From a virus, in IMG/VR virus record IMGVR_UViG_3300046167_000884, positions 1 to 64,000 of that record: a DNA stretch of 64,000 nucleotides; one strand, given 5' to 3'. A program made the translations under genes and the position numbers. This document shows, one piece after another, positions 1 to 64,000 of this stretch (position 1 is its first letter; the number at the start of each line of letters is the position of its first letter). The notes beneath the pieces are model-generated. The model did no database searches, was not told where the DNA came from, and saw nothing but the letters and a program-made list of their open reading frames with translations.

Positions 1-1
1 A

Positions 2-316
2 TATGACCACAATTTAGATATTGTAAGCGGGGTATATAGAAAATCGGATGACCTATTTGCATGTTGTAAATTAGACGGAAAAACATTAACAACAGAAGAT
101 AAAATAGTGGAGGGTGTAAGTGAAGTAATGGCTAATGGGTTTGGATTCATGTTAGTTAAAGCAGAAGTATTTGATCGTATAGATAAACCATTTGAATACT
201 TAAGTGAGGACCAATGGGAAGATTTTGGGTTTGCAAATAAAGCAAGACAATTAGGATATAAAGTAAATATAGATTCAAATGTCGTGGTTGGGCACGAAAA
301 AAGTCGTATATTATGA
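2..316 (+). CDS. Glycosyltransferase (GT2-like), C-terminal part
   Basis: The reading frame is already open at the left edge, so this is the 3' part of a gene; about 104 residues are visible. The pattern is that of the end of a GT-A fold family 2 glycosyltransferase: a GF-G-FMLVKAEVFDRI segment, then an acidic stretch SEDQWEDFGFANKARQLGY that resembles the usual ED-x-x-F-x-x-KA-x-x-x-G motif, and a final VVVGHEKS that matches the common terminal V-x-V-G-H. It would transfer a sugar from a nucleotide donor to an unknown acceptor. It ends in ATGA overlapping the next small gene. The family assignment is by motif only. Confidence 0.6.
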   Translation, partial: YDHNLDIVSGVYRKSDDLFACCKLDGKTLTTEDKIVEGVSEVMANGFGFMLVKAEVFDRIDKPFEYLSEDQWEDFGFANKARQLGYKVNIDSNVVVGHEKSRIL

Positions 317-420
317 TTAACATAGGTAAAGAATGGAGATGGATGGATGATGAGTTGTTAGAACAAGGCGTAGATGATTTAATATCAACAGAAAAACCAA
401 GCGGAGCAGTAGAAGATTAA
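313..420 (+). CDS. Small protein, 35 aa, unknown
   Basis: The ATG overlaps the TGA stop of the upstream glycosyltransferase (ATGA), as is usual for coupled phage genes, and the next gene starts one base after its stop. The product is acidic and carries two tryptophans near the N-terminus (KEWRWMDDELLEQ). No domain is recognised. The tight packing on both sides is the main reason to accept it. Confidence 0.5.
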   Translation: MINIGKEWRWMDDELLEQGVDDLISTEKPSGAVED

Positions 421-421
421 T

Positions 422-565
422 ATGAGAAAAAAACGAGCATATTGGGGTTGCGAAATGGAATCACCAATTTATAGACAAGTAGCAGCAGAAATGCAAGCGA
501 AAAGGGAAGGTAAAACAGTAATAAACGAACATAAAACAAAAAGAGGCAAACGAAGCTCTTCATAA
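422..565 (+). CDS. Small basic protein, 47 aa, unknown
   Basis: This starts one base after the previous stop. The product is strongly basic at both ends (MRKKRAYWG at the start, TKRGKRSS near the end) with a helical middle (QVAAEMQAKREG). No known domain is seen. A basic small early phage protein might bind nucleic acid or a host protein, but nothing in the sequence shows which. Support comes from packing and sensible composition. Confidence 0.5.
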   Translation: MRKKRAYWGCEMESPIYRQVAAEMQAKREGKTVINEHKTKRGKRSSS

Positions 566-602
566 CACACCACAATTAACTCATACGTATATACAAAATA
601 AC

Positions 603-746
603 ATGGCTAGACCATTCATTAAATGTAGTAGATGTGATGAGACGTTCTCAAGTGGATGGGATTATAGATGGCACTTTGACATTCATATGGATGAATGGTG
701 GGAATCAGAAGATAAAATGGAATATATAAAAAAAACAACACAATGA
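603..746 (+). CDS. Small zinc-finger protein, 47 aa
   Basis: The sequence near the N-terminus holds a C-x2-C-x12-H-x4-H arrangement (KCSRCDETFSSGWDYRWHF, then DIH). This resembles a C2H2 zinc finger of the short kind found in small phage proteins. The rest is acidic and Trp-rich (DEWWESEDK). It could be a DNA- or protein-binding modulator of the host; the target is unknown. Its stop codon overlaps the start of the next gene (CAATGA). Confidence 0.55.
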   Translation: MARPFIKCSRCDETFSSGWDYRWHFDIHMDEWWESEDKMEYIKKTTQ

Positions 747-856
747 AGATAGTAATAGCGGCAATAATGTTTTTAGCACTTTGGGGTTGGATAGGTTATG
801 AAATATATAATGCTCCCGAGTTTGATGATAATGAAAATCCAATAGATAAAAAATAA
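743..856 (+). CDS. Single-pass small membrane protein, 37 aa
   Basis: The start overlaps the upstream stop and the stop overlaps the next start (TAATGG), so it sits inside a translationally coupled series. Residues 2-20 (KIVIAAIMFLALWGWIGY) form one hydrophobic helix, followed by an acidic tail of about 17 residues. It has no lipobox cysteine. The likely topology is a short inner-membrane anchor with the acidic tail exposed. Function unknown. Confidence 0.5.
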   Translation: MKIVIAAIMFLALWGWIGYEIYNAPEFDDNENPIDKK

Positions 857-1053
857 TGGCATGCTCAAGACATGACATTGAGGAAGAATATGTGTTTGAG
901 TTTAAAGGTAAACGATATGAATGCATAGGTGAGAATAGAGAATTTGATATTGAACAATTTAGATTTGCCATTGATGATAATCAGTGGACAGCAGTTAAAA
1001 ACCGAATAATAAATCAACTTAAATGGGGTCCAAATATAAGAGAAATCAATTAA
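856..1053 (+). CDS. Small protein, 65 aa, unknown
   Basis: The frame is open and tightly coupled to its neighbours: it overlaps the upstream stop by one base and the next gene by 31 bases. The product is mixed alpha/beta by appearance, with an FEFKGKRYECIGENREFD segment that looks like two short beta strands followed by a C-terminal helix (VKNRIINQLKW). Two cysteines (3 and 26) are not in a metal-binding pattern. No family is recognised. Confidence 0.5.
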   Translation: MACSRHDIEEEYVFEFKGKRYECIGENREFDIEQFRFAIDDNQWTAVKNRIINQLKWGPNIREIN

Positions 1054-1370
1054 ATCATTGTACGTGGTGTGGCAAGAATACTTGGATGGAGAAAATGCTA
1101 TTACCAGAAACACCCATATTGGAGTTTATGGAGGAGAAAATTGACAAACATGGCAGACAAAGAATATGGGGTGAAGATGGTGATTGGTCAATGGAGGATT
1201 TGGATTCGGATTTTGAAGCCGAGTTATTGGTGTATGATGAGATGTTGAATACGGTTTCAAATAAAGTGGTTTGTATATCATGTTTAAAGCATGATGATGA
1301 CTTATGGGAAAAATATTATAATAATGGTTTTGATGATGATACCGAAATTAGATTTGATGCGGATTTTTAA
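1023..1370 (+). CDS. Zinc-ribbon-like protein, 115 aa
   Basis: Two CxxC knuckles are visible, C13-x2-C16 (HCTWCGKN) and C85-x2-C88 (VVCISCLK), separated by about 70 residues of acidic, Trp- and Met-containing sequence. This is the layout of a zinc ribbon or treble clef with a large insertion. The C-terminus is very acidic (HDDDLWEKYYNNGFDDDTE). The start at 1023 overlaps the previous gene; a later in-frame ATG exists but would lose the first knuckle. A regulatory or nucleic-acid-binding role is possible but not shown. Confidence 0.55.
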   Translation: MGSKYKRNQLNHCTWCGKNTWMEKMLLPETPILEFMEEKIDKHGRQRIWGEDGDWSMEDLDSDFEAELLVYDEMLNTVSNKVVCISCLKHDDDLWEKYYNNGFDDDTEIRFDADF

Positions 1371-1437
1371 ACGTGGTTGGAGATTATGGGCTAAAGCTTT
1401 AGGCGAGAAACAAGGCAATAGCAGAGAAGGCAGATAA
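1357..1437 (+). CDS. Very short basic ORF, 26 aa
   Basis: A 26-codon frame starts inside the end of the previous gene and fills most of the gap before the next one. The product is basic and aromatic (MRIFKRGWRLWAKALGEK, then a polar tail). It may be real because the spacing otherwise leaves an unexplained gap in a densely packed region and its composition is protein-like. It is too short to be certain. Confidence 0.3.
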   Translation: MRIFKRGWRLWAKALGEKQGNSREGR

Positions 1438-1446
1438 AATAGCGCT

Positions 1447-1692
1447 ATGGAGGACAATAATAATCATTCAGGCGATAATAACGAACATATTAATATCAAT
1501 AAACATAATAATGACATGGCTGAAATAAATAAATACCGACTTAGGTATACTGAATTAATCGATGAGGAAACAGAGCGCGATGGCGAGATGATTATTGAGA
1601 CGAAAAATATTGAATATTCGTTGGAGCGATTGATGACGAGTAAGCATATAATAAAAATGGATACAAAACAATTAAATATAATTAAACAATAA
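1447..1692 (+). CDS. Small hypothetical protein, 81 aa (or 58 aa)
   Basis: The longest frame starts at 1447, but the first 23 codons are almost all Asn, His and Asp, and an ATG at 1515 begins a more protein-like sequence (MAEINKYRLRYTELIDEETE). The second start may be the true one. The body looks like a small beta-sheet followed by a helix. No family is recognised. Confidence 0.4.
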   Translation: MEDNNNHSGDNNEHININKHNNDMAEINKYRLRYTELIDEETERDGEMIIETKNIEYSLERLMTSKHIIKMDTKQLNIIKQ

Positions 1693-1697
1693 ACAAC

Positions 1698-1856
1698 ATG
1701 AGTAAAAACAGTCACAAAGCATTGTACACACAATTAATGGAGTGGTTACCTACATTAAGTAGTAAACGTAAAAAACCGGTTAAACGAGGTAATACACAAC
1801 CTAGGTTTACCAATTATGACATTAAAATAAAAAACGGACCAAATGCGAGGCGATAA
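1698..1856 (+). CDS. Small basic protein, 52 aa, unknown
   Basis: This starts six bases after the previous stop and overlaps the following membrane protein by 14 bases. An N-terminal helix (HKALYTQLMEWLPTL) is followed by a lysine/arginine-rich linker (SSKRKKPVKRG) and a polar tail. The basic middle could contact nucleic acid or phosphate. No known family. Confidence 0.45.
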   Translation: MSKNSHKALYTQLMEWLPTLSSKRKKPVKRGNTQPRFTNYDIKIKNGPNARR

Positions 1857-1989
1857 TAGACAATTGGGTAAACAAGTAGCGGGATTAGTAGGTGATACTA
1901 TAATGGCTTTGATTGTTGGTATGTTAGGGGTGGTTGCTTTATTTGGTATAGTGAGCTCTATTTGGTATATCATTAATGAATGGTTGTAA
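1843..1989 (+). CDS. Single-pass small membrane protein, 48 aa
   Basis: After a short basic N-terminus (MRGDNRQLGKQ), residues 18-44 form a long hydrophobic segment rich in Val, Gly, Ile and Leu (VGDTIMALIVGMLGVVALFG, then IVSSIWYII). It ends in a short NEWL tail. It could be a host-envelope effector or a holin-like protein, but nothing here decides that. It is the last gene before a gap of about 450 bases. Confidence 0.45.
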   Translation: MRGDNRQLGKQVAGLVGDTIMALIVGMLGVVALFGIVSSIWYIINEWL

Positions 1990-2445
1990 CATATGAGATA
2001 ACTACTGATGTAAGAACAACATGAATGTTGTTTTGTTATTAGGTTATGTTGAAAATCATTCAACATATGACTAACCATGTACAAAATGTGGAATACAAAT
2101 ATTATGATATTTAAATGTCCGTATATTTGGTTATAGTGGGTGACAAATGATTGGTGTGTTGTGTGGAATGGAGATGAGGTGGTATTAACCCCTTTCCAGC
2201 GCGCCCCAACCCTCTTCGACCTACCTTAAAGTATATACGTCGAATTGCAGTATCCACAATTGGCACACGTGTAGATCTTTCTTATTCACAATGATCTGGC
2301 ATTAAAAATGGGCATGTGACAAAGCCAAATGTATTTACATATGTTTACGAACAAAATACTGTTCATAAATGTTCACAACGATAATTGCGTTTAAATTTGG
2401 ATACGTGGGATAGGGGTCGTATATTTACAGGGTAAAATTAAGGTT
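1990..2445 (+). other. Gene-free stretch with small repeats
   Basis: I see no convincing gene in this stretch. It contains GAACA and TGTTC/GTTCAC copies within about 40 bases (around 2348-2380) that can pair with each other, and a C-rich patch near 2195-2220. The last 50 bases carry a Bacteroidota-type promoter, listed separately. The block may be the upstream control region of the next gene set. Confidence 0.4.
2396..2428 (+). promoter_or_regulatory. Early/middle promoter, TTTG-N20-TATATTTAC
   Basis: TTTG lies at 2396-2399 and TATATTTAC at 2420-2428, with exactly 20 bases between. This matches the known Bacteroidota -33 (TTTG) and -7 (TAnnTTTG) boxes. The same spacing and a related spacer recur at 5050, 5473 and 46878. 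The ATG of the next gene follows 18 bases later. Confidence 0.6.
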
Positions 2446-2598
2446 ATGACACAAGCAACAATGCATTCACATTCAGTATTAGAAGAAATAATATACCAAT
2501 TACAAGATAAAGGCGCCATCGTCGATCCTTGTGTTGTAGATGATCTAATCACGTGTATTAAAACACAATCCCGCGTATTAAAACAAATAAAATATTAA
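2446..2598 (+). CDS. Small protein, 50 aa, unknown
   Basis: The start lies in the context AATTAAGGTTATG shared by several genes in this genome. The gene is directly downstream of a well-formed promoter. The product is mostly helical (SVLEEIIYQLQDKG and VVDDLITCIKTQSRVLKQ). No domain is recognised. The promoter and start context make it more credible than its length alone would. Confidence 0.55.
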   Translation: MTQATMHSHSVLEEIIYQLQDKGAIVDPCVVDDLITCIKTQSRVLKQIKY

Positions 2599-2616
2599 TT
2601 TAAATAAATAAAGGTT

Positions 2617-2794
2617 ATGAACAAGTATAATTAAAGGCAGTGAACCAATTCCCAAGTATGTGTTAACAGTTGATATCAATTGTGGCTATGAAAACATATG
2701 GCGTGGTGATGACATTAGCGAGGGTATACATTACAGAGATATCGCAATTAAACATTGGGGCAAAGACGCAGTAGCATTATTGCCAGCCGAATAA
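2617..2794 (+). CDS. Small hypothetical protein, frameshifted near the start
   Basis: The ATG at 2617 sits in the shared AAATAAAGGTTATG context, but the frame stops after five codons. If one A is removed from ATGAACAAGT the frame becomes MTSIIKGSEPIPKYVLTVD and stays open to the stop at 2794, giving about 58 residues with protein-like composition. A single-base insertion at about 2620 is the simplest explanation, either a consensus error or a real disruption. Function unknown. Confidence 0.45.
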
Positions 2795-3061
2795 CATTAT
2801 AACAAACATATTATTTACCACCGTGGATATAATTCCCGCGGTGGCACTTCTGTACGTGGTACTTACACCCGTGGGTATACTTACGTACTGCATTGGGCAT
2901 ACCGCCATACCGGCGCATATATATGTACATATCCCCATACGCGTTGGTATCCATATAGCGTGTATACGTGAGGGAAAGGGTGTAGACCAATTTATGAATC
3001 GAACACGATCTTACACCCTCGGGTTGTATATACTTATATAATGTATATGTGGATATAATAA
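2795..3061 (+). ncRNA. Structured non-coding block (possible RNA element)
   Basis: The stretch has no convincing gene and is clearly more GC-rich than the genes around it. It holds several inverted repeats: CCACCG with CGGTGG (about 2818-2845), GTACGT (2852) with ACGTAC (2883) enclosing ACCCGTGGGT, and GGGTGTA (2978) with TACACCC (3012). It leads straight into a terminator. This is what a transcribed structured RNA or a long leader would look like; a replication-related element is the main alternative. No known RNA family is recognised. Confidence 0.3.
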
Positions 3062-3088
3062 GAGCCCCCAAATGGGGGCCCTTTTTCC
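3062..3088 (+). terminator. Rho-independent terminator
   Basis: A perfect GCCCCC-AAAT-GGGGGC hairpin is followed by a T-rich tail (CCCTTTTTCCTTTT). It lies between plus-strand small genes and the convergent minus-strand operon that ends at 3174, so it would stop transcription from the left. It is the strongest terminator seen in the window. Confidence 0.8.
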
Positions 3089-3173
3089 TTTTGACATCAA
3101 AATTTTAAAAATAGTAAAATGGCAACCTTCTTTTTTCAAAACTCTTTTAACATCGAGGAAAATATATACTTAT

Positions 3174-3794
3174 CTACATTATACTCCAACCTCTTTCTTC
3201 TGCTATTTCTATAGGGATATAATGACCAAAACTACATAATATTCGAATTCGATCACCAACTACTTTGGACGATCCATGATAATACAACCCTGCTTGGACC
3301 ATCCAGGGTTCATTTTCATTTATGTCAATTTCCCTACCGTCAATTATTGGATTTCCTCCTGCTTCCGATTGTTGAATTAGGATATTAAATCTACAATGAA
3401 GTTTAGTATCTATAAAATATGGGTTAGTAGTATCAACACGCTTTGTAGGATCAGGCCCATCAGTATTCATATTAGGATCCTTATGTAAGTGAGTAATATG
3501 TCCTTCATGGGATGTAACTATCATAAACCCATAATTATCATCAATAGGAGTATCAGGTGGAAGATCATATAACCCAAGTATCACATCTCTTAAATGGAAA
3601 AAATCTTTAAAAGGGAAATTAGCATCCACTAAATCTTGTGGATATAAATCTATATTAGGCCTTGCATTTACTTTTGATTTCTCATCAGTATGGTAGGGTG
3701 TTTCGGTTGAATATATATTTAAATTATCCCCATATAACAACCAATCTAATATGGGTTGTGTATATTTTTTGTCTATAATAACATTACTTCTCAT
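3174..3794 (-). CDS. 2OG-Fe(II) oxygenase-like protein
   Basis: The 206-residue product shows the landmarks of a double-stranded beta-helix 2-oxoglutarate/Fe(II) hydroxylase: an H-x-D pair at H104-K-D106 (THLHKDPN), a distal histidine at H173 (LYYHGSSK) and a basic residue about ten positions later (R182/R184 in VGDRIRILCSF) that could bind 2-oxoglutarate. Phage enzymes of this kind modify proteins or sugars; the substrate is unknown. It is the last gene of a three-gene minus-strand operon and its start overlaps the stop of the gene before it. Confidence 0.6.
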   Translation of the reverse strand: MRSNVIIDKKYTQPILDWLLYGDNLNIYSTETPYHTDEKSKVNARPNIDLYPQDLVDANFPFKDFFHLRDVILGLYDLPPDTPIDDNYGFMIVTSHEGHITHLHKDPNMNTDGPDPTKRVDTTNPYFIDTKLHCRFNILIQQSEAGGNPIIDGREIDINENEPWMVQAGLYYHGSSKVVGDRIRILCSFGHYIPIEIAEERGWSIM

Positions 3795-4202
3795 TAATAT
3801 CTACTCAAAAAATTTGGGTCTTGCCCCAAGGTTTTTATATTTGTTTTTACTTGTTGTATTTCATTAAATATCTTTCCAAAGTTCCCATCGTTGGTTTGTC
3901 TTGTCAAACTTGCGTTCTCTAGGTTTTTATAAGCCACAGCGTCTAACTCATTTATTCTCCTATTTATTTCAGACAAACTCTCATATTGATCCTTCTCCAT
4001 ATTCGACTGGATATCTTTAACTAATAATTCCAGACCATCTATTGCATCATCTATATCTGCATTTCTAATAGAGGAGATATTTGATTGTAATTGATGTCGC
4101 GTCAGCAATTCCGTATGTGAAGATTTAACCGCACGTAATAAAATAATACCGTATACAACCCCAACAGGTTAATATCCCCGAAATAAAATATATTAATTCC
4201 AT
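3794..4202 (-). CDS. Small membrane-anchored coiled-coil protein, frameshifted
   Basis: The uninterrupted part (ending at 3794) gives about 104 residues starting from a TTG and predicted to form coiled coils. Upstream in another frame an ATG at 4202 begins a hydrophobic helix (MELIYFISGILT), and removing one base at about 4166 continues it as VGVVYGIILLRAVKSSHTEL into the coiled-coil part. The whole would be about 135 residues with an N-terminal membrane anchor and a cytoplasmic or periplasmic coiled coil. Similar small anchored proteins are common in T4-like phages; the role is unknown. It lies four bases after the thioredoxin-like gene. Confidence 0.5.
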
Positions 4203-4205
4203 AAT

Positions 4206-4524
4206 TTATAAATATTCATTTTTAACTATTTTTTCTATATCAAACCATATTGTTTTGTAATCTATCGTTGCTTTATAATACCCATTCTCAAATAATACTA
4301 TCGTTGGATAGTGTGTTATCGTTTTTGGGTATAATTGTATTGACCTTGGACATACATTTACATCAACATATACCATGGATAATAAATCACTAACATTTTT
4401 TAACTTTGGTTTTATTTGTCTACAAGCACCACACTCCTCTAGATCCATAAATTACTAATAATTTTGGAGCTGTTATAAAATTAGAGAGATTATCCCTTGT
4501 GAGTTCAATAAAACTTCCATTCAT
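4206..4524 (-). CDS. Thioredoxin-like protein, frameshifted
   Basis: The intact C-terminal 80 residues carry a C-G-A-C redox motif (EECGACRQIKP) and a cis-proline strand (THYPTIVLFENG), both typical of the thioredoxin fold, but lack the first beta strand. That strand is found just upstream in another frame, from an ATG at 4524 (MNGSFIELTRDNL, ending APKLLVIYGS). A one-base insertion at about 4440 joins the two at YGS-EECGAC. The product would be about 107 residues, the normal size. It is first in the minus-strand operon and could supply reducing power, as phage thioredoxins and glutaredoxins do. Confidence 0.6.
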
Positions 4525-4525
4525 G

Positions 4526-4560
4526 GGGGTAATATACGAATACCCATCTAAAGTTCCACG
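4526..4560 (-). promoter_or_regulatory. Candidate minus-strand promoter
   Basis: On the minus strand TTCGTATATTACC lies immediately before the thioredoxin-like ATG. It matches the -7 box of the promoter family seen on the plus strand (TTCGTATATTYAC). A clear TTG box at the 20-base distance is missing, and the start codon would be almost at the transcription start, so the call is weak. Confidence 0.3.
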
Positions 4561-4650
4561 CTATTTTCTAAAAAATATGCAAATATGTTGTATATACGGA
4601 TGTATAGATGTGAGTATGTATAAGAGAAAGAGTCGTTTTTCGCCTTTTAT

Positions 4651-4665
4651 ATATTTATAATAAAA
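4651..4665 (+). promoter_or_regulatory. Late promoter-like element
   Basis: ATATTTATAATAAAA lies 7 bases before the ATG of the next gene. The same element precedes many virion genes here. T4 late promoters use a single AT-rich -10 element (TATAAATA) read with gp55, and a gp55-like gene is present at 9462. Confidence 0.55.
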
Positions 4666-4672
4666 CAAGAAA

Positions 4673-5032
4673 ATGGCATCTTACACAGCAGATCAATTAA
4701 ATGGAGAAGGAACACCTATTGAAGCATTAACTGGAGGGGTTTCTTATGTTTTTTCTATTGGAAACACTACTAGTACGGGTTCTGCGTATTTTACTGTAGA
4801 AACCGTTAAAAATTATAGTGGTTCTTATGCTGGGCAGCCTACGAATGCTTTAGGTTTATATTCTTCATTTTCTGATATTGAACAAAATACTTTGGTTACT
4901 TCTTCTTATATTTCTTCTGTAGTTGTTCTTGAGGGTGGAGGAATCTATCAATTTACACCTGATGCTGATATTGCAGTAAGTTCTTCTTATTTAAGGGCTA
5001 CTGGTGGTATGATTTTAGATATTACTGTTTAA
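4673..5032 (+). CDS. Small putative virion protein, 119 aa
   Basis: A late promoter-like element directly upstream suggests late, structural expression. The product is rich in Ser, Thr, Gly and Tyr, has no charged clusters and looks all-beta (GVSYVFSIGNTTSTGSAYFT, VVVLEGGGIYQFTPDADIAV). It lacks cysteine. The composition resembles small capsid decoration or tail-associated proteins. No family is recognised, so a structural role is inferred from promoter type and composition only. Confidence 0.45.
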   Translation: MASYTADQLNGEGTPIEALTGGVSYVFSIGNTTSTGSAYFTVETVKNYSGSYAGQPTNALGLYSSFSDIEQNTLVTSSYISSVVVLEGGGIYQFTPDADIAVSSSYLRATGGMILDITV

Positions 5033-5049
5033 AAGTAATGCGTGGGAGG

Positions 5050-5082
5050 TTTGGCTACCTGGGATATCATTCGTATATTCAC
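5050..5082 (+). promoter_or_regulatory. Early/middle promoter with quasi-palindromic spacer
   Basis: TTTG at 5050-5053 and TATATTCAC at 5074-5082 are separated by exactly 20 bases. The spacer starts GGCTACCTGGGATATC and ends TTCG, closely related to the spacers at 5473 and 46878. AGTAATGCRYGGGA lies just upstream, shared with the promoter at 5473. Confidence 0.65.
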
Positions 5083-5125
5083 CATGTTGTGATAATGAAG
5101 TTGCAACGCTAATTAAATAAAGGTT

Positions 5126-5455
5126 ATGACAAGTACAGATGTTAAAAATTTCAGAAGTGATTTTCAAAATGCAGTTACAGAATTGCAAAAAAAGTATGGT
5201 GTTAATATTAGCACAGGTACTATCCGTTATTCAGATAGTGAATTAAGATTTAAAGTTACTGCTCGTAAAGGTAAAGTTACCCCTAAATTAACAAAAGAAG
5301 CTTTTCAAGTAGGTGATAAAGTTAAAATTAATCATAAAAGTGCTAAAGGTAAAGAATGGTTAGTAGAAAAAATCATGTCTAAAAACATCAGAGTTTCAGA
5401 AATAGGTGGTATTAGTATGGTTAGAGTTTCACCAAGTTTATTAGAAAAGCTTTAA
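5126..5455 (+). CDS. Small protein with SH3/KOW-like segment, 109 aa
   Basis: The start lies in the AAATAAAGGTTATG context and under an early/middle promoter. The N-terminal half is helical and charged (VKNFRSDFQNAVTELQKKYG). The C-terminal half has a beta-barrel-like pattern, FQVGDKVKINHKSAKGKEW then LVEKIMSKNIRVS, resembling KOW or SH3-like nucleic-acid-binding folds. It is basic. A role in binding nucleic acid or RNA polymerase is possible. No family is assigned. Confidence 0.5.
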   Translation: MTSTDVKNFRSDFQNAVTELQKKYGVNISTGTIRYSDSELRFKVTARKGKVTPKLTKEAFQVGDKVKINHKSAKGKEWLVEKIMSKNIRVSEIGGISMVRVSPSLLEKL

Positions 5456-5472
5456 AAGTAATGCACGGGAAG

Positions 5473-5505
5473 CTTGGCTTCCCAGGCAGCCCTTCGTATA
5501 TTCAC
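5473..5505 (+). promoter_or_regulatory. Early/middle promoter with quasi-palindromic spacer
   Basis: CTTG at 5473-5476 and TATATTCAC at 5497-5505 are 20 bases apart, with the spacer GGCTTCCCAGGCAGCC followed by CTTCG. The whole block, including the upstream AGTAATGC element, is a diverged copy of the one at 5050. Confidence 0.65.
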
Positions 5506-5555
5506 GTGTTCGAATGTTTCGAGCTATTAAAATTAATTAAATTAAAATAAAAGTT

Positions 5556-6359
5556 ATGTTAGATTACACAAGTTCAAATTTCAAAAGTTTAGAAGAGTTA
5601 AAAGAAATCGCTCCTAGTATTTTTACTACAAAGGGTGCAGAAAGTACTTCAGATAAGTACACACACATTCCTACTGATCGAGTTATTACAGATATGGAGT
5701 TACTAGGTTGGAAAGTTGTTGATGCTAAAGAGGTTAAAGCTCGTGAAAATGTTGGTTTCCAAAAGCATTTAGTTGTATTTAGAAATCCTGATGTTGTTAT
5801 TAATGGTGAAGATGGTGATACTGTTTACCCACAAGTATTACTTACCAATTCTCATGATGGTAAAAATTCATTTACCTTTACTGCAGGTTTATTTAGAATG
5901 ATTTGTGAAAATGGATTAGTTGTTGCTGATACTAAGTTTGAAGATTTTAAAGTTAAACATATGGGTTATGATTTTGAAACACTTCAAGATACAATTAAAG
6001 AGATTATTAGTAATCTTGATTTAACTGTTGAATCAATGAATAAAATGAAAGAAACAGAGCTTAATGAAGAGCAAATGTTCAATTTAGCAAAATCATTCCT
6101 TGATATGAGAGTTGAAGGTACAAATAATACTTACAACAAAGATGCAATTACAGAAGTTTTAGATCCTCAACGTTCAGAAGATATGGGGAATGGATTGTGG
6201 GAAGTGTTTAATCGTGTTCAAGAAAACATTATGGAAGGTAATTTTGAATACCTTACAGTTAAAGGAAAACCACGTCAAGCTCGAATTATTAAAAATTTCA
6301 AGCAAGATCAGGACTTGAATAAGAAAATGTTTAGTAAAGCATTAGAATTTGTAGCATAA
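5556..6359 (+). CDS. DUF932-like phage/plasmid protein
   Basis: The 267-residue product resembles DUF932 (phage/plasmid-like) proteins. Visible features are an N-terminal helical part, a central segment (PQVLLTNSHDGKNSFTFTAG, then LFRMICENGLVV) that matches the characteristic N-S-H-D-G...R-x-x-C-x-N-G motif, and a helical C-terminal half. The family is common in large phages and plasmids and its biochemical role is not settled. It has its own early/middle promoter and its stop overlaps the start of the lipoprotein gene. Confidence 0.65.
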   Translation: MLDYTSSNFKSLEELKEIAPSIFTTKGAESTSDKYTHIPTDRVITDMELLGWKVVDAKEVKARENVGFQKHLVVFRNPDVVINGEDGDTVYPQVLLTNSHDGKNSFTFTAGLFRMICENGLVVADTKFEDFKVKHMGYDFETLQDTIKEIISNLDLTVESMNKMKETELNEEQMFNLAKSFLDMRVEGTNNTYNKDAITEVLDPQRSEDMGNGLWEVFNRVQENIMEGNFEYLTVKGKPRQARIIKNFKQDQDLNKKMFSKALEFVA

Positions 6360-6994
6360 TGAAAAATTTAGTTTACATAACCTTAATAAGTTTCTTCTGG
6401 GCATGTAGCCCAGAGGAGCTTGTTAATAATTACCCATGTATTGGGGGAGATTGTAATGTTGAGTTTACAATAGATTCATTAGTATCACCCGGGGTCTACC
6501 AAGATATTAATGGTTATTGGCATATTTCACATCAAGGGTTTAACTATTTTACAATTAAAGGTAATATTAGTGAATTACACCCTGATTATATTGTTAATGG
6601 GGTACCTTTAGTTGAAACTGTTTTTGATTCGGATTATTGGGTATGGATTGATGGGATTACGTTTACAGTTCCTTTGTACAGTGTGTTAGGTTATTTCACT
6701 AGTGGTGATTATACAACTCCTATACCAGTTGGTAATTTAACATATACTATTGAAGATATGGCTAATAATTACCCACCATTAAATGTTGTTGGGTATTCAG
6801 TTAACCCCCACCAATGTTTTGATTGCCCTTATTCTGAAACGTTGATTGGTACTTATAGTAAATATAATTATAACCCCCAACAACAAATATTTTTTGATAA
6901 CCAAATGGTAGGAGATACAACTAAAGTATTTATAAAAACTAAGTTTCCTAATGATATAGAAGTAGAAAAAGAATTTAAAATTATATTCGAATGA
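6359..6994 (+). CDS. Phage-encoded lipoprotein, 211 aa
   Basis: The N-terminus MKNLVYITLISFFWAC is a lipoprotein signal peptide with the lipobox cysteine at 16, followed by SPEE. The mature part contains more cysteines (NNYPCIGGDC, HQCFDCPYS) and many aromatic residues, and looks all-beta. In Bacteroidota, lipoproteins are often carried to the cell surface. A phage lipoprotein expressed early could exclude superinfecting phages, as known for lipoproteins of other phages; that role is inference. The gene is coupled to both neighbours (TAATGA, ATGA). Confidence 0.6.
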   Translation: MKNLVYITLISFFWACSPEELVNNYPCIGGDCNVEFTIDSLVSPGVYQDINGYWHISHQGFNYFTIKGNISELHPDYIVNGVPLVETVFDSDYWVWIDGITFTVPLYSVLGYFTSGDYTTPIPVGNLTYTIEDMANNYPPLNVVGYSVNPHQCFDCPYSETLIGTYSKYNYNPQQQIFFDNQMVGDTTKVFIKTKFPNDIEVEKEFKIIFE

Positions 6995-7467
6995 GTCTAG
7001 ATAAAATTACAGTTAAAGAAGCTAAACAATTTATCCCATTAAAAGAAAATTATGGGAATACGGATTTAGAACATGCTAGATATTTTACCCTAACACCCAG
7101 CGAAAAAGGGGGTGGATGGGAAAATGTAACGTATTATACCGATAAAAAATATGGGTTATATGCGGATAAGGGTGATGGGGATCAATGGGTATATGTTTTA
7201 TCTAACCCAACCCAACCGGGGTTATTAAAAATAGGTTATACTAAAAAATTACCTGAAGAACGAGCTAAACAAATATCATCAGCAACAGGTGTTGCCCTAC
7301 CCTATAAAGTAGAATGGGCATACCAATGTTTTAATGGTGAAATGGTAGAAAGAGAAGTACACCATAAATTAAAAGCACAACGTGTTAATAGTAGTAAAGA
7401 ATTCTTTCAAATAAGTTTGGAAGAGGCAAAAGAAACAATTAACTTAATAGGAAGTAAATTTAAATAA
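6991..7467 (+). CDS. T5orf172 / GIY-YIG-type nuclease-like protein
   Basis: Residues 66-150 match the T5orf172 (MUG113) branch of the GIY-YIG superfamily: WVYVLSNP at 66 and LLKIGYTKK at 79 stand for the GIY and YIG strands, R91 follows in the first helix (PEERAKQ), and E120 with H124 (VEREVHHKL) and E137 (SKEFF) complete the usual set. The N-terminal 60 residues are an unassigned extension. Such proteins may be homing-type or defence-related nucleases or DNA-binding modulators; which applies is unknown. It overlaps the lipoprotein stop by four bases. Confidence 0.65.
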   Translation: MSLDKITVKEAKQFIPLKENYGNTDLEHARYFTLTPSEKGGGWENVTYYTDKKYGLYADKGDGDQWVYVLSNPTQPGLLKIGYTKKLPEERAKQISSATGVALPYKVEWAYQCFNGEMVEREVHHKLKAQRVNSSKEFFQISLEEAKETINLIGSKFK

Positions 7468-7468
7468 A

Positions 7469-7660
7469 ATGGAAAAACAAGAATTAAAAGAACAAAAAGC
7501 GGATTTAATTAATGACTTAATTGCAGTTAGTACAGTAATGGATGAATTATGGTGTTATCACCCTGATAATCCTAAGAAAAAGGATGTAATTACCGAATTT
7601 AATACTTTAAAAAATATTCAAAAAGACATTGAGCAAGAAATCGATGAATTAGGTGCATAG
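7469..7660 (+). CDS. Small coiled-coil protein, 63 aa
   Basis: This starts one base after the previous stop. The product is almost wholly charged helix (KQELKEQKADLINDLIAV and NTLKNIQKDIEQEIDELG) interrupted by a turn (YHPDNPKKK). It is probably a dimeric coiled coil. No family is recognised and no catalytic residues can be seen. Confidence 0.45.
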   Translation: MEKQELKEQKADLINDLIAVSTVMDELWCYHPDNPKKKDVITEFNTLKNIQKDIEQEIDELGA

Positions 7661-7662
7661 CG

Positions 7663-7676
7663 TATATTTATAATTA
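7663..7676 (+). promoter_or_regulatory. Promoter-like element
   Basis: TATATTTATAATTA lies directly before the ATG at 7678, with CG before it (GCGTATATTTAT). It resembles both the late element and the -7 box of the early/middle promoters, but no TTG is found at 20 bases. The class is uncertain. Confidence 0.35.
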
Positions 7677-7677
7677 G

Positions 7678-8102
7678 ATGATAGATAAAGATAAGATATT
7701 CCAATTATTTGTAGACGGTAAATCAATTACTGATGAGAAAACTAAGGATGAAATAAAGGAATTTATGAATGGTCCTTTTGCTAAAATAGGAATGTTTGTC
7801 AAACTAATCCAGAATCACCATGTTTTCCATCAAAAGCTAGAAAAGTTTCTAAAAAAGAACAACCTAATTATAATGTAGAATCTACAAAAGAAGCATCTGA
7901 ATTTACTGTATATAATAGAGCATGGTTTTATATAAAGGATATTAGTTTGGATGACCATGATGATGTAAATGCTATTATAAATTTTGATAATAAAGTATTC
8001 TATAAAGCATTAGACGGTGCAGTTGCATTTTTTGAACAATATGAAGAATATGAAAAATGCGCGCACCTTCATAAAATAAAAGAGGTAGTTAAAGAAATTT
8101 AA
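7678..8102 (+). CDS. Hypothetical protein, about 141 aa, frameshifted
   Basis: The frame from 7678 (MIDKDKIFQLFVDGKSITDE) leaves sense near FAKIGMFVK. In the next frame a clean sequence continues from TNPESPCFPSKARKVSKKEQ to YEKCAHLHKIKEVVKEI and stops at 8102. One missing A in the run at about 7803 joins the two halves. The second half has a folded-domain look (FTVYNRAWFYIKDISLDDHD). No family is recognised. Confidence 0.5.
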
Positions 8103-8237
8103 AAAATAATTAGGATAAACAAAAAATCCCTCGTACATTAGTATTACAGGTTTTGTAAGAAAAGGGAATAAGAAGGGGTTGGAAATAAAGGTAATAAAAG
8201 GGGTTAAGGGATACCCTGTTAATCAATACAATATATT
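8103..8237 (+). other. Purine-rich intergenic tract
   Basis: About 135 bases without a gene. Bases 8160-8215 are almost all purine on this strand with four runs of three or four G (AAGGGAATAAG, AAGGGGTTGG, AAAGGGGTTAAGGG). The loops between the runs are long and uneven, so a stable quadruplex is doubtful. It may be a leader for the following small gene. Confidence 0.3.
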
Positions 8238-8402
8238 ATGAAAAATAAAGATTATGTAATTCAATTACTAGAAAAATTAGAGGGTAAATTTGCCCAATTA
8301 GATTTTATCACCACCAGACAAGAACCATTAGAAACTTATAGAAAGGTACTTAATGAGGGTAAAGATATTATAGCAGATGTAAAAACAGCAATTGAAAGAT
8401 AA
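8238..8402 (+). CDS. Small helical protein, 54 aa
   Basis: A short frame begins with ATG after an A/T-rich leader and ends 13 bases before the next start. The product is helical and charged (DYVIQLLEKLEGKFAQLD and ETYRKVLNEGKDIIADVKTA). Phages of this type carry many such small proteins. Function unknown. Confidence 0.5.
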   Translation: MKNKDYVIQLLEKLEGKFAQLDFITTRQEPLETYRKVLNEGKDIIADVKTAIER

Positions 8403-8415
8403 ATAAATTAAGGTT

Positions 8416-9186
8416 ATGAAATTATCAGCAGAAAAAATCCAAGCAAACTGGGTAGAATTTAATACCAATATTGAAACATATATTACTGGAGATCGTAAAC
8501 AACGTTTACTTGATTTCTATAAAAAATATGAAGATCGTATTATTCTAATGCCAGCGGCACATAAGAAAGAATACCATTCAGCATTCCCAGGTGGATACGT
8601 AGATCACGTTAATAGAGTAGTAAAAGCAGCTTTATCCATGTCCGCTGTATGGGAAGGATTTGGTTGTGATATGACGACATTTACCCAGGAAGAATTGGTA
8701 TTTTCGGCGATTAATCACGACCTAGGTAAAATGGGATCTGATACTGAGGAAGCATATGTACCTCAGACTGATAATTGGAGACGTGATAAATTAGGTGAAG
8801 ATTATATGTTTAATAAGGCATTACCTTTTGCAGCTGTTCCAGATCGTGGGTTATTTCTACTTCAGCAGCATGATATTAAATATACGTTTAATGAAATGAT
8901 TGCTATCCAGACACATGATGGTTTATATGACTCAGCAAATGAAAAATATTTAAAAGCATTCATGCCCGAACAGAAACCTCGCACATCACTTCCATTCATT
9001 TTACATCAAGCAGACATGATGGCTGCGCGCATAGAATTTGAGATTGAATGGTTACCAAAGTTCTCTAAAAATAGCGTGGATACTCCAAAGAAAAATTATA
9101 CATTAAAGTCCAAGACAACTGCTAAAACCAAAGCACTTAATACTTTATCTAGTCCAGGGTTAAAAAGCATGTTAGATAATTTATGA
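8416..9186 (+). CDS. HD-domain phosphohydrolase-like protein
   Basis: The 256-residue product shows HD-superfamily metal ligands in order: H64 (GGYVDHVNRV), H101-D102 (INHDLGKMG), H151 or H167 (LLQQHDIKY, IQTHDGLYD) and D200 (LHQADMMAARIE). HD enzymes hydrolyse phosphate esters of nucleotides, often dNTPs or signalling nucleotides. In a phage it could act in nucleotide supply or in countering nucleotide-signal defence; the substrate cannot be read from the sequence. The start has the ATTAAGGTTATG context and the stop overlaps the next gene (ATGA). Confidence 0.65.
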   Translation: MKLSAEKIQANWVEFNTNIETYITGDRKQRLLDFYKKYEDRIILMPAAHKKEYHSAFPGGYVDHVNRVVKAALSMSAVWEGFGCDMTTFTQEELVFSAINHDLGKMGSDTEEAYVPQTDNWRRDKLGEDYMFNKALPFAAVPDRGLFLLQQHDIKYTFNEMIAIQTHDGLYDSANEKYLKAFMPEQKPRTSLPFILHQADMMAARIEFEIEWLPKFSKNSVDTPKKNYTLKSKTTAKTKALNTLSSPGLKSMLDNL

Positions 9187-9458
9187 TATTAGAAATAATA
9201 ATAGGAATTTTAAGTTTATTAGTCGTTATCTTAGGATATACGACTTTTAACCTTTTACGTAAAAATGAAAGGGCAGAGGATATTATATTTCAATATAATG
9301 AATATTTAATAGAATTTAATAAGCAAATTAAGTTTACTAGTGAGCGTCTAAAAAAGATAGATGCTCGAGGTACATTTGAAAGTGATGATGAAGTTGGTTG
9401 GTTTTTCAAACAAATAAAAAATCTACAAGAAGGAATTGAAAAATTCCGAATCAACTAA
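9183..9458 (+). CDS. Small membrane-anchored protein, 91 aa
   Basis: Residues 1-23 (MILEIIIGILSLLVVILGYT) form one transmembrane helix. It is followed by a coiled coil (ERAEDIIFQYNEYLIEFNKQ) and a conserved-looking end (TFESDDEVGWFFKQIKNLQE). Proteins with this layout and a similar FESDDEVG-x-FFK segment are, from memory, widespread in T4-like aquatic phages. The function is unknown. It is coupled to the HD gene and lies three bases before the sigma factor gene. Confidence 0.55.
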   Translation: MILEIIIGILSLLVVILGYTTFNLLRKNERAEDIIFQYNEYLIEFNKQIKFTSERLKKIDARGTFESDDEVGWFFKQIKNLQEGIEKFRIN

Positions 9459-9461
9459 CAT

Positions 9462-10167
9462 ATGGTAAGAAAAAGAAGAAAAAAGAGTAAAAATTACTTT
9501 ACTCAAGAGACAGAGGACTATATTGTAAAATATAATAACGAATCCTGATCCCGAAATAAGAAGTAAGATATATGAAACCCATATACACTACCCCTTCTTT
9601 AAACTTACCCAGAATATAATCCATACTTTTAAATTTTACCATACAGAAGTAGAAAACTTAGAGCATCTCCAACACGAGATAATTACTTTTTTATTGTCTA
9701 AAATGCATTTATTTGACCCAACAAGAGGAGCAAAAGCATATTCATATTTTGGTACTATAGTAAAACGTTGGTTAATCCTATATAATACTAAAAATTATAA
9801 AAAGAAAATTAAAAAGGTTGAAGTAGATATTCTAACAGGTGAAAATTCAACCCACACTTACAATATAGGAGATGATAAAGTAAAAAGTGATTTAGACAAA
9901 TATGTTGATTTATTTGTAATTTATACCAGTGAGAATATACTAGAATTATTCCCAAAGAAAAATGATGCCCAAATAGCAGATGCAATTTTAGAATTATTTA
10001 GAAAAAGGGAAACAATTGAAGTATTTAATAAAAAGGCACTTTATATTTACATTAGAGAAATGGTAGATGTAAAAACTCCTAAAATTACCAAAATAGCTGA
10101 TAAACTTCATGAAATATTTAAATCACAGTATATATTTTATTTAGAAAACGGTTACGCTAGATTCTAA
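9462..10167 (+). CDS. gp55: Late-transcription sigma factor, gp55-like, frameshifted
   Basis: The C-terminal part contains SKMHLFDPTRGAKAYSYFG followed by TIVKRWLI, the region-2-like core of T4-type gp55 sigma factors. It binds RNA polymerase and, with the sliding clamp in T4, directs it to late promoters. The N-terminus is found upstream from ATG 9462 (MVRKRRKKSKNYFTQETEDY) in a different frame; a shift at about 9540 joins KYNN to NPDPEIRSKIYETHIHYPFF. The full protein would be about 235 residues, slightly longer than T4 gp55. Its presence fits the ATATTTATAATAAA elements before virion genes. Confidence 0.7.
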
Positions 10168-10182
10168 CCCCTTCCTATATCC

Positions 10183-10197
10183 ATATTTATAATAAAA
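10183..10197 (+). promoter_or_regulatory. Late promoter-like element
   Basis: ATATTTATAATAAAA ends 7 bases before the ATG at 10205 and opens the baseplate block. It is the same element in sequence and position as at 4651, 30721, 51491 and 59735. Confidence 0.6.
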
Positions 10198-10204
10198 TAA
10201 CATT

Positions 10205-10561
10205 ATGGGATCATTAGATAATATTGTATTTAAGAAAAAAAAGTTTTCGGATATCCTAAGCGAAATTTACGATAACCAAAAGAAAAAAGAAACCCAAATC
10301 ACTGGTTTAATTTCGGAATTAAAACCATTAATAAATGATATTGGTGATGCTACTTTAATCGTTCCACTTATTAAAGAATATATGGAAATTGGTGTTCGTA
10401 ACGATGAACAATTAATTAAAATGGCTACTATAGTACAGCGTGCGCTTAACAATAGTGGTGGTGAAGAATCAATGGGTATAACGGAAGAAGAAAAACAACA
10501 GTTAATGGAGGAATTAGATAAACTTAATACTAATTTCGAAGAAAAAAAAGATGGCAAATAA
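10205..10561 (+). CDS. Small helical protein, 118 aa, baseplate-linked
   Basis: This is the first gene after a late promoter-like element, overlapping the central-spike gene by 11 bases. The product is helical with a charged coiled-coil C-terminus (TEEEKQQLMEELDKLNTNFE) and a repeat-like middle (PLIKEYMEIGVRNDEQLIKM). The position suggests a baseplate or hub protein or an assembly chaperone for the spike. No family is recognised. Confidence 0.5.
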   Translation: MGSLDNIVFKKKKFSDILSEIYDNQKKKETQITGLISELKPLINDIGDATLIVPLIKEYMEIGVRNDEQLIKMATIVQRALNNSGGEESMGITEEEKQQLMEELDKLNTNFEEKKDGK

Positions 10562-11867
10562 TCTAGGATTTAGTGCGTTAAATAGTAACCTTAATTCTCA
10601 AGACCCAACAAAAGAAATTTTTGACAATTTAAATGTTTTAAATTCTCAATTAATAACTGGTAGGGTTGTAGATATTATATTAAGTAATACACATCCCTTA
10701 TTTTATGACTTTGGGGGTTGGAATGGTTTAGGTACTATATTTTTTGAACCCACAAATAATTTAGATTTACCACCTACCGCTACAAAACCAACGGCTTTAC
10801 CCTTAATACCTTATGCTAAAAATTTACCTATAATAAATGAAATAGTAGTTTTATTAAGTCTTCCCTCTAAGGAAATTAATAGTCTTGCAAATTCACAACA
10901 AACTAATAAATATTATTACATAAATCCTATAAGTATTTGGAATAGCAATCACCATAATGCTTTTCCTAATTTATTACAACCAACAACAGATAATCCTCCT
11001 CAACAAAATTATCAAGAAATAGAAGCAGGTTCACCTAGGGTTACTAAAAATACTAATAATGAAATTAATTTAAATAGTCCTATAATAGGAGGGACTTTTA
11101 AAGAAAAATCTAATATTCATCCTATCATTCCTTTCGCAGGTGATATAATTAATGAAGGAAGATGGGGTAATTCTATTAGATTAGGAAGTACAGTATCAGG
11201 ATCTAATAATACTGAAGATTATCAAAGTACTTGGTCCTTTGTAGGCGATAACGGTGATCCTATTACTATATTAAGAAATGGTCAACCAAAAGAAGCAAGC
11301 AAAACCGGGTATTTACCTATTGTAGAAGATATAAATAAAGATTTATCTTCTATATATATGACTTCTTACCAACAAATTCCTCTAAGAGCAGCAAACGAAA
11401 ATTACTCGTCCCTTTCCCCAGAACCCTTATTACCTAGAGAATATTTTAACCCCCAAGTAATTTTAAATTCTGGGCGTTTAGTATTTAATGCTTCAACTGA
11501 TAGTATAATTGCAAGTGCACAAGATTCTATATCATTATCTTCAAATAAACAAATAGGAATTACCTCTGAAAATGTAAACATAGCAGCAGATAGCATTAAA
11601 ATAGGAGGTCCAACAGCAAATGACCCTGCTTTATTAGGAGGTGCTTTTATTAATCAATTTAAAATTTTAGTTGAACAAATTCAAGTTTTAGCATTTGCAT
11701 GTTCAGGATTAGAAGGATATGATAGTGAATCCACAAACATTGAATCATCAGGTATAGATGCTGCGGGTCAATCATTAGATGAAACTTGTAAAAATATTTT
11801 AGATTTATTACCTAATGATAATAAAATTACCTCACCTTTATTGTCTAATACTATAAGATTAAAATAA
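10551..11867 (+). CDS. Baseplate central spike/hub protein (gp5/VgrG-like)
   Basis: The 438-residue product begins with an OB-fold-like segment (ITGRVVDIILSNTHPLFYDF). Its middle holds PFAGDIINEGRWGNSIRLGS and DPITILRNGQ, typical of gp5-like spike proteins of marine T4-like phages. The C-terminus carries a beta-helix signature (IASAQDSISLSSNKQIGITS, NVNIAADSIKIGG) like the trimeric needle of T4 gp5. No lysozyme domain is seen, so this is the non-lysozyme form. The spike pierces the outer membrane at the tip of the tail tube. It sits just upstream of the wedge genes. Confidence 0.65.
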   Translation: MANNLGFSALNSNLNSQDPTKEIFDNLNVLNSQLITGRVVDIILSNTHPLFYDFGGWNGLGTIFFEPTNNLDLPPTATKPTALPLIPYAKNLPIINEIVVLLSLPSKEINSLANSQQTNKYYYINPISIWNSNHHNAFPNLLQPTTDNPPQQNYQEIEAGSPRVTKNTNNEINLNSPIIGGTFKEKSNIHPIIPFAGDIINEGRWGNSIRLGSTVSGSNNTEDYQSTWSFVGDNGDPITILRNGQPKEASKTGYLPIVEDINKDLSSIYMTSYQQIPLRAANENYSSLSPEPLLPREYFNPQVILNSGRLVFNASTDSIIASAQDSISLSSNKQIGITSENVNIAADSIKIGGPTANDPALLGGAFINQFKILVEQIQVLAFACSGLEGYDSESTNIESSGIDAAGQSLDETCKNILDLLPNDNKITSPLLSNTIRLK

Positions 11868-13363
11868 TGGAAGTATCTGATAAAAATCCGAATAATGTAG
11901 GGGGTGTGGGGTCACAGTCTTTTTTAGCTTCATCTTCATTAATAAAAAATGGGGTTAATGATACTGCTTATATTAATATATTATCTTTAAATGATGGTTC
12001 TCTAAAAACAGAAACTATTGTATTAACAGATGATGCCCCACCTAATAAAATATCTGAAGCAAAATTTAGTGTACCTAATGATCAACTTATAGAAGATGCT
12101 TTAAATCAGTTAATAATAGATTTAAATTTATCTTCTGGGGATCTTACTATTGAAAGTACCCAATACTTTGAAGTACCTAATACTATTAAAAAGGAATTTA
12201 TAATTACTGGTACTGTAATAGATTTTTATAAAAATTTACCATTACCTAATGTTAGTATAATATTACCCTTACCAGGTACTAAATTTACTACTAAAACAAA
12301 TAGTCAAGGAAAATTTAAAATTAAAGCTGTTTATCCGGTTGATAAAAACACAGAAAGAGCAACTTTAAGACCCCCTATTTTAGTAACAGCTAAAGGATAT
12401 ATTCCAAAAAAACTAACCCCTTATGCCTTAGATCAAACAGTTAAATCTGATTTAAGAACTACCCAACTAAAATCTACTCAAGGTTTAACAGCAGAAGCAA
12501 AAGCTGAAATAGGGAGGTTAAAGAAAAAAACAGTTAAATTTATTCAAAGACTAAAACCCAAAAAAGGGGCGTTAAAATTAGTAATTAAAAAGTTTATAAC
12601 ACAATTAAAAGAAAGACTAATTCCTTTTCTTTTAGCTTTATTAGCTCCTTTTTTAATAGGAAAAATTAGTGATATAATAGCAGGGAAAATATCACAAGCA
12701 TCTGCACAAGGTCCCTGTCCTTCTCCTGAAGAAGTAATACGAATAAAAAATAGAAGAAATAAAATTGTAAGGCAATTAAATCAACTATATAAATTAGTAA
12801 ATACTGCTTTAGTAATAGTAGGTATACTAGGAGGTTTAGCTGCAGTTATCAAAATAGCAGCAGGGATAATAAGAGCTATTCCTTTACCAACAGCAGTACC
12901 TCCGGGTGTTGGTTTTCCAACTAGCTTAATTTTAAATTTCCAAAGATTAATTGATAAATTATTAAAAGTTGCCGAAAAAACATTTACTTTATCATTAGGT
13001 ATAAGTTCTGCATTATTAGTATTATCATCTTTATTACTACAGGCTTTAAAATTATTAAAATTATTAGACCAACAGTTATTAAGGTGTAGTGAAAATATTG
13101 AAGATCTTGAAGATTTAGACTTTACAATAGAAGACGATGAAGAAGAAGATACACAAATAAATAACTTAGTAAATGGTTTTACCCTAGCAGTTGTTGTTGA
13201 TAATAAATCTAAAGTAGGTTCATTACAAAGAAGATATGCAACTGCAACAAACCCACAAGGGGTTGTAATTTTAAAAGGAGAACCATCATTTAGTGCAAGT
13301 GAACAAATATTAATTGATGAACTTGCATTTTATATACGATCAAACGATTTAAAAGCTAACTAG
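11867..13363 (+). CDS. Tail/baseplate protein with carboxypeptidase-regulatory-like domain
   Basis: The 498-residue product has three parts. Residues 110-195 resemble a CarboxypepD-regulatory-like beta-sandwich (ITGTVIDFYKNLPLPNVSII, then TNSQGKFKIKA). Residues 225-400 contain a basic segment and three hydrophobic helices (LIPFLLALLAPFLIGKI, LVIVGILGGLAAVIKIAAGI, LGISSALLVLSSLLLQALKL). The end is acidic then beta-like. The beta-sandwich domain is typical of Bacteroidota outer-membrane proteins. Hydrophobic helices in a tail gene suggest membrane contact or a role in injection. The stop is followed by a late promoter-like element. Confidence 0.5.
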   Translation: MEVSDKNPNNVGGVGSQSFLASSSLIKNGVNDTAYINILSLNDGSLKTETIVLTDDAPPNKISEAKFSVPNDQLIEDALNQLIIDLNLSSGDLTIESTQYFEVPNTIKKEFIITGTVIDFYKNLPLPNVSIILPLPGTKFTTKTNSQGKFKIKAVYPVDKNTERATLRPPILVTAKGYIPKKLTPYALDQTVKSDLRTTQLKSTQGLTAEAKAEIGRLKKKTVKFIQRLKPKKGALKLVIKKFITQLKERLIPFLLALLAPFLIGKISDIIAGKISQASAQGPCPSPEEVIRIKNRRNKIVRQLNQLYKLVNTALVIVGILGGLAAVIKIAAGIIRAIPLPTAVPPGVGFPTSLILNFQRLIDKLLKVAEKTFTLSLGISSALLVLSSLLLQALKLLKLLDQQLLRCSENIEDLEDLDFTIEDDEEEDTQINNLVNGFTLAVVVDNKSKVGSLQRRYATATNPQGVVILKGEPSFSASEQILIDELAFYIRSNDLKAN

Positions 13364-13367
13364 TTTA

Positions 13368-13381
13368 ATATTTATAATAAA
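13368..13381 (+). promoter_or_regulatory. Late promoter-like element
   Basis: ATATTTATAATAAA ends ten bases before the ATG at 13392, just after the stop of the upstream gene. Confidence 0.55.
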
Positions 13382-13391
13382 TCAATATAAC

Positions 13392-13778
13392 ATGAAATTA
13401 AGTCAACTAAAATCCATTGTAAAAGATGCTGTAAAAGAGGCAATTCAAGAGGAAATGAAAGACATTCTTATGGAAGCTGTACGCTCTCCTAAACAAACTG
13501 TTTATGAAAATAGAATGGGTACTCCTACAACAAATGTAGCATCACCAAACCCAATGAACCCAGTGATGCAATCATCACTTCCAGAAACCGATAAAGCAAC
13601 ATTAAGAGAAAATATGATGAATGTTTTAGATGGTATGAGACCTGGAGCTAATGGTACATTAAGTGCAAATACATCAAATGTGCCTTTACAAGTTACAAGT
13701 ACGGATACAATGAATGGTTCTTTACCTCAAGGAGAAGTAAATATGGATCAAATAATGGGGTTAATGAATAAAAGATAA
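13392..13778 (+). CDS. Small virion-block protein, 128 aa
   Basis: The N-terminal 35 residues are an amphipathic, highly charged helix (LKSIVKDAVKEAIQEEMKDI). The rest is rich in Asn, Pro, Met, Thr and Ser and is probably disordered (TTNVASPNPMNPVMQSSLPE). It lies four bases before the gp25-like gene and under a late promoter-like element. It may be a small structural or assembly protein. No family is recognised. Confidence 0.45.
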   Translation: MKLSQLKSIVKDAVKEAIQEEMKDILMEAVRSPKQTVYENRMGTPTTNVASPNPMNPVMQSSLPETDKATLRENMMNVLDGMRPGANGTLSANTSNVPLQVTSTDTMNGSLPQGEVNMDQIMGLMNKR

Positions 13779-13782
13779 TTAA

Positions 13783-14190
13783 ATGGCATTTGGAGCAACT
13801 AGAATATTCCCCGATGATTTACGTCCTAGCGTAGCTATTGGATTTAACCTTCCTATGAATGAGGGAGGGGTATTTACTCCTAATTATCAAACTAAACAAG
13901 CAATTAAAAACAATTTAATTAATTATTTTTTAACAAACCCCGGAGAAAGACCAGGAAACCCCGAATTTGGTGCCGGGTTAAGAGCTTATATATTTTCTCA
14001 AATTGATCAACAAGATTTAAGTTTTATACAAGATGATATCCAAACAAAAATATTAACATTCTTTCCGGATGTAATACTCCAGGAAGTAACAGTTTTACCA
14101 ACGGATACATCAAATCAAATAAAAATTAATATAACTTATAGTGTAGCTGATACTGGCATAAGTGATGCACTATCATTAAGCTTTAACTAA
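13783..14190 (+). CDS. gp25: Baseplate wedge protein, gp25/GpW family
   Basis: The 135-residue product has the family size and the typical GERPGNPEFG motif at residues 54-63, following KQAIKNNLINYFLTNP. In T4, gp25 is the wedge part that contacts the sheath and starts its polymerisation; the family also includes lysozyme-like members of contractile systems. Its stop overlaps the start of the gp6-like gene, the usual partner. Confidence 0.85.
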   Translation: MAFGATRIFPDDLRPSVAIGFNLPMNEGGVFTPNYQTKQAIKNNLINYFLTNPGERPGNPEFGAGLRAYIFSQIDQQDLSFIQDDIQTKILTFFPDVILQEVTVLPTDTSNQIKINITYSVADTGISDALSLSFN

Positions 14191-16085
14191 TGGCCGTAAG
14201 AAGAACAATAAACTATTTAAATAAGGATTTTAGTGATTATAGAGATCAATTAATTAATTTTTCTCAAACTTATTTTCCTAATACTTATACAGATTTTACT
14301 GAAACATCTCCTGGAATGATGTTTATGGAACAAGCAGCGTATGTTGGTGATGTATTATCTTACTATCTAGATAACCAAATCCAAGAAAATTTCTTACAAT
14401 ACGCTAGACAAACTAGTAATTTATATGATTTATCTTATATGTACGGGTATAAACCTAAGGTAACTGGTTTATCTTCTGTAGATTTAGATTTCTATCAATT
14501 AGTACCATCTATCCCTATTACTGTAGGTGCAGATACACAGTATATCCCAGATTATAATTATGCTTTATATATAGGAGCTAATACAACATCTACAACACAA
14601 ACAGGTGTATCTTTCGTTATTGAAGACCCTATAGATTTCACAGTATCTAATTCTTTAGACCCAACAACAGTTACAGTAGCCCAAATTTCAGGAAATGAAC
14701 CTACTTATTATTTACTTAAAAAAACAAGAAAAGCATTATCTGGAACTATTCAAACTACTACATTTGCCTTTACATCACCTGAAGAATTTCCTACTATAGA
14801 AATTAGTGACGATAGCATTGGGGGTATAATTGATTGTTTTGACTCAGAAGGAAACGAGTGGTATGAAGTTGATTATTTAGGTCAAGAATTAGTTTTTGAC
14901 GGTATAAAAAATACTAATGTAAATGATCCTAATAATTACCAAAATAGTGATAACACACCATATTTACTTCAAACAAAACAAGTTCAAAGAAGATTTAATT
15001 CAAGATTTTTAAGTACTAATACTTTGCAACTCCAGTTTGGTTCTGGGAACCCTTTTGATACCGATGAAGAAGTTATACCTAACCCAATGAATGTTGGTTT
15101 AGGGTTACCTTTTGAGAAAAATAAGCTAACAACAGCCTATTCTCCTACTAATTTTATATTTACAAACACTTATGGTATTGCCCCAAGTAATACTACATTA
15201 ACTTTAAGATATTTAAAAGGTGGTGGAGTTAAATCTAATGTTCGTGCAAATACCATAACAACATTAAATACTAATTTAGTTAAATTTTTAAAACAATCCC
15301 TAAATAATACCACAGCCCAATACGTATTTAACTCAGTTCAAGTTAATAACCCAAAAGCAGCTAATGGGGGTAATAATGGAGATTCTGCTGAAGAAATAAG
15401 ACAAAATACTATTTCAAATCTTTCATCCCAATTAAGAAATGTTACAGCTGATGATTATTTAGTAAGAGCATTAAGTATGCCCTCTAAATATGGTATTATA
15501 TCTAAAGCTATAACTCAAAAACCTAAAGCAAATGACCCTAATACTACATTAGATTTATATGTTTTATCTTCTGATTTAAATAATAATTTAACAAATGCAT
15601 CTTCTGCTTTAAAAAGTAATCTTAGAAATTATATAAACCAATATAGAATGATTGGTGATGCTATTAATATAAAAAATGCTTTTGTCATTAATATTGGGGT
15701 TAATTTTGAAATTATTACTTTACCTAATTATAATAATAGTCAAGTTCTAGCTAGATGTACTACTGAATTACAAAAATTTTTTAATATAGACAATTGGCAA
15801 ATTAATCAACCAATAATTTTAAGAGATATTAGTATTTTATTGGACAATATAGCTGGGGTACAAACAGTAAATAATATAAATATTGTTAATAAAGCTGGAA
15901 CAACATCTGGATATTCACAATATGCATATGATGTATCTGGGGCTTTACAGAATGGTACTATTTTTCCTTCAATCGATCCTATGATTTTTGAAGTAAAATA
16001 TCCAACTAATGATATAATAGGTAGGGTAGTTACCTTAGGACAAGGAGGAGGAAGCACAGCAAACGGTGGAGGCAGAAATTATTAA
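14190..16085 (+). CDS. gp6: Baseplate wedge protein, gp6/J-like
   Basis: The 631-residue product has the N-terminal pattern of the T4 gp6 / baseplate J-like family: INYLNKDFSDYRDQLINFSQ, then TDFTETSPGMMFMEQAAYVG and DVLSYYLDNQIQENFL. Gp6 dimers form the inner ring of wedges round the hub. The middle is beta-rich and the C-terminal part contains SSQLRNVTADDYLVRALSMP, a segment seen in gp6-like proteins. The end is Gly-rich. The order gp25 then gp6 is the standard T4-type arrangement. Confidence 0.85.
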   Translation: MAVRRTINYLNKDFSDYRDQLINFSQTYFPNTYTDFTETSPGMMFMEQAAYVGDVLSYYLDNQIQENFLQYARQTSNLYDLSYMYGYKPKVTGLSSVDLDFYQLVPSIPITVGADTQYIPDYNYALYIGANTTSTTQTGVSFVIEDPIDFTVSNSLDPTTVTVAQISGNEPTYYLLKKTRKALSGTIQTTTFAFTSPEEFPTIEISDDSIGGIIDCFDSEGNEWYEVDYLGQELVFDGIKNTNVNDPNNYQNSDNTPYLLQTKQVQRRFNSRFLSTNTLQLQFGSGNPFDTDEEVIPNPMNVGLGLPFEKNKLTTAYSPTNFIFTNTYGIAPSNTTLTLRYLKGGGVKSNVRANTITTLNTNLVKFLKQSLNNTTAQYVFNSVQVNNPKAANGGNNGDSAEEIRQNTISNLSSQLRNVTADDYLVRALSMPSKYGIISKAITQKPKANDPNTTLDLYVLSSDLNNNLTNASSALKSNLRNYINQYRMIGDAINIKNAFVINIGVNFEIITLPNYNNSQVLARCTTELQKFFNIDNWQINQPIILRDISILLDNIAGVQTVNNINIVNKAGTTSGYSQYAYDVSGALQNGTIFPSIDPMIFEVKYPTNDIIGRVVTLGQGGGSTANGGGRNY

Positions 16086-16096
16086 AAAATAAAAAA

Positions 16097-17248
16097 ATGG
16101 CAGTATATAAACTTTTCCCACTTCAAGATTCAACCCTGTATTCAGGATACCCAGAAATGAATACGGGTATAGATGCAATTTTAGAAATATCTAGTACATA
16201 TCCCTCTACATTTTCTACTCCTATTGTAGCAAGATCTTTAATCCAATTTGATCAATCTCAAATTAATAGTATTATTGATACTTTAAATACTAGTTCTACT
16301 GCAATCTCAGCAAGTTTAAAAACTTTTATAGCAGATGCTAGTGGGGTAGTAATGAAATCAGATATATATGTTTACCCATCTTCGGGATCATGGAATAATG
16401 GTAGTGGAGAATATTTAGATAATCCTTCTACTGTTAATGGAGTTGGTTGGGAATTTAGAGCAAATAGTGGTTCGAATCCCTGGTTATTAGATAGTTTTAC
16501 AGAAAATGTAACCGGATCATATATAGCAGCATCCCCAGGAGGTGGAAATTGGTATACTGCTTCCACAGATACAAATTTAAATTTAGAGTATTCTCAATCC
16601 TTTAACTTAAGAACGACCAAGGATATTAATATGGATGTAACAGATATAGTTAAAACATGGTACTCTAGTTCATATAATATACCTGGTACTTATACTGAAA
16701 TAGAAAATAATGGGTTTATTTTAAAATGGAGTGATGAAGTTGAATTTGATTCTAATTTATCAATCCAACCTAAAATGCAATTTTATTCTGTTGATACAAA
16801 TACTATATATCCTCCCCAATTAGAAATTAAATGGAGAGATTATAAATACGATAAAGGGGGATTATCAACTATTAACACCCCTGATTTATATCTTGCTATA
16901 GATAATAACCAAGGTATATTTTATAGTGAAAGCATCAATCAGTTTAGAATAAATTGTAGACCAGAGTTCCCAACTAGAACTTTTCAAACAGCTTCTATAT
17001 ACACAGATAATTTTGCATTACCCCACTCATCATATTATGCTATAAAAGATTTAGATACAAATGAATTTGTAATTGATTTTGATTCAGAGTTTACTCAAAT
17101 TAGTTGTGATAACATAGGTAGTTACTTTACATTATATATGAATGGTTTAGAACCTGAAAGGTATTATGAAATATTAATCCAAACTACAGTTGATGGTAAT
17201 ACAATAGTAAAGGATGATCAATATTATTTTAAAGTTGTTAATGGATAA
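16097..17248 (+). CDS. Putative baseplate/tail protein with DNRLRE-like beta domain
   Basis: The 383-residue product begins FPLQDSTLYSGYPEMNTGID and continues with RSLIQFDQSQIN, then DVTDIVKTWYSS with NNGFILKW. This D-S-T...N-x-G...R-x-L-I-x-F...V-T-x-x-V-x-x-W series resembles DNRLRE-type beta-sandwich domains that bind carbohydrate or act as structural modules. The C-terminus is a further beta domain. Position after gp6 argues for a baseplate-peripheral part. The family assignment is tentative. Confidence 0.5.
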   Translation: MAVYKLFPLQDSTLYSGYPEMNTGIDAILEISSTYPSTFSTPIVARSLIQFDQSQINSIIDTLNTSSTAISASLKTFIADASGVVMKSDIYVYPSSGSWNNGSGEYLDNPSTVNGVGWEFRANSGSNPWLLDSFTENVTGSYIAASPGGGNWYTASTDTNLNLEYSQSFNLRTTKDINMDVTDIVKTWYSSSYNIPGTYTEIENNGFILKWSDEVEFDSNLSIQPKMQFYSVDTNTIYPPQLEIKWRDYKYDKGGLSTINTPDLYLAIDNNQGIFYSESINQFRINCRPEFPTRTFQTASIYTDNFALPHSSYYAIKDLDTNEFVIDFDSEFTQISCDNIGSYFTLYMNGLEPERYYEILIQTTVDGNTIVKDDQYYFKVVNG

Positions 17249-17250
17249 TT

Positions 17251-17715
17251 ATGACTCAAACAAGAAACGTTGATTTAAGAAAAGAGGTTTTTAGTAAACC
17301 TCAATATGAAAAAGTAATTGACACCAGTTTTTCCCAATTAGGGATTACTAGTATTAGTGCTAGTGCTGAAGACCAAATAAGTCTTGAAGAATTCTTTGGA
17401 TATTACAATTCTCTTTTTTATGATATACCACCCACTGGTGAAACTAATTCACATGAATTTTTAGTGAAAAGTAGTGGCGAATATATTAATTTTGACCAAA
17501 TAGCAGAAGAAATCATAGCATTACAACAAGAAATAGCGGGATTAAGAGAAGAATTATTAGCAGAACAAATTAAAGTAATAGAATTAGAATCGGGAATAAC
17601 AGTAAATACGGGGTCATTAAATCTAGGTACAGATACTAGTATTCCAAACTCAGCTGGAGGAAATGCTAATCTATCAACTTCCAATAATAACCCAATAAAT
17701 AATTCATTATATTAG
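17251..17715 (+). CDS. Small baseplate-block protein with coiled coil, 154 aa
   Basis: Residues 85-115 form a clear coiled coil (DQIAEEIIALQQEIAGLREE, then LLAEQIKVIELE). The N-terminal part (VDLRKEVFSKPQYEKVIDTS) is compact and the last 40 residues are Ser/Asn-rich and probably flexible. It lies two bases before the giant tail gene. It may link the wedge to peripheral parts, but no family is recognised. Confidence 0.5.
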   Translation: MTQTRNVDLRKEVFSKPQYEKVIDTSFSQLGITSISASAEDQISLEEFFGYYNSLFYDIPPTGETNSHEFLVKSSGEYINFDQIAEEIIALQQEIAGLREELLAEQIKVIELESGITVNTGSLNLGTDTSIPNSAGGNANLSTSNNNPINNSLY

Positions 17716-17717
17716 AA

Positions 17718-20700
17718 ATGGAAGATAAAATAATAATAAACCAAGTAAACCCAGAAACATTTGAGTTTCAAGATTACTCTACATCAGATGAATTATTAAT
17801 TGTTTCTAATGATTTAGATACAGCATTTTCTGGTTCAATAGATTATATTGAAACATATATATATGATGAAGACCAAAATAAAATTTCATTTCAAGTTCCT
17901 TTTACTAATTATTCTATTACTGAAGGGCATGTAGTATTAACCCCTTCTAATGATTTAGAAAGACTGGGATTTGACCAAGGGTCTTATTATATAACTTATA
18001 ACTTTTATAGACCACAATTAGCATCCACTCTTAATACACAATATTACATTAATGAAATCAGCTCAGATAGAACTGAAATTAGATTGGATAGTACTCAAAT
18101 TAATGATGCTTTATTAATTAGTTCTAGTTTAGAATTTATAGAATATAGAGAAACCACAGATTATTTTGTAGATTTTTTACTTAATTTTGGAAATAATCAA
18201 TTAGTTATTGCCAATAATATAGAACTAGATTTAAGTGATGAATTAAATCCTACAATATTAATTAAATTATATGAACCTTTACCTGCAACTTTTGACCTAA
18301 AAAGCCAATGTTCAGTTGTAGAACAAATATCAACCCCACAATCATATAATATAGAATTCCCTCCACTAGAATTTACTCCAGATGATTTTAATTATATATC
18401 GGGTCCAAATTATAGTTTAAATATTAAGGGTCAATCAGGAACTCCTGGAATGGGTTTTTCATATAATACACTAGTAAGTTCAAATATAACATCTTCATTT
18501 AACCAAATAAATAATTTACTTAATCGTAAAGAAATAGATATAAGTGTTAATTATGAAAACTATAGTGATTTTATTTATTTTTCATCTGCTTATACTAGAT
18601 TACAAAATTTTTATTACAAAGTAGGATTAATTCAATCTGCTAGTGCTCAACTAGGACAAATAACTTCATCTACAACTGGATCAATTATTTACAGTTCTAG
18701 TCAAGCAAGTTTAAGTCAAACTATACAAGATACTATACAAAATTTTGATGGTTATGAATATTTTTTATACTATAATAGTGGATCAGAAAATTCATATCCA
18801 AAATCAAATACTGAACCACCATTTATTTTATACCCAACAGGGAGTACAGAAGTATTAACCTGGTTAGGTTCAACAGATACTACAGATCCTTATTATGGAG
18901 GACAAGCTGTAGCTTCTTCAGATTTTGATGAAAATAATCAAAACTCCTTATACTACGCAATACCCGAATATTTAAGAAGTGATACACAAAATGCCAAATA
19001 CGAGTTATTCGTTGATATGGTTGGTCAACATTATGATAATCTATGGATGTATACCAAGAATATTACCACTAAATTTGACGCGGATAACCGTTTAGATTAT
19101 GGTATTTCTAAGGATATGGTTGCGGATGCTGTAAGAGATTTTGGGGTAAAATTATATTCTAATAACTTTAATACCAATGATTTATATACGGCCTTTTTAG
19201 GATTAACCCCTTCAGGTAGTTCATTTCCTTTCCCATACATGACAGGATCAATTGGTAGTGTTGTTAATACACCTTCTGGGTATGAGTATGTAGATTCAAC
19301 AATATCTGCATCAAATGATATAATCCCATTAGACGATGTTAATAAGCGATTATATAAACGTATTTACCATAATATTCCATATTTACTTAAAACTAAAGGT
19401 ACAGTAGCTGGTCTAAGAGCATTAATTACTTCTTATGGAATTCCAGATACCATTTTAAGAATAAACGAATTTGGGGGTAAAGATAGAAACAATTCTCAGG
19501 ATTGGGATTTAAAACAAGACATTTATAATGTAGGATTAAATACAACTAGTTCAGCTTTTACATCTTCATTTGTACTAGATAGTAAATGGGGATGCATCCC
19601 AAAACTCACCTGGATCTATTCAATTTAGGTTTAAAACTAATGGAATCCCATCGGCTTCAAACTCACCAACAACCCAATCAATTTTTGAAACTGACTCAAC
19701 TAGTACAGTTGCTATGGGTATTGAATATAACCAATCTTTATTAACAAAAGGTACATATTCTGGTTCTGTTGAAAGTAAATTTAAAAATTATGGTACATTA
19801 AAATTTTGGCCTAACATTGATACTAACCCAACAAATTACGCTTCTTTATATTTACCCTTTTGGGATGGAGATTGGTGGTCAATTCAAGTAGACAGAAATT
19901 ATAATACTAGTGAATTTACATTAAGAGCTGCTAATAAAATAGGAGAAAATTTAGGTTTTACAGGTAGTGATACTATTAGTGCAGATATCCAACAATGGGA
20001 AAATTCAAGTGAAATATATTGGTTACCACAAAATTATACACAATTTGCTGGAATATATTATTTCCCATTCTCAGGTTCATTCCAAGAAGTAAGATATTAT
20101 ACTGAAGTAATAAGTGAAAGTGTATTTCATGATTACACAATGAATCCATATTCTTTTGAAGGAAATGGAATTAATAGTGCACCAAATCAACTTGCATTTA
20201 GATTGCCTTTAGGAACATTATTAAATACTGGGTCTTATAATGATTCCATTCATCCTAAAATAACTGGTTCTTGGGTTACAACATCCTCATTTAATGGTCA
20301 AAGCACAGCTTCATTTTCATCTACCCCTACATGGTTAAACAATATTGAAGATATACATCTAGACCAGACTCCTTCCGGAATGAGAAATAGGGTAACAGAT
20401 AAAATTCAAACGGAGGCATTAATTCTTCCTGATGGTGACACTTTATCTGGATATAAATCTATACAACAAACTTCATATGTAAGTGAAAGTTTTACCCCTA
20501 ATGTTAATTATTTAGAAGTAGCTTTTTCACCCCAAGATCAAATTAATGATGATATTATTGGTCAAATGGGTTATTTTAATATTGGGGATTATATAGGAGA
20601 CCCAAGACTTATATCTTCATCAGATAAAAGCTACCCAGATTTAGATTTATTAAGAGATGCATATTTTGAAAAATATATAACTAATTATAATGTAACTGAT

Positions 20701-23700
20701 TTTGTTAGGTTAATAAAATTCTTTGATAATTCATTATTTAAAATGATAGAAGATTTTACACCTGCAAGAACAAGTTTATCTTCTGGTGTTGTTATTAAAC
20801 AACATTTATTAGAAAGAAATAGACAAAGACCAGCTCAAGTAACCTCTTCTTTCCATAACTATTCAGGTTCAGTTAAAAACTTACCTAAAAATTATAGTTT
20901 AGGACCAGGAGATTACCCACAATATTCAGATTCGGGGTCTGCTATATATAAGTTTGGTGGGGGTACTGCAGGTTCATTTGAACCCTTTAACAGTTTAAAA
21001 ACTACCGTTTCTGGATCTTTAGGACTAGGAACAGATAATAGATATTTTGTAACACAAAGTTGGGAAGAATCATGGATGACATTTTCAGGTTCAGCTCCCA
21101 TAGATAGATCTGATCAAAGAGAATTCTATAATGGAGAATTTAGTGGCTCAGTTATCCCTGTAGGTCTAAATGACATATGTAGTGCTTACTTTAAACTCAG
21201 TAATATAGAATATAGATATGTACCTGTATTTTTTAGTGGTGATGGTTATAGTAATACTACACCAATTTCTGAACAAGGTTTCTTAAGTCCAACTAACCAA
21301 CCCCCTCCGGGATTTGTTTGGTTTTGGCATAATGGAGAAAGTATACTTTATATAAAAATGTCTTTACTGACACATAATGGTATTAATATTGCGACTTTTA
21401 TCCAAAATGTAGAATGGGTAGTCTTTACATTTAATAGTGCTGTTGATTATCTGGGTAATATATTAGAGGGTATTCAAACCTTTTATTTAGAATCAGTTGG
21501 GATCCAACCTGCCAGTCAAGCTAGTAATCAAGATAGTGTGGGTGCAGCTTTAGGTTATACTATTCCAGAAGAATCTTCAACTGCTATAAGTTCTGATGAT
21601 GGTGCTTTTTATGACTTTAATTTTTCAGCAAGTGGGGACTTTCAATGGTATGCAACTCAAAATGTATCAGCAGATCCATCTCCTTTATTAGATACAGGTA
21701 TATCTGAATCTGTCCCACAAGGATATTTTCCTTTAACTTATCATACTGAATCTTTCTTTAGAGGATGGGCTAGTTCAAACTTTTATACTAATGGTACTTA
21801 TAATTCTTATGAAGGAATATTAAGTGATTTTTTAGATAATTTCAACACAGGCTCACATGAAATAGATAATACAGATTCAACAGTACAATCTGGAATAGAC
21901 CCTGCAAGTAATATTCCATGGTTTATGAATGCCTCAAACCCACAAGGATCTGGAAAAAGTTGGTTACATATACCATCTGAATCTTTCTTAGATTATGGTA
22001 ATATCCCCGATTCATCTGTAGGACCAACATCAACCAATAATTATTTTAATATAGCTTGGACAAGTGCTAGTTCGGAAGAACCACGTGCTGTACAAGGAAC
22101 TAATTATTACTACAATGCCAGTAATAATGCTATTTATATATCTGGTTCTGAGTTTCAAGATGAAATGAAATTTCTAACCCCATTGTATACTAGTAGTTTA
22201 ACATATAAACTTAGTGGGACTAGTCAACTTTATAATAATGCAACTTCATATACACCAATTGGTCAAACTAGTTTAGTTATTCCTATTGACCCTGCAAGAG
22301 GTCAAGAATTATGGGTATATAGAGGAGAATCATCCAATACAAGTGCAGATACAAATGCTTGGAGATATAATAGGTATATTCACAGACCATTTAAAATATA
22401 TTATCTAACAGAAACAGGATCAGGACAGCCGGGTATACCATATGATTTATATGATCCTATGATTAATGATTTTGGTGCTGGTCCTTTAAGTCTTATTCCT
22501 CCACATTATAATAATTCATCACAAGATTTTGCTACCATGTTAGGTACACAAGGTGATTCTCTTATTAACTCTACATACCAAAGAGTATTAAACCCCACAG
22601 CAGCACTCCCATCAGTAAGTGCAGTTTCAGGCAGTTTTCAAGTATATAGTGAAGATAGACAAGTAAGACCTTTTATATTTACAACATATAGACAAATGGC
22701 CCCAACATTCCCAGGATCTTCTCCTGCTAGGGGTTCAGGTTCTGCAGTATCTATTTCACAATCTGATGGTACACCTTTTGCTACATTAAGAATGTATCAA
22801 AATCAAACACCATCTGACCCACCACTTCCTGAAGGAAATGCTTTTAGATTGAGATGTCTTCAACTTTCTGGATGTGTTGCATATTATAAAAATCAATCCA
22901 ACATCCTACAGACTCTAGGTATGAACTATTTTGATCAAATACCTGTATGTGGGAATTCTAATTCAAATACAACTAACCTTTTACTTCCCACATCTGTTGG
23001 TAATATTCAAGTTTCTACAGACCTTCTAGGTTTATCAGATCCGTGTCCTGTATCTATAGGTGGTGGAGGAGGAGGAAGTCCATTGGGTGGGGGACTTTCT
23101 AATATTAACCAATCACCATTTTTCTATAAACTCCCAAGACCCTCAGGAGTGAGTATAGGTAATCAAGCTGGTTTTAATTGGAATATACCTTATGGGGAAA
23201 ATTATAATGGTGAAAATACTTCATCTTTAAGTTTACAAACAGGAACTCAACCTGGAGGAAATGATGAAAATTTTGAAATAGTATTCCCTGCTGGGGGGTA
23301 TATTTTCACTATGAGTGATTTTGACACTTCTACATTTTCTAGTGGTGTAACAGAATTTGGTTTATATACAACTTATGGTGACTATGTTAGTTATGATTTT
23401 GAAAACCAAAATGGGTCAGGAGCTAACCCAGTTACTATAGATTACATAGACAATCAATATGAACAAACTTCAATAGATGTTTATGAATATGCTGTGCAAG
23501 ATGCTGATGGTGATTTTGGTGTATCTTTTAATGGGAATGGTACAAGTAATACAGATGTAAGAAGTTACCAAAATACTACTACCACAAGTAACAGAACCAA
23601 ATACCAAAGAATTAATATAGAGGCTGATGGGGATTATGCTGCTAGAGTTACTAGATCAGTCCCTTCTGGAGGGATAGTTAAAGTGTATCTTGAACCTAAC

Positions 23701-26700
23701 CAATCAACAACGGGTGAAACTCCAAGTATTCAAGCCCAAGAATTAATAGAGGTTCCAACTACTAACCCTATAACTAATTTAGATATTCATGGTTCACTTA
23801 CAAACCTTCAAGAAGGGCAACAATTATTAATAACAGTTGAAAATACTTTAAATATTAGCCTATTCAGCTCTGGACTGAATTATATAAACATCCAAAGTTT
23901 ATATAACAAATCAATTACTAACCCTAATGGGGTAGTCGCCGTTATGGGCTCTCCAGAGGCACAAACTCCATTTAATGATCCGTATGTAGTTACTGGGTCT
24001 ATTTCTAACAGATATCAAAGTGGTGTTGAAGTCCCAGGACAATTTGCAACAAAAGTAGTAGATGCCTACATTTTATACTCTTCATCTTTATCATCAAGTT
24101 TAGATGGGGCGTATGTATTTGATGTTACACCTACTTTTGGTGTATTATCTGTAACAGCTTCCGTAGTTGTTAGTTCATTTACAGATGCAGGTGCTGCTTT
24201 ATATGGTAATGCTATTTATGGAGATGATGAATATGGAGGAGGAGCTTCAGGTGGTGGTACTACTTGGACAACAGCCTCTATAATCTTATATACAGGCTCA
24301 GCTAATAATTTCCCTAATGAGATGCCATCATTAGGTGGAAATATTTTTGCTCAAACTAGTTCATATAGTTTAACCCACCATACAGGTGAGAGAATAACAC
24401 TCCACGCTGAACTTAACCCAGGTGATTTAGCATATAATGCTGTAATGAAAATGGCATTAAGAGTAGGAAGTGGATCAGATGATCCCTCAGTTGTAGAAAA
24501 TGGGTTAGTTGTAACTCAATATAGTATGAGTTTTTCTTCATCCACAGCTGTTGAAGGAGACCCATCTATCCCTACAATATTTTCAGATGATCAAAACTTT
24601 GAAACAGCTTATGATTGTCAACCTTTATTAAATAATTTTAGTAATGGTAGGAAAAATGGTAGATTACAAGATGTAGATTATAATTTTGGTACTGTTATAC
24701 CAACTAATTGGCAACAAATTATTGATTATTCTGCTTCTAGAGCATCAGTACCTGAATCTAATTATACTAAAACCAATATAATCAATGGTAAATATGACGG
24801 TACTAAAATTGCTTCCCAAAAATATAATATATGGAGTCCTGGAGATACCGGGGGTTATGGTAAATTACCTTCAATAGATATTAATAGGGTTAATATCGCT
24901 TATTTTAATAAGGTATATGATCCATATCCTTTATTAAATAATAAAACTATATATAATATTCAATATTTAATTGGTCAAGATGGTATAGCAACCCAACCTA
25001 AATTATCGGATATTACATTATATAATGTCCAAGGAACATTTGAACCTACACCAATATTTAGAGACGGTGGTGTAGTATATGATAATTCCTCAGTAGTTTC
25101 TTTAGTTGGAAATGTCCCAGAATCTTTATTTCCACTCCAAGGAGAAAATGTGTTCGATAAAATTATTTCAAGAGCCAACCCCAATATTATATAGTCAAGT
25201 ATCAGGTATTTTCCCATTAAACAAATATTTAAGAACAGGAGCAGGAACTGAAGGTGACCCATATGTGGGAATACCACAAGGAATTGAATTAATTGGTAAT
25301 GAACCTATTGATCCTGATATTGTCCCAACTTTTAATAATTATACTACTGAAGCTTTTGGGGAGATTGGAAACCTTGCTACTACTAGAAATATTAGTACTG
25401 AAACTTTAACCTTACCCGATGTTGCTATTGAAGTTGATGGAAACCGCAGGACCACAAAATAATATTACCTCCTCAAATGAGTTAAATACAGGAACAGGTC
25501 TTCCAGTTTATGAAACTGATGGTAATGAATCCTGAAGTAGGGTTTCTTACAGTACCAATTACTGATGGGGCTGGACATCTTTTGCTGTTGATAATACAGC
25601 AGGTCTAGGAAATTCTACTTCCCAAGGATATCAAACAGAATGGAGTTTCTTTGTAGATTCTGAACCCACTATTGATAGATTAAGAACTAGAAACTATGAA
25701 GGTGGTTGGAAAGGACATAGCCCTATCGATGACCCTAATGTAGGTTCAGTAAATATACATTTACAAAAGAGAAATTATAATGCTGGTAGCGCTGAAACAG
25801 GTTGGGGGAATGCCCAAATAACAAGTGTTAAGAGCAGAAATAATTGAATTTTTTAATTCTACTAATGCCTCAGGTACTAATAATGTAGTTTTAAATTATA
25901 GTAACATTGGAGGTTCTTATGTATCTGCAAACCAAACCACGGGTCAAGTCCAAGTTAGATTTAACACTGACACTATAAAACAAGCATATTTAAATGCAGG
26001 GTATTCTGGTACCCCACAATTACAAAGACTTAAAATATCTGGTAGATTAAATGGGGCCTTTAAAACAAGGCCAACAGTTTAGACTAAGATATAATGCTAG
26101 TATGATTACAAATACAAATGGTAATGGACCTCGATATTTTCCTCAAACAGCACAACCATCCTTTCTTGGAGGTACTTTTTCATATACTGGGGAAAGTTCA
26201 AATCCTGTAACATCAGCAACCGCTTCATTTTGGGAATTTTCTGGTAGTGGTGCTGGAAAATCTACTAGAGTTTTAGTATGTGTTTCTCCACAATTAAATA
26301 AAGCATATGGAAGAGGATTTGTTCAAAAGGATTTAATATACACATCAAGCTTTAACAAAGATTTTCCTGGTGGTCGTGAACCTTACTACTCAGAATTCCC
26401 ACCTATTCAAAACGCCTGGGAGCTTCAAAAGTATGATGAAATTAGATTTGATAATAATGAAGAGTACACTTACACAATTATTGGTATTACCCCTCCATCT
26501 TTAAATAATGATCCTAATTTAAAGTATGATAGTTTCCCTGCATTAATTATAGAGTTAGCTGGTGACCCTATAGAGTCATTAGAAAATGAAAAAACTAGTA
26601 CAGATGGAGGTAAAGGATTTGGATTAAGTTATGTAACAGGATCAGATACCTCACCAACACCTGGTGGTGTAACCCCAACTTATGTACCAGTAGAGTTTGG

Positions 26701-26914
26701 TGAACAGAAGTTTAGACCTTTAGATAATTTTGTTATACGTAGGTATGTAGAGGACGCAGGGTCAATGATTATAAATCAATCATTCCCTTATAATGCAGTT
26801 CCTGAAAAAGTAAATGCTTCTGGTTTTATGTCACCACCATTTACTACTACATTACTAGAAACAAATCCAGATACATTAATTAAAAACTTAATAGATAACA
26901 AACTAGTTGAATAA
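17718..26914 (+). CDS. Giant baseplate/tail structural protein, about 3,060 aa, several frameshifts
   Basis: Six consecutive frames read as one protein. Breaks lie at about 19590 (GGGG run), 25190, 25445, 25835 and 26060; at each one the sense continues in another frame (for example GRLNGAF to KQGQQFRLRY). Two in-frame TGA codons lie at 25533 and 25563. Residues about 420-600 hold NKRLYKRIYHNIPYLLKTKG followed by LRALITSYGIPDTILRINEF, which resembles phage tail protein I and large wedge proteins of marine T4-like phages. The rest is a long series of beta-rich, Ser/Thr/Asn-rich segments, some LamG-like. The likely role is a gp7/gp10-like peripheral wedge that carries fibres. The end at 26914 (DNKLVE) is intact. 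Confidence 0.6.
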
Positions 26915-26928
26915 AATAATAGTTTAAT

Positions 26929-26940
26929 ATATTTATAACA
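26929..26940 (+). promoter_or_regulatory. Late promoter-like element
   Basis: ATATTTATAACA lies 26 bases before the ATG at 26967; a second AT-rich copy (TTTATATAATAACAAA) lies between them. It opens the block of three smaller virion proteins. Confidence 0.45.
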
Positions 26941-26966
26941 TATAACAACATTTATATAATAACAAA

Positions 26967-27632
26967 ATGGGATATTTAAATAATGCAATAATTACAGTTG
27001 ATGCTATTCTAACCAGAAAGGGTAGAGAAGCATTAGCATCAAATGATGGTTCATTTCAAATCACTCAATTTGCTTTAGCAGATGATGAAATAGATTATAC
27101 TCTTTATAATCCATCCCATCCCTCTGGTTCTGCATATTATGGTGAAGCAATTGTAAATCAACCATTACTAGAAGCTTTTCCTTTGGAAAGCCAAATAATG
27201 AAATATAAACTAGCTACTTTACCTAGAGGTACAGCAAAAATGCCAATTTTAAATCTTGGATATGCTGCTATTACTTTACAACAAGGAGCACAGTTAGCAA
27301 TTACACCACAAACCTTAAATTATTTAGGTAATGATCAAACTTTTGAAACTAGTGGGTATACAGCTACAATCGCTGATGTAAGAACTTTAGCTTCATTTGA
27401 AGGGTTAGGAATTCAATCTGCTGCTACTACAAATGCAAACGCAACAGCAACTCAGACAATTGGAACTAATGTATCATCAACTGTAACCGGAACACAAATA
27501 AATTTAAGAGCAACAACTATTAATACTTTATTTGGAAATCAAAGTACTTTAGTAACAACTTTAACAGTAATAGGTTTAGATAGTGGAGCAAGAATAACAA
27601 TCCCAGTAACCATAACTAAAACCGCAGTATAA
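26967..27632 (+). CDS. Virion structural protein, 221 aa
   Basis: The product begins MGYLNNAIITVDAILTRKGR followed by EALASNDGSFQITQFALADD, a start that I recognise from T4-like phages of aquatic Bacteroidota and relatives, where it is annotated as a structural protein. It then becomes beta- and Thr-rich, with a repeat-like TTNANATATQTIGTNVSSTV part. It lies between the giant baseplate gene and two paralogous virion proteins. It is probably a tail- or baseplate-associated protein; the exact place is unknown. Confidence 0.5.
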   Translation: MGYLNNAIITVDAILTRKGREALASNDGSFQITQFALADDEIDYTLYNPSHPSGSAYYGEAIVNQPLLEAFPLESQIMKYKLATLPRGTAKMPILNLGYAAITLQQGAQLAITPQTLNYLGNDQTFETSGYTATIADVRTLASFEGLGIQSAATTNANATATQTIGTNVSSTVTGTQINLRATTINTLFGNQSTLVTTLTVIGLDSGARITIPVTITKTAV

Positions 27633-27643
27633 AAAATTAAAAA

Positions 27644-28699
27644 ATGAGCTTTAAAAGACTAGACCCAGAAGATTTTGTAGTAAGTGCTGATTCTGTTTCA
27701 TCTACAGTATGGACAGGTAATGAACCTATTTTAAATACTTTTTTTACATCCTCTAACCAAGAAAATGGTCCATCAGGAAATTATTATTTAGATGTGTACA
27801 ATACAGAATCTAATTTAGCTAATAACCAAATCCAATTTGCTGTTGCTTATGCAGACCAAACAGGTGGGGGTGCTTTATCTTATAATGCTGCTGTAAATAA
27901 TTATTCACCTTCAACTACTATGTATGGTTCTTATAGAACTTTAGTATTAGAAGATGAAAATTCTTCTTTTACATTTGGTAGTGTTACAAGTAGTTATTTT
28001 TATGCTATAAGTGTAGAAAGAGCTCGTTATAAAGAAAGTTTATTTCCTGGTTCTTTAAATTTAAGATTAAGTGGGAGTGGGAATGGTAACTCTAGTCTAG
28101 AACTAACTGATAATTCACAAGATGTTACAATACCACAATATTTTGGTACAATGAGAGCATATCAGGTTATTAGTGGTTCAAATGGTACCGCTTATAATAA
28201 AATTAGTGGTATAAATGGAAATAATACAGGTTTTACTGAAAAAAGTGGTTCATATGGATTATTCCTCCCAGATATTTCAACTGTTTTGTTAAATGGAGAA
28301 GCCTTAGATTTAAATAATGCTCAAGGAATTAATTTAGACGCAGATGGTACTAATAGAACATTAAATTCTGACCAGAACAACCCACAAAAATTATTTTTAT
28401 CTATGTCTGGTAGTGGTGCTTCATCTTTTGGTTTAGCATGTCAAGAAACAATAACATCTGATTATGTATTTGTAAGAGCAAGAAGTTCAGAATTTAATTA
28501 TTCAGAAAACCCTTCATTTATATCTGGTTCAACAGGAGAGGTAGTTTATTCTTATTTTATTAATAATCCTAATGTATTTCCAACTACAGTTGGTTTGTAT
28601 AATGATAGCAATGATTTACTTGCTGTAGCAAAACTATCAAAACCAATTTTAAAAGATTTTACAAAAGAAGCTCTAATAAGAGTTAAACTAGATTTCTAA
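27644..28699 (+). CDS. Virion structural protein, 351 aa (paralogue of next gene)
   Basis: The N-terminus is MSFKRLDPEDFVVSADSVSS, then a beta-rich body. The C-terminal 80 residues (RARSSEFNYSENPSFISGST, later TTVGLYNDSNDLLAVAKLSK, ending VKLDF) are shared with the next gene, which shows duplication and divergence. Proteins with this C-terminal N-P...T-x-G-L-Y-N-D...L-L-A-V-A-K-L pattern are regular virion components in large phages, probably tail- or baseplate-attached. No enzyme motif is visible. Confidence 0.55.
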   Translation: MSFKRLDPEDFVVSADSVSSTVWTGNEPILNTFFTSSNQENGPSGNYYLDVYNTESNLANNQIQFAVAYADQTGGGALSYNAAVNNYSPSTTMYGSYRTLVLEDENSSFTFGSVTSSYFYAISVERARYKESLFPGSLNLRLSGSGNGNSSLELTDNSQDVTIPQYFGTMRAYQVISGSNGTAYNKISGINGNNTGFTEKSGSYGLFLPDISTVLLNGEALDLNNAQGINLDADGTNRTLNSDQNNPQKLFLSMSGSGASSFGLACQETITSDYVFVRARSSEFNYSENPSFISGSTGEVVYSYFINNPNVFPTTVGLYNDSNDLLAVAKLSKPILKDFTKEALIRVKLDF

Positions 28700-28704
28700 G
28701 ATGA

Positions 28705-29667
28705 ATGGCGGCTTTCAAACAATTCAATTCACAAGATATAATTGTATCGCCATTAGAAGTAAATAAATCATTTACTTTTAAAGGTGATGGCGAGTTATCT
28801 GCCTCTAATGCTGATGTTAATAGATTTTTAGGAAAAAATATTAATTTTACTGCCTCAACTAATTATCAAACAGGATTTAATTCTGGTAGTTTAATTCTAT
28901 CCCAATCTTCAGTATACAATAATATTAAACAATTATATTATTCTAATTATCAAAGCTCTAGTTTTGGTGACCATGCAATAACTGCTAGCACATTTTTAGG
29001 TGCTGATAGGGCTGGCGATGTATTAATAGGCCCTAATGGATCTAACGGTAGATACGTAAATTATTTGCAATCTACATTAACCCAATCACGTTATTTCCCC
29101 ACAAGTTCAGATGAAGAAGTTTTAGTACTTTCTATACCTTCTAAGTTATTTGGAGACTATATTCAACCTAAATCATTTTTATTAAATTTAAATAATGATA
29201 GTAATGGATGGTCTCAAACTTCGGAAATTATAGATGATGGAAATGGAAATCTACTTTCAGCTAGTATAAATGTAGGACAAATATTTTACCCCCATGGTAT
29301 AGCTGTTTTAACACAACAAAGTTGGAATGAAAATGACTTAGAAAATGCATATTCTGGATCCCAAATCACAGCTTCATTTTCAAGTTCTTTTGTTATATAT
29401 GAAACTCAATATAAATGTACGATAGGAGAAAGTGAATTTAATTTTTCTCAAAACCCTAGTATAATATCAAGTAGTATAACAGATAATGTTACAACTTCAA
29501 GTGGCATACTTTATGATTTTGCAACAGGTTCATATTTTAGTCCTTATGTAACAACTGTAGGTATGTATAACGATGATCATGAATTGTTAGCCGTAGGCAA
29601 ATTAGCACAACCTTTACCTACTTCACAAACAACAGATACAACAATTTTAGTAAATATAGATAGATAA
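28705..29667 (+). CDS. Virion structural protein, 320 aa (paralogue of previous gene)
   Basis: The C-terminal part repeats the pattern of the previous gene: GESEFNFSQNPSIISSSI, then TTVGMYNDDHELLAVGKLAQ and a final VNIDR. The N-terminal part (FKQFNSQDIIVSPLEVNKSF) is also related in layout to FKRLDPEDFVV. The pair therefore arose by duplication. The start at 28705 is chosen because the upstream ATG at 28701 is in another frame. Its stop overlaps the next start (TAATGG). It probably forms a heteromeric virion part with its paralogue. Confidence 0.55.
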   Translation: MAAFKQFNSQDIIVSPLEVNKSFTFKGDGELSASNADVNRFLGKNINFTASTNYQTGFNSGSLILSQSSVYNNIKQLYYSNYQSSSFGDHAITASTFLGADRAGDVLIGPNGSNGRYVNYLQSTLTQSRYFPTSSDEEVLVLSIPSKLFGDYIQPKSFLLNLNNDSNGWSQTSEIIDDGNGNLLSASINVGQIFYPHGIAVLTQQSWNENDLENAYSGSQITASFSSSFVIYETQYKCTIGESEFNFSQNPSIISSSITDNVTTSSGILYDFATGSYFSPYVTTVGMYNDDHELLAVGKLAQPLPTSQTTDTTILVNIDR

Positions 29668-30685
29668 TGGCTTGTACACTTTCAAATAGCGGAATTTCAA
29701 CACTCCAAGTAATAAGAGCTGCACAAGTATCACAATCAATAGATGCTTTTACCAAAGCAGAAGCTTATGATATTACAATATCTGGTTCTTTAACAGTTAC
29801 AGGTAGTTTACTATTCTCTGGTTCTAACAATTTTGACCTACAATTAAAAGGTATTCCAAATTTATCTCAAACCAATGTTTTATCTTATAATAATAATACG
29901 GGAAATGTAGGTTATGTAGCTGCTAGTAGTTTTGTACCTCAACCTTCTGTAAGTCCGTATGAAACTGGTAGTAATTGTGCTATTAAACCTTTAGAAGGTG
30001 GTAATATAGTTGGTAGTACTTTTTGGTCTAATATAGGAGGTGGTCAAAAAAATTGTATTGATTCTACATATAGTGTTATAGGGGGTGGATTTCAGAATTA
30101 TATAACAACCGACTATTCATATATAGGAGGAGGATATTACAATACGGCATCAGGTGGGTGTAGTTTTGTAGGAGGTGGTTTATGTAATAATTCTGATGGA
30201 GAATATTCTATTATAGTAGGAGGAAAATGTAGTATAGCAATTGGTGAAAAGTCATTTATTGGTGGTGGAGGTTGTAATTTAGCAAGTGGTCTACATTCTA
30301 CTATCGCTGGTGGAGTCCTCCAACACAGCATCAGCGGATGATAGTTTTATAGGTGGGGGTAATTGTAATGAGATTATAGATAATTCAAATGATTATTCTA
30401 TGATAATAGGAGGCAATTTTAATAATGTAGCAATTAATGGTAATTATGGTGCAATAGTGGGTGGTTTAGAAAATCAAATCTTGCCATTGTCATTCATTTA
30501 TTATTGGTTCTTGTATAACAAGTTCTGCTCAATGTACTACTCATGTAAATAATTTAAATGTAGGTTGTACAACACAAATGCAATTAAGAAATCCAATTGG
30601 AACAGGTCAGGCAGGAATGTTAACAGCTTGTGACGCTGGAGGTGGAGTAGCTGAGTTATATTTTCATGATGGGGACTTCATATAA
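29667..30685 (+). CDS. Short tail fibre/adhesin with beta-roll repeats, frameshifted
   Basis: The N-terminus holds an anchor-like module (AAQVSQSIDAFTKAEAYDIT, ISGSLTVTGS) that is shared with the next fibre gene. Residues from about 110 onward are YadA-head-like repeats, S-x-I-G-G-G-x-x-N every 14-16 residues (YSVIGGGFQNY, YSYIGGGYYNTASG), Cys-rich. The frame shifts at about 30305 and 30485, after which sense continues (SFIGGGNCNEI; then GSCITSSAQCTTHVNN) to a stop at 30685. The product, about 338 residues, is a trimeric beta-roll adhesin in outline. Its Gly-rich end has no S74 chaperone domain. Confidence 0.55.
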
Positions 30686-30720
30686 AAAAGTTTGTTTAGT
30701 ACCATAAAAGAAAAAAGTTA

Positions 30721-30735
30721 ATATTTATAATAAAA
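30721..30735 (+). promoter_or_regulatory. Late promoter-like element
   Basis: ATATTTATAATAAAA ends 4 bases before the ATG of the 8 kb fibre gene. The leader would be very short. Confidence 0.55.
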
Positions 30736-30739
30736 CCTG

Positions 30740-33700
30740 ATGGCCAATAAGTTAGAAAATATTTTTAATCCAAATGTTGATGAAATCTCACAAGGTTTTA
30801 CAATTAATGCTTGGCATGTTTCTCAATCAGTAGACGCTTTTACAGCTGCAGATGCATATGATATATCAATATCAGGTTCATTTAATAATACGGGTTCAGC
30901 ATCATTTTCGGGAAGTGTATTTACTCCAGATTTACCCGATACTTCAACTGATTTTGAAGTAGTTGTTGTTGATAATACAACAAAAGAAGTAAAGAAAACA
31001 AATTTATTAAATGCGGGTTCATCGGGAACAAGTGGTTCATCTGGTACATCAGGTTCAAGTGGCACAAGCGGTTCATCAGGAACTTCAGGTTCTTCAGGCA
31101 CAAGTGGTTCTTCAGGTATTAGTGGTTCTTCAGGTACTTCAGGTGAAGATGGAGATAAATATGTTACAACCTCAACAACCTGTAAAGATTTAGGAGTAGG
31201 TAATACTTGTATTACTGTAGGGGTAGGATTAGCTTATTCTACTGGTCAAGAAATGATAATGGCCAACAGTACTACAGCTTTTCAAACTGCGTTAGTTGAT
31301 AGTTATGACCCAGTTACAGGGATTTTATGTTATGGTGATATTATAACCCAAGTAGGAACTGGAAACTATTGCAATTGGGAAGTAAATCTTGCTGGAACCG
31401 TAGGAGGTTCATCAGGTACATCAGGCTCTTCAGGCACATCCGGTTTAAACGGTTCAAGTGGAACATCAGGCTCAAGTGGAGCAGATGGATCATCGGGCTC
31501 AAGTGGTTCATCAGGTACATCAGGTTCAAGCGGAACATCAGGTTCTAGTGGTGCCTCAGATAAATATGCTACAACATCAAACGACTTGTTTTACATTAGG
31601 AGGCAGTGGTTGTATATTTGTAGACACAGGTTTAGCGTATACAATTGCACAATCTATTATTATAGCATACGATGCTAATAATCATCAAGAATGTGAAGTA
31701 TTATCGTATGATGATGATACAGGAGAACTATGTTTTGGTTCACCTACTTCTACAACAGGTAGTGGTCAATATTGTAGTTGGAGTGTTAATTTAGATGGTG
31801 CAACAGGTGGAGATGGATCATCAGGTACAAGTGGTACATCAGGTACAAGTGGAACTTCAGGAACATCTGGTTCTTCGGGTACATCAGGTTCATCGGGTTC
31901 ATCCGGTTCTTCAGGAGCTAGTGGTTCATCAGGATCATCAGGTACAAGTGGTACTTCTGGTTCTAGTGGTGAAGATGGATCTTCAGGTTCATCCGGTACA
32001 TCAGGTTCTTCAGGTTCAAGTGGCTCATCAGGTACAAGTGGTTCTGCAGGAACCTCGGGTTCAAGTGGTACAAGTGGTACATCTGGTTCATCAGGTACCG
32101 CCGGTTCATCAGGCACATCAGGTTCTTCAGGAACAAGTGGTACTTCAGGTACTTCTGGATCCTCTGGCAATTCAGGAACTAGTGGTTCTTCAGGAACATC
32201 AGGGACATCAGGTTCAAGTGGTACATCAGGTACATCAGGGACATCAGGTTCAAGTGGTTCAAGTGGTACAAGTGGCTCATCAGGTTCATCAGGTACAAGT
32301 GGCTCATCAGGTACAAGTGGGGAAGGTGGATCCTCAGGCTCAAGTGGAACATCAGGTTCAAGTGGTGAATCTGGTACATCCGGCTCTTCAGGCACATCAG
32401 GTTCCTCAGGAACAAGTGGTACTTCAGGTTCTGCAGGAACCTCGGGTTCAAGTGGTACAAGTGGTACATCTGGCTCATCAGGATCAAGTGGTTCATCAGG
32501 TACTTCTGGTACATCGGGTTCAAGCGGAACTTCGGGTACAAGCGGTACATCAGGTACATCTGGTACTTCAGGTTCAAGTGGTTCATCAGGTACAAGTGGT
32601 CATCAGGTACATCAGGTTCAGGTCTCATCAGGTACATGCAGGTTCTTCAGGAACATCAGGTTCTTCAGGAACATGCTGGAACATCAGGAACTTCAGGTTC
32701 ATCAGGTACAAGTGGTACTTCAGGTTCAGTGGAACTTCTGGTTCATCTGGTTCATCAGGTACTTCAGGTCAGCGGTTCAGCTGGAACTTCAGGTACTTCA
32801 GGAACTCAGGTTCATCGGTACAAGCGGAACTTCAGGTACAGGGTACTTCAGGTACATCAGGTTCATCTGGTACATCAGGTTCTTCAGGTACTTCAGGTAC
32901 AAGTGGTACATCAGGAACATCAGGTTCTTCAGGAACTTCAGGTTCATCAGGTATAGACGGTACTTCAGGTTCGTCAGGCACTTCAGGTTCATCAGGTATT
33001 GATGGTACTTCAGGTTCGTCAGGCACTTCAGGTACAAGCGGTTCATCAGGTACATCAGGAACTTCAGGTTCTTCAGGTACGAGTGGATCTTCAGGAACAT
33101 CAGGTACATCAGGAACGTCTGGAACATCAGGTTCTTCAGGTACTTCAGGTTCATCAGGAACTTCTGGTTCATCAGGAACTAGTGGTTCATCAGGAACATC
33201 AGGTTCATCAGGTACTGCAGGAACTTCAGGAACATCAGGTTCTTCAGGTAACGACGGTACATCAGGAACTTCAGGTTCATCAGGTACAAGCGGTTCAGCG
33301 GGTACATCAGGAACAGATGGTACTTCTGGTATAGACGGTACTTCTGGTTCATCTGGTACTTCTGGTTCATCGGGTACAAGTGGCTCTTCAGGAACTTCTG
33401 GTTCTTCAGGAACTTCAGGAACATCTGGTTCATCAGGAACATCAGGTTCATCTGGTACTTCAGGTTCATCAGGTATTGATGGTACTTCAGGTTCGTCAGG
33501 AACTTCAGGTTCATCAGGTACAAGTGGTTCAGCTGGAACTTCAGGAACTTCAGGTTCATCAGGAACTTCAGGTTCATCAGGTTCTGCTGGTACATCAGGA
33601 ACTTCTGGTTCATCAGGTATTGATGGAACTTCTGGTTCATCTGGTACGAGCGGTTCATCAGGAACTTCAGGTTCTGCTGGTACGTCAGGTACAAGCGGAG

Positions 33701-36700
33701 TTTCAGGAACTTCAGGTTCATCAGGTACATCAGGCTCAGCTGGTACTTCAGGAACATCAGGTTCTTCAGGTACAAGCGGTTCATCAGGTAACGATGGAAC
33801 TTCAGGAACATCAGGTTCAGCTGGTACATCAGGAACATCAGGTTCTTCAGGTACAAGCGGATCTTCAGGAACTTCAGGTTCATCAGGAACATCAGGTTCT
33901 TCAGGTACTGCAGGAACGTCAGGAACTTCAGGTTCATCAGGTACATCAGGATCATCTGGTGTAAGCGGAACTTCAGGTTCATCAGGTACGAGCGGTTCAT
34001 CAGGAACATCAGGTTCATCAGGAACTTCAGGTTCTTCAGGTACTGCAGGAACATCAGGAACATCAGGTTCATCTGGTGTAAGTGGAACTTCAGGTTCTTC
34101 AGGAACTTCAGGTTCAGCTGGAACTTCAGGTTCTTCAGGAACTTCAGGTTCGGCTGGAACATCAGGTTCTTCAGGAACATCAGGTGTAAGTGGAACTTCA
34201 GGTTCTTCAGGAACTTCAGGTTCTTCTGGAACTTCAGGTTCATCAGGTGTAAGCGGAACTTCAGGTTCTGCTGGTACGTCAGGAACAAGCGGTTCATCTG
34301 GAACTTCAGGTTCATCAGGTTTCTCTGGTACTTCAGGTTCATCAGGTGTAAGTGGAACTTCAGGTTCAGCTGGTACATCAGGAACATCAGGTTCATCAGG
34401 TACAAGCGGATCTTCAGGTACTTCAGGTTCTTCTGGTACTTCTGGTTCATCAGGAACTTCTGGAACTTCTGGTTCTTCAGGTACTTCTGGTTCATCAGGA
34501 ACTTCAGGTTCATCAGGTGTAAGTGGAACTTCAGGTTCGGCTGGTACATCAGGAACTTCAGGTTCATCGGGTACAAGCGGTTCTTCAGGTAATGATGGAA
34601 CTTCAGGAACTTCTGGTTCTTCAGGAACTTCAGGTTCTGCTGGTACATCTGGTTCATCAGGTATCATCAGGTACATCAGGTACATCTGGTTCATCAGGAC
34701 AAGTCGGTTCATCAGGTACTTCAGGTTCATCAGGTACGATGGTACATCAGGAACTTCTGGTTCATCTGGTACATCAGGTTCATCAGGTAACGATGGAACA
34801 TCAGGATCATCTGGTTCATCAGGTACTTCAGGTTCATCAGGTACATCAGGTTCTAGTGGTACAAGTGGTACTTCAGGGGAACTCAGGAGACACATATGCC
34901 GATTGTAGTACTCAGGAATCTATCTGGTTACCTCTGGCAATGACGGTAGCTTCACGGAACTTAGCTCATCAGGAACTCAGGTTCTTCAGCGTATACTGCT
35001 GCACACTTCCGGTACATCTGGTATCTTCAGGAATGCCTCAGGTTCTTTCGAGTGTACGAGCGGACTCATCAGTAACTCAGGAACATCAGGTGCAATTCAG
35101 GATTACATCAGGTTCTTCAGGTACTTCAGGTTCTTCAGGTGGTTCGCGGAACTTCGTGGATAAATCTAGCTGGTGCTTCAGGAACATCAGGTTCATCTGG
35201 TACTAGCGGTTCAGCAGGTTCTTCAGGCACAAGTCAGGTTCTTCAGGTACAAGTGGCTCATCAGGTACTTCAGGTTCATCAGGTACTTCAGGTCATCAGG
35301 CTCTTCAGGAACATCAGGTTCAAGCGGTACTTCAGGTACTTCAGGTACATCAGGTACATGCGGTTCATCAGGTTTAGGAACATCAGGTTCTATCGGAACA
35401 TCAGGTTCAGTGGTACATCAGGTACATTCAGGTACAGTGGTTCTTCAGGTACTCAGGAACAAGTGGTTCAAGTGGAACATCAGGTTCATCAGGTACGAGC
35501 GGTTCTTCAGGTACTTCTGGTTCATCTGGTCAAGTGGTTCTTCAGGAACATCGGGTTCATCTGGTACTTCAGGTTCATCAGGTACAAGTGGAACAATGGC
35601 TCATCAGGTACTTCAGGTTCTTCAGGTACTTCAGGTTCATCTGGTTCAAGTGGTACATCTGGTTCATCAGGTACAAGTGGTACATCTGGTTCATCCGGTA
35701 CATCAGGTACATCAGGCTCATCAGGTACAAGCGGTTCTTCAGGCACATCAGGTACAAGCGGTTCTTCAGGTACATCAGGTACTAGTGGTTCAAGTGGAGA
35801 AGATGGATCCTCGGGCTCAAGTGGAACATCAGGTTCAAGTGGTACATCTGGTTCATCAGGTACATCAGGTACATCTGGAACTAGTGGTTCATCTGGTAAT
35901 TCAGGTACAAGCGGTTCTTCAGGGACTAGTGGTTCATCTGGTAATTCTGGAACATCCGGTTCATCAGGTACATCAGGTACATCAGGTTCTTCAGGAACTA
36001 GTGGTTCATCAGGCACATCAGGTTCTTCAGGAACTAGTGGTTCTTCAGGAACAAGTGGTAGTTCAGGTGCATCAGGTCCAATAGGTCCTTACGAATATTA
36101 TGCTCCCGGAGACGAAGATTCGGGTATTCAACCTGTAAGTGGTTCAAATACTGCTGCAGGTTGTTGGTCAACTATTGCTGGTGGTCAAAATAATTATGTT
36201 GGTCTTGGGGGTACATTATATCATTTTATAGGAGGTGGTTTTGATAACCAAACAGGAACTTGTGCTGCTGGTCAAGTAATTGTTGGTGGATATTGTAACT
36301 GTTCACAAGGTGGTACTTCTCCTAATAAAGCTGATTGGAACTTTATAGGAGCTGGTATTGAAAACTGTAATCTTGGAGGTGCAGCTGCTATTGTAGCTGG
36401 TAAAAATAATAAAATTTCAGGAGTAGGAATAGGTGGAACTAATACAGGTGCATCTGGTAGTTTTATTGGAGCTGGTGTTGGAAATGAAATTGAAGCAGGA
36501 TGTTGTAGTTTTATAGGAGCTGGTTCTAATAACTTTATAACAAGTAGTCATACTTCAATTGTAGGTGGTACCCTAAACACAGCTTCAGCAGATTGTAGTT
36601 TCATAGGAGGTGGACATAACAACCTAACAAAAATATGCACCTATTCAGATTAGTATGGTGGATTTATTTCCGAAGGAACAGGTTCATCAATTGTGGGTGG

Positions 36701-38751
36701 TACTTTAAACACTTCCTCCACAGATTATAGCTTTATAGGAGGTGGTAAAAACAATTTTATAAGTGTTTCATCTTGTTATGGTTATTGTCAGGAGGGAGGA
36801 TGCTCTGTTATAGCAGGTGGTCAAAACAATATACTTTCATCATGTCATAGTTTTATAGGAAGTGGGTGTTGTAATTCCATTTCGGACATTTTATGGTCAT
36901 AATTCAATTTTAGGAGGTGGAGGTAATTCTATAAGTGGGGAGTATATTGGACATAGTTCTATATTAGGTGGTTTTAGCAACCTTATTAGAGGATATGGCT
37001 TCATCTACTTCAATTGCAGGTGGTTCCCAAAACACAGGCTCAGGACCACAAAGTTTTATTGGAGCCGGACTTTGTAATTCAATCTCAGGAGGATATGGTA
37101 TTATAGGAGCTGGAAAGTAATAACTCCCTTAGTGGTTATAGACTCAGCTATTGTAGCAGGTTGTAATAACTGTGTTAATGATACTTTTTCGTTTATAGGA
37201 GCTGGTAATTCTAATACTGTTTCAAGTTATTATAGCAATAACATAGTAGGGGGACATCTAAATAAAATAACCGGTTACAATTGTAATGGGTTTATTGGAG
37301 CTGGATGTAAAAACCTAATTGATAGTGTTGATAATTCTTCAATTGTAGGAGGTGTACGTAACACAGCATCAGCAGATTATAGTTTCATAGGAGGTGGTAA
37401 AGAAAACTATATTGTAGGTAGTAACTCTTGCTTTGATGCAATAGTAGGTGGTACTTCTAATAAAATTGCTCATACCATTGGCTAATCCATCTTCTGGTCG
37501 TAGTTTTATAGGTGGTGGATGTTTAAATCAAATCTTATCAAATACATCTCTAGGCTTTATAGGAGGTGGTACATCTAATACTATAAGTTCTGGTTATACA
37601 GGTCTTAGTTTTATTGGGAAGTGGAGATACAAATACAATTTCGGGTGCTTATGCTTCTAGAAATTTTATAGGAACAGGACGCCTTAATGATATTTGTACT
37701 GAGTATGATACAAATATAATATTAAACGGTAAAGAAAACACTATAAGTGGATATTCAGGTTTTAATACAATCGTAAATGGATCAGGATCAGTAATACATG
37801 ATGGAAATTGGAACTTTATAGGAGCAGGGGTATGTAACAGCGCAACACCTGGAGATTATACCCCTGATGATGCTTTTGGTGCAACTATTGTAAATGGGGT
37901 TTGTAATACAGGATCTGGACAATACTCTTTTATAGGAAGTGGAAAACAGAATCATGCTGCTAGTGATTATTCTATAATTGTAGGAGGTATTCTAAATACA
38001 GCTTCTGCAGTATGTAGCTTTATAGGATTATTAGGAGGTGGATGTAATAATAGTATTACCGGGGCCTTAGCGCAACTAAGCACCAGATCCAATGACGTAA
38101 TAGTTGGTGGGTCCAATAATAAAATATGCGGTGCCTGTAATACAAATTCCAATTCAATATTAGGGCGGAACTTTTAATACAATATGTCCTGTTTACTCTT
38201 CAGGAAATACAATCGCTGGCGGATCTTCAAATATTATATCTGGTGGTTTCCGTTCATTCAGTTTTATTGGTAATGGATATCAAAACGTAATTTCAAATGG
38301 TTCTTGTAATGGAATATTAGGAGGTAATAACAATACATTAACTCATTCTTGTTCATTTATAGTAGGTTCTAACTTAACCTCAACAGCTGTTTGTTATACC
38401 TTTATGAACAATGCTTGTGTAGCAGGTACAACTCGTACTACAACATTAGTAGAAACATCAGCTAGAAGATTTAAACAATGTATCTTACCTTTACAGGATC
38501 AAATCGAAAATATTAAAAAACTCGAACCTGTAGAATTCCAATGGAAAAAAGATAAAACAAAAGACATTGGGTTTATAGCCGAAGATGTAAAAGAAATTTA
38601 TCCCGATCTTGTAGCATACGAAGAAGATGGAAAAATAAGTGGTGTACAATACTCAAAATTAACAACAGTTCTTGTAAAAGCTTTACAACAACAACAACAA
38701 CAAATTGAAGAGTTGAAAAAAGAAATATTTATATTAAAACAAAATAAATAA
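30740..38751 (+). CDS. Giant tail fibre: anchor, GSSGTS stalk, beta-roll, S74 chaperone; many frameshifts
   Basis: I read the whole stretch as one gene of about 2,670 codons. Order: anchor module (WHVSQSVDAFTAADAYDISI) shared with the previous fibre; a first Gly-Ser-Ser-Gly-Thr-Ser stretch; two copies of an 80-residue beta domain ending NYCNWEVNLAG and QYCSWSVNLDG; about 4.3 kb of GSSGTS stalk; a Cys-rich YadA-like beta-roll (about 36140-38400); and a C-terminal peptidase-S74-type intramolecular chaperone (ARRFKQCILPLQDQ, PVEFQWKKDKTKDIGFIAED, VQYSKLTTVLVKAL). S74 domains fold the trimer and cleave themselves off. Numerous one-base frame changes and an in-frame TAG at 36651 interrupt the frame; they look like consensus errors in repeats. 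It is probably the receptor-binding fibre. Confidence 0.6.
31017..36079 (+). repeat. Hexapeptide-coding repeat (Gly-Ser-Ser-Gly-Thr-Ser)n
   Basis: The DNA is a degenerate 18-base repeat of the type GGTTCATCAGGTACATCA with synonymous variation, about 5 kb long, interrupted by two unique beta domains (about 31155-31405 and 31560-31800). Occasional variants replace Thr-Ser by Ile-Asp, Asn-Asp, Ala or Val-Ser. Every third residue is Gly, as in collagen-like stalks, but proline is almost absent. Frame breaks cluster at 32600-32850 and 34660-35620. Confidence 0.85.
36140..38420 (+). repeat. Cys-rich YadA-like beta-roll repeats
   Basis: The encoded units follow S-x-I-x-G-G-x-x-N-x-(A/I)-S about every 14-16 residues (for example TSIVGGTLNTASADCSFIGG, SFIGAGSNNFITSS). 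Cysteine appears often at the same place after the asparagine. The pattern matches left-handed parallel beta-roll heads of trimeric adhesins. Frame shifts occur about every 200 bases here. Confidence 0.65.
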
Positions 38752-38752
38752 T

Positions 38753-40771
38753 ATGGCATATTTACAATCTACATGCGTTATAGGTACTTTAGCAATTAGT
38801 GCATCTAATTCAAATGCCCTAGGTTCTATCATAATATCAGATACAATGTCCCCAGGTCCTGAATTTGATGGTAATTGTAATTTAATTGCTATAGGTAAAA
38901 ATACCACACTAACAGGATCACTAGGATTAGATGTCAATACTTTAACATTAACCCAAGCAGGGGAAAATTTTAATGCAAGTTATAACTATTATGAAAGGAA
39001 TGAAGGTGGTTGCGCAAAACCTGTTATACTTACAGGAGGTGGTGGAGGTACTGGAGCTGTTATTAAAGGCTTCCCAAGAAGATATACTAACTACTATGCA
39101 GGAGAAGAAGAAGGGTCTATTAATTTAGATGGAATCCAAGTTTCAGACCCAGGTAGTGGATATACATCCACGGTAACAGGCACAGTATGTGATCCTACAA
39201 CAACAAATGAAACTTGTGCTATATTTACTATAGAACCTCTACATAACGAAAATAGTATAAACATTGGCCATAATGCAGGTTGTAGATCCCAAGGTTCAAA
39301 TACTATAAGAATTGGTTCATGTGCAGGTAGAGGAAATCTAAATAATGGTTATTGTATTCATACTAATAGTATAGCTATAGGTTCAAATACTATGCTTTCT
39401 GGGTCATTCATAGATAGTATAGCTATTGGGGAAAATGCATTAAAGGGTAATACTACTTGTACAAATAATTTGAGATGTATAAAAGATAATGTAGTAATAG
39501 GAAAAAATAGCCTTTGTAATTTTAAAACCCAAACTTGTTATAACGCAATAGTTGGTAACTGCAATCTACCTAATGCTTGTTCTAATTATGCTAATACCGT
39601 AATTGGACATTGTAATGGTCTTACTGTTTGCAATGGTGGAACTTATAACATTATAATTGGAAATCGTAATGCTTGTATATCTGGAACAAATAAAAATATA
39701 GGGAGTACAAACACAGCTATTGGATATTTCAATTTTAGATGTTCACTGAACGGAAATTATAATACTGCAATTGGTGCGCTTAATATGTGTGGTGGTATCC
39801 TATCCGGTGCGTATTATAACATAGGGATTGGCTATCAAAATTTAAGATCAATTACCACAGGAGATTATAATGTAGGAATGTCAGCGTATTCCGGCTACAA
39901 CAATACTACAGGAGGGTATAATGTATATATGGGGTACTTTGCTGGTAAAGGTAATTGCACAGGTCAAAGATCTATTTATATAGGATGTGGAGCAGGTTGT
40001 GGTATGAGGAATCAAAATGATTCTATTTTTATAGGTAATAAAGTTGGAGCATATGGTAATAGTGACCAAGGAGGTCATATAGTTATAGGAATTGATGCTT
40101 TAAGAAATATGTGTGCTGGATATTTCAATACAGTCATTGGATATTGTGCATTAAGTGTAGGACAACAAACATCTACTTCTTGTGCTATAAATGGAGGATG
40201 TAATATAGCTATTGGACCATATGCTGGACAATGTATTAAAGGAGCATCTAATAATAACATTTATATAGGACAAAGATCAGGCCCTACTAGTTTTGGGTCT
40301 GAAACCTATAAATTTTATCTTGGGCAAGGCGCTGGTAATCATTTAATGTGTGGTTGTTTAAATTCTAGTGGTAGAACATTATGCGTAAATGGAACTTTAT
40401 CTAAAACAGCAGGATCATTTGCAATATCTCACCCAAATCCAACTAAAACTCAAGCTTGCGAGTTGTGGCATAGTTTCGTGGAATCTCCAACAGCAGGTGA
40501 TAACTTATACAGGTTTGAGGTAGAAGTAGAAAATGGTCAAGCAACTATAGATTTACCTGATTACTATAAACACTTAAATGAAAACGATCAAGTGTGGGTT
40601 AACGCTAAAAACCATTTTGGTAGAGCATATGGTGTAGTAAACCAAGAAAAAACAACCCTAACAGTATTTGCTGATACAGATGGTGAATATAATATTTTAC
40701 TTATAGGTACTAGGAAAGATAAAGATGCAATAAACGCTTGGAAAGGAACAGAACGATTAAAAGAAAGTTAA
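38753..40771 (+). CDS. Beta-roll fibre/adhesin, 672 aa, Cys-rich
   Basis: The start follows the upstream fibre stop by one base. From residue 165 onward the product is a series of I-G-x-x-(A/N/S)-G units (SINIGHNAGCRSQGSNTIRI, NIAIGPYAGQC, NIYIGQRSG) as in YadA-like heads, with very many cysteines. The last 130 residues form a separate domain: FAISHPNPTKTQACELWHSF, VENGQATIDLPDYYKHL, NEYNILLIGTRKD-like strands; similar domains end other phage and bacterial fibre proteins. No S74 domain is present, unlike in the neighbouring fibre. It is intact, without frameshifts. Role: second fibre or fibre tip. Confidence 0.6.
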   Translation: MAYLQSTCVIGTLAISASNSNALGSIIISDTMSPGPEFDGNCNLIAIGKNTTLTGSLGLDVNTLTLTQAGENFNASYNYYERNEGGCAKPVILTGGGGGTGAVIKGFPRRYTNYYAGEEEGSINLDGIQVSDPGSGYTSTVTGTVCDPTTTNETCAIFTIEPLHNENSINIGHNAGCRSQGSNTIRIGSCAGRGNLNNGYCIHTNSIAIGSNTMLSGSFIDSIAIGENALKGNTTCTNNLRCIKDNVVIGKNSLCNFKTQTCYNAIVGNCNLPNACSNYANTVIGHCNGLTVCNGGTYNIIIGNRNACISGTNKNIGSTNTAIGYFNFRCSLNGNYNTAIGALNMCGGILSGAYYNIGIGYQNLRSITTGDYNVGMSAYSGYNNTTGGYNVYMGYFAGKGNCTGQRSIYIGCGAGCGMRNQNDSIFIGNKVGAYGNSDQGGHIVIGIDALRNMCAGYFNTVIGYCALSVGQQTSTSCAINGGCNIAIGPYAGQCIKGASNNNIYIGQRSGPTSFGSETYKFYLGQGAGNHLMCGCLNSSGRTLCVNGTLSKTAGSFAISHPNPTKTQACELWHSFVESPTAGDNLYRFEVEVENGQATIDLPDYYKHLNENDQVWVNAKNHFGRAYGVVNQEKTTLTVFADTDGEYNILLIGTRKDKDAINAWKGTERLKES

Positions 40772-40775
40772 AATT

Positions 40776-41072
40776 ATGACACAACAAGATATAGAAAATT
40801 CAATTTCATCATCATTTGATAGTTTAGAACTTTGCCAAACTATATTATCTAATTCTATGGAAGATTTAATCTCTGGTAGTTTTAATACTGAACCCTATTT
40901 ATTTCCTATTAGTGATAGTGAAGATAATATACGTTATATATTAAATAAAAATAGAGAAGCTTTAGAATGGATTTTAATAGAAGATTGGTTTAAAATTAAT
41001 GTTAATGAACCCAAAATAACAGAGTATGAAACAACAATATCAGCTTCAAAATCATTTAATTCTATAATATAA
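40776..41072 (+). CDS. Small protein, 98 aa, unknown
   Basis: This follows the fibre gene by four bases. The product is acidic and helical in the middle (EDNIRYILNKNREALEWILI, EDWFKIN) with Ser-rich N- and C-terminal parts. It might be a fibre-assembly chaperone, because such small genes often follow fibre genes, but no family is recognised. Confidence 0.45.
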   Translation: MTQQDIENSISSSFDSLELCQTILSNSMEDLISGSFNTEPYLFPISDSEDNIRYILNKNREALEWILIEDWFKINVNEPKITEYETTISASKSFNSII

Positions 41073-41077
41073 AAGTT

Positions 41078-41344
41078 ATGCTAACACAAGATCAAAAAGT
41101 AAAAAAACTTGAAATTTTATTAAATTCTTACAACATTCAATCATTAATTTCAAAAACTATAGAGGAAAATATTAAAAGTAATTCCCCTAATTATGGGGAT
41201 AGCCTAAAAGAAATACGTTTTAGTTTAAGAGATTATACTATGGGTTTAAGACAAGGTATTCAAGTTTCCTCTTCATTATTTAGTGATGATGAATTAGATA
41301 ATATCCAAATAGTTCTAACAGGTTCTGCTTTATATGGTTCTTAA
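41078..41344 (+). CDS. Small helical protein, 88 aa, unknown
   Basis: The start lies in an AAAAGTTATG context. The product has two helices (QDQKVKKLEILLNSYNIQSL; ISKTIEENIKS) and a C-terminal acidic part (FSDDELDNIQIVLTGSALY). Its stop overlaps the start of the sulfotransferase gene by eleven bases. No family is recognised. Confidence 0.45.
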   Translation: MLTQDQKVKKLEILLNSYNIQSLISKTIEENIKSNSPNYGDSLKEIRFSLRDYTMGLRQGIQVSSSLFSDDELDNIQIVLTGSALYGS

Positions 41345-42003
41345 AGAAAAAAAAACTTTATTTCTTCTTCCATCAAAAACAGGTTCTACTTCTTTAGTTA
41401 GGATGTTTAAGGACTATGATATTCCTTTTATTTTAACCCCAATTAAAAAACACCCCTTACTTTCGGAATTATTAGAACTTAATAATATCCAAGATTTCTA
41501 TAATTATAAGATTTATCAAATTTGTAGAAATCCTATAGATAGAATGGTTTCATCTTATTATTTTCAACGTCAAATTATAAAAGATAAAGATAAATATAAA
41601 AAGTTTTTTAATTTAGATTTTAATCAGTTTATCGAATTGATAACAGACAATCAACATTATTTACCTAACCATATAAATAGATTTTGTATGAATGTTTTTT
41701 AATGATGTAAATTTTAGCAAAAATAAAGCTCCAACAGCTTATGGAGTAAGATTTTATCTTCCTCAAACAAAATGGAATGATATAGGAGCAAAAGTTAATT
41801 ATTTAAAATTAGAAGATTTAATTAAAGATAGTTCTATAATATCAAAAATTTTAAATGTTAATACTAATTTTATTTTCCCTCATAAAAATAAAACAAAAAA
41901 CAAACCAACTACTTCTTCAATAGATTTATATAATACTAAAAGTTTAAAATTATTAAAAAAAGCTTATCAAGAAGACTTTAAACAACTGCAATATGATATC
42001 TAA
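41334..42003 (+). CDS. Sulfotransferase-like protein, frameshifted
   Basis: The first part has the two PAPS-binding landmarks of sulfotransferases: a 5'-phosphosulfate loop LLPSKTGSTSLVRMF (residues 11-25) and a 3'-phosphate motif ICRNPIDRMVSSYYF (R65, S73). The frame breaks in a run of six T at about 41695; the remainder (NDVNFSKNKAPTAYGVRFYL and following) continues in another frame to 42003. The joined protein is about 220 residues, within family range. It would move sulfate from PAPS to a sugar or protein. A second sulfotransferase lies 1.8 kb downstream. Confidence 0.6.
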
Positions 42004-42577
42004 ACGTGAATATTACCAAAACCAAAAATCATCCCAACCTTTTGACTTTAAATTTTTAGGCAATTTAGATATAACTTTAATTTTAAAAAATCTAAATACT
42101 TTTACTGAGGAACAATGGAATGAACATACTCATAGAAATGAAGCTTTTAGAGCCCACAACCAAACTAATTCTTTAGAAATATTATGGGATAAAGATAGTT
42201 TAAAAACGGGACTAACAGGGGCTAAAAATAAAATTAATTATAAACAATTAGATTTTGATTATATAAAAAATCTCCTCCAACCCATTTATGATAAACATTA
42301 TGGCCCAGGATATTTTATTCGTGTGTTAATCCCTAGATTAAATCCCGGAAGTTCTATACCTATTCATAGGGATAACGGAAAATCATTAATGGAAGTAAAA
42401 AGAACCCATATACCTTTAATTACAAATGAAAATATATTTTTTAAAGTAGGTGATACTACTAAAAATTTAAAAGCAGGAGAAGTATGGGAAATTAATAATG
42501 GTCGTGAACATGCTGTAAATAATGAAAGTGATGAATATAGAATTCATTTAATAGTTGATTATTTACCAAAAAGTTAA
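41993..42577 (+). CDS. Aspartyl/asparaginyl beta-hydroxylase-like protein
   Basis: The 194-residue product has the metal and co-substrate set of a 2-oxoglutarate/Fe(II) hydroxylase: H125-R-D127 (SIPIHRDNGKS), the distal H173 (NGREHAVNNES) and R183 (DEYRIHLIVDY). The HRD...EHAVxN...R-x-H-L-I-x-D pattern is that of the Asp/Asn beta-hydroxylase family. It lies next to sulfotransferase and glycosyltransferase genes, just after the fibres. Targets could be fibre residues, host surface or a small molecule; this is not determined. It overlaps the upstream gene by eleven bases. Confidence 0.65.
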   Translation: MISKREYYQNQKSSQPFDFKFLGNLDITLILKNLNTFTEEQWNEHTHRNEAFRAHNQTNSLEILWDKDSLKTGLTGAKNKINYKQLDFDYIKNLLQPIYDKHYGPGYFIRVLIPRLNPGSSIPIHRDNGKSLMEVKRTHIPLITNENIFFKVGDTTKNLKAGEVWEINNGREHAVNNESDEYRIHLIVDYLPKS

Positions 42578-42578
42578 T

Positions 42579-42592
42579 ATATTTATAATAAA
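42579..42592 (+). promoter_or_regulatory. Late promoter-like element
   Basis: ATATTTATAATAAA ends 15 bases before the ATG at 42608 and partly follows the upstream stop. It suggests the 102-residue protein is made late, with the virion parts. Confidence 0.55.
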
Positions 42593-42607
42593 CAAAAATT
42601 CAATATA

Positions 42608-42916
42608 ATGAATCATACTTGGAAAATTTACGATCTAAAAAGAACTATTGCTGATGGCGTAGTAACTAAAGTAACCTATGCTTGTGAATCCGAGCTATCT
42701 GGATCAAGCACAAGAAAAATTGGAGAACTTACAGTTGAAGGTTCTGTAGATGATGCAGATTTTATTGCATATGAAGATCTTACTCAAGCTGATGTTTTGG
42801 GATGGGTTGATGCTAATGTAGATAAATCTTCAACTGAAACCCAAAATTCAGCCTCTATTGCTGCTGCTATTACAGCTAGAGCAGCTAGAACAGAATCAAA
42901 CGGTACTCCTTGGTAA
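42608..42916 (+). CDS. Small conserved phage protein, 102 aa (DUF7936-like)
   Basis: The pattern W-x-I-x-x-L-x-R...VTYACESELSG...RKIGELTVEGS...DFIAYEDLTQADVLGWV, ending in helices with K-x-x-x-E, resembles a small protein family of T4-like aquatic phages (my recollection: DUF7936). It is beta-rich at the N-terminus, helical at the C-terminus, and ends GTPW. Its own late promoter-like element suggests a virion or assembly protein. The role is unknown. Confidence 0.5.
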   Translation: MNHTWKIYDLKRTIADGVVTKVTYACESELSGSSTRKIGELTVEGSVDDADFIAYEDLTQADVLGWVDANVDKSSTETQNSASIAAAITARAARTESNGTPW

Positions 42917-42957
42917 AATAACTAGGAGTATTTAAATAAGTTACATATATTAATGTT

Positions 42958-43833
42958 ATGAATATAATCTTTCAAATAGACGGAGGTCTAGGAAAATCTA
43001 TCATGGCAACGGCCATGACTAAAGTTTTAAGAAAACGCTATAAAAATGCTCATATTGTAGTTGTTACAGCTTATCCCGATGTATTTTTAAATAATCCCAA
43101 TATAAATGAATGTTTTAGAATTGAACAAATGGGGGGTGCCTATTTAAAATATGCTAAAGATCAAGATTGTAAACTTTTCTTATCTGACCCATATCACCAC
43201 AATTCCTTCCTTACAGAAAAAGAACATTTATTTAGAACATGGTGTAAAATTTATGGTTTAAACTATAATAATGAACAACCAGAACTCTATTTAACCCAAC
43301 CCGAAATAGAATATTTTAAACCCTTTTATCAAGTAGAAAAACCCATTATGGCAATTCAACCTAATGGAGGACCAATAGGTCAAGGTTTTCAATATTCATG
43401 GACACGAGACATACCAGAACCCACAGTTAACGAGATAATTCAACATTATAAGGAAGACTATACCATAGTCCATATTAAAAGAGAAGATCAATATAAATAC
43501 CCAGATACATTACATGCTTTAGATGGGTTTAGAAGTATAGCTATATTATTACAATTATCTTCTAAACGCCTATTAATCGATTCATTCAGCCAACATTTAG
43601 CCGCTGCTATGGGTAAAAAATCTACAGTTTGTTGGGTAACTACAAAACCAAAAATATTCGGTTATAAACTACATGATAATATTTTATCTAACCCATTTAC
43701 AAAAGAACCTCAACTCCAAAATTCTATTTATCAACCTTTTAATTTAGCACAAGATGTTTCTTCTATTCCATATAATGATTTAAGAGAGGTATTTGATGTA
43801 AATAAAATTGTAGAGTCGATAAATAAACAGTAA
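42958..43833 (+). CDS. GT9-like glycosyltransferase (heptosyltransferase-like)
   Basis: The 291-residue product begins IIFQIDGGLGKSIMATAMTK, the G-x-G-D-x-x-like start of GT-B family 9 enzymes, followed by YKNAHIVVVTAYPDVFLNNP. The second half has SFSQHLAAAMGKKSTVCWVT, the position where GT9 enzymes bind the nucleotide sugar (D-S...H-x-A-A-A-x-G). In bacteria GT9 transfers heptose to LPS core. In the phage it may add a sugar to fibre or host surface. It overlaps the sulfotransferase gene (TAATGG). Confidence 0.6.
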   Translation: MNIIFQIDGGLGKSIMATAMTKVLRKRYKNAHIVVVTAYPDVFLNNPNINECFRIEQMGGAYLKYAKDQDCKLFLSDPYHHNSFLTEKEHLFRTWCKIYGLNYNNEQPELYLTQPEIEYFKPFYQVEKPIMAIQPNGGPIGQGFQYSWTRDIPEPTVNEIIQHYKEDYTIVHIKREDQYKYPDTLHALDGFRSIAILLQLSSKRLLIDSFSQHLAAAMGKKSTVCWVTTKPKIFGYKLHDNILSNPFTKEPQLQNSIYQPFNLAQDVSSIPYNDLREVFDVNKIVESINKQ

Positions 43834-44648
43834 TGGAAAAAATATTCTTTCAATCATCACTACCTAGAGCAGGTAGTACTTTGCTTCAAAACATATTAGG
43901 ACAAAATCCTGATTTTTATGTTACACCAACTTCTGGTGTGTTAGAACTACTATATTCAGCTCGTCAAAATTATACTTCTGATAATGCTTTTAAAGCACAG
44001 GATCCTGAATTAATGAAAAAAGGATGGCTTAATTTTTGTCGACAAGGTATAGAAGGATTCTTCAATGGTATTACAGACAAGAAATATGTAGTTGATAAAT
44101 CTAGAGGATGGGGTATACATTATAACTTTTTAAATTCATTCCACCCAGATCCAAAGATAGTTTGTATGGTTAGAGATTTAAGATCTATCTATGCTTCTAT
44201 GGAAAAAAACTTTAGAAAAAATCAAGATAAAGATAGTGGTGTAGTCAATTGGGCTGAAATGAAAGGTACTACAACTGCTAAAAGAGTAGACTTATGGGCA
44301 CAATCACCTCCAATAGGTATTGCAGTTGAAAGATTAAAACAAATGATAGATGAGGGTATAGATAAAAATATTTTATTCATCAGATTTGAAGATCTAACCT
44401 TTAATCCTCAAACAGAATTAGATAAAGTATATGATTTTTTTAGTGTAGACAGATACCAACACGATTTCCAAAATGTAGAACAAATAACACAAGAAGATGA
44501 TACAGTTCATGGTATTTTTGGAGACCATACAATACGTAAGGAGGTAAAACCTATACCTGAACAGTATAATGAGTACTTAGGTCAGGAACTATCACAAAAT
44601 ATAGTTAATACTTATCCTTGGTTTTACGAATATTTTCAATATTTATAA
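43833..44648 (+). CDS. Sulfotransferase
   Basis: The 271-residue product has a clear 5'-phosphosulfate-binding loop SSLPRAGSTLLQNIL (residues 8-22) and a 3'-phosphate motif VCMVRDLRSIYASME (R114, S118), the hallmarks of PAPS-dependent sulfotransferases, plus a helical end with FEDLTFNPQTELDKVYDFF, usual in the family. It is intact. The immediate upstream gene is a GT9-like transferase, which suggests sulfation of a sugar made or added by that enzyme. The acceptor is not known. Confidence 0.75.
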   Translation: MEKIFFQSSLPRAGSTLLQNILGQNPDFYVTPTSGVLELLYSARQNYTSDNAFKAQDPELMKKGWLNFCRQGIEGFFNGITDKKYVVDKSRGWGIHYNFLNSFHPDPKIVCMVRDLRSIYASMEKNFRKNQDKDSGVVNWAEMKGTTTAKRVDLWAQSPPIGIAVERLKQMIDEGIDKNILFIRFEDLTFNPQTELDKVYDFFSVDRYQHDFQNVEQITQEDDTVHGIFGDHTIRKEVKPIPEQYNEYLGQELSQNIVNTYPWFYEYFQYL

Positions 44649-44651
44649 TTA
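44639..44651 (+). promoter_or_regulatory. Late promoter-like element inside gene end
   Basis: ATATTTATAATTA overlaps the last codons and stop of the sulfotransferase gene and lies 16 bases before the next ATG. It is less exact than the others. Confidence 0.35.
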
Positions 44652-44667
44652 ACTTTAAAACACACAT

Positions 44668-45150
44668 ATGAGTTGGACCTATAAAACACATGAAATAGGA
44701 GACATTACTCAATTCCCAGAAAATACATTTGGCTTTGTTTATATGACAACACACAAACCTACGGGTAAGTCATATATTGGGAAAAAAGTACTATTTCATA
44801 ATCAAAAGAAAAAATTAGGTAAAAAAGAACTAGCGGCCATAACAGGAGTTGTTGGTAGACGACCTTCATATAAATTAATAATTAAAGAATCAGATTGGAT
44901 GAACTATTATGGTTCCCAAAAAGATATCAAACAACTATTATTAGAAGGTAAAAAAGATGAATTCGAACGTACCATCTTAAAAATGTGTCCCGATAAAAAA
45001 TCAATGACATATTTTGAAGTTAAATACCAAATGCTTTATCAAGTACTAGAAAAACCAGATGAGTTTTTTAATGACAATATTTTAGGTAAATTTTTTACTA
45101 AAGATTTAAAAGATATTGAATTCGAAGATCTCGTGAAAGAGCGAAAATAG
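44668..45150 (+). CDS. GIY-YIG endonuclease-like protein
   Basis: The 160-residue product shows GFVYMTTHKPTGKSYIGKKV (residues 22-41), a GIY-YIG variant with FVY and YIG strands, followed by the ESDWMNYYGS segment (74-83) common in T4-like phage members and a later helix with the candidate metal ligand E117 (YFEVKYQMLYQV). Such enzymes are often free-standing homing endonucleases or repair-type nucleases. It lies directly upstream of primase and a PD-(D/E)XK nuclease, so a role in DNA metabolism is as likely. Confidence 0.6.
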   Translation: MSWTYKTHEIGDITQFPENTFGFVYMTTHKPTGKSYIGKKVLFHNQKKKLGKKELAAITGVVGRRPSYKLIIKESDWMNYYGSQKDIKQLLLEGKKDEFERTILKMCPDKKSMTYFEVKYQMLYQVLEKPDEFFNDNILGKFFTKDLKDIEFEDLVKERK

Positions 45151-45168
45151 TTTCATATATTACCATTC

Positions 45169-46098
45169 ATGGTAAATCAGTTATTAGTTACATTAGTAAA
45201 TTCAGTATTGGGTTCGGGCAAAGCCACGGCTCGAAACAATTATGCTTACCACTGTCCTTTCTGTCACCACCATAAACCAAAAATGGAGGTTAATTTAACA
45301 GAAAATCGTGAAGGTAAAAATCCTTGGCATTGTTGGGCTTGTGATGTAAGAGGTACTACTATATATTCTTTATTTAAACAGTTAAAAACAGATGTAAGTA
45401 AATTTACTGAACTTAAATCACTTGTTAAAACATCTAAATCAATTAAAGAGACACAAGTTGTGTCTAGCGTATCGCTTCCAAATGAATATATTAGCCTAAA
45501 TAACGTTGATACTAGCGATATTATGGCTAGACACGCGCTCGCGTACCTAAAAAATAGGCATGTGAGTAAATACGATATTATCAAATATAATATAGGTTAT
45601 TGTAAAGAAGGTTTATATAAAAATATGATTATTATACCAACATATGATGCAGATGGTAGGTTAAATTACTTTACCGCCCGTTCATTTGAAAAAGAACCAT
45701 ATGTTAAATACCGTAACCCCTCAGCATCAAGAGACATAGTACCAAATGAACATTTAATAAATTGGAATGTACCAGTTATTTTATGTGAGGGATTATTTGA
45801 CGCTATGGCTATAAAAAGAAACGCAATTCCCCTATTAGGGAAAAACATACAGAGTAGCTTAATGAAAAAAATAGTTACATCTGTAGTAGATAAAATTTAT
45901 ATTGCATTAGATAGGGATGCAATTAAACAAGCTTTAAAATTCTGCGAGCGATTAATGGCAGAAGGCAAAGAAGTCTATCTTGTAGATTTACAAGATAAGG
46001 ATCCGAGTGAAATGGGTTTCGAAAATTTCACTAAACTTATTCAAAAAACAGTTCCATTAACCTACTATGATTTAATGGAACAAAAACTAGCTTTATGA
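45169..46098 (+). CDS. DNA primase (gp61/DnaG-like)
   Basis: The 309-residue product has an N-terminal zinc site C29-P-F-C32 and C55-W-A-C58 (YHCPFCHHHKPKMEVNL; WHCWACDVRG) as in CHC2 primases, and a Toprim domain: E207 (VILCEGLFDAMAI), D248-x-D250 (IYIALDRDA) and a DLQDKDPSE segment (273-281). It makes RNA primers for lagging-strand synthesis together with a helicase, which is not in this window. The size matches T4-type gp61. It overlaps the downstream nuclease by ATGA. Confidence 0.85.
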   Translation: MVNQLLVTLVNSVLGSGKATARNNYAYHCPFCHHHKPKMEVNLTENREGKNPWHCWACDVRGTTIYSLFKQLKTDVSKFTELKSLVKTSKSIKETQVVSSVSLPNEYISLNNVDTSDIMARHALAYLKNRHVSKYDIIKYNIGYCKEGLYKNMIIIPTYDADGRLNYFTARSFEKEPYVKYRNPSASRDIVPNEHLINWNVPVILCEGLFDAMAIKRNAIPLLGKNIQSSLMKKIVTSVVDKIYIALDRDAIKQALKFCERLMAEGKEVYLVDLQDKDPSEMGFENFTKLIQKTVPLTYYDLMEQKLAL

Positions 46099-46874
46099 TC
46101 AAAAAATCATACAAAAGATTATTAGAAATTTCAGATGATTACCAACAAGTTACAATGCCTGATTCAAGATATTATAGACGCAATGGTAAATATTATCCAT
46201 CAGTAACCCATGTTTTGAGTTCCTATCCAAAAGGCAAATACTTCGAAGACTGGCTTAAAAAAGTAGGTTATAGTGCTGAATGGGTTGTCAAGAAAGCAGC
46301 AGAAGAGGGGACACTAGTCCATGAAATGATTGAAGATTGGTTAAATGGTAAAGAAATCAAATTTTTATATGATGATGGAAACCCTAGAATGCCTACTCAT
46401 GTGTGGCAAATGTTCCTTAGATTCGTAGATTTTTGGGAAACTTATAACCCAACATTAATTGAAGCCGAAGTACATTTATTTTCAGATAAAATTGAGGTAG
46501 CAGGTACTTGTGATTTAGTATGTGAAATTGAAATAGATGGAAAAATGGAACGCTGGATTATAGATTTTAAAACATCTAATCATTTACAAACAACTTATGA
46601 TTTACAAAGTGCGGTATATGCTCAATGTTATGAGGAATGTTATGGTAAAAAAATAGACCGTATTGGAGTTTTATGGTTAAAATCTAAATCTAGAGGTGAA
46701 GATAAATCTGGCAAACGTTTAAAAGGTAAAAATTGGGAAGTATACGAATCACCCCGTACTCAGGAAGAAAATATAGAAATATTTACTCATGTTAAAGCAT
46801 TGTTTGATATTGAGAATCCTAAACCAAAACCTTACACTAATACATTCCAAACTACTTCAAAGAGAACCGTGTAA
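46095..46874 (+). CDS. PD-(D/E)XK (RecB/Cas4-like) nuclease
   Basis: The 259-residue product carries the RecB-like nuclease set in order: H76 (EEGTLVHEMIEDW), E125 (LIEAEVHLFS), D140 (VAGTCDLVCEI), D157-x-K159 (WIIDFKTSN) and Q171-x-x-x-Y175 (LQSAVYAQCYEE). The metal-binding triad is therefore complete. There is no iron-sulfur cysteine cluster of the Cas4 kind. Phage enzymes of this type act as exonucleases in recombination or host DNA breakdown. Translational coupling to primase suggests a replication or recombination role. Confidence 0.75.
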   Translation: MIKKSYKRLLEISDDYQQVTMPDSRYYRRNGKYYPSVTHVLSSYPKGKYFEDWLKKVGYSAEWVVKKAAEEGTLVHEMIEDWLNGKEIKFLYDDGNPRMPTHVWQMFLRFVDFWETYNPTLIEAEVHLFSDKIEVAGTCDLVCEIEIDGKMERWIIDFKTSNHLQTTYDLQSAVYAQCYEECYGKKIDRIGVLWLKSKSRGEDKSGKRLKGKNWEVYESPRTQEENIEIFTHVKALFDIENPKPKPYTNTFQTTSKRTV

Positions 46875-46877
46875 AAA

Positions 46878-46910
46878 TTTGGCTACCCGGGCTATCCTTC
46901 GTATATTTAC
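46878..46910 (+). promoter_or_regulatory. Early/middle promoter with quasi-palindromic spacer
   Basis: TTTG at 46878-46881 and TATATTTAC at 46902-46910 are 20 bases apart. The spacer GGCTACCCGGGCTATCC is the most symmetric of the four copies and is followed by TTCG. It lies between the nuclease stop and the next gene, whose ATG follows 42 bases later. Confidence 0.65.
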
Positions 46911-46952
46911 CCTGTATTGATAATTAAGTCAATGCATTAAATAATTAAGGTT

Positions 46953-47303
46953 ATGTCAAGTATTAAAGAAATTATTGGAAAAGGAGATGTTAAATTTACT
47001 GTAAAAGGAATTACTGAGTACCGAAGAGGTGGTGATGATAATGAGTATGGTGATTTCCCAAAAATATTTAGAATTAATGAAGAGGGTGATGCTATTTTTG
47101 AAGATTCACGTTTATTTAGTAGAGGAATGAATGTTACCAAATTAGGCCCTACTTGTATTACATTGTATGATTACAATATGTTAGGTAAAAAAACAGTAGG
47201 TAAAATTAGTTATAAAGATATTACAATCTTGAACGAGGTTAAAGACATTCCAGGTTTCGAAGGAACATTAGAAGCATTAAACGAACTTACAATTTTAAAA
47301 TAA
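46953..47303 (+). CDS. Hypothetical protein, 116 aa, early/middle regulated
   Basis: The start has the ATTAAGGTTATG context and a promoter of the TTTG-N20-TATATTTAC family. The product is beta-rich (GDVKFTVKGITEYRRGGDDN, TCITLYDYNMLGKKTVGKIS) with a short helix at the end. No catalytic pattern is visible. No family is recognised. Confidence 0.5.
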   Translation: MSSIKEIIGKGDVKFTVKGITEYRRGGDDNEYGDFPKIFRINEEGDAIFEDSRLFSRGMNVTKLGPTCITLYDYNMLGKKTVGKISYKDITILNEVKDIPGFEGTLEALNELTILK

Positions 47304-47308
47304 GAGTT

Positions 47309-47422
47309 ATGAGCAATTTAGAAAAATTATTATTATTACAAAAAAAGGTATGTGCAATAACAGAACCTGAATTAGCAGAGTATGTGAGTGTGTTAATCAA
47401 AACAGAATATGAATATCAATAA
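47309..47422 (+). CDS. Very small helical protein, 37 aa
   Basis: The start lies in an AAGAGTTATG context six bases after the previous stop. The product is one or two helices (SNLEKLLLLQKKV; PELAEYVSVLIKTEY). It fits the operon spacing between the 116-residue gene and the hydrolase. Function unknown. Confidence 0.4.
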   Translation: MSNLEKLLLLQKKVCAITEPELAEYVSVLIKTEYEYQ

Positions 47423-47432
47423 AATAAAGGTT

Positions 47433-47888
47433 ATGAAAAAAATAGTATATTTACACGGCTTAGAAAGTGAAGCAGGAGGTCCAAAAGTATCTTTCCTTGC
47501 TGAAAAAGGTATGGTTTATGCTCCTGCTATGAATTATGAAAGCTTAAACTTACATGAATTTATCCTTACTTTAGGTATGCCCGATTTAATTATTGGATCT
47601 AGTATGGGTGGTTATGTTGCCGATGTTATAGGTTCAAGATTAGGAGTAGATGTTTTATTATTTAATCCTGCTTTACATAACAGATCAATCCCAGTAAATC
47701 ATGAATATTATGGTGAAACTTATAAACGTACAATTGTTTTAGGTACTGAAGATAATGTTATCAATCCTGAAATAACTAAAAATTTATGGTCTGTTCATGG
47801 TAATGTAGCAATACATGATGAGATAGAGGGTATGGGTCATAGAACGCCACTTGATGTTTTTATTAATATGTATAATAAACATGCTTAA
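47433..47888 (+). CDS. Alpha/beta hydrolase (YqiA-like esterase)
   Basis: I chose the ATG at 47433, in the AAATAAAGGTTATG context, over the in-frame ATG eight codons upstream. The 151-residue product begins KKIVYLHGLESEAGGPK (oxyanion HG motif), has the nucleophile elbow GSSMGG (S57) and candidate acid D107 (LGTEDNVI) and base H136 (GMGHRTP). Length and motif match small esterases of the YqiA/UPF0227 type. It is unusual in a phage; the substrate could be an acyl ester on host envelope or a thioester, but this is not shown. Confidence 0.65.
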   Translation: MKKIVYLHGLESEAGGPKVSFLAEKGMVYAPAMNYESLNLHEFILTLGMPDLIIGSSMGGYVADVIGSRLGVDVLLFNPALHNRSIPVNHEYYGETYKRTIVLGTEDNVINPEITKNLWSVHGNVAIHDEIEGMGHRTPLDVFINMYNKHA

Positions 47889-47890
47889 TT

Positions 47891-48436
47891 ATGATTAAAT
47901 TAATAGATCTATTAAATGAGATAGATATCCCTAAGAACAAATGGGTTACTATTCCTGCCTCAGAACTAAAAGACTATAGTGAAGAAATTTATAAGTTAAT
48001 TGATAATGCTTATGCACCAATTGGCGGTCATCCTAACTATAAATCCGCGGGTAATGTATCAGGTAGTGAATCTGATGCAGAATATGAAATAATTGATTTA
48101 GACGATGACCCTGAAATTGATGCAGTATCCGCTTCTAAACTTAAAGCCGCAGGTAAAAAATTTACAGCAACAGGACATGATGGGTCTAAACCAGCTAAAT
48201 CCAGTGTTGTAAATCATAAGGCAAATCAATTAAAATCTGGAGGATATTATGTTGAAGTATCAGGTGTAATAAAAGATATTTTTAAAGCTAAAGGTGTAGA
48301 AGCTATTAACGATGAAGAACTAGTACGTAAAGTACTTAAAGGAAAAGAAATTGAGTGGCTAGGTAATGGCGAATATAAAAGAACAATTGGTGGTAAATTA
48401 TTTACCAAAGCATTAATGGGAAAACCAACAGTATGA
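47891..48436 (+). CDS. Putative GNAT-like acetyltransferase with L-x-E leader, 181 aa
   Basis: The body (WVTIPASELKDYSEEIYKLI, later EIIDLDDDPEIDAVSASKLK, ATGHDGSKPAKS, GGYYVEVSGVIKDIFKAKG) resembles T4-like phage proteins usually annotated as N-acetyltransferase-like; the canonical acetyl-CoA loop is not obvious. The N-terminus MIKLIDLLNE|IDIP has a short hydrophobic leader ending in L-x-E, like the cleaved leaders of T4 internal head proteins. It overlaps the next gene by four bases. If the leader is cut, the body starts at residue 11. The function is inferred weakly. Confidence 0.45.
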   Translation: MIKLIDLLNEIDIPKNKWVTIPASELKDYSEEIYKLIDNAYAPIGGHPNYKSAGNVSGSESDAEYEIIDLDDDPEIDAVSASKLKAAGKKFTATGHDGSKPAKSSVVNHKANQLKSGGYYVEVSGVIKDIFKAKGVEAINDEELVRKVLKGKEIEWLGNGEYKRTIGGKLFTKALMGKPTV

Positions 48437-49230
48437 TAAGTTTAGTACAATTATTAAGAGAAGCACAAGGTAACCCAAAAGCGGTTATCTTAGCAGGAGC
48501 ACCTGGAGCAGGTAAAGGATATATTTTACGTGGTTTAGACTTAGGAGGTCTAAAAACAATGAATGTAGATGATATCTATGTTCCTTTACTAAAAAAAGCT
48601 AACGTTAGTTTAGATTTAAAAAACGCTACACCTGAAGAAAGAAGTGAGCAAGCCAAACAAATGGCCGCAGCTAATAAACAATTTAAAGGTGAATTAGAAC
48701 AAGTAATAGCAGGTAAAGAATCATTTATATTAGATGGTACAGCAGCTTCATTTAAAAAAACAGCAGAATTAAAATCAGAACTAGAAGAAGCAGGATATGA
48801 TACATTTATGCTTTATGTCTATACAGATTTAGAACGTTCGTTAAGTCAAAACCAAGATAGATACGTAAAATCAGGAGGTGAAGATAGAAGTTTAGCACCT
48901 GCAATTGTAATGCGTACTTGGAAAAGTGTAACAGATAATTTACCTAAATATGAAGAATTATTTGGTAATAATTTTGTAGCAGTAGCTAATACATTAGATG
49001 ATAGAATGCAAGATATAGATAAAATTATACAAAAATATCTTAAACCATTTACACCTCAAGGTACTAAACCTAAAACCCCAGCTCAGCAAAAGAAATCTGA
49101 TGAACGAAAGGCTAAGGACAAAGAAGAAATTCAAGCTATGTTAGATGATGATTTTATATATGATGTAATTGAATATACTATGTCTAAGGAAGAGGCACAA
49201 ATGAGATTAAAACAATTCTTATCTAAATGA
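48433..49230 (+). CDS. P-loop kinase-like protein with L-x-E leader, 265 aa
   Basis: The N-terminus MISLVQLLRE|AQGN ends in a possible prohead-protease site. It is followed directly by a Walker A motif GAPGAGKG at residues 22-29 and a kinase-like body (KTMNVDDIYVPLLKKANVSL, SFILDGTAASFKKTAELKSE, MLYVYTDLERSLSQNQDRY). The layout is that of zeta-toxin-like or polynucleotide-kinase-like P-loop enzymes. The end is a basic, Gln/Lys-rich linker and an acidic helix. It sits between the putative acetyltransferase and the four-domain protein, all coupled by ATGA. Confidence 0.55.
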   Translation: MISLVQLLREAQGNPKAVILAGAPGAGKGYILRGLDLGGLKTMNVDDIYVPLLKKANVSLDLKNATPEERSEQAKQMAAANKQFKGELEQVIAGKESFILDGTAASFKKTAELKSELEEAGYDTFMLYVYTDLERSLSQNQDRYVKSGGEDRSLAPAIVMRTWKSVTDNLPKYEELFGNNFVAVANTLDDRMQDIDKIIQKYLKPFTPQGTKPKTPAQQKKSDERKAKDKEEIQAMLDDDFIYDVIEYTMSKEEAQMRLKQFLSK

Positions 49231-50909
49231 GTTTAGTAAACGAATTAATTAAAGGGTTATTACCTGAAGAAGAAAAAAAGAAGGTAGTGGCAGTATATGG
49301 TGGTGGTTTTAAACCACCCACATCTGGTCACTTTGAAGTTGTAAAACAAGCACTTAAAGAAAACCCCGAAATAGATGAATTTATTATCTTAATAGGTGGT
49401 AAACCAAGAAATGGTATTACACCTGATGAATCTATTTTAATTTGGGATATCTATAAAACATACTTACCATTTAAAGTTGAAGTAAAATACACATCAGTAC
49501 CTCCTATAAAAGGTATTTATAATTATGCCAAAGAACACCCAGATGAAGAAGTATTATTCATTATAGGTGCTAGAGAAGGTAATGAAGAAGATTTTAAAGA
49601 TATAGCATCTAGAACAACAACATTGGATAAATATCCAAATTTAAATTTACGTACCATTGTAACACAAGGTGGTGTTTCAGGTACAGCTGCTAGAAATGCT
49701 TCTAAAATATCATTAGATAAATTTAAACCCTTTGTTCCATCTGAATTATCAGATGAAGAAATAGAGCAAGTATATAATATAGTAGCAGATAAAATACAAG
49801 AAAATAACCCAGAGGATGGCAAGGCTGCTCCTTATGGTTCCGGATATAAAAAACTAAAAGAAAACGCATCATATTCTCAAAATATAGATGTAATGGAAAA
49901 AATAGCTCAATTAACCAATCATATGATTGATAAGGGTATGAATATTGAACCATTACCTACTATGGAATTTATAGACGGTGATTCAGAAAATGCTAAAGAC
50001 TTTTTTGGTAAAACAGCATATTACGATCCAAACAGAAAACATATAGTATTATACACTGAAGGTAGACACCCTAAAGATATAGTACGTTCGTATGCACATG
50101 AAATGATCCACCATATCCAAAATCTAGAGGGTAGATTAGGTGATATTTCAACTACAAATACACAAGAAGACGATAAACTAAATGATATTGAAGCGGAAGC
50201 TAACCTAAAAGGCACAATGACATTTAGAAATTGGACGGATAGTTTAAATGAAGCAATCGTAGGTGAAAAAATCGAATGTGATAATTGTGGTTGGAGCTGG
50301 AATATAGTAGACGGTGGAGATGATTTATTTATATGTCACAAATGTGGGCACGATAATACACCAATAAATGAAAAGAAAACTAAAGACCCGTTTGGTATAA
50401 ATGCATATGCAATGGAATTAGGAAGGTTACGTGAAGAAGAAACAGAATATAAAATATACTGCGATATGGATGGCGTAATAGCAGATTTTGAACGTGGTTA
50501 TGAAGAATTAACAGGTATAGATTTACAAGGTGAATTTAAACCTGAAGGAAAAGAGTTTTGGGATCCTATCTCTAAAGCAGGAGTTGGATTTTGGGCTGGT
50601 TTAAAATGGATGCCTGATGGGCAACAATTATGGGATTATATTAAACCCCATAAACCAAAATTATTATCTGCACCTTCACGTGAACAAACTTCTAGAATAG
50701 GAAAACACGTTTGGGTTAAACATAAAATACCTGGTACAAAATTAATATTAAGGTATGCTGATAAAAAGAAAGAATTAGCTTCACCAACATCAATATTAAT
50801 AGATGATAGAATGGTAAATATAAAAGACTGGGAATCCGCAGGAGGGATTGGTATATTACATACTAGTGCTGCTAATACTATTAGCCAATTAGAAAAATTA
50901 GGTTTATGA
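49227..50909 (+). CDS. Four-domain protein: nucleotidyltransferase, metallopeptidase, zinc ribbon, HAD nucleotidase
   Basis: Order of parts in 560 residues: leader MSLVNELIKGLLPE; a cytidylyltransferase/NMNAT-like Rossmann domain (VAVYGGGFKPPTSGHFEVVK, residues 21-40, with T-S-G-H; GGVSGTAARNA at 148-158); a metallopeptidase-like segment with HEMIHH at 291-296 and E323 nearby; a site DSLNE|A at 338-343; a zinc ribbon C351/C354/C370/C373; and an HAD domain with D413-M-D415-G (YCDMDGVIADFERG) and ILIDDRMVNIKDW (523-535), close to 5'(3')-deoxyribonucleotidases. L-x-E sites fall between domains, so it may be cut into separate enzymes. The joint role is unknown; nucleotide or NAD metabolism is plausible for the end domains. 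Confidence 0.6.
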   Translation: MSLVNELIKGLLPEEEKKKVVAVYGGGFKPPTSGHFEVVKQALKENPEIDEFIILIGGKPRNGITPDESILIWDIYKTYLPFKVEVKYTSVPPIKGIYNYAKEHPDEEVLFIIGAREGNEEDFKDIASRTTTLDKYPNLNLRTIVTQGGVSGTAARNASKISLDKFKPFVPSELSDEEIEQVYNIVADKIQENNPEDGKAAPYGSGYKKLKENASYSQNIDVMEKIAQLTNHMIDKGMNIEPLPTMEFIDGDSENAKDFFGKTAYYDPNRKHIVLYTEGRHPKDIVRSYAHEMIHHIQNLEGRLGDISTTNTQEDDKLNDIEAEANLKGTMTFRNWTDSLNEAIVGEKIECDNCGWSWNIVDGGDDLFICHKCGHDNTPINEKKTKDPFGINAYAMELGRLREEETEYKIYCDMDGVIADFERGYEELTGIDLQGEFKPEGKEFWDPISKAGVGFWAGLKWMPDGQQLWDYIKPHKPKLLSAPSREQTSRIGKHVWVKHKIPGTKLILRYADKKKELASPTSILIDDRMVNIKDWESAGGIGILHTSAANTISQLEKLGL

Positions 50910-51484
50910 AACAAAAAGTAACAGGGTTAAAAAAAGAATTTCAAGAAAAAGATGTTGAACGTTTAAGGAATTTAATAACGGGAAAACATGGTAATAAAAC
51001 ACGTTCGAGTGTTGGTTTTTCTAAAGCTGATGAGTTTTATGCCGAGGGTGATATTTGGGAAGCAGATGGTCGTACTTGGACAATCAAAGAAGGGATTAAA
51101 CAAAACATTACAAAACTAGATAAAGCTAAAAAGGCACACGTTATGCCTTTACTTTGTCCCTGTTGTAAAAAAGTAATGAAAAAGCGCAATGATAAACCTA
51201 CTTATAATTTACATAAAAAATGTTTTGACTGTGTTGCTCTGATGGAACATGAAATCAAAATCTCAGGTAAATGGGAAGAGTATACTCACAATTTACATAA
51301 CCAACAGATTGACCATACTTTAGAAGAATTTAAAGTTTTTGTAAAAGAAAAACTTGAAGAATCAAATGATTCTTTTGTATCTGAAGATGGAGATGTTGAA
51401 AAATGGGTTGGTAAACTGGATAAAGAAAAAGTAGATGAATATATGAATTCTGTAATAAAATATGCTAGGGCACTTAAAAAGTAG
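50906..51484 (+). CDS. Zinc-finger protein, 192 aa, unknown
   Basis: The middle holds C-P-C-C and C-F-D-C knuckles around a basic loop (LLCPCCKKVMKKRNDK; HKKCFDCVALMEHE), so one zinc site is likely. The N-terminal part has a GDIWEADGRTWTIKEGIKQN segment, beta-like. The C-terminus is a long charged helix (EEFKVFVKEKLEESNDSF). Proteins like this occur in large phages without known role. It is coupled to the upstream gene by ATGA and lacks the L-x-E leader of its neighbours. Confidence 0.5.
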   Translation: MKQKVTGLKKEFQEKDVERLRNLITGKHGNKTRSSVGFSKADEFYAEGDIWEADGRTWTIKEGIKQNITKLDKAKKAHVMPLLCPCCKKVMKKRNDKPTYNLHKKCFDCVALMEHEIKISGKWEEYTHNLHNQQIDHTLEEFKVFVKEKLEESNDSFVSEDGDVEKWVGKLDKEKVDEYMNSVIKYARALKK

Positions 51485-51490
51485 TTTTGC

Positions 51491-51505
51491 ATATTTATAA
51501 TAAAA
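51491..51505 (+). promoter_or_regulatory. Late promoter-like element
   Basis: ATATTTATAATAAAA ends 9 bases before the ATG at 51515 and opens the main block of head-interior-type genes. Confidence 0.6.
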
Positions 51506-51514
51506 TACCTAACC

Positions 51515-52615
51515 ATGAAAGATAATTTTGACCTTTATTCTTGGAATAAAAATCGTTATTTAGAAAAAGAACATAAATCTAAGGATACTAAAGAAAAAGA
51601 TTTTGATTTACGTGAATGGAATAAGAAAAGATATTTAGGTGAACTAGATATTAATACTGCAGGAGGTGAAACTAATGTAGATAATATAGATGTAACCCAT
51701 GGTGGAGATGATCCTAAAATTGGTGCAGAATTAGAATCAGATGCCAATGTAGTAGGAGAAAATAAAGATTATTTAGAAAGCCTTGCCTTAAACCTCACAC
51801 AAGCACACCCAGATTTAGAATTTGAAGTTAGTAACTTTGATGATGTAAGAGTTTATGGTTCTCAAAGTGATTTAATGAAGTTTGGAAATAAAATGCATGG
51901 TAAAAAATTTGGAGAATATGAAGTATTTCATGTAGAAGATGATGATAGAGGAGAAATTGTTCGAATAGTTAAATCAGATAGCATTTTAAGAAATTTTGAA
52001 AATTTAAATGAAGCAAGTTATATGTACAAAGGATATAAAGATAAACACTTTGATATTTGCCCAGGAGCTGAAGCATTAAGAGATAGATTATTAGCTGGTG
52101 AATTTAAAGATAATAATTGGGCTACAGGAACTAATTTTGAAAAAGAAGTAGGTGAATGGCTTTACCAACATGACGTAATATTTGGTATTGAAAAAAATAT
52201 TATAAAAGATAAAGAAGGTGATGAAAATGATATAGCTAAAGCTAAAGAAGCTGAAGGTAGAGTTGTTAACTTATCTCGTGATTTAGGTATTCCGGCTTCT
52301 GAAATAAATGCTTATCTTCCTGCTCATATTAAAACCATTAAAGATATGGTTGAGTATAGTTCATTAACTGAAAGCATTAAAGAAACACTTCGTTTTATTA
52401 AAGAACACAATCCAGATTTTACTAACGAAGAAATTAAATCTGAATTAAAAGAACTTAAAGAATTAGGCAAGCAATTAAACGAAAAACTTTGTAAAAAAGG
52501 CGAAGCATATCGTAAACGTAGAATGGCTGCAGGTGAAAAATCATCAGCTTATTTATCTGGTCGTGCTGTTAAAGTATGTAAAGGTCAAATGAGTGGTAAA
52601 AAAAAGAAAAAATAA
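51515..52615 (+). CDS. Putative head-internal protein with doubled leader, 366 aa
   Basis: The N-terminus has two copies of an F-D-L-x-x-W-N-K-x-R-Y-L motif (NFDLYSWNKNRYL at 4, DFDLREWNKKRYLGE at 29). An L-N-E site follows at 164-166 (ENLNEASYMYKG). The middle is acidic and the end is basic: CKKGEAYRKRRMAAGEKSSA then YLSGRAVKVCKGQMSGKKKK, a C-terminal type I know from T4-like aquatic phages (DUF5872-like), suited to DNA binding. It is late-expressed. I infer a packaged protein processed by the head protease; the actual activity is unknown. Confidence 0.5.
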   Translation: MKDNFDLYSWNKNRYLEKEHKSKDTKEKDFDLREWNKKRYLGELDINTAGGETNVDNIDVTHGGDDPKIGAELESDANVVGENKDYLESLALNLTQAHPDLEFEVSNFDDVRVYGSQSDLMKFGNKMHGKKFGEYEVFHVEDDDRGEIVRIVKSDSILRNFENLNEASYMYKGYKDKHFDICPGAEALRDRLLAGEFKDNNWATGTNFEKEVGEWLYQHDVIFGIEKNIIKDKEGDENDIAKAKEAEGRVVNLSRDLGIPASEINAYLPAHIKTIKDMVEYSSLTESIKETLRFIKEHNPDFTNEEIKSELKELKELGKQLNEKLCKKGEAYRKRRMAAGEKSSAYLSGRAVKVCKGQMSGKKKKK

Positions 52616-53310
52616 TGGGTACATTTGATTTAAAAAAATATATTTCTGATAATCCTTTGCTAAAGGAAGAAATTTTAACTGAAGTAAGTGATGCTGATAT
52701 TGTTAAAGCTTTAGCTAAAGTAGTAGACATGGAACCTAAAGATGTTGTAGCTAAAATAAAGGCAGATAAAGAGGAAGTAAATGAAATAGCAATTACAACC
52801 GCTATCACTATTGCAGGTCTTCTTCCAGCGGTTATGGAATTAGTAGGTGGTGCTTTTAATAAAGCTAAAAATTCTTTTAAATTAAATGATAAAGAAAAAA
52901 CAGAATATTTAGCATTACAACAATTCTACAAGGAAGCAAAAGATAAAGATGAAAAGAAAAGACTTAAAAAAGAAATGGAACCCTATGAATCTAAAATAGG
53001 AAACTGGTTTAAAGATGCAGGGCATTCTTTACACAAAGCTTATACTTGGCCTATTAGAAAAATGTTAAACTTGGCTGGAACCTTTTCTTCTAAAGATTCT
53101 CCTTTAAAGGATAAAGAAAAAGTAGAAAAAATAGCTAATGTTATTTATGCTACGGCAATGATAGGGATAGCAGGGTATGGAGTTGCTTCTCACCTAGGAC
53201 ATTTAAAAGGCGTATCAGATGTAGCTATTACTATTGCAGATTCTATTAAAGGAGGTAAAAGTATAAAAGATGCTGCCTTAGGTGGTTTAGAATTACTTGG
53301 TTTATTATAA
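52615..53310 (+). CDS. Putative internal protein with membrane-active helices, 231 aa
   Basis: The leader MGTFDLKKYISDNPLLKEEI, then LTE, is a variant of the MDNFDLKKYLAEG leader found at 62-64 kb. Two hydrophobic helices follow (IAITTAITIAGLLPAVMELV near residue 63; IYATAMIGIAGYGVASHLGH near 180) with a charged coiled region between. A head protein with membrane-type helices could be ejected and insert in the host membrane. This is inference from leader and helices. It overlaps its upstream neighbour (TAATGG) and abuts the basic protein downstream. Confidence 0.45.
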   Translation: MGTFDLKKYISDNPLLKEEILTEVSDADIVKALAKVVDMEPKDVVAKIKADKEEVNEIAITTAITIAGLLPAVMELVGGAFNKAKNSFKLNDKEKTEYLALQQFYKEAKDKDEKKRLKKEMEPYESKIGNWFKDAGHSLHKAYTWPIRKMLNLAGTFSSKDSPLKDKEKVEKIANVIYATAMIGIAGYGVASHLGHLKGVSDVAITIADSIKGGKSIKDAALGGLELLGLL

Positions 53311-53585
53311 TGACACAAGACAAACTAACAGAAAGAATACAAGAATCACTACGTGATTGGTTTAAAAAAGAAGATTGGGTTAGAATCAATACTTCAGGTA
53401 ATATTTCTGGTAAATGTGGCACAATGAAAAAAGGTAAAGCTACAACAAGATGCTTGCCTAGAAAGAAAGCACAATCACTTACTAAAGCAGAGCGTAAAGC
53501 AACTGTAGCCAAAAAAGTACGTGGTAGTAAAAAGGGTAAACAGTTTGTGAAAAACACAGACAAAGCTGAATTTAAAAAGAAATAA
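53310..53585 (+). CDS. Small very basic protein, 91 aa (DUF6321-like)
   Basis: The product contains DWVRINTSGNISGKCGTMKK, then GKATTRCLPRKKAQSLTKAE and KGKQFVKNTDKAEFKKK, which I recognise as a conserved basic family of T4-like aquatic phages (DUF6321-like). More than a quarter of its residues are Lys or Arg. A role in neutralising or condensing packaged DNA is plausible. The two cysteines, 11 residues apart, are conserved in my memory of the family. It is coupled to the upstream gene. Confidence 0.55.
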   Translation: MTQDKLTERIQESLRDWFKKEDWVRINTSGNISGKCGTMKKGKATTRCLPRKKAQSLTKAERKATVAKKVRGSKKGKQFVKNTDKAEFKKK

Positions 53586-54344
53586 ATGAGATTATTATAT
53601 CTATTATTTATACTACTTTTCACAAGTTGTGGAGTTGGATTTCAATACACAACACTAAATCATGCTGGTCACATTGACGGCATTTATTCATCTAATGATT
53701 ATAAAATAGATACATTAAATGAATTTCAGGTAAGAAATAAACTAAGAACAGATTTTAATTTTAGATACGATATTGCACAATATGCTTTATCCCAACCAGC
53801 TTCATTTGATTGGAATAATAGGTTACTAGGTAACAGATATAATTGGAATAGACCTTACTGGGGCTATAGTTACTATTGGAATAGAACTCAAATGTGGAAT
53901 GATTGGGCTTGGGGATACCCTTATTCGAATTGGGGATATAATAACTGGCATAGTTGGAATAGGCCTTATTGGGGTTGGAATAATTCTTGGTGGAATAATT
54001 GGGGTTGGAGACAACAAATGAATGATTATGCTTGGATATATAGGAATAGGTCTAATACTGTTCGTATAAATGGTTATAGAACTTTTAATAGAACATCTAC
54101 TCGTACTGTTGTAAATAACACAAATAGAAGAACAACCCCTTCAGTTAATGTTAATAATAACAATAGAACTATTAAAGTAAACAAACCAAGGGTTAATTAT
54201 AACTCTAAACCAAGAATTAATACACCTAGAGTAAGAGTTAATACTCCTCCTAGGCAACCTTCAACAATAAGAACAACTCCACGTATTTCTACTCGATCTA
54301 CTAACAATACTACTGTAAGAAGCAATTCTAGGAGAAAAAACTAA
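53586..54344 (+). CDS. Lipoprotein with Trp/Asn/Tyr-rich region, 252 aa
   Basis: The N-terminus MRLLYLLFILLFTSCGVGF is a lipoprotein signal peptide with the lipobox cysteine at 15. Residues 75-145 are dominated by W, N, Y and G in short repeats (NRPYWGYSYYWNRTQMW; NRPYWGWNNSWWNNWGW). The last 100 residues are Arg/Asn/Thr-rich with proline, probably disordered. It is late-positioned, within a run of head-interior-type genes, which is unusual. Its function is not known; surface display on the infected cell is the natural guess for a lipoprotein. It has no L-x-E leader. Confidence 0.55.
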   Translation: MRLLYLLFILLFTSCGVGFQYTTLNHAGHIDGIYSSNDYKIDTLNEFQVRNKLRTDFNFRYDIAQYALSQPASFDWNNRLLGNRYNWNRPYWGYSYYWNRTQMWNDWAWGYPYSNWGYNNWHSWNRPYWGWNNSWWNNWGWRQQMNDYAWIYRNRSNTVRINGYRTFNRTSTRTVVNNTNRRTTPSVNVNNNNRTIKVNKPRVNYNSKPRINTPRVRVNTPPRQPSTIRTTPRISTRSTNNTTVRSNSRRKN

Positions 54345-54358
54345 TATTTATAAATAAA
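54344..54358 (+). promoter_or_regulatory. Late promoter-like element
   Basis: ATATTTATAAATAAA lies 11 bases before the ATG at 54370. It is the only copy that also contains TATAAATA, the T4 late consensus, on the plus strand. Confidence 0.6.
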
Positions 54359-54369
54359 AATATACACTA

Positions 54370-55308
54370 ATGGACAACTTTAATTATCAAGCTTATATCA
54401 AAAGTGGTAGAATCCACGGAGAAAAAGCGATTTTAACCGAATCAGAACAAGTTTCTGAAAAAAAATACAAGCAAGGATATGACGATAGAGAAGATGAATC
54501 TCTAGGCGATCGTACTGGTGCTGAAAAAGGCAAGAAACAATCTATGAAAGACCGTAGAGATGATTCTTATGGAAAATTTGGCAAACGTGATGCTGAAAAA
54601 AAGGGCAAAAATAAAGTCAACAAAGAAAGCCTATCAGAAACTATTGCTGAAGCTAAAGCTAAAATTGACGAGGGTTCTTACCCATTTGATCAATGCTTGG
54701 CTGATAATGAAGGTAAATATGGTAAAAAAGGTGCTGCCAAAGTATGTGGTGCTATTAAAGCCCAATACGGTGAAGGTCAAGTAAATGAAATGGATGAAGT
54801 TTCATGGAATGATAAAAACAACCCAACCAGAAGTGATTCAGTAGGCGAAAGAGATCCTAAAAAAGTAGGCCAATCTACAGCAGCATACTCAGTAAATGAA
54901 GACGCTCGTACTGATGCTGAACAAGAAGGATATAAAGATGGATTTGAAGATGCTAAAGATGATATTGAAGGAGTATTAAAGAAAATGAAAGTATCTGAAC
55001 TTAAAGATAAAATTAAAACTGAAATTGTAAGTGCACTATCAGAAGCTGAAGAAGAAGTAGACGTTGATGTAGATGTTGAAGACGAAGTTGAAGTAGAAGC
55101 AGGTGCTGATGATATTGAAATCGAAAGACCAGGAGTTAAAACAACAGTAGATGTTGGACTATCTCCAGAAGAGGAAATTGTTCAAGATTCTTTAAAAGCT
55201 GCAATGGATGCTGCAGAAGCTTTAGGTAGTCAAAAATTAGCAGATCAAATTGGTAATACAATTACTTTCTTTACAAGACAATTTGTAGTAGGTGATAATA
55301 CTGATTAA
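54370..55308 (+). CDS. Putative prohead core/scaffold protein, 312 aa
   Basis: The leader MDNFNYQAYIKSGRIHGEKA, then ILTE|SEQ, is related to the MDNFDLKKYLAEG leader. The body is highly charged and repetitive: a Lys/Asp-rich first third, a YPFDQCLADNEGKYGKKGAA segment with two cysteines, and an acidic stretch (VDVDVDVEDEVEVEAGADD). The end is helical. Acidic, charged, protease-site-bearing proteins of this kind form the T4 prohead core (gp22, gp67, gp68). It is followed four bases later by a larger protein of similar type. A role as scaffold is likely but not proved. Confidence 0.5.
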   Translation: MDNFNYQAYIKSGRIHGEKAILTESEQVSEKKYKQGYDDREDESLGDRTGAEKGKKQSMKDRRDDSYGKFGKRDAEKKGKNKVNKESLSETIAEAKAKIDEGSYPFDQCLADNEGKYGKKGAAKVCGAIKAQYGEGQVNEMDEVSWNDKNNPTRSDSVGERDPKKVGQSTAAYSVNEDARTDAEQEGYKDGFEDAKDDIEGVLKKMKVSELKDKIKTEIVSALSEAEEEVDVDVDVEDEVEVEAGADDIEIERPGVKTTVDVGLSPEEEIVQDSLKAAMDAAEALGSQKLADQIGNTITFFTRQFVVGDNTD

Positions 55309-55311
55309 TAC

Positions 55312-57942
55312 ATGCTTAACGAACGTAAACTTACGGAAAGAGAACTAGATAAACGTGCTGAAGCAATTCAGGGTTTGTTGTCCAATAAACGTACGCTAGT
55401 TAAAAAGTACGGTAAGGATGCGGAAAAAGTTATGTATGGTATTGCAACAAAACAAGCTAAATCAAAAGTAGAAGGCATGAATAAAGATAAAATTAAAGAA
55501 TTAATCCAAACAGTATTGCAAAAAGAAGAAAATGATAACATTGATGTTGCCTTTTCTGGTGTAGCTGATTATGGTGAAGAAGATAAAGCATTAGGTCGAG
55601 AAGATGAACTTGAAATGAAAGGTTTAGAAGAAGGTCATGGTTTAGATCAAGGTGATTTAGATACTCTAGAATCACTTAGAAATCAAATAGAACAAGGAAT
55701 ATTAGATAAAAAAAATCGAATCAAATTCGTTAAAGTTCTTGATTTTTTAATTAAATCAAACATATTACAAGATAAAACAAAAGATTTATCTATTAAAGAA
55801 GGGAATTTCAATGCTGGCTTTGACCAATTTGTAGCTATTATAGATAATAGAGCAAAACAATCCAATAGATCACCTAAAGAAGAAGCAGAAGACTTAATTG
55901 ACGATCTTAGATTACATTATGGTATAGATGCATTTTATGAGTCTTTAAACGAAGCTCTCAACCCAGAAGTATCCCAAGCAGTAAATCGTTTTATTAAAGC
56001 AATGGCTAAACGATATAGCTACAGCGAACAAGATGCTGTATTTGCTATTATGGCTGCTTTAAAACAAAGAAAATTTGATGGTTTAAATGAAGATCTAGAT
56101 GTAGGACATCAAGACAACGAACCTCACATGCTTAAAAAAGAATTAGCTAGAGCAGGTCAAATGATACAAATGCTTTATAGAGCAGTAGATAATTACGATG
56201 GTCAGGGTGAAGTAGATTTTCCACAATGGTGGCAAGCCAAAATTATCAAAGCAAACTCTATGTTAGATAGTGCTTTTGATTATTTGGATGGTGAAGAAAT
56301 GGTAGCTAAAATAGATGCTATGATTGATGGAGCAGATAAAGTTGAAGTAGATATTGATGTAGTTAATGAAGATGAAGTACAAAAAAGACTTGATGCCGAA
56401 AAAGCAATTAAATCAACACTTAAAGATGAAGGTGGAGCTGCTGGTTTAGAACCATTAGCAAAAGCTGTAAAAAAATTAGGTATTAGTAAAGATGAACTAC
56501 TTAAAATGATTAAAAAAGTAGTTGGTGTTGCTAAACATAAACATGGAGATTATATTTCAACCCCAATAAATGAAATTGACTACGATGAAGCTTTAACCTT
56601 AAGGGGTATGTTAGCTGATTTAAAGAAAGAAAGAGAGCAATTATTTAGAGACATGGAGCAAGAAGCTGAACCAGAAGGTGGGCCAATTGCTGATAGATAC
56701 GGTGATGAATTAAATAAAATTGAAGACCGTATGTACCAAATTGCTAAACAACTTCGTGATTATGATATGAACGAAGGAGTAAATGAAATAGGTATGTTTC
56801 ATGACCCTCGAATGTCAAGTGGAAACTTTGATCATTTAACTCCTGATCCAAAAGAAGACCAATTAAAAACCGCTTACGCTGCTTTAGAAAAAGCAGAAAA
56901 AGACGGTGATATTAGAAAACAAGAATTAGCTTTAGCTGCTATTGATCTTATCAATGGTAATATTAACGAAGAATCATCAGATGTATTCTTAGATGACATT
57001 GCACAAATGATGTTTAGTATGGATTATGATCAATTATCCCCACTAGAACAAGAAACGGTTAGAGATGAGGCAGAAAGACAAGATCCAGGAGATATGTCTC
57101 ACCAATTTCAATATTATGATGATGAAGATGAATCACTAAACGAAGCAATGGATGGTGGTCAATTATTTGACTACTTTAAGTCTAAAGGATACGATATAAC
57201 AGAACGTAGACCAGATGGATATCCACCTAAAGAAGGAGTAGAAGGATACCAAGTAAATAGAGGTAGAGGTAGATACCCTCAATCAGTAATATTTCAGTAT
57301 AATAAAGATACTGACGAATTTACCATCAGTAGGATGAGTGGTTATAGAATCGATGAAAAAGATGCTATAAAAGCTGGGATGAGAGAAGCAGGCCGTTCAG
57401 GAGCAGCTGGTATGGATTCTTACATGACAGATGGAAATTACACACCAGTAGATATTTCAGCCGAAGGTTTAAAAGATATAGTTGACCACGTAATGACTGG
57501 TTTAGATAGAGAAAGTAAAGCACAATCAGATTTTTATCGTGCTAGAGGGCGTACATCAGGTACTATAGATGAAAAAATAGCTACTGCAGTTAGAGAAAAA
57601 TTAACTAAATCATCATCAGTAGAAGACCATGTTGAAGATTTTAAAGATTCAGATGCACCTCAATTTAAAGGTAAATCATTAGAAAAAATTAAACAAATGG
57701 CTTTAGCATCATTTTTACAAAAACAAGGTAAGAAAAAAGTATCTGAAGTTAAAGATAGTAGAAAGAAAAAAGAATTCAAAGTAGGTGATAAAGTAACATA
57801 CTTAGGACACCCAGGTGAAATTACTAAAGTTAATAAAGAAATGACTGGTGTTATTACCTATAATGTATCATATGATAAAGGTAATGGTAAAACAAAAGCA
57901 TCAAACATCTATAATAAAGGTGGTGAAATAAAAACTGTATAA
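55312..57942 (+). CDS. Large putative head-internal/scaffold polyprotein, 876 aa
   Basis: The N-terminus (KLTERELDKRAEAIQGLL, KRTLVKKYGKDAEKVMYG) and a middle part (EPHMLKKELARAGQMIQMLY, EVDFPQWWQAKIIKANSML) match large proteins that I know from T4-like aquatic phages. At least five L/I-N-E sites are spaced along the chain (ESLNEALNP, FDGLNEDLD, TPINEIDYD, GNINEESSD, ESLNEAMDG). The last 60 residues look like a KOW/SH3 domain (FKVGDKVTYLGHPGEITKVN). The spacing of sites suggests cutting into several mature pieces by the head protease. Composition is acidic and helical. Confidence 0.5.
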   Translation: MLNERKLTERELDKRAEAIQGLLSNKRTLVKKYGKDAEKVMYGIATKQAKSKVEGMNKDKIKELIQTVLQKEENDNIDVAFSGVADYGEEDKALGREDELEMKGLEEGHGLDQGDLDTLESLRNQIEQGILDKKNRIKFVKVLDFLIKSNILQDKTKDLSIKEGNFNAGFDQFVAIIDNRAKQSNRSPKEEAEDLIDDLRLHYGIDAFYESLNEALNPEVSQAVNRFIKAMAKRYSYSEQDAVFAIMAALKQRKFDGLNEDLDVGHQDNEPHMLKKELARAGQMIQMLYRAVDNYDGQGEVDFPQWWQAKIIKANSMLDSAFDYLDGEEMVAKIDAMIDGADKVEVDIDVVNEDEVQKRLDAEKAIKSTLKDEGGAAGLEPLAKAVKKLGISKDELLKMIKKVVGVAKHKHGDYISTPINEIDYDEALTLRGMLADLKKEREQLFRDMEQEAEPEGGPIADRYGDELNKIEDRMYQIAKQLRDYDMNEGVNEIGMFHDPRMSSGNFDHLTPDPKEDQLKTAYAALEKAEKDGDIRKQELALAAIDLINGNINEESSDVFLDDIAQMMFSMDYDQLSPLEQETVRDEAERQDPGDMSHQFQYYDDEDESLNEAMDGGQLFDYFKSKGYDITERRPDGYPPKEGVEGYQVNRGRGRYPQSVIFQYNKDTDEFTISRMSGYRIDEKDAIKAGMREAGRSGAAGMDSYMTDGNYTPVDISAEGLKDIVDHVMTGLDRESKAQSDFYRARGRTSGTIDEKIATAVREKLTKSSSVEDHVEDFKDSDAPQFKGKSLEKIKQMALASFLQKQGKKKVSEVKDSRKKKEFKVGDKVTYLGHPGEITKVNKEMTGVITYNVSYDKGNGKTKASNIYNKGGEIKTV

Positions 57943-57944
57943 TA

Positions 57945-58415
57945 ATGACTAAAGCAGAATTAAGACAAAAAATTAAGACATTAGCAGTTACTGTTATGGC
58001 TGAAAAAGCTAAAACTGATGATGCTGCCTTAGCTTATGATGAATTAGTTAAATTTCCAGCTTTAAAAGATATTATAGTGGATCTATTAACTGATCAATTT
58101 GATTCATTTTTAGAATCAGTAGATTGGGTAGCTCCACGTCCTACAACTTTTCGTATAAATTTGTTGAATGGTGAAAATTTCTTACTTATGTTTACGGACA
58201 GAAGTTGGATAGGACAAGTACAAGGAAAAAAATATTATTTACTAAATCTCGATGAGGAAGAAAGATGTGCTCTAGCGATTAACAGACTTCTAAGAGTAGG
58301 ACCCGCTAGTGGTGCTGAAATGGAGGGAGAAGCAAGTGAAACTGATACAACAACAGACACAGCTGATACCGAAGTTGAAGATGAAGTAGATGTTGATGTA
58401 GACGTAGAAGCATAA
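57945..58415 (+). CDS. Small virion-block protein with acidic tail, 156 aa
   Basis: The N-terminus is helical (AELRQKIKTLAVTVMAEKAK). The middle is a compact domain (FRINLLNGENFLLMFTDRSW, IGQVQGKKYYLLNLDEEER). The last 35 residues are acidic (DTEVEDEVDVDVDVEA), like the acidic stretch of the putative scaffold protein two genes upstream. It starts three bases after the previous stop. It is likely a head or core component. No family is recognised. Confidence 0.45.
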   Translation: MTKAELRQKIKTLAVTVMAEKAKTDDAALAYDELVKFPALKDIIVDLLTDQFDSFLESVDWVAPRPTTFRINLLNGENFLLMFTDRSWIGQVQGKKYYLLNLDEEERCALAINRLLRVGPASGAEMEGEASETDTTTDTADTEVEDEVDVDVDVEA

Positions 58416-58424
58416 AATAAAATA

Positions 58425-59735
58425 ATGAGTATATTCGATAAATTTTTTACAAAATTCGCTTACAAATTCGACAAAGGATATCCTGACATGAATAATGATC
58501 AGGATGTTTTGTTGTTGGAGTCACTTATTAGTGAAGTATTAGGTGAAAGATATAGTTTAGAAGAAGCTAATATGGTTGGATCCGCTACAAATTATCCTTC
58601 TGTTACTGGGACTTGGGAAAAATATATTGAAAACCCACTATCTAAACATGAAGACGGAAAAACAACTTATACTGCAATAAAAACATCTCCAGTATGGATT
58701 AAAACTCCATCAAATAATATTGAAAAAACAGATGTAATAGTAAATGTAAATGATACGTTTACTATTAGTTCTAGGTCTACTGATGATTTAATAAAAAAAG
58801 GAAGTTCTTATTATGCTCCTATTAATTATAAAGGAAAGGAATACTATTTCCCCTTTAATGCTATACTAAAACCTACAGGCAAAAATGTCCAAAAATTTGA
58901 ACCTAATTTAGATTCTAAAAATGACCCATCAGTTTATCATGCCTTCACCCCAGGCCATCCACAAGAAGCAAATATTGCAATGTTATTTATTGAAAAAACA
59001 TCTCCTGATTGGGAATTTGAATATAAAGGAAAATCATTAAAAGTAATATATTTAGGTGATCCTAATGTTAAAAGTACTGGTTATCCTAAAAATGATTTAC
59101 AAATTAATACTGAACCTGCCCCTGAAGGTTTAGATTCTTCAATGAGGATTAGTTTAAAAGCAGATAATGCTACTTACGTAGAGAATTGGATGACTTCTAC
59201 TAGAGCAGAACAGATATTAGGTGATACCAAAGTAAAAGAAATTGTTTTAGGAGCATATAATGCTTTATTAAAATCAACACCACCTAGATCTGGTAAAGGT
59301 TTATTTAAAGGAACCCTTAAATCATATCAAATTTGTATGTTTATTAAAGACAAACAACCACCGTATGGATCAGAAGCACCTTCAATACTATCAGAACCCC
59401 TATCTAAAGATGAGGCATATGAAGCTTATACAGGGGATAAAAAGTTTGGGGATACTGATGGGTCAGCTAATTATTTTTATAAAGGAGGAAAACCAAAAAC
59501 AACAACAGAATTTCTGGGAGATTTAAAACCATTCAAAGATAATATGGATAATTTATCAGATTTATGGGTTTCTTTAAGGGGATCTAATGAATCAGGTAAA
59601 GGAAGAAGTAGAGTATTTTATTGGGAAGGAAAAGATGATGATCCAAATGGAAAATGGATTATAAATCCATTATGGGCAGAAATAGCTGGGATAACCAAAT
59701 CAGAAGATAAAGAAGGTAATATAAAATATAGTTAA
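58425..59735 (+). CDS. Putative head-internal protein, 436 aa, second leader type
   Basis: The first 45 residues (SIFDKFFTKFAYKFDKGYPD, then LLLESLISE|VLGE) differ from the MDNF leader but also end in L/I-x-E; I recall similar starts in related phages. An alternative ATG lies at residue 22. The body is beta-rich (TYTAIKTSPVWIKTPSNNIE; YYAPINYKGKEYYFPFNAIL) and ends in a GKGRSRVFYWEGKDDDPNGK segment. No catalytic motif is seen. Its neighbours and leader suggest a packaged protein; the function is unknown. Confidence 0.45.
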   Translation: MSIFDKFFTKFAYKFDKGYPDMNNDQDVLLLESLISEVLGERYSLEEANMVGSATNYPSVTGTWEKYIENPLSKHEDGKTTYTAIKTSPVWIKTPSNNIEKTDVIVNVNDTFTISSRSTDDLIKKGSSYYAPINYKGKEYYFPFNAILKPTGKNVQKFEPNLDSKNDPSVYHAFTPGHPQEANIAMLFIEKTSPDWEFEYKGKSLKVIYLGDPNVKSTGYPKNDLQINTEPAPEGLDSSMRISLKADNATYVENWMTSTRAEQILGDTKVKEIVLGAYNALLKSTPPRSGKGLFKGTLKSYQICMFIKDKQPPYGSEAPSILSEPLSKDEAYEAYTGDKKFGDTDGSANYFYKGGKPKTTTEFLGDLKPFKDNMDNLSDLWVSLRGSNESGKGRSRVFYWEGKDDDPNGKWIINPLWAEIAGITKSEDKEGNIKYS

Positions 59736-59749
59736 TATTTATAATAAAA
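59735..59749 (+). promoter_or_regulatory. Late promoter-like element
   Basis: ATATTTATAATAAAA overlaps the upstream stop and ends 4 bases before the ATG at 59754. Confidence 0.6.
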
Positions 59750-59753
59750 CAAT

Positions 59754-60938
59754 ATGTGTAACTGCGGATGTAATACTTGCGAAACTAAAACAAAAGGACC
59801 TTTACTTACTGAAAGTAAAGTTAAATCTTTATTATCCGAAGGTCTACAATATCACATAGATAAAAAAATACCATTATTTGAAACAGTATATCGTATTGGT
59901 TCAGATAAACATCTAGCCTTAATTAAAGAAGCTAGAAAAATGTATTCACGTAACATAATTGATTTATGTGAAGATGATGAAGCACTAATTAAAACACATT
60001 TAGGTGAATTTGCTTTATATGAAGGTGAATCTGTACCATTAGATTTACCTATGTTAAATGAATCAGATTCTAACTATCCAGATTTTGATTTAAATAAAAA
60101 CATAAGATACAAAGATACATCTATTTCAAGCGGAATGTGGAGATATACAGGTCAAGAACAAGGTGGAAAAGGCGTTTATAGAAATTTAAATAATGATCAA
60201 ATATTAGCTTTTGATAGAAGTGATTTTGATATATTTAAAAACAATCTTGGTAGTCATTTTGATATTTCAGAATCATTAAATGAATTTTCATTACCTAAAT
60301 TTGATGTAGTAAAACCTATTATTGATAAATTTTTAGGTGGGATAGAAAAAGCTGGTAAAAAACTATTACAAATAGTTAAACGAGAAGGTAAACAGACTTT
60401 AGTATTAATTAAAGAAATAGCCGAATACGTAGTAAGTGGAGAAAAACCAACATCATCTGAACAGAAAAAAATTACAGAACAATTAAAGGATTTAGGTTTT
60501 TTAGCTTTTTTAGGAATAGCAGGTAATATTCCTTTTTCATTATTTTCTATAATTTATTTTATAATAGATGAATCAGGCATAGCTAAAGAATTTTTAAAAT
60601 TAAATGAGTCATTAAATGAAGATGAACAATTAGACGAAAAGAAAAAGGCTAAGAAAAAAGAAAAAAAAGACCCACCATTAAATAAACCAAAACGTGGTGG
60701 TTCTAAAGCATATTATGTTTATGTACGTGATCCTAAAACTAAAAAAATTAAAAAAGTATCATTTGGATCCGGTGGTTTAAGAGCTAAAATTAAAAACAAA
60801 GAAGCTCGTACTGCATTTGCCGCTAGACATAATTGTAAAAATAAAAAAGATAGAACTAAAGCAGGATATTGGTCATGTAATTTACCAAGATACGCTCCAG
60901 CATTAGGATTAGGTGCTAAAATGAATACTTTTTGGTAG
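59754..60938 (+). CDS. Putative head-internal protein, 394 aa, with basic C-terminal domain
   Basis: The N-terminus is Cys-rich (MCNCGCNTCETKTKGP) and followed by two L-x-E sites (LLTE|S, LLSE|G). The next part (QYHIDKKIPLFETVYRIGSD, IKTHLGEFALYEGESVPLDL) and the basic end (KRGGSKAYYVYVRDPKTKKI, ARHNCKNKKDRTKAGYWSCN) match a protein type that I know from T4-like aquatic phages. A hydrophobic helix lies between (LGFLAFLGIAGNIPFSLFSI). The basic end could bind DNA and the hydrophobic helix could contact a membrane on ejection. It is late-expressed. Confidence 0.5.
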   Translation: MCNCGCNTCETKTKGPLLTESKVKSLLSEGLQYHIDKKIPLFETVYRIGSDKHLALIKEARKMYSRNIIDLCEDDEALIKTHLGEFALYEGESVPLDLPMLNESDSNYPDFDLNKNIRYKDTSISSGMWRYTGQEQGGKGVYRNLNNDQILAFDRSDFDIFKNNLGSHFDISESLNEFSLPKFDVVKPIIDKFLGGIEKAGKKLLQIVKREGKQTLVLIKEIAEYVVSGEKPTSSEQKKITEQLKDLGFLAFLGIAGNIPFSLFSIIYFIIDESGIAKEFLKLNESLNEDEQLDEKKKAKKKEKKDPPLNKPKRGGSKAYYVYVRDPKTKKIKKVSFGSGGLRAKIKNKEARTAFAARHNCKNKKDRTKAGYWSCNLPRYAPALGLGAKMNTFW

Positions 60939-60939
60939 T

Positions 60940-61212
60940 ATGAAAATAGATATATTTAATGAAATACACTGGTTAAATTTTAGGAAATTACCTGAAATTC
61001 AACCTTTATCATTAAATGAACAAGTAAAAAAATACAACCTTTACATAAATGAACTTACGTATGAACGTAATGTATATTTACATTGGTTAGAGGGACATAA
61101 AAAAGGTCCTAAAAGAACAACTCTTCAAGAAACAGGTTTTTTATTGCAAGAGGATTTATTTGATTTAGAACAAGAAAACGGAAGTAAAATTTTAATAACA
61201 GGATATGCCTAA
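60940..61212 (+). CDS. Small protein, 90 aa, unknown
   Basis: This follows the previous stop by one base and overlaps the next start by eight bases. It is helical and aromatic (NEIHWLNFRKLPEIQPLSLN; YNLYINELTYERNVYLHWLE) and contains SLNE|Q. It may be a small structural or adaptor protein. No family is recognised. Confidence 0.45.
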   Translation: MKIDIFNEIHWLNFRKLPEIQPLSLNEQVKKYNLYINELTYERNVYLHWLEGHKKGPKRTTLQETGFLLQEDLFDLEQENGSKILITGYA

Positions 61213-61720
61213 TTTACCTATTTCAGGATTACCAGCTTCATCTACATTACAAGGAGATGAATTATTTGCCGATGTACAAGGTGGTGTAACTAAATATACT
61301 ACTTTAGATGATGTAACAAGCTATGTAAGTGGCTCAATTGAAGTCTATAATCAAACTAACCCTAATAACTCATATATAGTTCCCGTAACTTTAACAGTTG
61401 AAAAAGGAGATACAATTAATTTATCAGATACTGTATATCAAAATGCTTCTATGATTGAATTATCATGGAGTGGAGAGACTAACCCAGATGTAACTCTAAA
61501 TCTTCCAGATGCAACAAATGCTAATAATACTTATAGAACAATAAGATTTATTTCTGATTCAACCTTTATCAATTCTAGTCATCATGTTGATTTAACTCCA
61601 ACAGGAGGTCAAACATTAGATGGAAGTACAAACCCTTATGTAATAAATAAAGCATATGAAGGTATTATGGTATGGTCAGATGGAGCAGAATGGTTTATAA
61701 TACAGAAAAAAGCTGGATAA
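61205..61720 (+). CDS. Small fibre-tip or decoration-like protein, 171 aa
   Basis: The N-terminus (LPISGLPASSTLQGDELFAD, VQGGVTKYTTLDDVTSYV) is a pattern common at the base of phage fibre-like trimers. The remaining 110 residues are an all-beta domain with NASMIELSWSGETNPDVTLN and DGSTNPYVINKAYEGIMVWS, like tip or decoration domains. Ser/Thr-rich, no cysteine. It lies among head-interior-type genes, so it could be a head fibre. Its stop overlaps the next start. Confidence 0.5.
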   Translation: MPNLPISGLPASSTLQGDELFADVQGGVTKYTTLDDVTSYVSGSIEVYNQTNPNNSYIVPVTLTVEKGDTINLSDTVYQNASMIELSWSGETNPDVTLNLPDATNANNTYRTIRFISDSTFINSSHHVDLTPTGGQTLDGSTNPYVINKAYEGIMVWSDGAEWFIIQKKAG

Positions 61721-61968
61721 TGAACCCATACAAAAATAAAGGTAACATAAGAACGTTTTCGAAAGATGTAAATAAACTAGAACTAGTTTGGCATCAAGAC
61801 GCTGAAGATAGAGATATCGAAGTATTAGAAGGCAAAGGATGGGAATTACAAATGGATAATGAATTACCCTTTGAATTAGTAAAGGGAGATCGTATATTTA
61901 TAACAGAAGGTAGAATACACCGAATATTAAAAGGCATAACAGATTTAAAAATAAAAATAAATGGATAA
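61720..61968 (+). CDS. Small cupin-like protein, 82 aa
   Basis: I place the start at 61720 (TAATGA overlap with the previous stop). An in-frame ATG upstream would extend it into the previous gene. The product is a short beta-barrel-like sequence (KLELVWHQDAEDRDIEVLEG; GWELQMDNELPFELVKGDRI; EGRIHRILKGI) with H and E residues in cupin-like positions. Similar small proteins, from memory, occur in T4-like aquatic phages. No enzyme activity can be assigned. It overlaps the first MDNF-leader gene by eight bases. Confidence 0.5.
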   Translation: MNPYKNKGNIRTFSKDVNKLELVWHQDAEDRDIEVLEGKGWELQMDNELPFELVKGDRIFITEGRIHRILKGITDLKIKING

Positions 61969-62254
61969 CTTTAATTTAAGAAAATATTTAGCTGAAGGAA
62001 AATTACATGAAGAACAAGTAATGGGATATGCTGTACTTATAAATGGTAAATTCTATAATAATAAAGTATACAAATCAGAATCAGTAGCTAATGGACAGTT
62101 AACTACATTACTAGGTGATGTAAAAAGTGAATTAGGTCTTGAAGGTGGAAGAAAAGATCAATATTATTTTGGTACTAAAAAAGGAGATAAAGATTTAGAA
62201 CAACGTTTAAAAGATTTAGAACAAGCTAAAGTAGTAGCTGTAACCTATAAATAA
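61961..62254 (+). CDS. Leader-cassette protein 1, 97 aa
   Basis: The leader is MDNFNLRKYLAEGKLHEEQV, the first of five near-identical leaders in a row. The remaining 75 residues are a small alpha/beta domain (GYAVLINGKFYNNKVYKSES; LGLEGGRKDQYYFGTKKGDK) with no known family. L-A-E|G at residues 10-13 matches the T4 head-protease consensus, so the mature protein may begin at G13. It starts within the end of the cupin-like gene and is followed six bases later by the next cassette. Confidence 0.5.
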   Translation: MDNFNLRKYLAEGKLHEEQVMGYAVLINGKFYNNKVYKSESVANGQLTTLLGDVKSELGLEGGRKDQYYFGTKKGDKDLEQRLKDLEQAKVVAVTYK

Positions 62255-62260
62255 AAATAA

Positions 62261-62902
62261 ATGGATAACTTCGATTTAAAAAAATATTTAGCTGAAGGTC
62301 GCTTATTTAAAGAAGAAATAGACTACCCATCTATTAAAGATGAAATGAAAAAAATATATGATATAGATGTAGATCTAGATACCATTAAAGATTTTGTTAC
62401 ATCATATAATGATAGTGAGGGTATGGATGTATTTGATACAACGGAACGAGAAGATTTTTATTTATATTTAAAAGATTTAGCTGAAGGCCTCTTATTTGAA
62501 GAAGAACAATGGTTTGATCCCTCTAGCCCTTCACACGGTAAAGGATATAAAGTATTAGGCGATAAACCACAAGAAGGTGCTTTTTATGTAAGTGGATATG
62601 ATTTTGATAATGATAAAAGCTTTGAATATTATGTACTTGATCCTAATTATAATAAATACCTTACTGCTACCCAAGAATTATTAGGTCTTGCTGATGAACA
62701 GGGACACGAGTATGAAAGTATAGAACAGTATTATGATACAGTTAAAGCTTTTCAAAATGATTTAAGATCTTATGCTAAAGGAGGTAAGTTCGAAGGTGAT
62801 GAGGTACCTAATTGGCTTATGCAAGATCTTGCTATGAGTTTTGGAACTGATTATGACCAATTTTATAGTGATGATGAAGACGAAGACGAAGACGATTATT
62901 AA
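62261..62902 (+). CDS. Leader-cassette protein 2, 213 aa, with internal second leader
   Basis: The leader is MDNFDLKKYLAEGRLFKEE. After a 60-residue helical spacer ending FDTTEREDFYLYLK, a second leader-like motif DLAEGLLFEEEQ appears at about 72-83. The following domain (GAFYVSGYDFDNDKSFEYYV, LDEN-type acidic turns) ends in an extremely acidic tail (DEDEDEDDY-like). The spacer and second leader are related to those in the next gene, which points to duplication of a leader-spacer-leader unit. Cargo function unknown. Confidence 0.5.
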   Translation: MDNFDLKKYLAEGRLFKEEIDYPSIKDEMKKIYDIDVDLDTIKDFVTSYNDSEGMDVFDTTEREDFYLYLKDLAEGLLFEEEQWFDPSSPSHGKGYKVLGDKPQEGAFYVSGYDFDNDKSFEYYVLDPNYNKYLTATQELLGLADEQGHEYESIEQYYDTVKAFQNDLRSYAKGGKFEGDEVPNWLMQDLAMSFGTDYDQFYSDDEDEDEDDY

Positions 62903-62920
62903 AAATAAAATTAAAATAAA

Positions 62921-63472
62921 ATGGATAATTTCGATTTAAAAAAATATTTAGCTGAAGGAAGACTATTTGAAGAAGATTTTAAAAATCCAATTCTAGATAA
63001 ATATTTAGAACTAAAAAAATCAGTAGATAACAATACAGCTTTTGAGTATGAACTATCAGATTTTATTAATGGTTTAGATAATACTGAACGTGAGGGATTA
63101 GAAAGCGATTTAGGATTAGAAAGAGATGAGTTATATGAAGGTCGCTTATTAAAAGAAGAGATAATGGTTGACACCACTATTATGTTTGGTGGTAATGACT
63201 ATATTAAAGATGTACTTACATCACCTGATGATTTTGGCTTTGATGAAGAAGATGCTGAATGGATTAAAAGTAATATTTTAACTGCTCCTAAAATGGTATC
63301 TATTGAAGATTACATGGCTTTAGAGGATAAGTGGGTAGAACAAGCAGATTTAGATGTTGGAACAGGAGCAGATCGTGAGTCTGTTCTAGATGCTATTGAT
63401 GTTCATATTAAACAAGGATTAATAACTCCTGAAGAAGGAGAAGAAGCTAAAAAAATAGCACTAAAATTTTAA
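62921..63472 (+). CDS. Leader-cassette protein 3, 183 aa, with internal second leader
   Basis: The leader is MDNFDLKKYLAEGRLFEED. A helical spacer with FINGLDNTEREGLESDLGLE leads to a second leader-like ELYEGRLLKEEIM at about 71-83, as in the previous gene (NTERE matches TTERE). The cargo (TTIMFGGNDYIKDVLTSPDD, then FGFDEEDAEWIKSNILTAPK) is a helical, acidic domain unrelated to that of the previous gene. The end has a DAIDVHIKQGLITPEEGEEA helix. No known family. Confidence 0.5.
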   Translation: MDNFDLKKYLAEGRLFEEDFKNPILDKYLELKKSVDNNTAFEYELSDFINGLDNTEREGLESDLGLERDELYEGRLLKEEIMVDTTIMFGGNDYIKDVLTSPDDFGFDEEDAEWIKSNILTAPKMVSIEDYMALEDKWVEQADLDVGTGADRESVLDAIDVHIKQGLITPEEGEEAKKIALKF

Positions 63473-63477
63473 AATAA

Positions 63478-63789
63478 ATGGATAACTTTGATCTAAAAAA
63501 ATATTTAGCTGAAGGTAAATTATATGAACAAAAATCTCCTAAATTTAAAATAGGTGATTTTGTTCAACCTAAAAGCCGAGATAAATATGTAGGCCAAATT
63601 GAAGATGTTTATATTAATAAACCTGAAAATTTAGAAATAAAAGATGGTGAATATGTTTATTCAGTTGATAAATTAAATCACAGAGGAAAAGATGCAATGT
63701 CATTTGATTTTAAAGAATCAGATTTAGAATCAATATCTGACCCAACTGAATATATAAAAAGTTTAACACCATATAAAAGAAGAAACTAA
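63478..63789 (+). CDS. Leader-cassette protein 4, 103 aa
   Basis: The leader is MDNFDLKKYLAEGKLYEQK. The cargo is a small beta-barrel-like domain (FKIGDFVQPKSRDKYVGQIE, DVYINKPENL, YVYSVDKLNH) that resembles SH3/KOW-type folds such as those seen at 5126 and at the end of the 876-residue protein. It is basic near the end (YKRRN). It starts five bases after the previous stop and the next cassette begins one base after its stop. Confidence 0.5.
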   Translation: MDNFDLKKYLAEGKLYEQKSPKFKIGDFVQPKSRDKYVGQIEDVYINKPENLEIKDGEYVYSVDKLNHRGKDAMSFDFKESDLESISDPTEYIKSLTPYKRRN

Positions 63790-63790
63790 A

Positions 63791-64000
63791 ATGGATAATT
63801 TCGATTTAAAAAAATATTTAGCGGAAGGCCGCTTATTAAAAGAAGAATTAACTTTTTCTTTTGACGAATATAGCTATGAAATTGATGATGATGCCTATCA
63901 AGCAGAAGTAGAGGCAGGTATTAAAACTCAATTACCAAACATCTCAGATAAAGTTTTACAAGCAATCATAGATAGTTCTGTAGAATACTATTATGATCAA
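63791..64000 (+). CDS. Leader-cassette protein 5, 5' part
   Basis: The leader is MDNFDLKKYLAEGRLLKEEL and the frame is still open at the right edge after 70 codons. The visible cargo is acidic (FDEYSYEIDDDAYQAEVEAG) and begins a helix (ISDKVLQAIIDSSVEYYYDQ). It shows that the cassette array continues beyond the window. Confidence 0.5.
   Translation, partial: MDNFDLKKYLAEGRLLKEELTFSFDEYSYEIDDDAYQAEVEAGIKTQLPNISDKVLQAIIDSSVEYYYDQ

Follow-up and report, generated by a model that had tools for sequence, protein, structure and literature searches.

Does a single viral gene really encode several enzymes in one chain, and if so, how are they joined and how might they reach the host? These questions are raised by an open reading frame of 560 codons (49227-50909, + strand, ATG start, a single frame) in the window, the 64,000-nucleotide stretch of viral DNA that we analyzed, which is part of an IMG/VR record of 120,008 bases. 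The reading frame overlaps each flanking gene by 4 bases. Also encoded in this record are a gp21-type head maturation protease (75338-75946 of the record; PHROG E 1e-57), a T4-type major head protein (77318-78949 of the record; PHROG E 2e-67), a portal (PHROG E 1e-59) and a terminase (PHROG E 3e-51); as for T4-type internal head proteins, one virus thus has both a prohead protease of the gp21 type and head genes of the T4 type. The source is a T4-like virus, probably of marine flavobacteria, the host being assigned solely because the closest isolate is Flavobacterium phage immuto. Elsewhere in the window, a long collagen-like repeat region rich in Gly, Ser and Thr (31700-36700) has overlapping long ORFs on both strands, and a tail-fibre frame there is possibly interrupted.

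The original prediction had placed four domains in this 560-residue chain. Structure prediction, fold and profile searches and conserved motifs, applied domain by domain, recovered all of them: a nucleotidyltransferase (NTase), a zincin, a Cys4 zinc ribbon and a HAD-type nucleotidase. For module 1, the best Foldseek matches in the PDB were nicotinic acid mononucleotide (NaMN) adenylyltransferase (E 3e-6) and phosphopantetheine adenylyltransferase (target TM 0.80), and the T-x-G-H and G-x-SGTxxR motifs are conserved; an adenylyltransferase fold with nucleotide-binding motifs is thus present. By fold NadD and CoaD are equally close, the NCBIfam NadD, NadR and CoaD models all score far below their curated cut-offs, and homology to phage cytidyltransferase families is remote (PHROG 395 and 3041, E about 1e-3). 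Remote relatives of this module also occur in the 540-kb Lak megaphages of Prevotella (e.g. MK250019.1, 540007-540348). Outside the window, at 83785-84965 of G000, lie a small APS-type-kinase-like gene and a second HIGH-superfamily-like nucleotidyltransferase (GRWQPWHAGH), apparently split over two overlapping ORFs.

In module 2, the alignment of relatives shows an invariant HExxHH and a downstream E-x-E-A, and its AF2 model (pLDDT 88.5) matches IrrE/SprT-like zincins. The four cysteines of module 3 are invariant in 30 copies. Module 4 matches PHROG 2643, 5'-3' deoxyribonucleotidase (E 4e-23), and, by profile, human mitochondrial 5' nucleotidase (E 7e-6); its DxDxV and DD motifs are invariant, and Pfam NT5C gives 16.5 bits against a cut-off of 24.8. 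Catalytic and metal-binding residues are invariant or nearly so among relatives. Between the domains lie two short units. The spacer is a recurrent unit of 20-21 residues in relatives. The second, containing KDPFG, was considered as an internal capsid targeting sequence and is the top-scoring stretch in many relatives, yet its scores fall within the range of shuffled sequences, and we therefore treat this role as a weak suggestion.

Table 1. Coordinates of the 560-residue protein, its parts and neighboring genes in the window. A slash marks a candidate cut.
Feature	Position	Strand	Basis or remark
Upstream gene, leader MIKLIDLLNE/I of the same type as the kinase leader	47891..48436	+	N-terminus read
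Zeta-toxin-like P-loop kinase, leader MISLVQLLRE/A	48433..49230	+	Upstream of the proposed polyprotein; leader swapped at LxE in some relatives
ORF of the proposed polyprotein	49227..50909	+	560 aa; reading frame and relatives
N-terminal leader MSLVNELIKGLLPE/, putatively capsid-targeting-like	49227..49268	+	Residues 1-14; [LIVM]xE upstream of NTase in relatives
Module 1, NadD/CoaD-like adenylyltransferase fold, ends IQE/	49269..49802	+	Residues 15-192; fold and motifs
Spacer NNPEDGKAAPYGSGYKKLKE/, disordered	49803..49862	+	Residues 193-212; pLDDT < 50 at 189-217
Module 2, zincin metallopeptidase (HEMIHH ... EAEA), ends DSLNE/	49863..50252	+	Residues 213-342
Module 3, Cys4 zinc ribbon AIVGEKIECDNCGWSW...CHKCGHDNTPINE/	50253..50372	+	Residues 343-382; invariant Cys
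Mini-unit KKTKDPFGINAYAMELGRLRE/, possible internal targeting peptide (weak)	50373..50435	+	Residues 383-403
Module 4, putative HAD 5'(3')-deoxyribonucleotidase (NT5C-like)	50436..50906	+	Residues 404-560; PHROG and profile matches
LxE-modular gene	51515..52615	+	64 breakpoints on [LIVM]xE
LxE-modular gene	54370..55308	+	27 breakpoints on [LIVM]xE
LxE-modular gene, largest, 876 aa	55312..57942	+	247 breakpoints on [LIVM]xE
LxE-modular gene	58425..59735	+	13 breakpoints on [LIVM]xE
LxE-rich gene	59754..60938	+	17 [LI]xE in 394 aa; 3 breakpoints
Four consecutive genes starting MDNF[DN]L[KR]KYLAEG[RK]L	61961..63789	+	Fifth starts at 63791 and passes the window end (61961-64372)

The original prediction had allowed that the parts might always be separate genes in homologues, with an assembly fusion in this record, and had asked for the same domain order in related phages. 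By our scan of IMG/VR, the whole protein has 265 relatives and the peptidase module, which is present in nearly all relatives, has 307. After removal of duplicates, 67 distinct complete relatives, from many IMG/VR contigs and samples, hold the NTase, the peptidase and the HAD domain in one chain, and in some viruses the HAD domain is a separate gene. The fusion, which had been called unfamiliar, is therefore genuine; what did not hold is that it is an odd single case, as the relatives instead display a shuffled series of modules.

Among isolates the parts are arranged differently. A tblastn search of 50,697 phage records with the peptidase module returned only immuto, in which the NTase, a peptidase of the same family (58% identity) and the HAD domain lie in adjacent genes (gp88/gp87, NC_055915). 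Compared with the window protein, immuto gp88 has additional sequence at its N-terminus and contains a second zincin, and the HAD domain is the next gene, gp87, with its own LxE leader. We found no report of immuto virion proteomics in the open-access literature. Pelagibacter phage HTVC008M keeps the order with individual genes for a kinase, a cytidyltransferase and a similar HAD protein, all three beginning with a short leader that ends in L/V-x-E. Separate HAD genes often have their own leader ending in such a glutamate (immuto gp87, L073, Melnitz and HTVC008M), and those of L012, L035 and L036 have little or none.

What, then, marks the borders between modules? In T4, gp21 cuts after L/I-x-E, and the internal head proteins owe their targeting to 10 residues at the N-terminus that end in a gp21 site (PMC9026906). 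In the window protein, the predicted SLNE/A site (residues 340-343, the cut falling between bases 50252 and 50253) does lie exactly at the border of peptidase and zinc ribbon. It is not the single site that had been described: we found six junction sites, after residues 14, 192, 212, 342, 382 and 403, all of the form [LI]-x-E. Residues 1-14 thus end as the leaders of T4-type internal head proteins do. The number of sites is uninformative and was dropped as evidence, because the protein contains 8 [LI]xE motifs and shuffled sequences contain 8.3; the case rests on position. Six of the eight fall where AlphaFold2 gives pLDDT < 50, which is 19% of the chain (binomial P about 0.001); [LI]xE also occurs within the folded NTase, at residues 45 and 51.

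The positions are kept in relatives. In 58 non-redundant relatives, we scored the stretch adjoining each core domain for [LIVM]xE, the counts not being independent, since relatives share ancestry. The motif was found upstream of the NTase in 44/46 relatives with an N-terminal extension (12.7 expected), whereas 11/57 start directly at the NTase and have no leader. It was found downstream of the NTase in 57/57 (11.1 expected), upstream of the peptidase in 58/58 (12.9 expected) and downstream of it in 46/57 (12.6 expected), on both sides of the zinc ribbon in 37/37 (7.4 expected), and upstream of the HAD domain in 43/47 (8.9 expected). After the junction glutamate, N is the commonest residue, followed by G, K, E and A; classical T4 sites have Ala.

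Module lengths stay fixed while neighbors change, the peptidase spanning 130 residues in most relatives and the zinc ribbon 40; in L014 and L060 the zinc ribbon occupies other places in the chain. Through the insertion or relocation of whole units, relatives vary in length between about 505 and about 1,500 residues. The polyprotein of L036 (ORF 3071-6829) includes an Fe/Mn superoxide dismutase (E 4.5e-29, residues 488-684) and a plastocyanin (E 7e-14, residues 826-910). Other inserts are a GIY-YIG nuclease in L030 (E 3e-20), an ADP-ribosyltransferase-like ART-PolyVal domain in L014 (E 1e-4), a polymerase-beta palm in L153 (E 1e-5), ParB-like domains (E 1e-3) and a second zincin.

We then asked where these exchanges begin and end, taking as breakpoints the starts and stops of pairwise alignments among 101 proteins (90 non-redundant) and counting each local context once. 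Breakpoints fell on LxE 264 times against 21.2 expected (12.5x), on IxE 90 times against 15.8 (5.7x) and on VxE 80 times against 11.9 (6.7x). Decoy motifs were not enriched ([LI]xD 0.41x, [LI]xK 0.91x, [FWY]xE 0.45x, [AGST]xE 0.56x), and [LI]xN and [LI]xQ were below expectation. Judged from these alignments, the specificity is the known L/I-x-E of T4 gp21, with V apparently accepted as well. All other ORFs of the same loci, taken as a negative control, were also enriched (8.8x); the control failed because the genes starting at 51515, 54370, 55312, 58425 and 59754 behave like the polyprotein. Tail-region genes of the same loci had 699 breakpoints with 0 on LxE, but these proteins hold few LxE motifs.

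These five further genes lie in the same cluster and have LxE breakpoints of their own; therefore the polyprotein is one example of a more general arrangement, and the five are likely to be further polyproteins or head core proteins. The cluster (47.8-65 kb) is rich in short leaders that end in LxE: 15/22 of its genes have one, against 23/103 elsewhere (P 6e-5). The leader of the adjacent kinase is nearly always kept as 10 residues among about 70 distinct kinase N-termini. In a few kinase relatives it is replaced by an unrelated leader of about 18 residues (e.g. MDNFNLKKYLTEGSLLKE/A), joined at the same LxE, an exchange that resembles T4 capsid targeting sequences. The N-terminus common to the run of genes at the end of the window is carried by unrelated small genes, one of them also at 64458-64979 of G000, and is probably a second type of head-targeting leader. 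A gene for a YqiA/UPF0227-like esterase (47409-47888) adjoins the cluster.

From these sequence comparisons, we propose that the protein is a modular polyprotein of enzymes that is packaged in the head and cut by the virus's own gp21-type prohead protease, which we consider the probable explanation. One chain would be translated, and its N-terminal leader, of the T4 capsid-targeting type, would carry it into the prohead. There the gp21-type protease, the likely cutter, would cleave after [L/I/V]-x-E at the six junctions, freeing the adenylyltransferase, the zincin peptidase, the zinc ribbon and the putative 5'(3')-deoxyribonucleotidase as separate proteins that would enter the host together with the DNA. 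The cut sites would double as module borders, with cargo gained, lost and reordered exactly there. A processable multi-enzyme precursor, as originally predicted, is supported by comparative evidence; its packaging, along with targeting, cleavage, release and injection, is what we infer. The leaderless relatives are not explained by this head-targeting model. In a broader form, the prohead protease site would be a standard joint, and genes 49227, 51515, 54370, 55312, 58425 and 59754 would carry an interchangeable series of enzyme cargo; a single leader would then import many proteins in a fixed ratio, and new cargo would arrive by recombination at the joints. Such a scheme would amount to a polyprotein strategy of DNA phages built on head maturation. 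We see the odds on this broader form as even.

The embedded zincin, rather than gp21, might instead free the modules, before packaging or after injection, making this a self-cutting polyvalent protein. Zincins are the commonest domain of polyvalent proteins and have been proposed as their processors (Iyer et al. 2017), and the peptidase here has an invariant active site in addition to its near-universal presence in relatives. However, the junctions are of the aliphatic-x-E form cut by gp21, a motif in which the leaders of neighboring genes lacking a zincin also end. We regard self-cutting as unlikely. It is also conceivable, though we think it quite unlikely, that gp21 cuts the protein as a component of the head core or scaffold, with pieces that aid assembly and are lost or left behind and no injected effectors. 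In T4, gp21 cleaves the core proteins gp22, gp67 and gp68 into fragments (PMC9026906), and the cluster holds other LxE-modular genes, but most of the modules are complete enzymes whose catalytic residues are conserved, and superoxide dismutase and plastocyanin are among the inserts.

The remaining alternatives dispense with cleavage. If the protein were an uncut multidomain enzyme, LxE would simply belong to flexible linkers where domains happen to be joined by recombination; the linkers are indeed disordered, and cleavage of the polyprotein is itself inferred. Yet decoys of comparable composition show no enrichment at breakpoints, and in tail-region genes, with their few LxE motifs, none of the breakpoints fell on LxE, leaving this reading very unlikely. 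An assembly chimera, or chance, has a negligible probability and is refuted by the 67 distinct complete fusions, which come from many samples.

What the released enzymes would do is more tentative. A role in NAD metabolism or in counter-defence is at most plausible, and it is speculative that the enzymes adjust NAD or nucleotide pools early in infection; PADLOC gave no defence-related match on the polyproteins. The arrangement suggests how a single gene could be used to load a phage head with several proteins. If the gp21-cut polyprotein model is correct, it links injected polyvalent proteins with T4 prohead proteolysis. It would also provide a reading rule: once a sequence is split at LxE, every piece becomes a candidate for injection. 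Hundreds of unannotated marine phage ORFs could then be read as predicted proteins of host takeover or counter-defence, with superoxide dismutase and plastocyanin cargo among them.

Several known systems share parts of this arrangement. Polyvalent proteins of phages and conjugative elements likewise combine many unrelated enzyme domains per chain with strong domain shuffling; in the window protein, too, a single chain from a mobile element joins at least two effector or enzyme domains that are unrelated. Across relatives, domains of the described repertoire recur (zincin, ADP-ribosyltransferase in L014, polymerase-beta NTase and ParB-like), of which the window protein has only the zincin. For polyvalent proteins, processing by the embedded zincin has been proposed (Iyer et al. 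2017, PMC5512222), whereas module borders here coincide with gp21-type sites; in the portion of that paper available to us, we found no account of module borders at prohead protease sites, nor did we find an earlier description of such a coincidence in the open-access literature. Ejection proteins of SPN3US and phiKZ-type giant phages are also carried in the head and cleaved after Glu by a relative of gp21, but the proteases have diverged and the cleavages mainly remove propeptides, and in the literature consulted we found no comparable cassette of separate enzymes.

T4-like cyanophages offer a parallel for one module. Virions of S-CREM2 were found to contain a cytidylyltransferase, and NMNAT-like proteins have been reported from those of three other cyanomyoviruses (PMC10665884). 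These belong to the same nucleotidyltransferase superfamily as module 1, yet are encoded by a separate gene, and they support packaging of module 1 by analogy only. The T4 internal head proteins IPI-III and Alt, which together with polyvalent proteins are the closest kinds known, share the short leader ending in L/I-x-E, a virus that also encodes gp21, portal and capsid proteins, and cargo that varies between relatives. The T4 internal proteins are single cargo cut by gp21, whereas here several enzymes with internal sites would be packaged as one chain.
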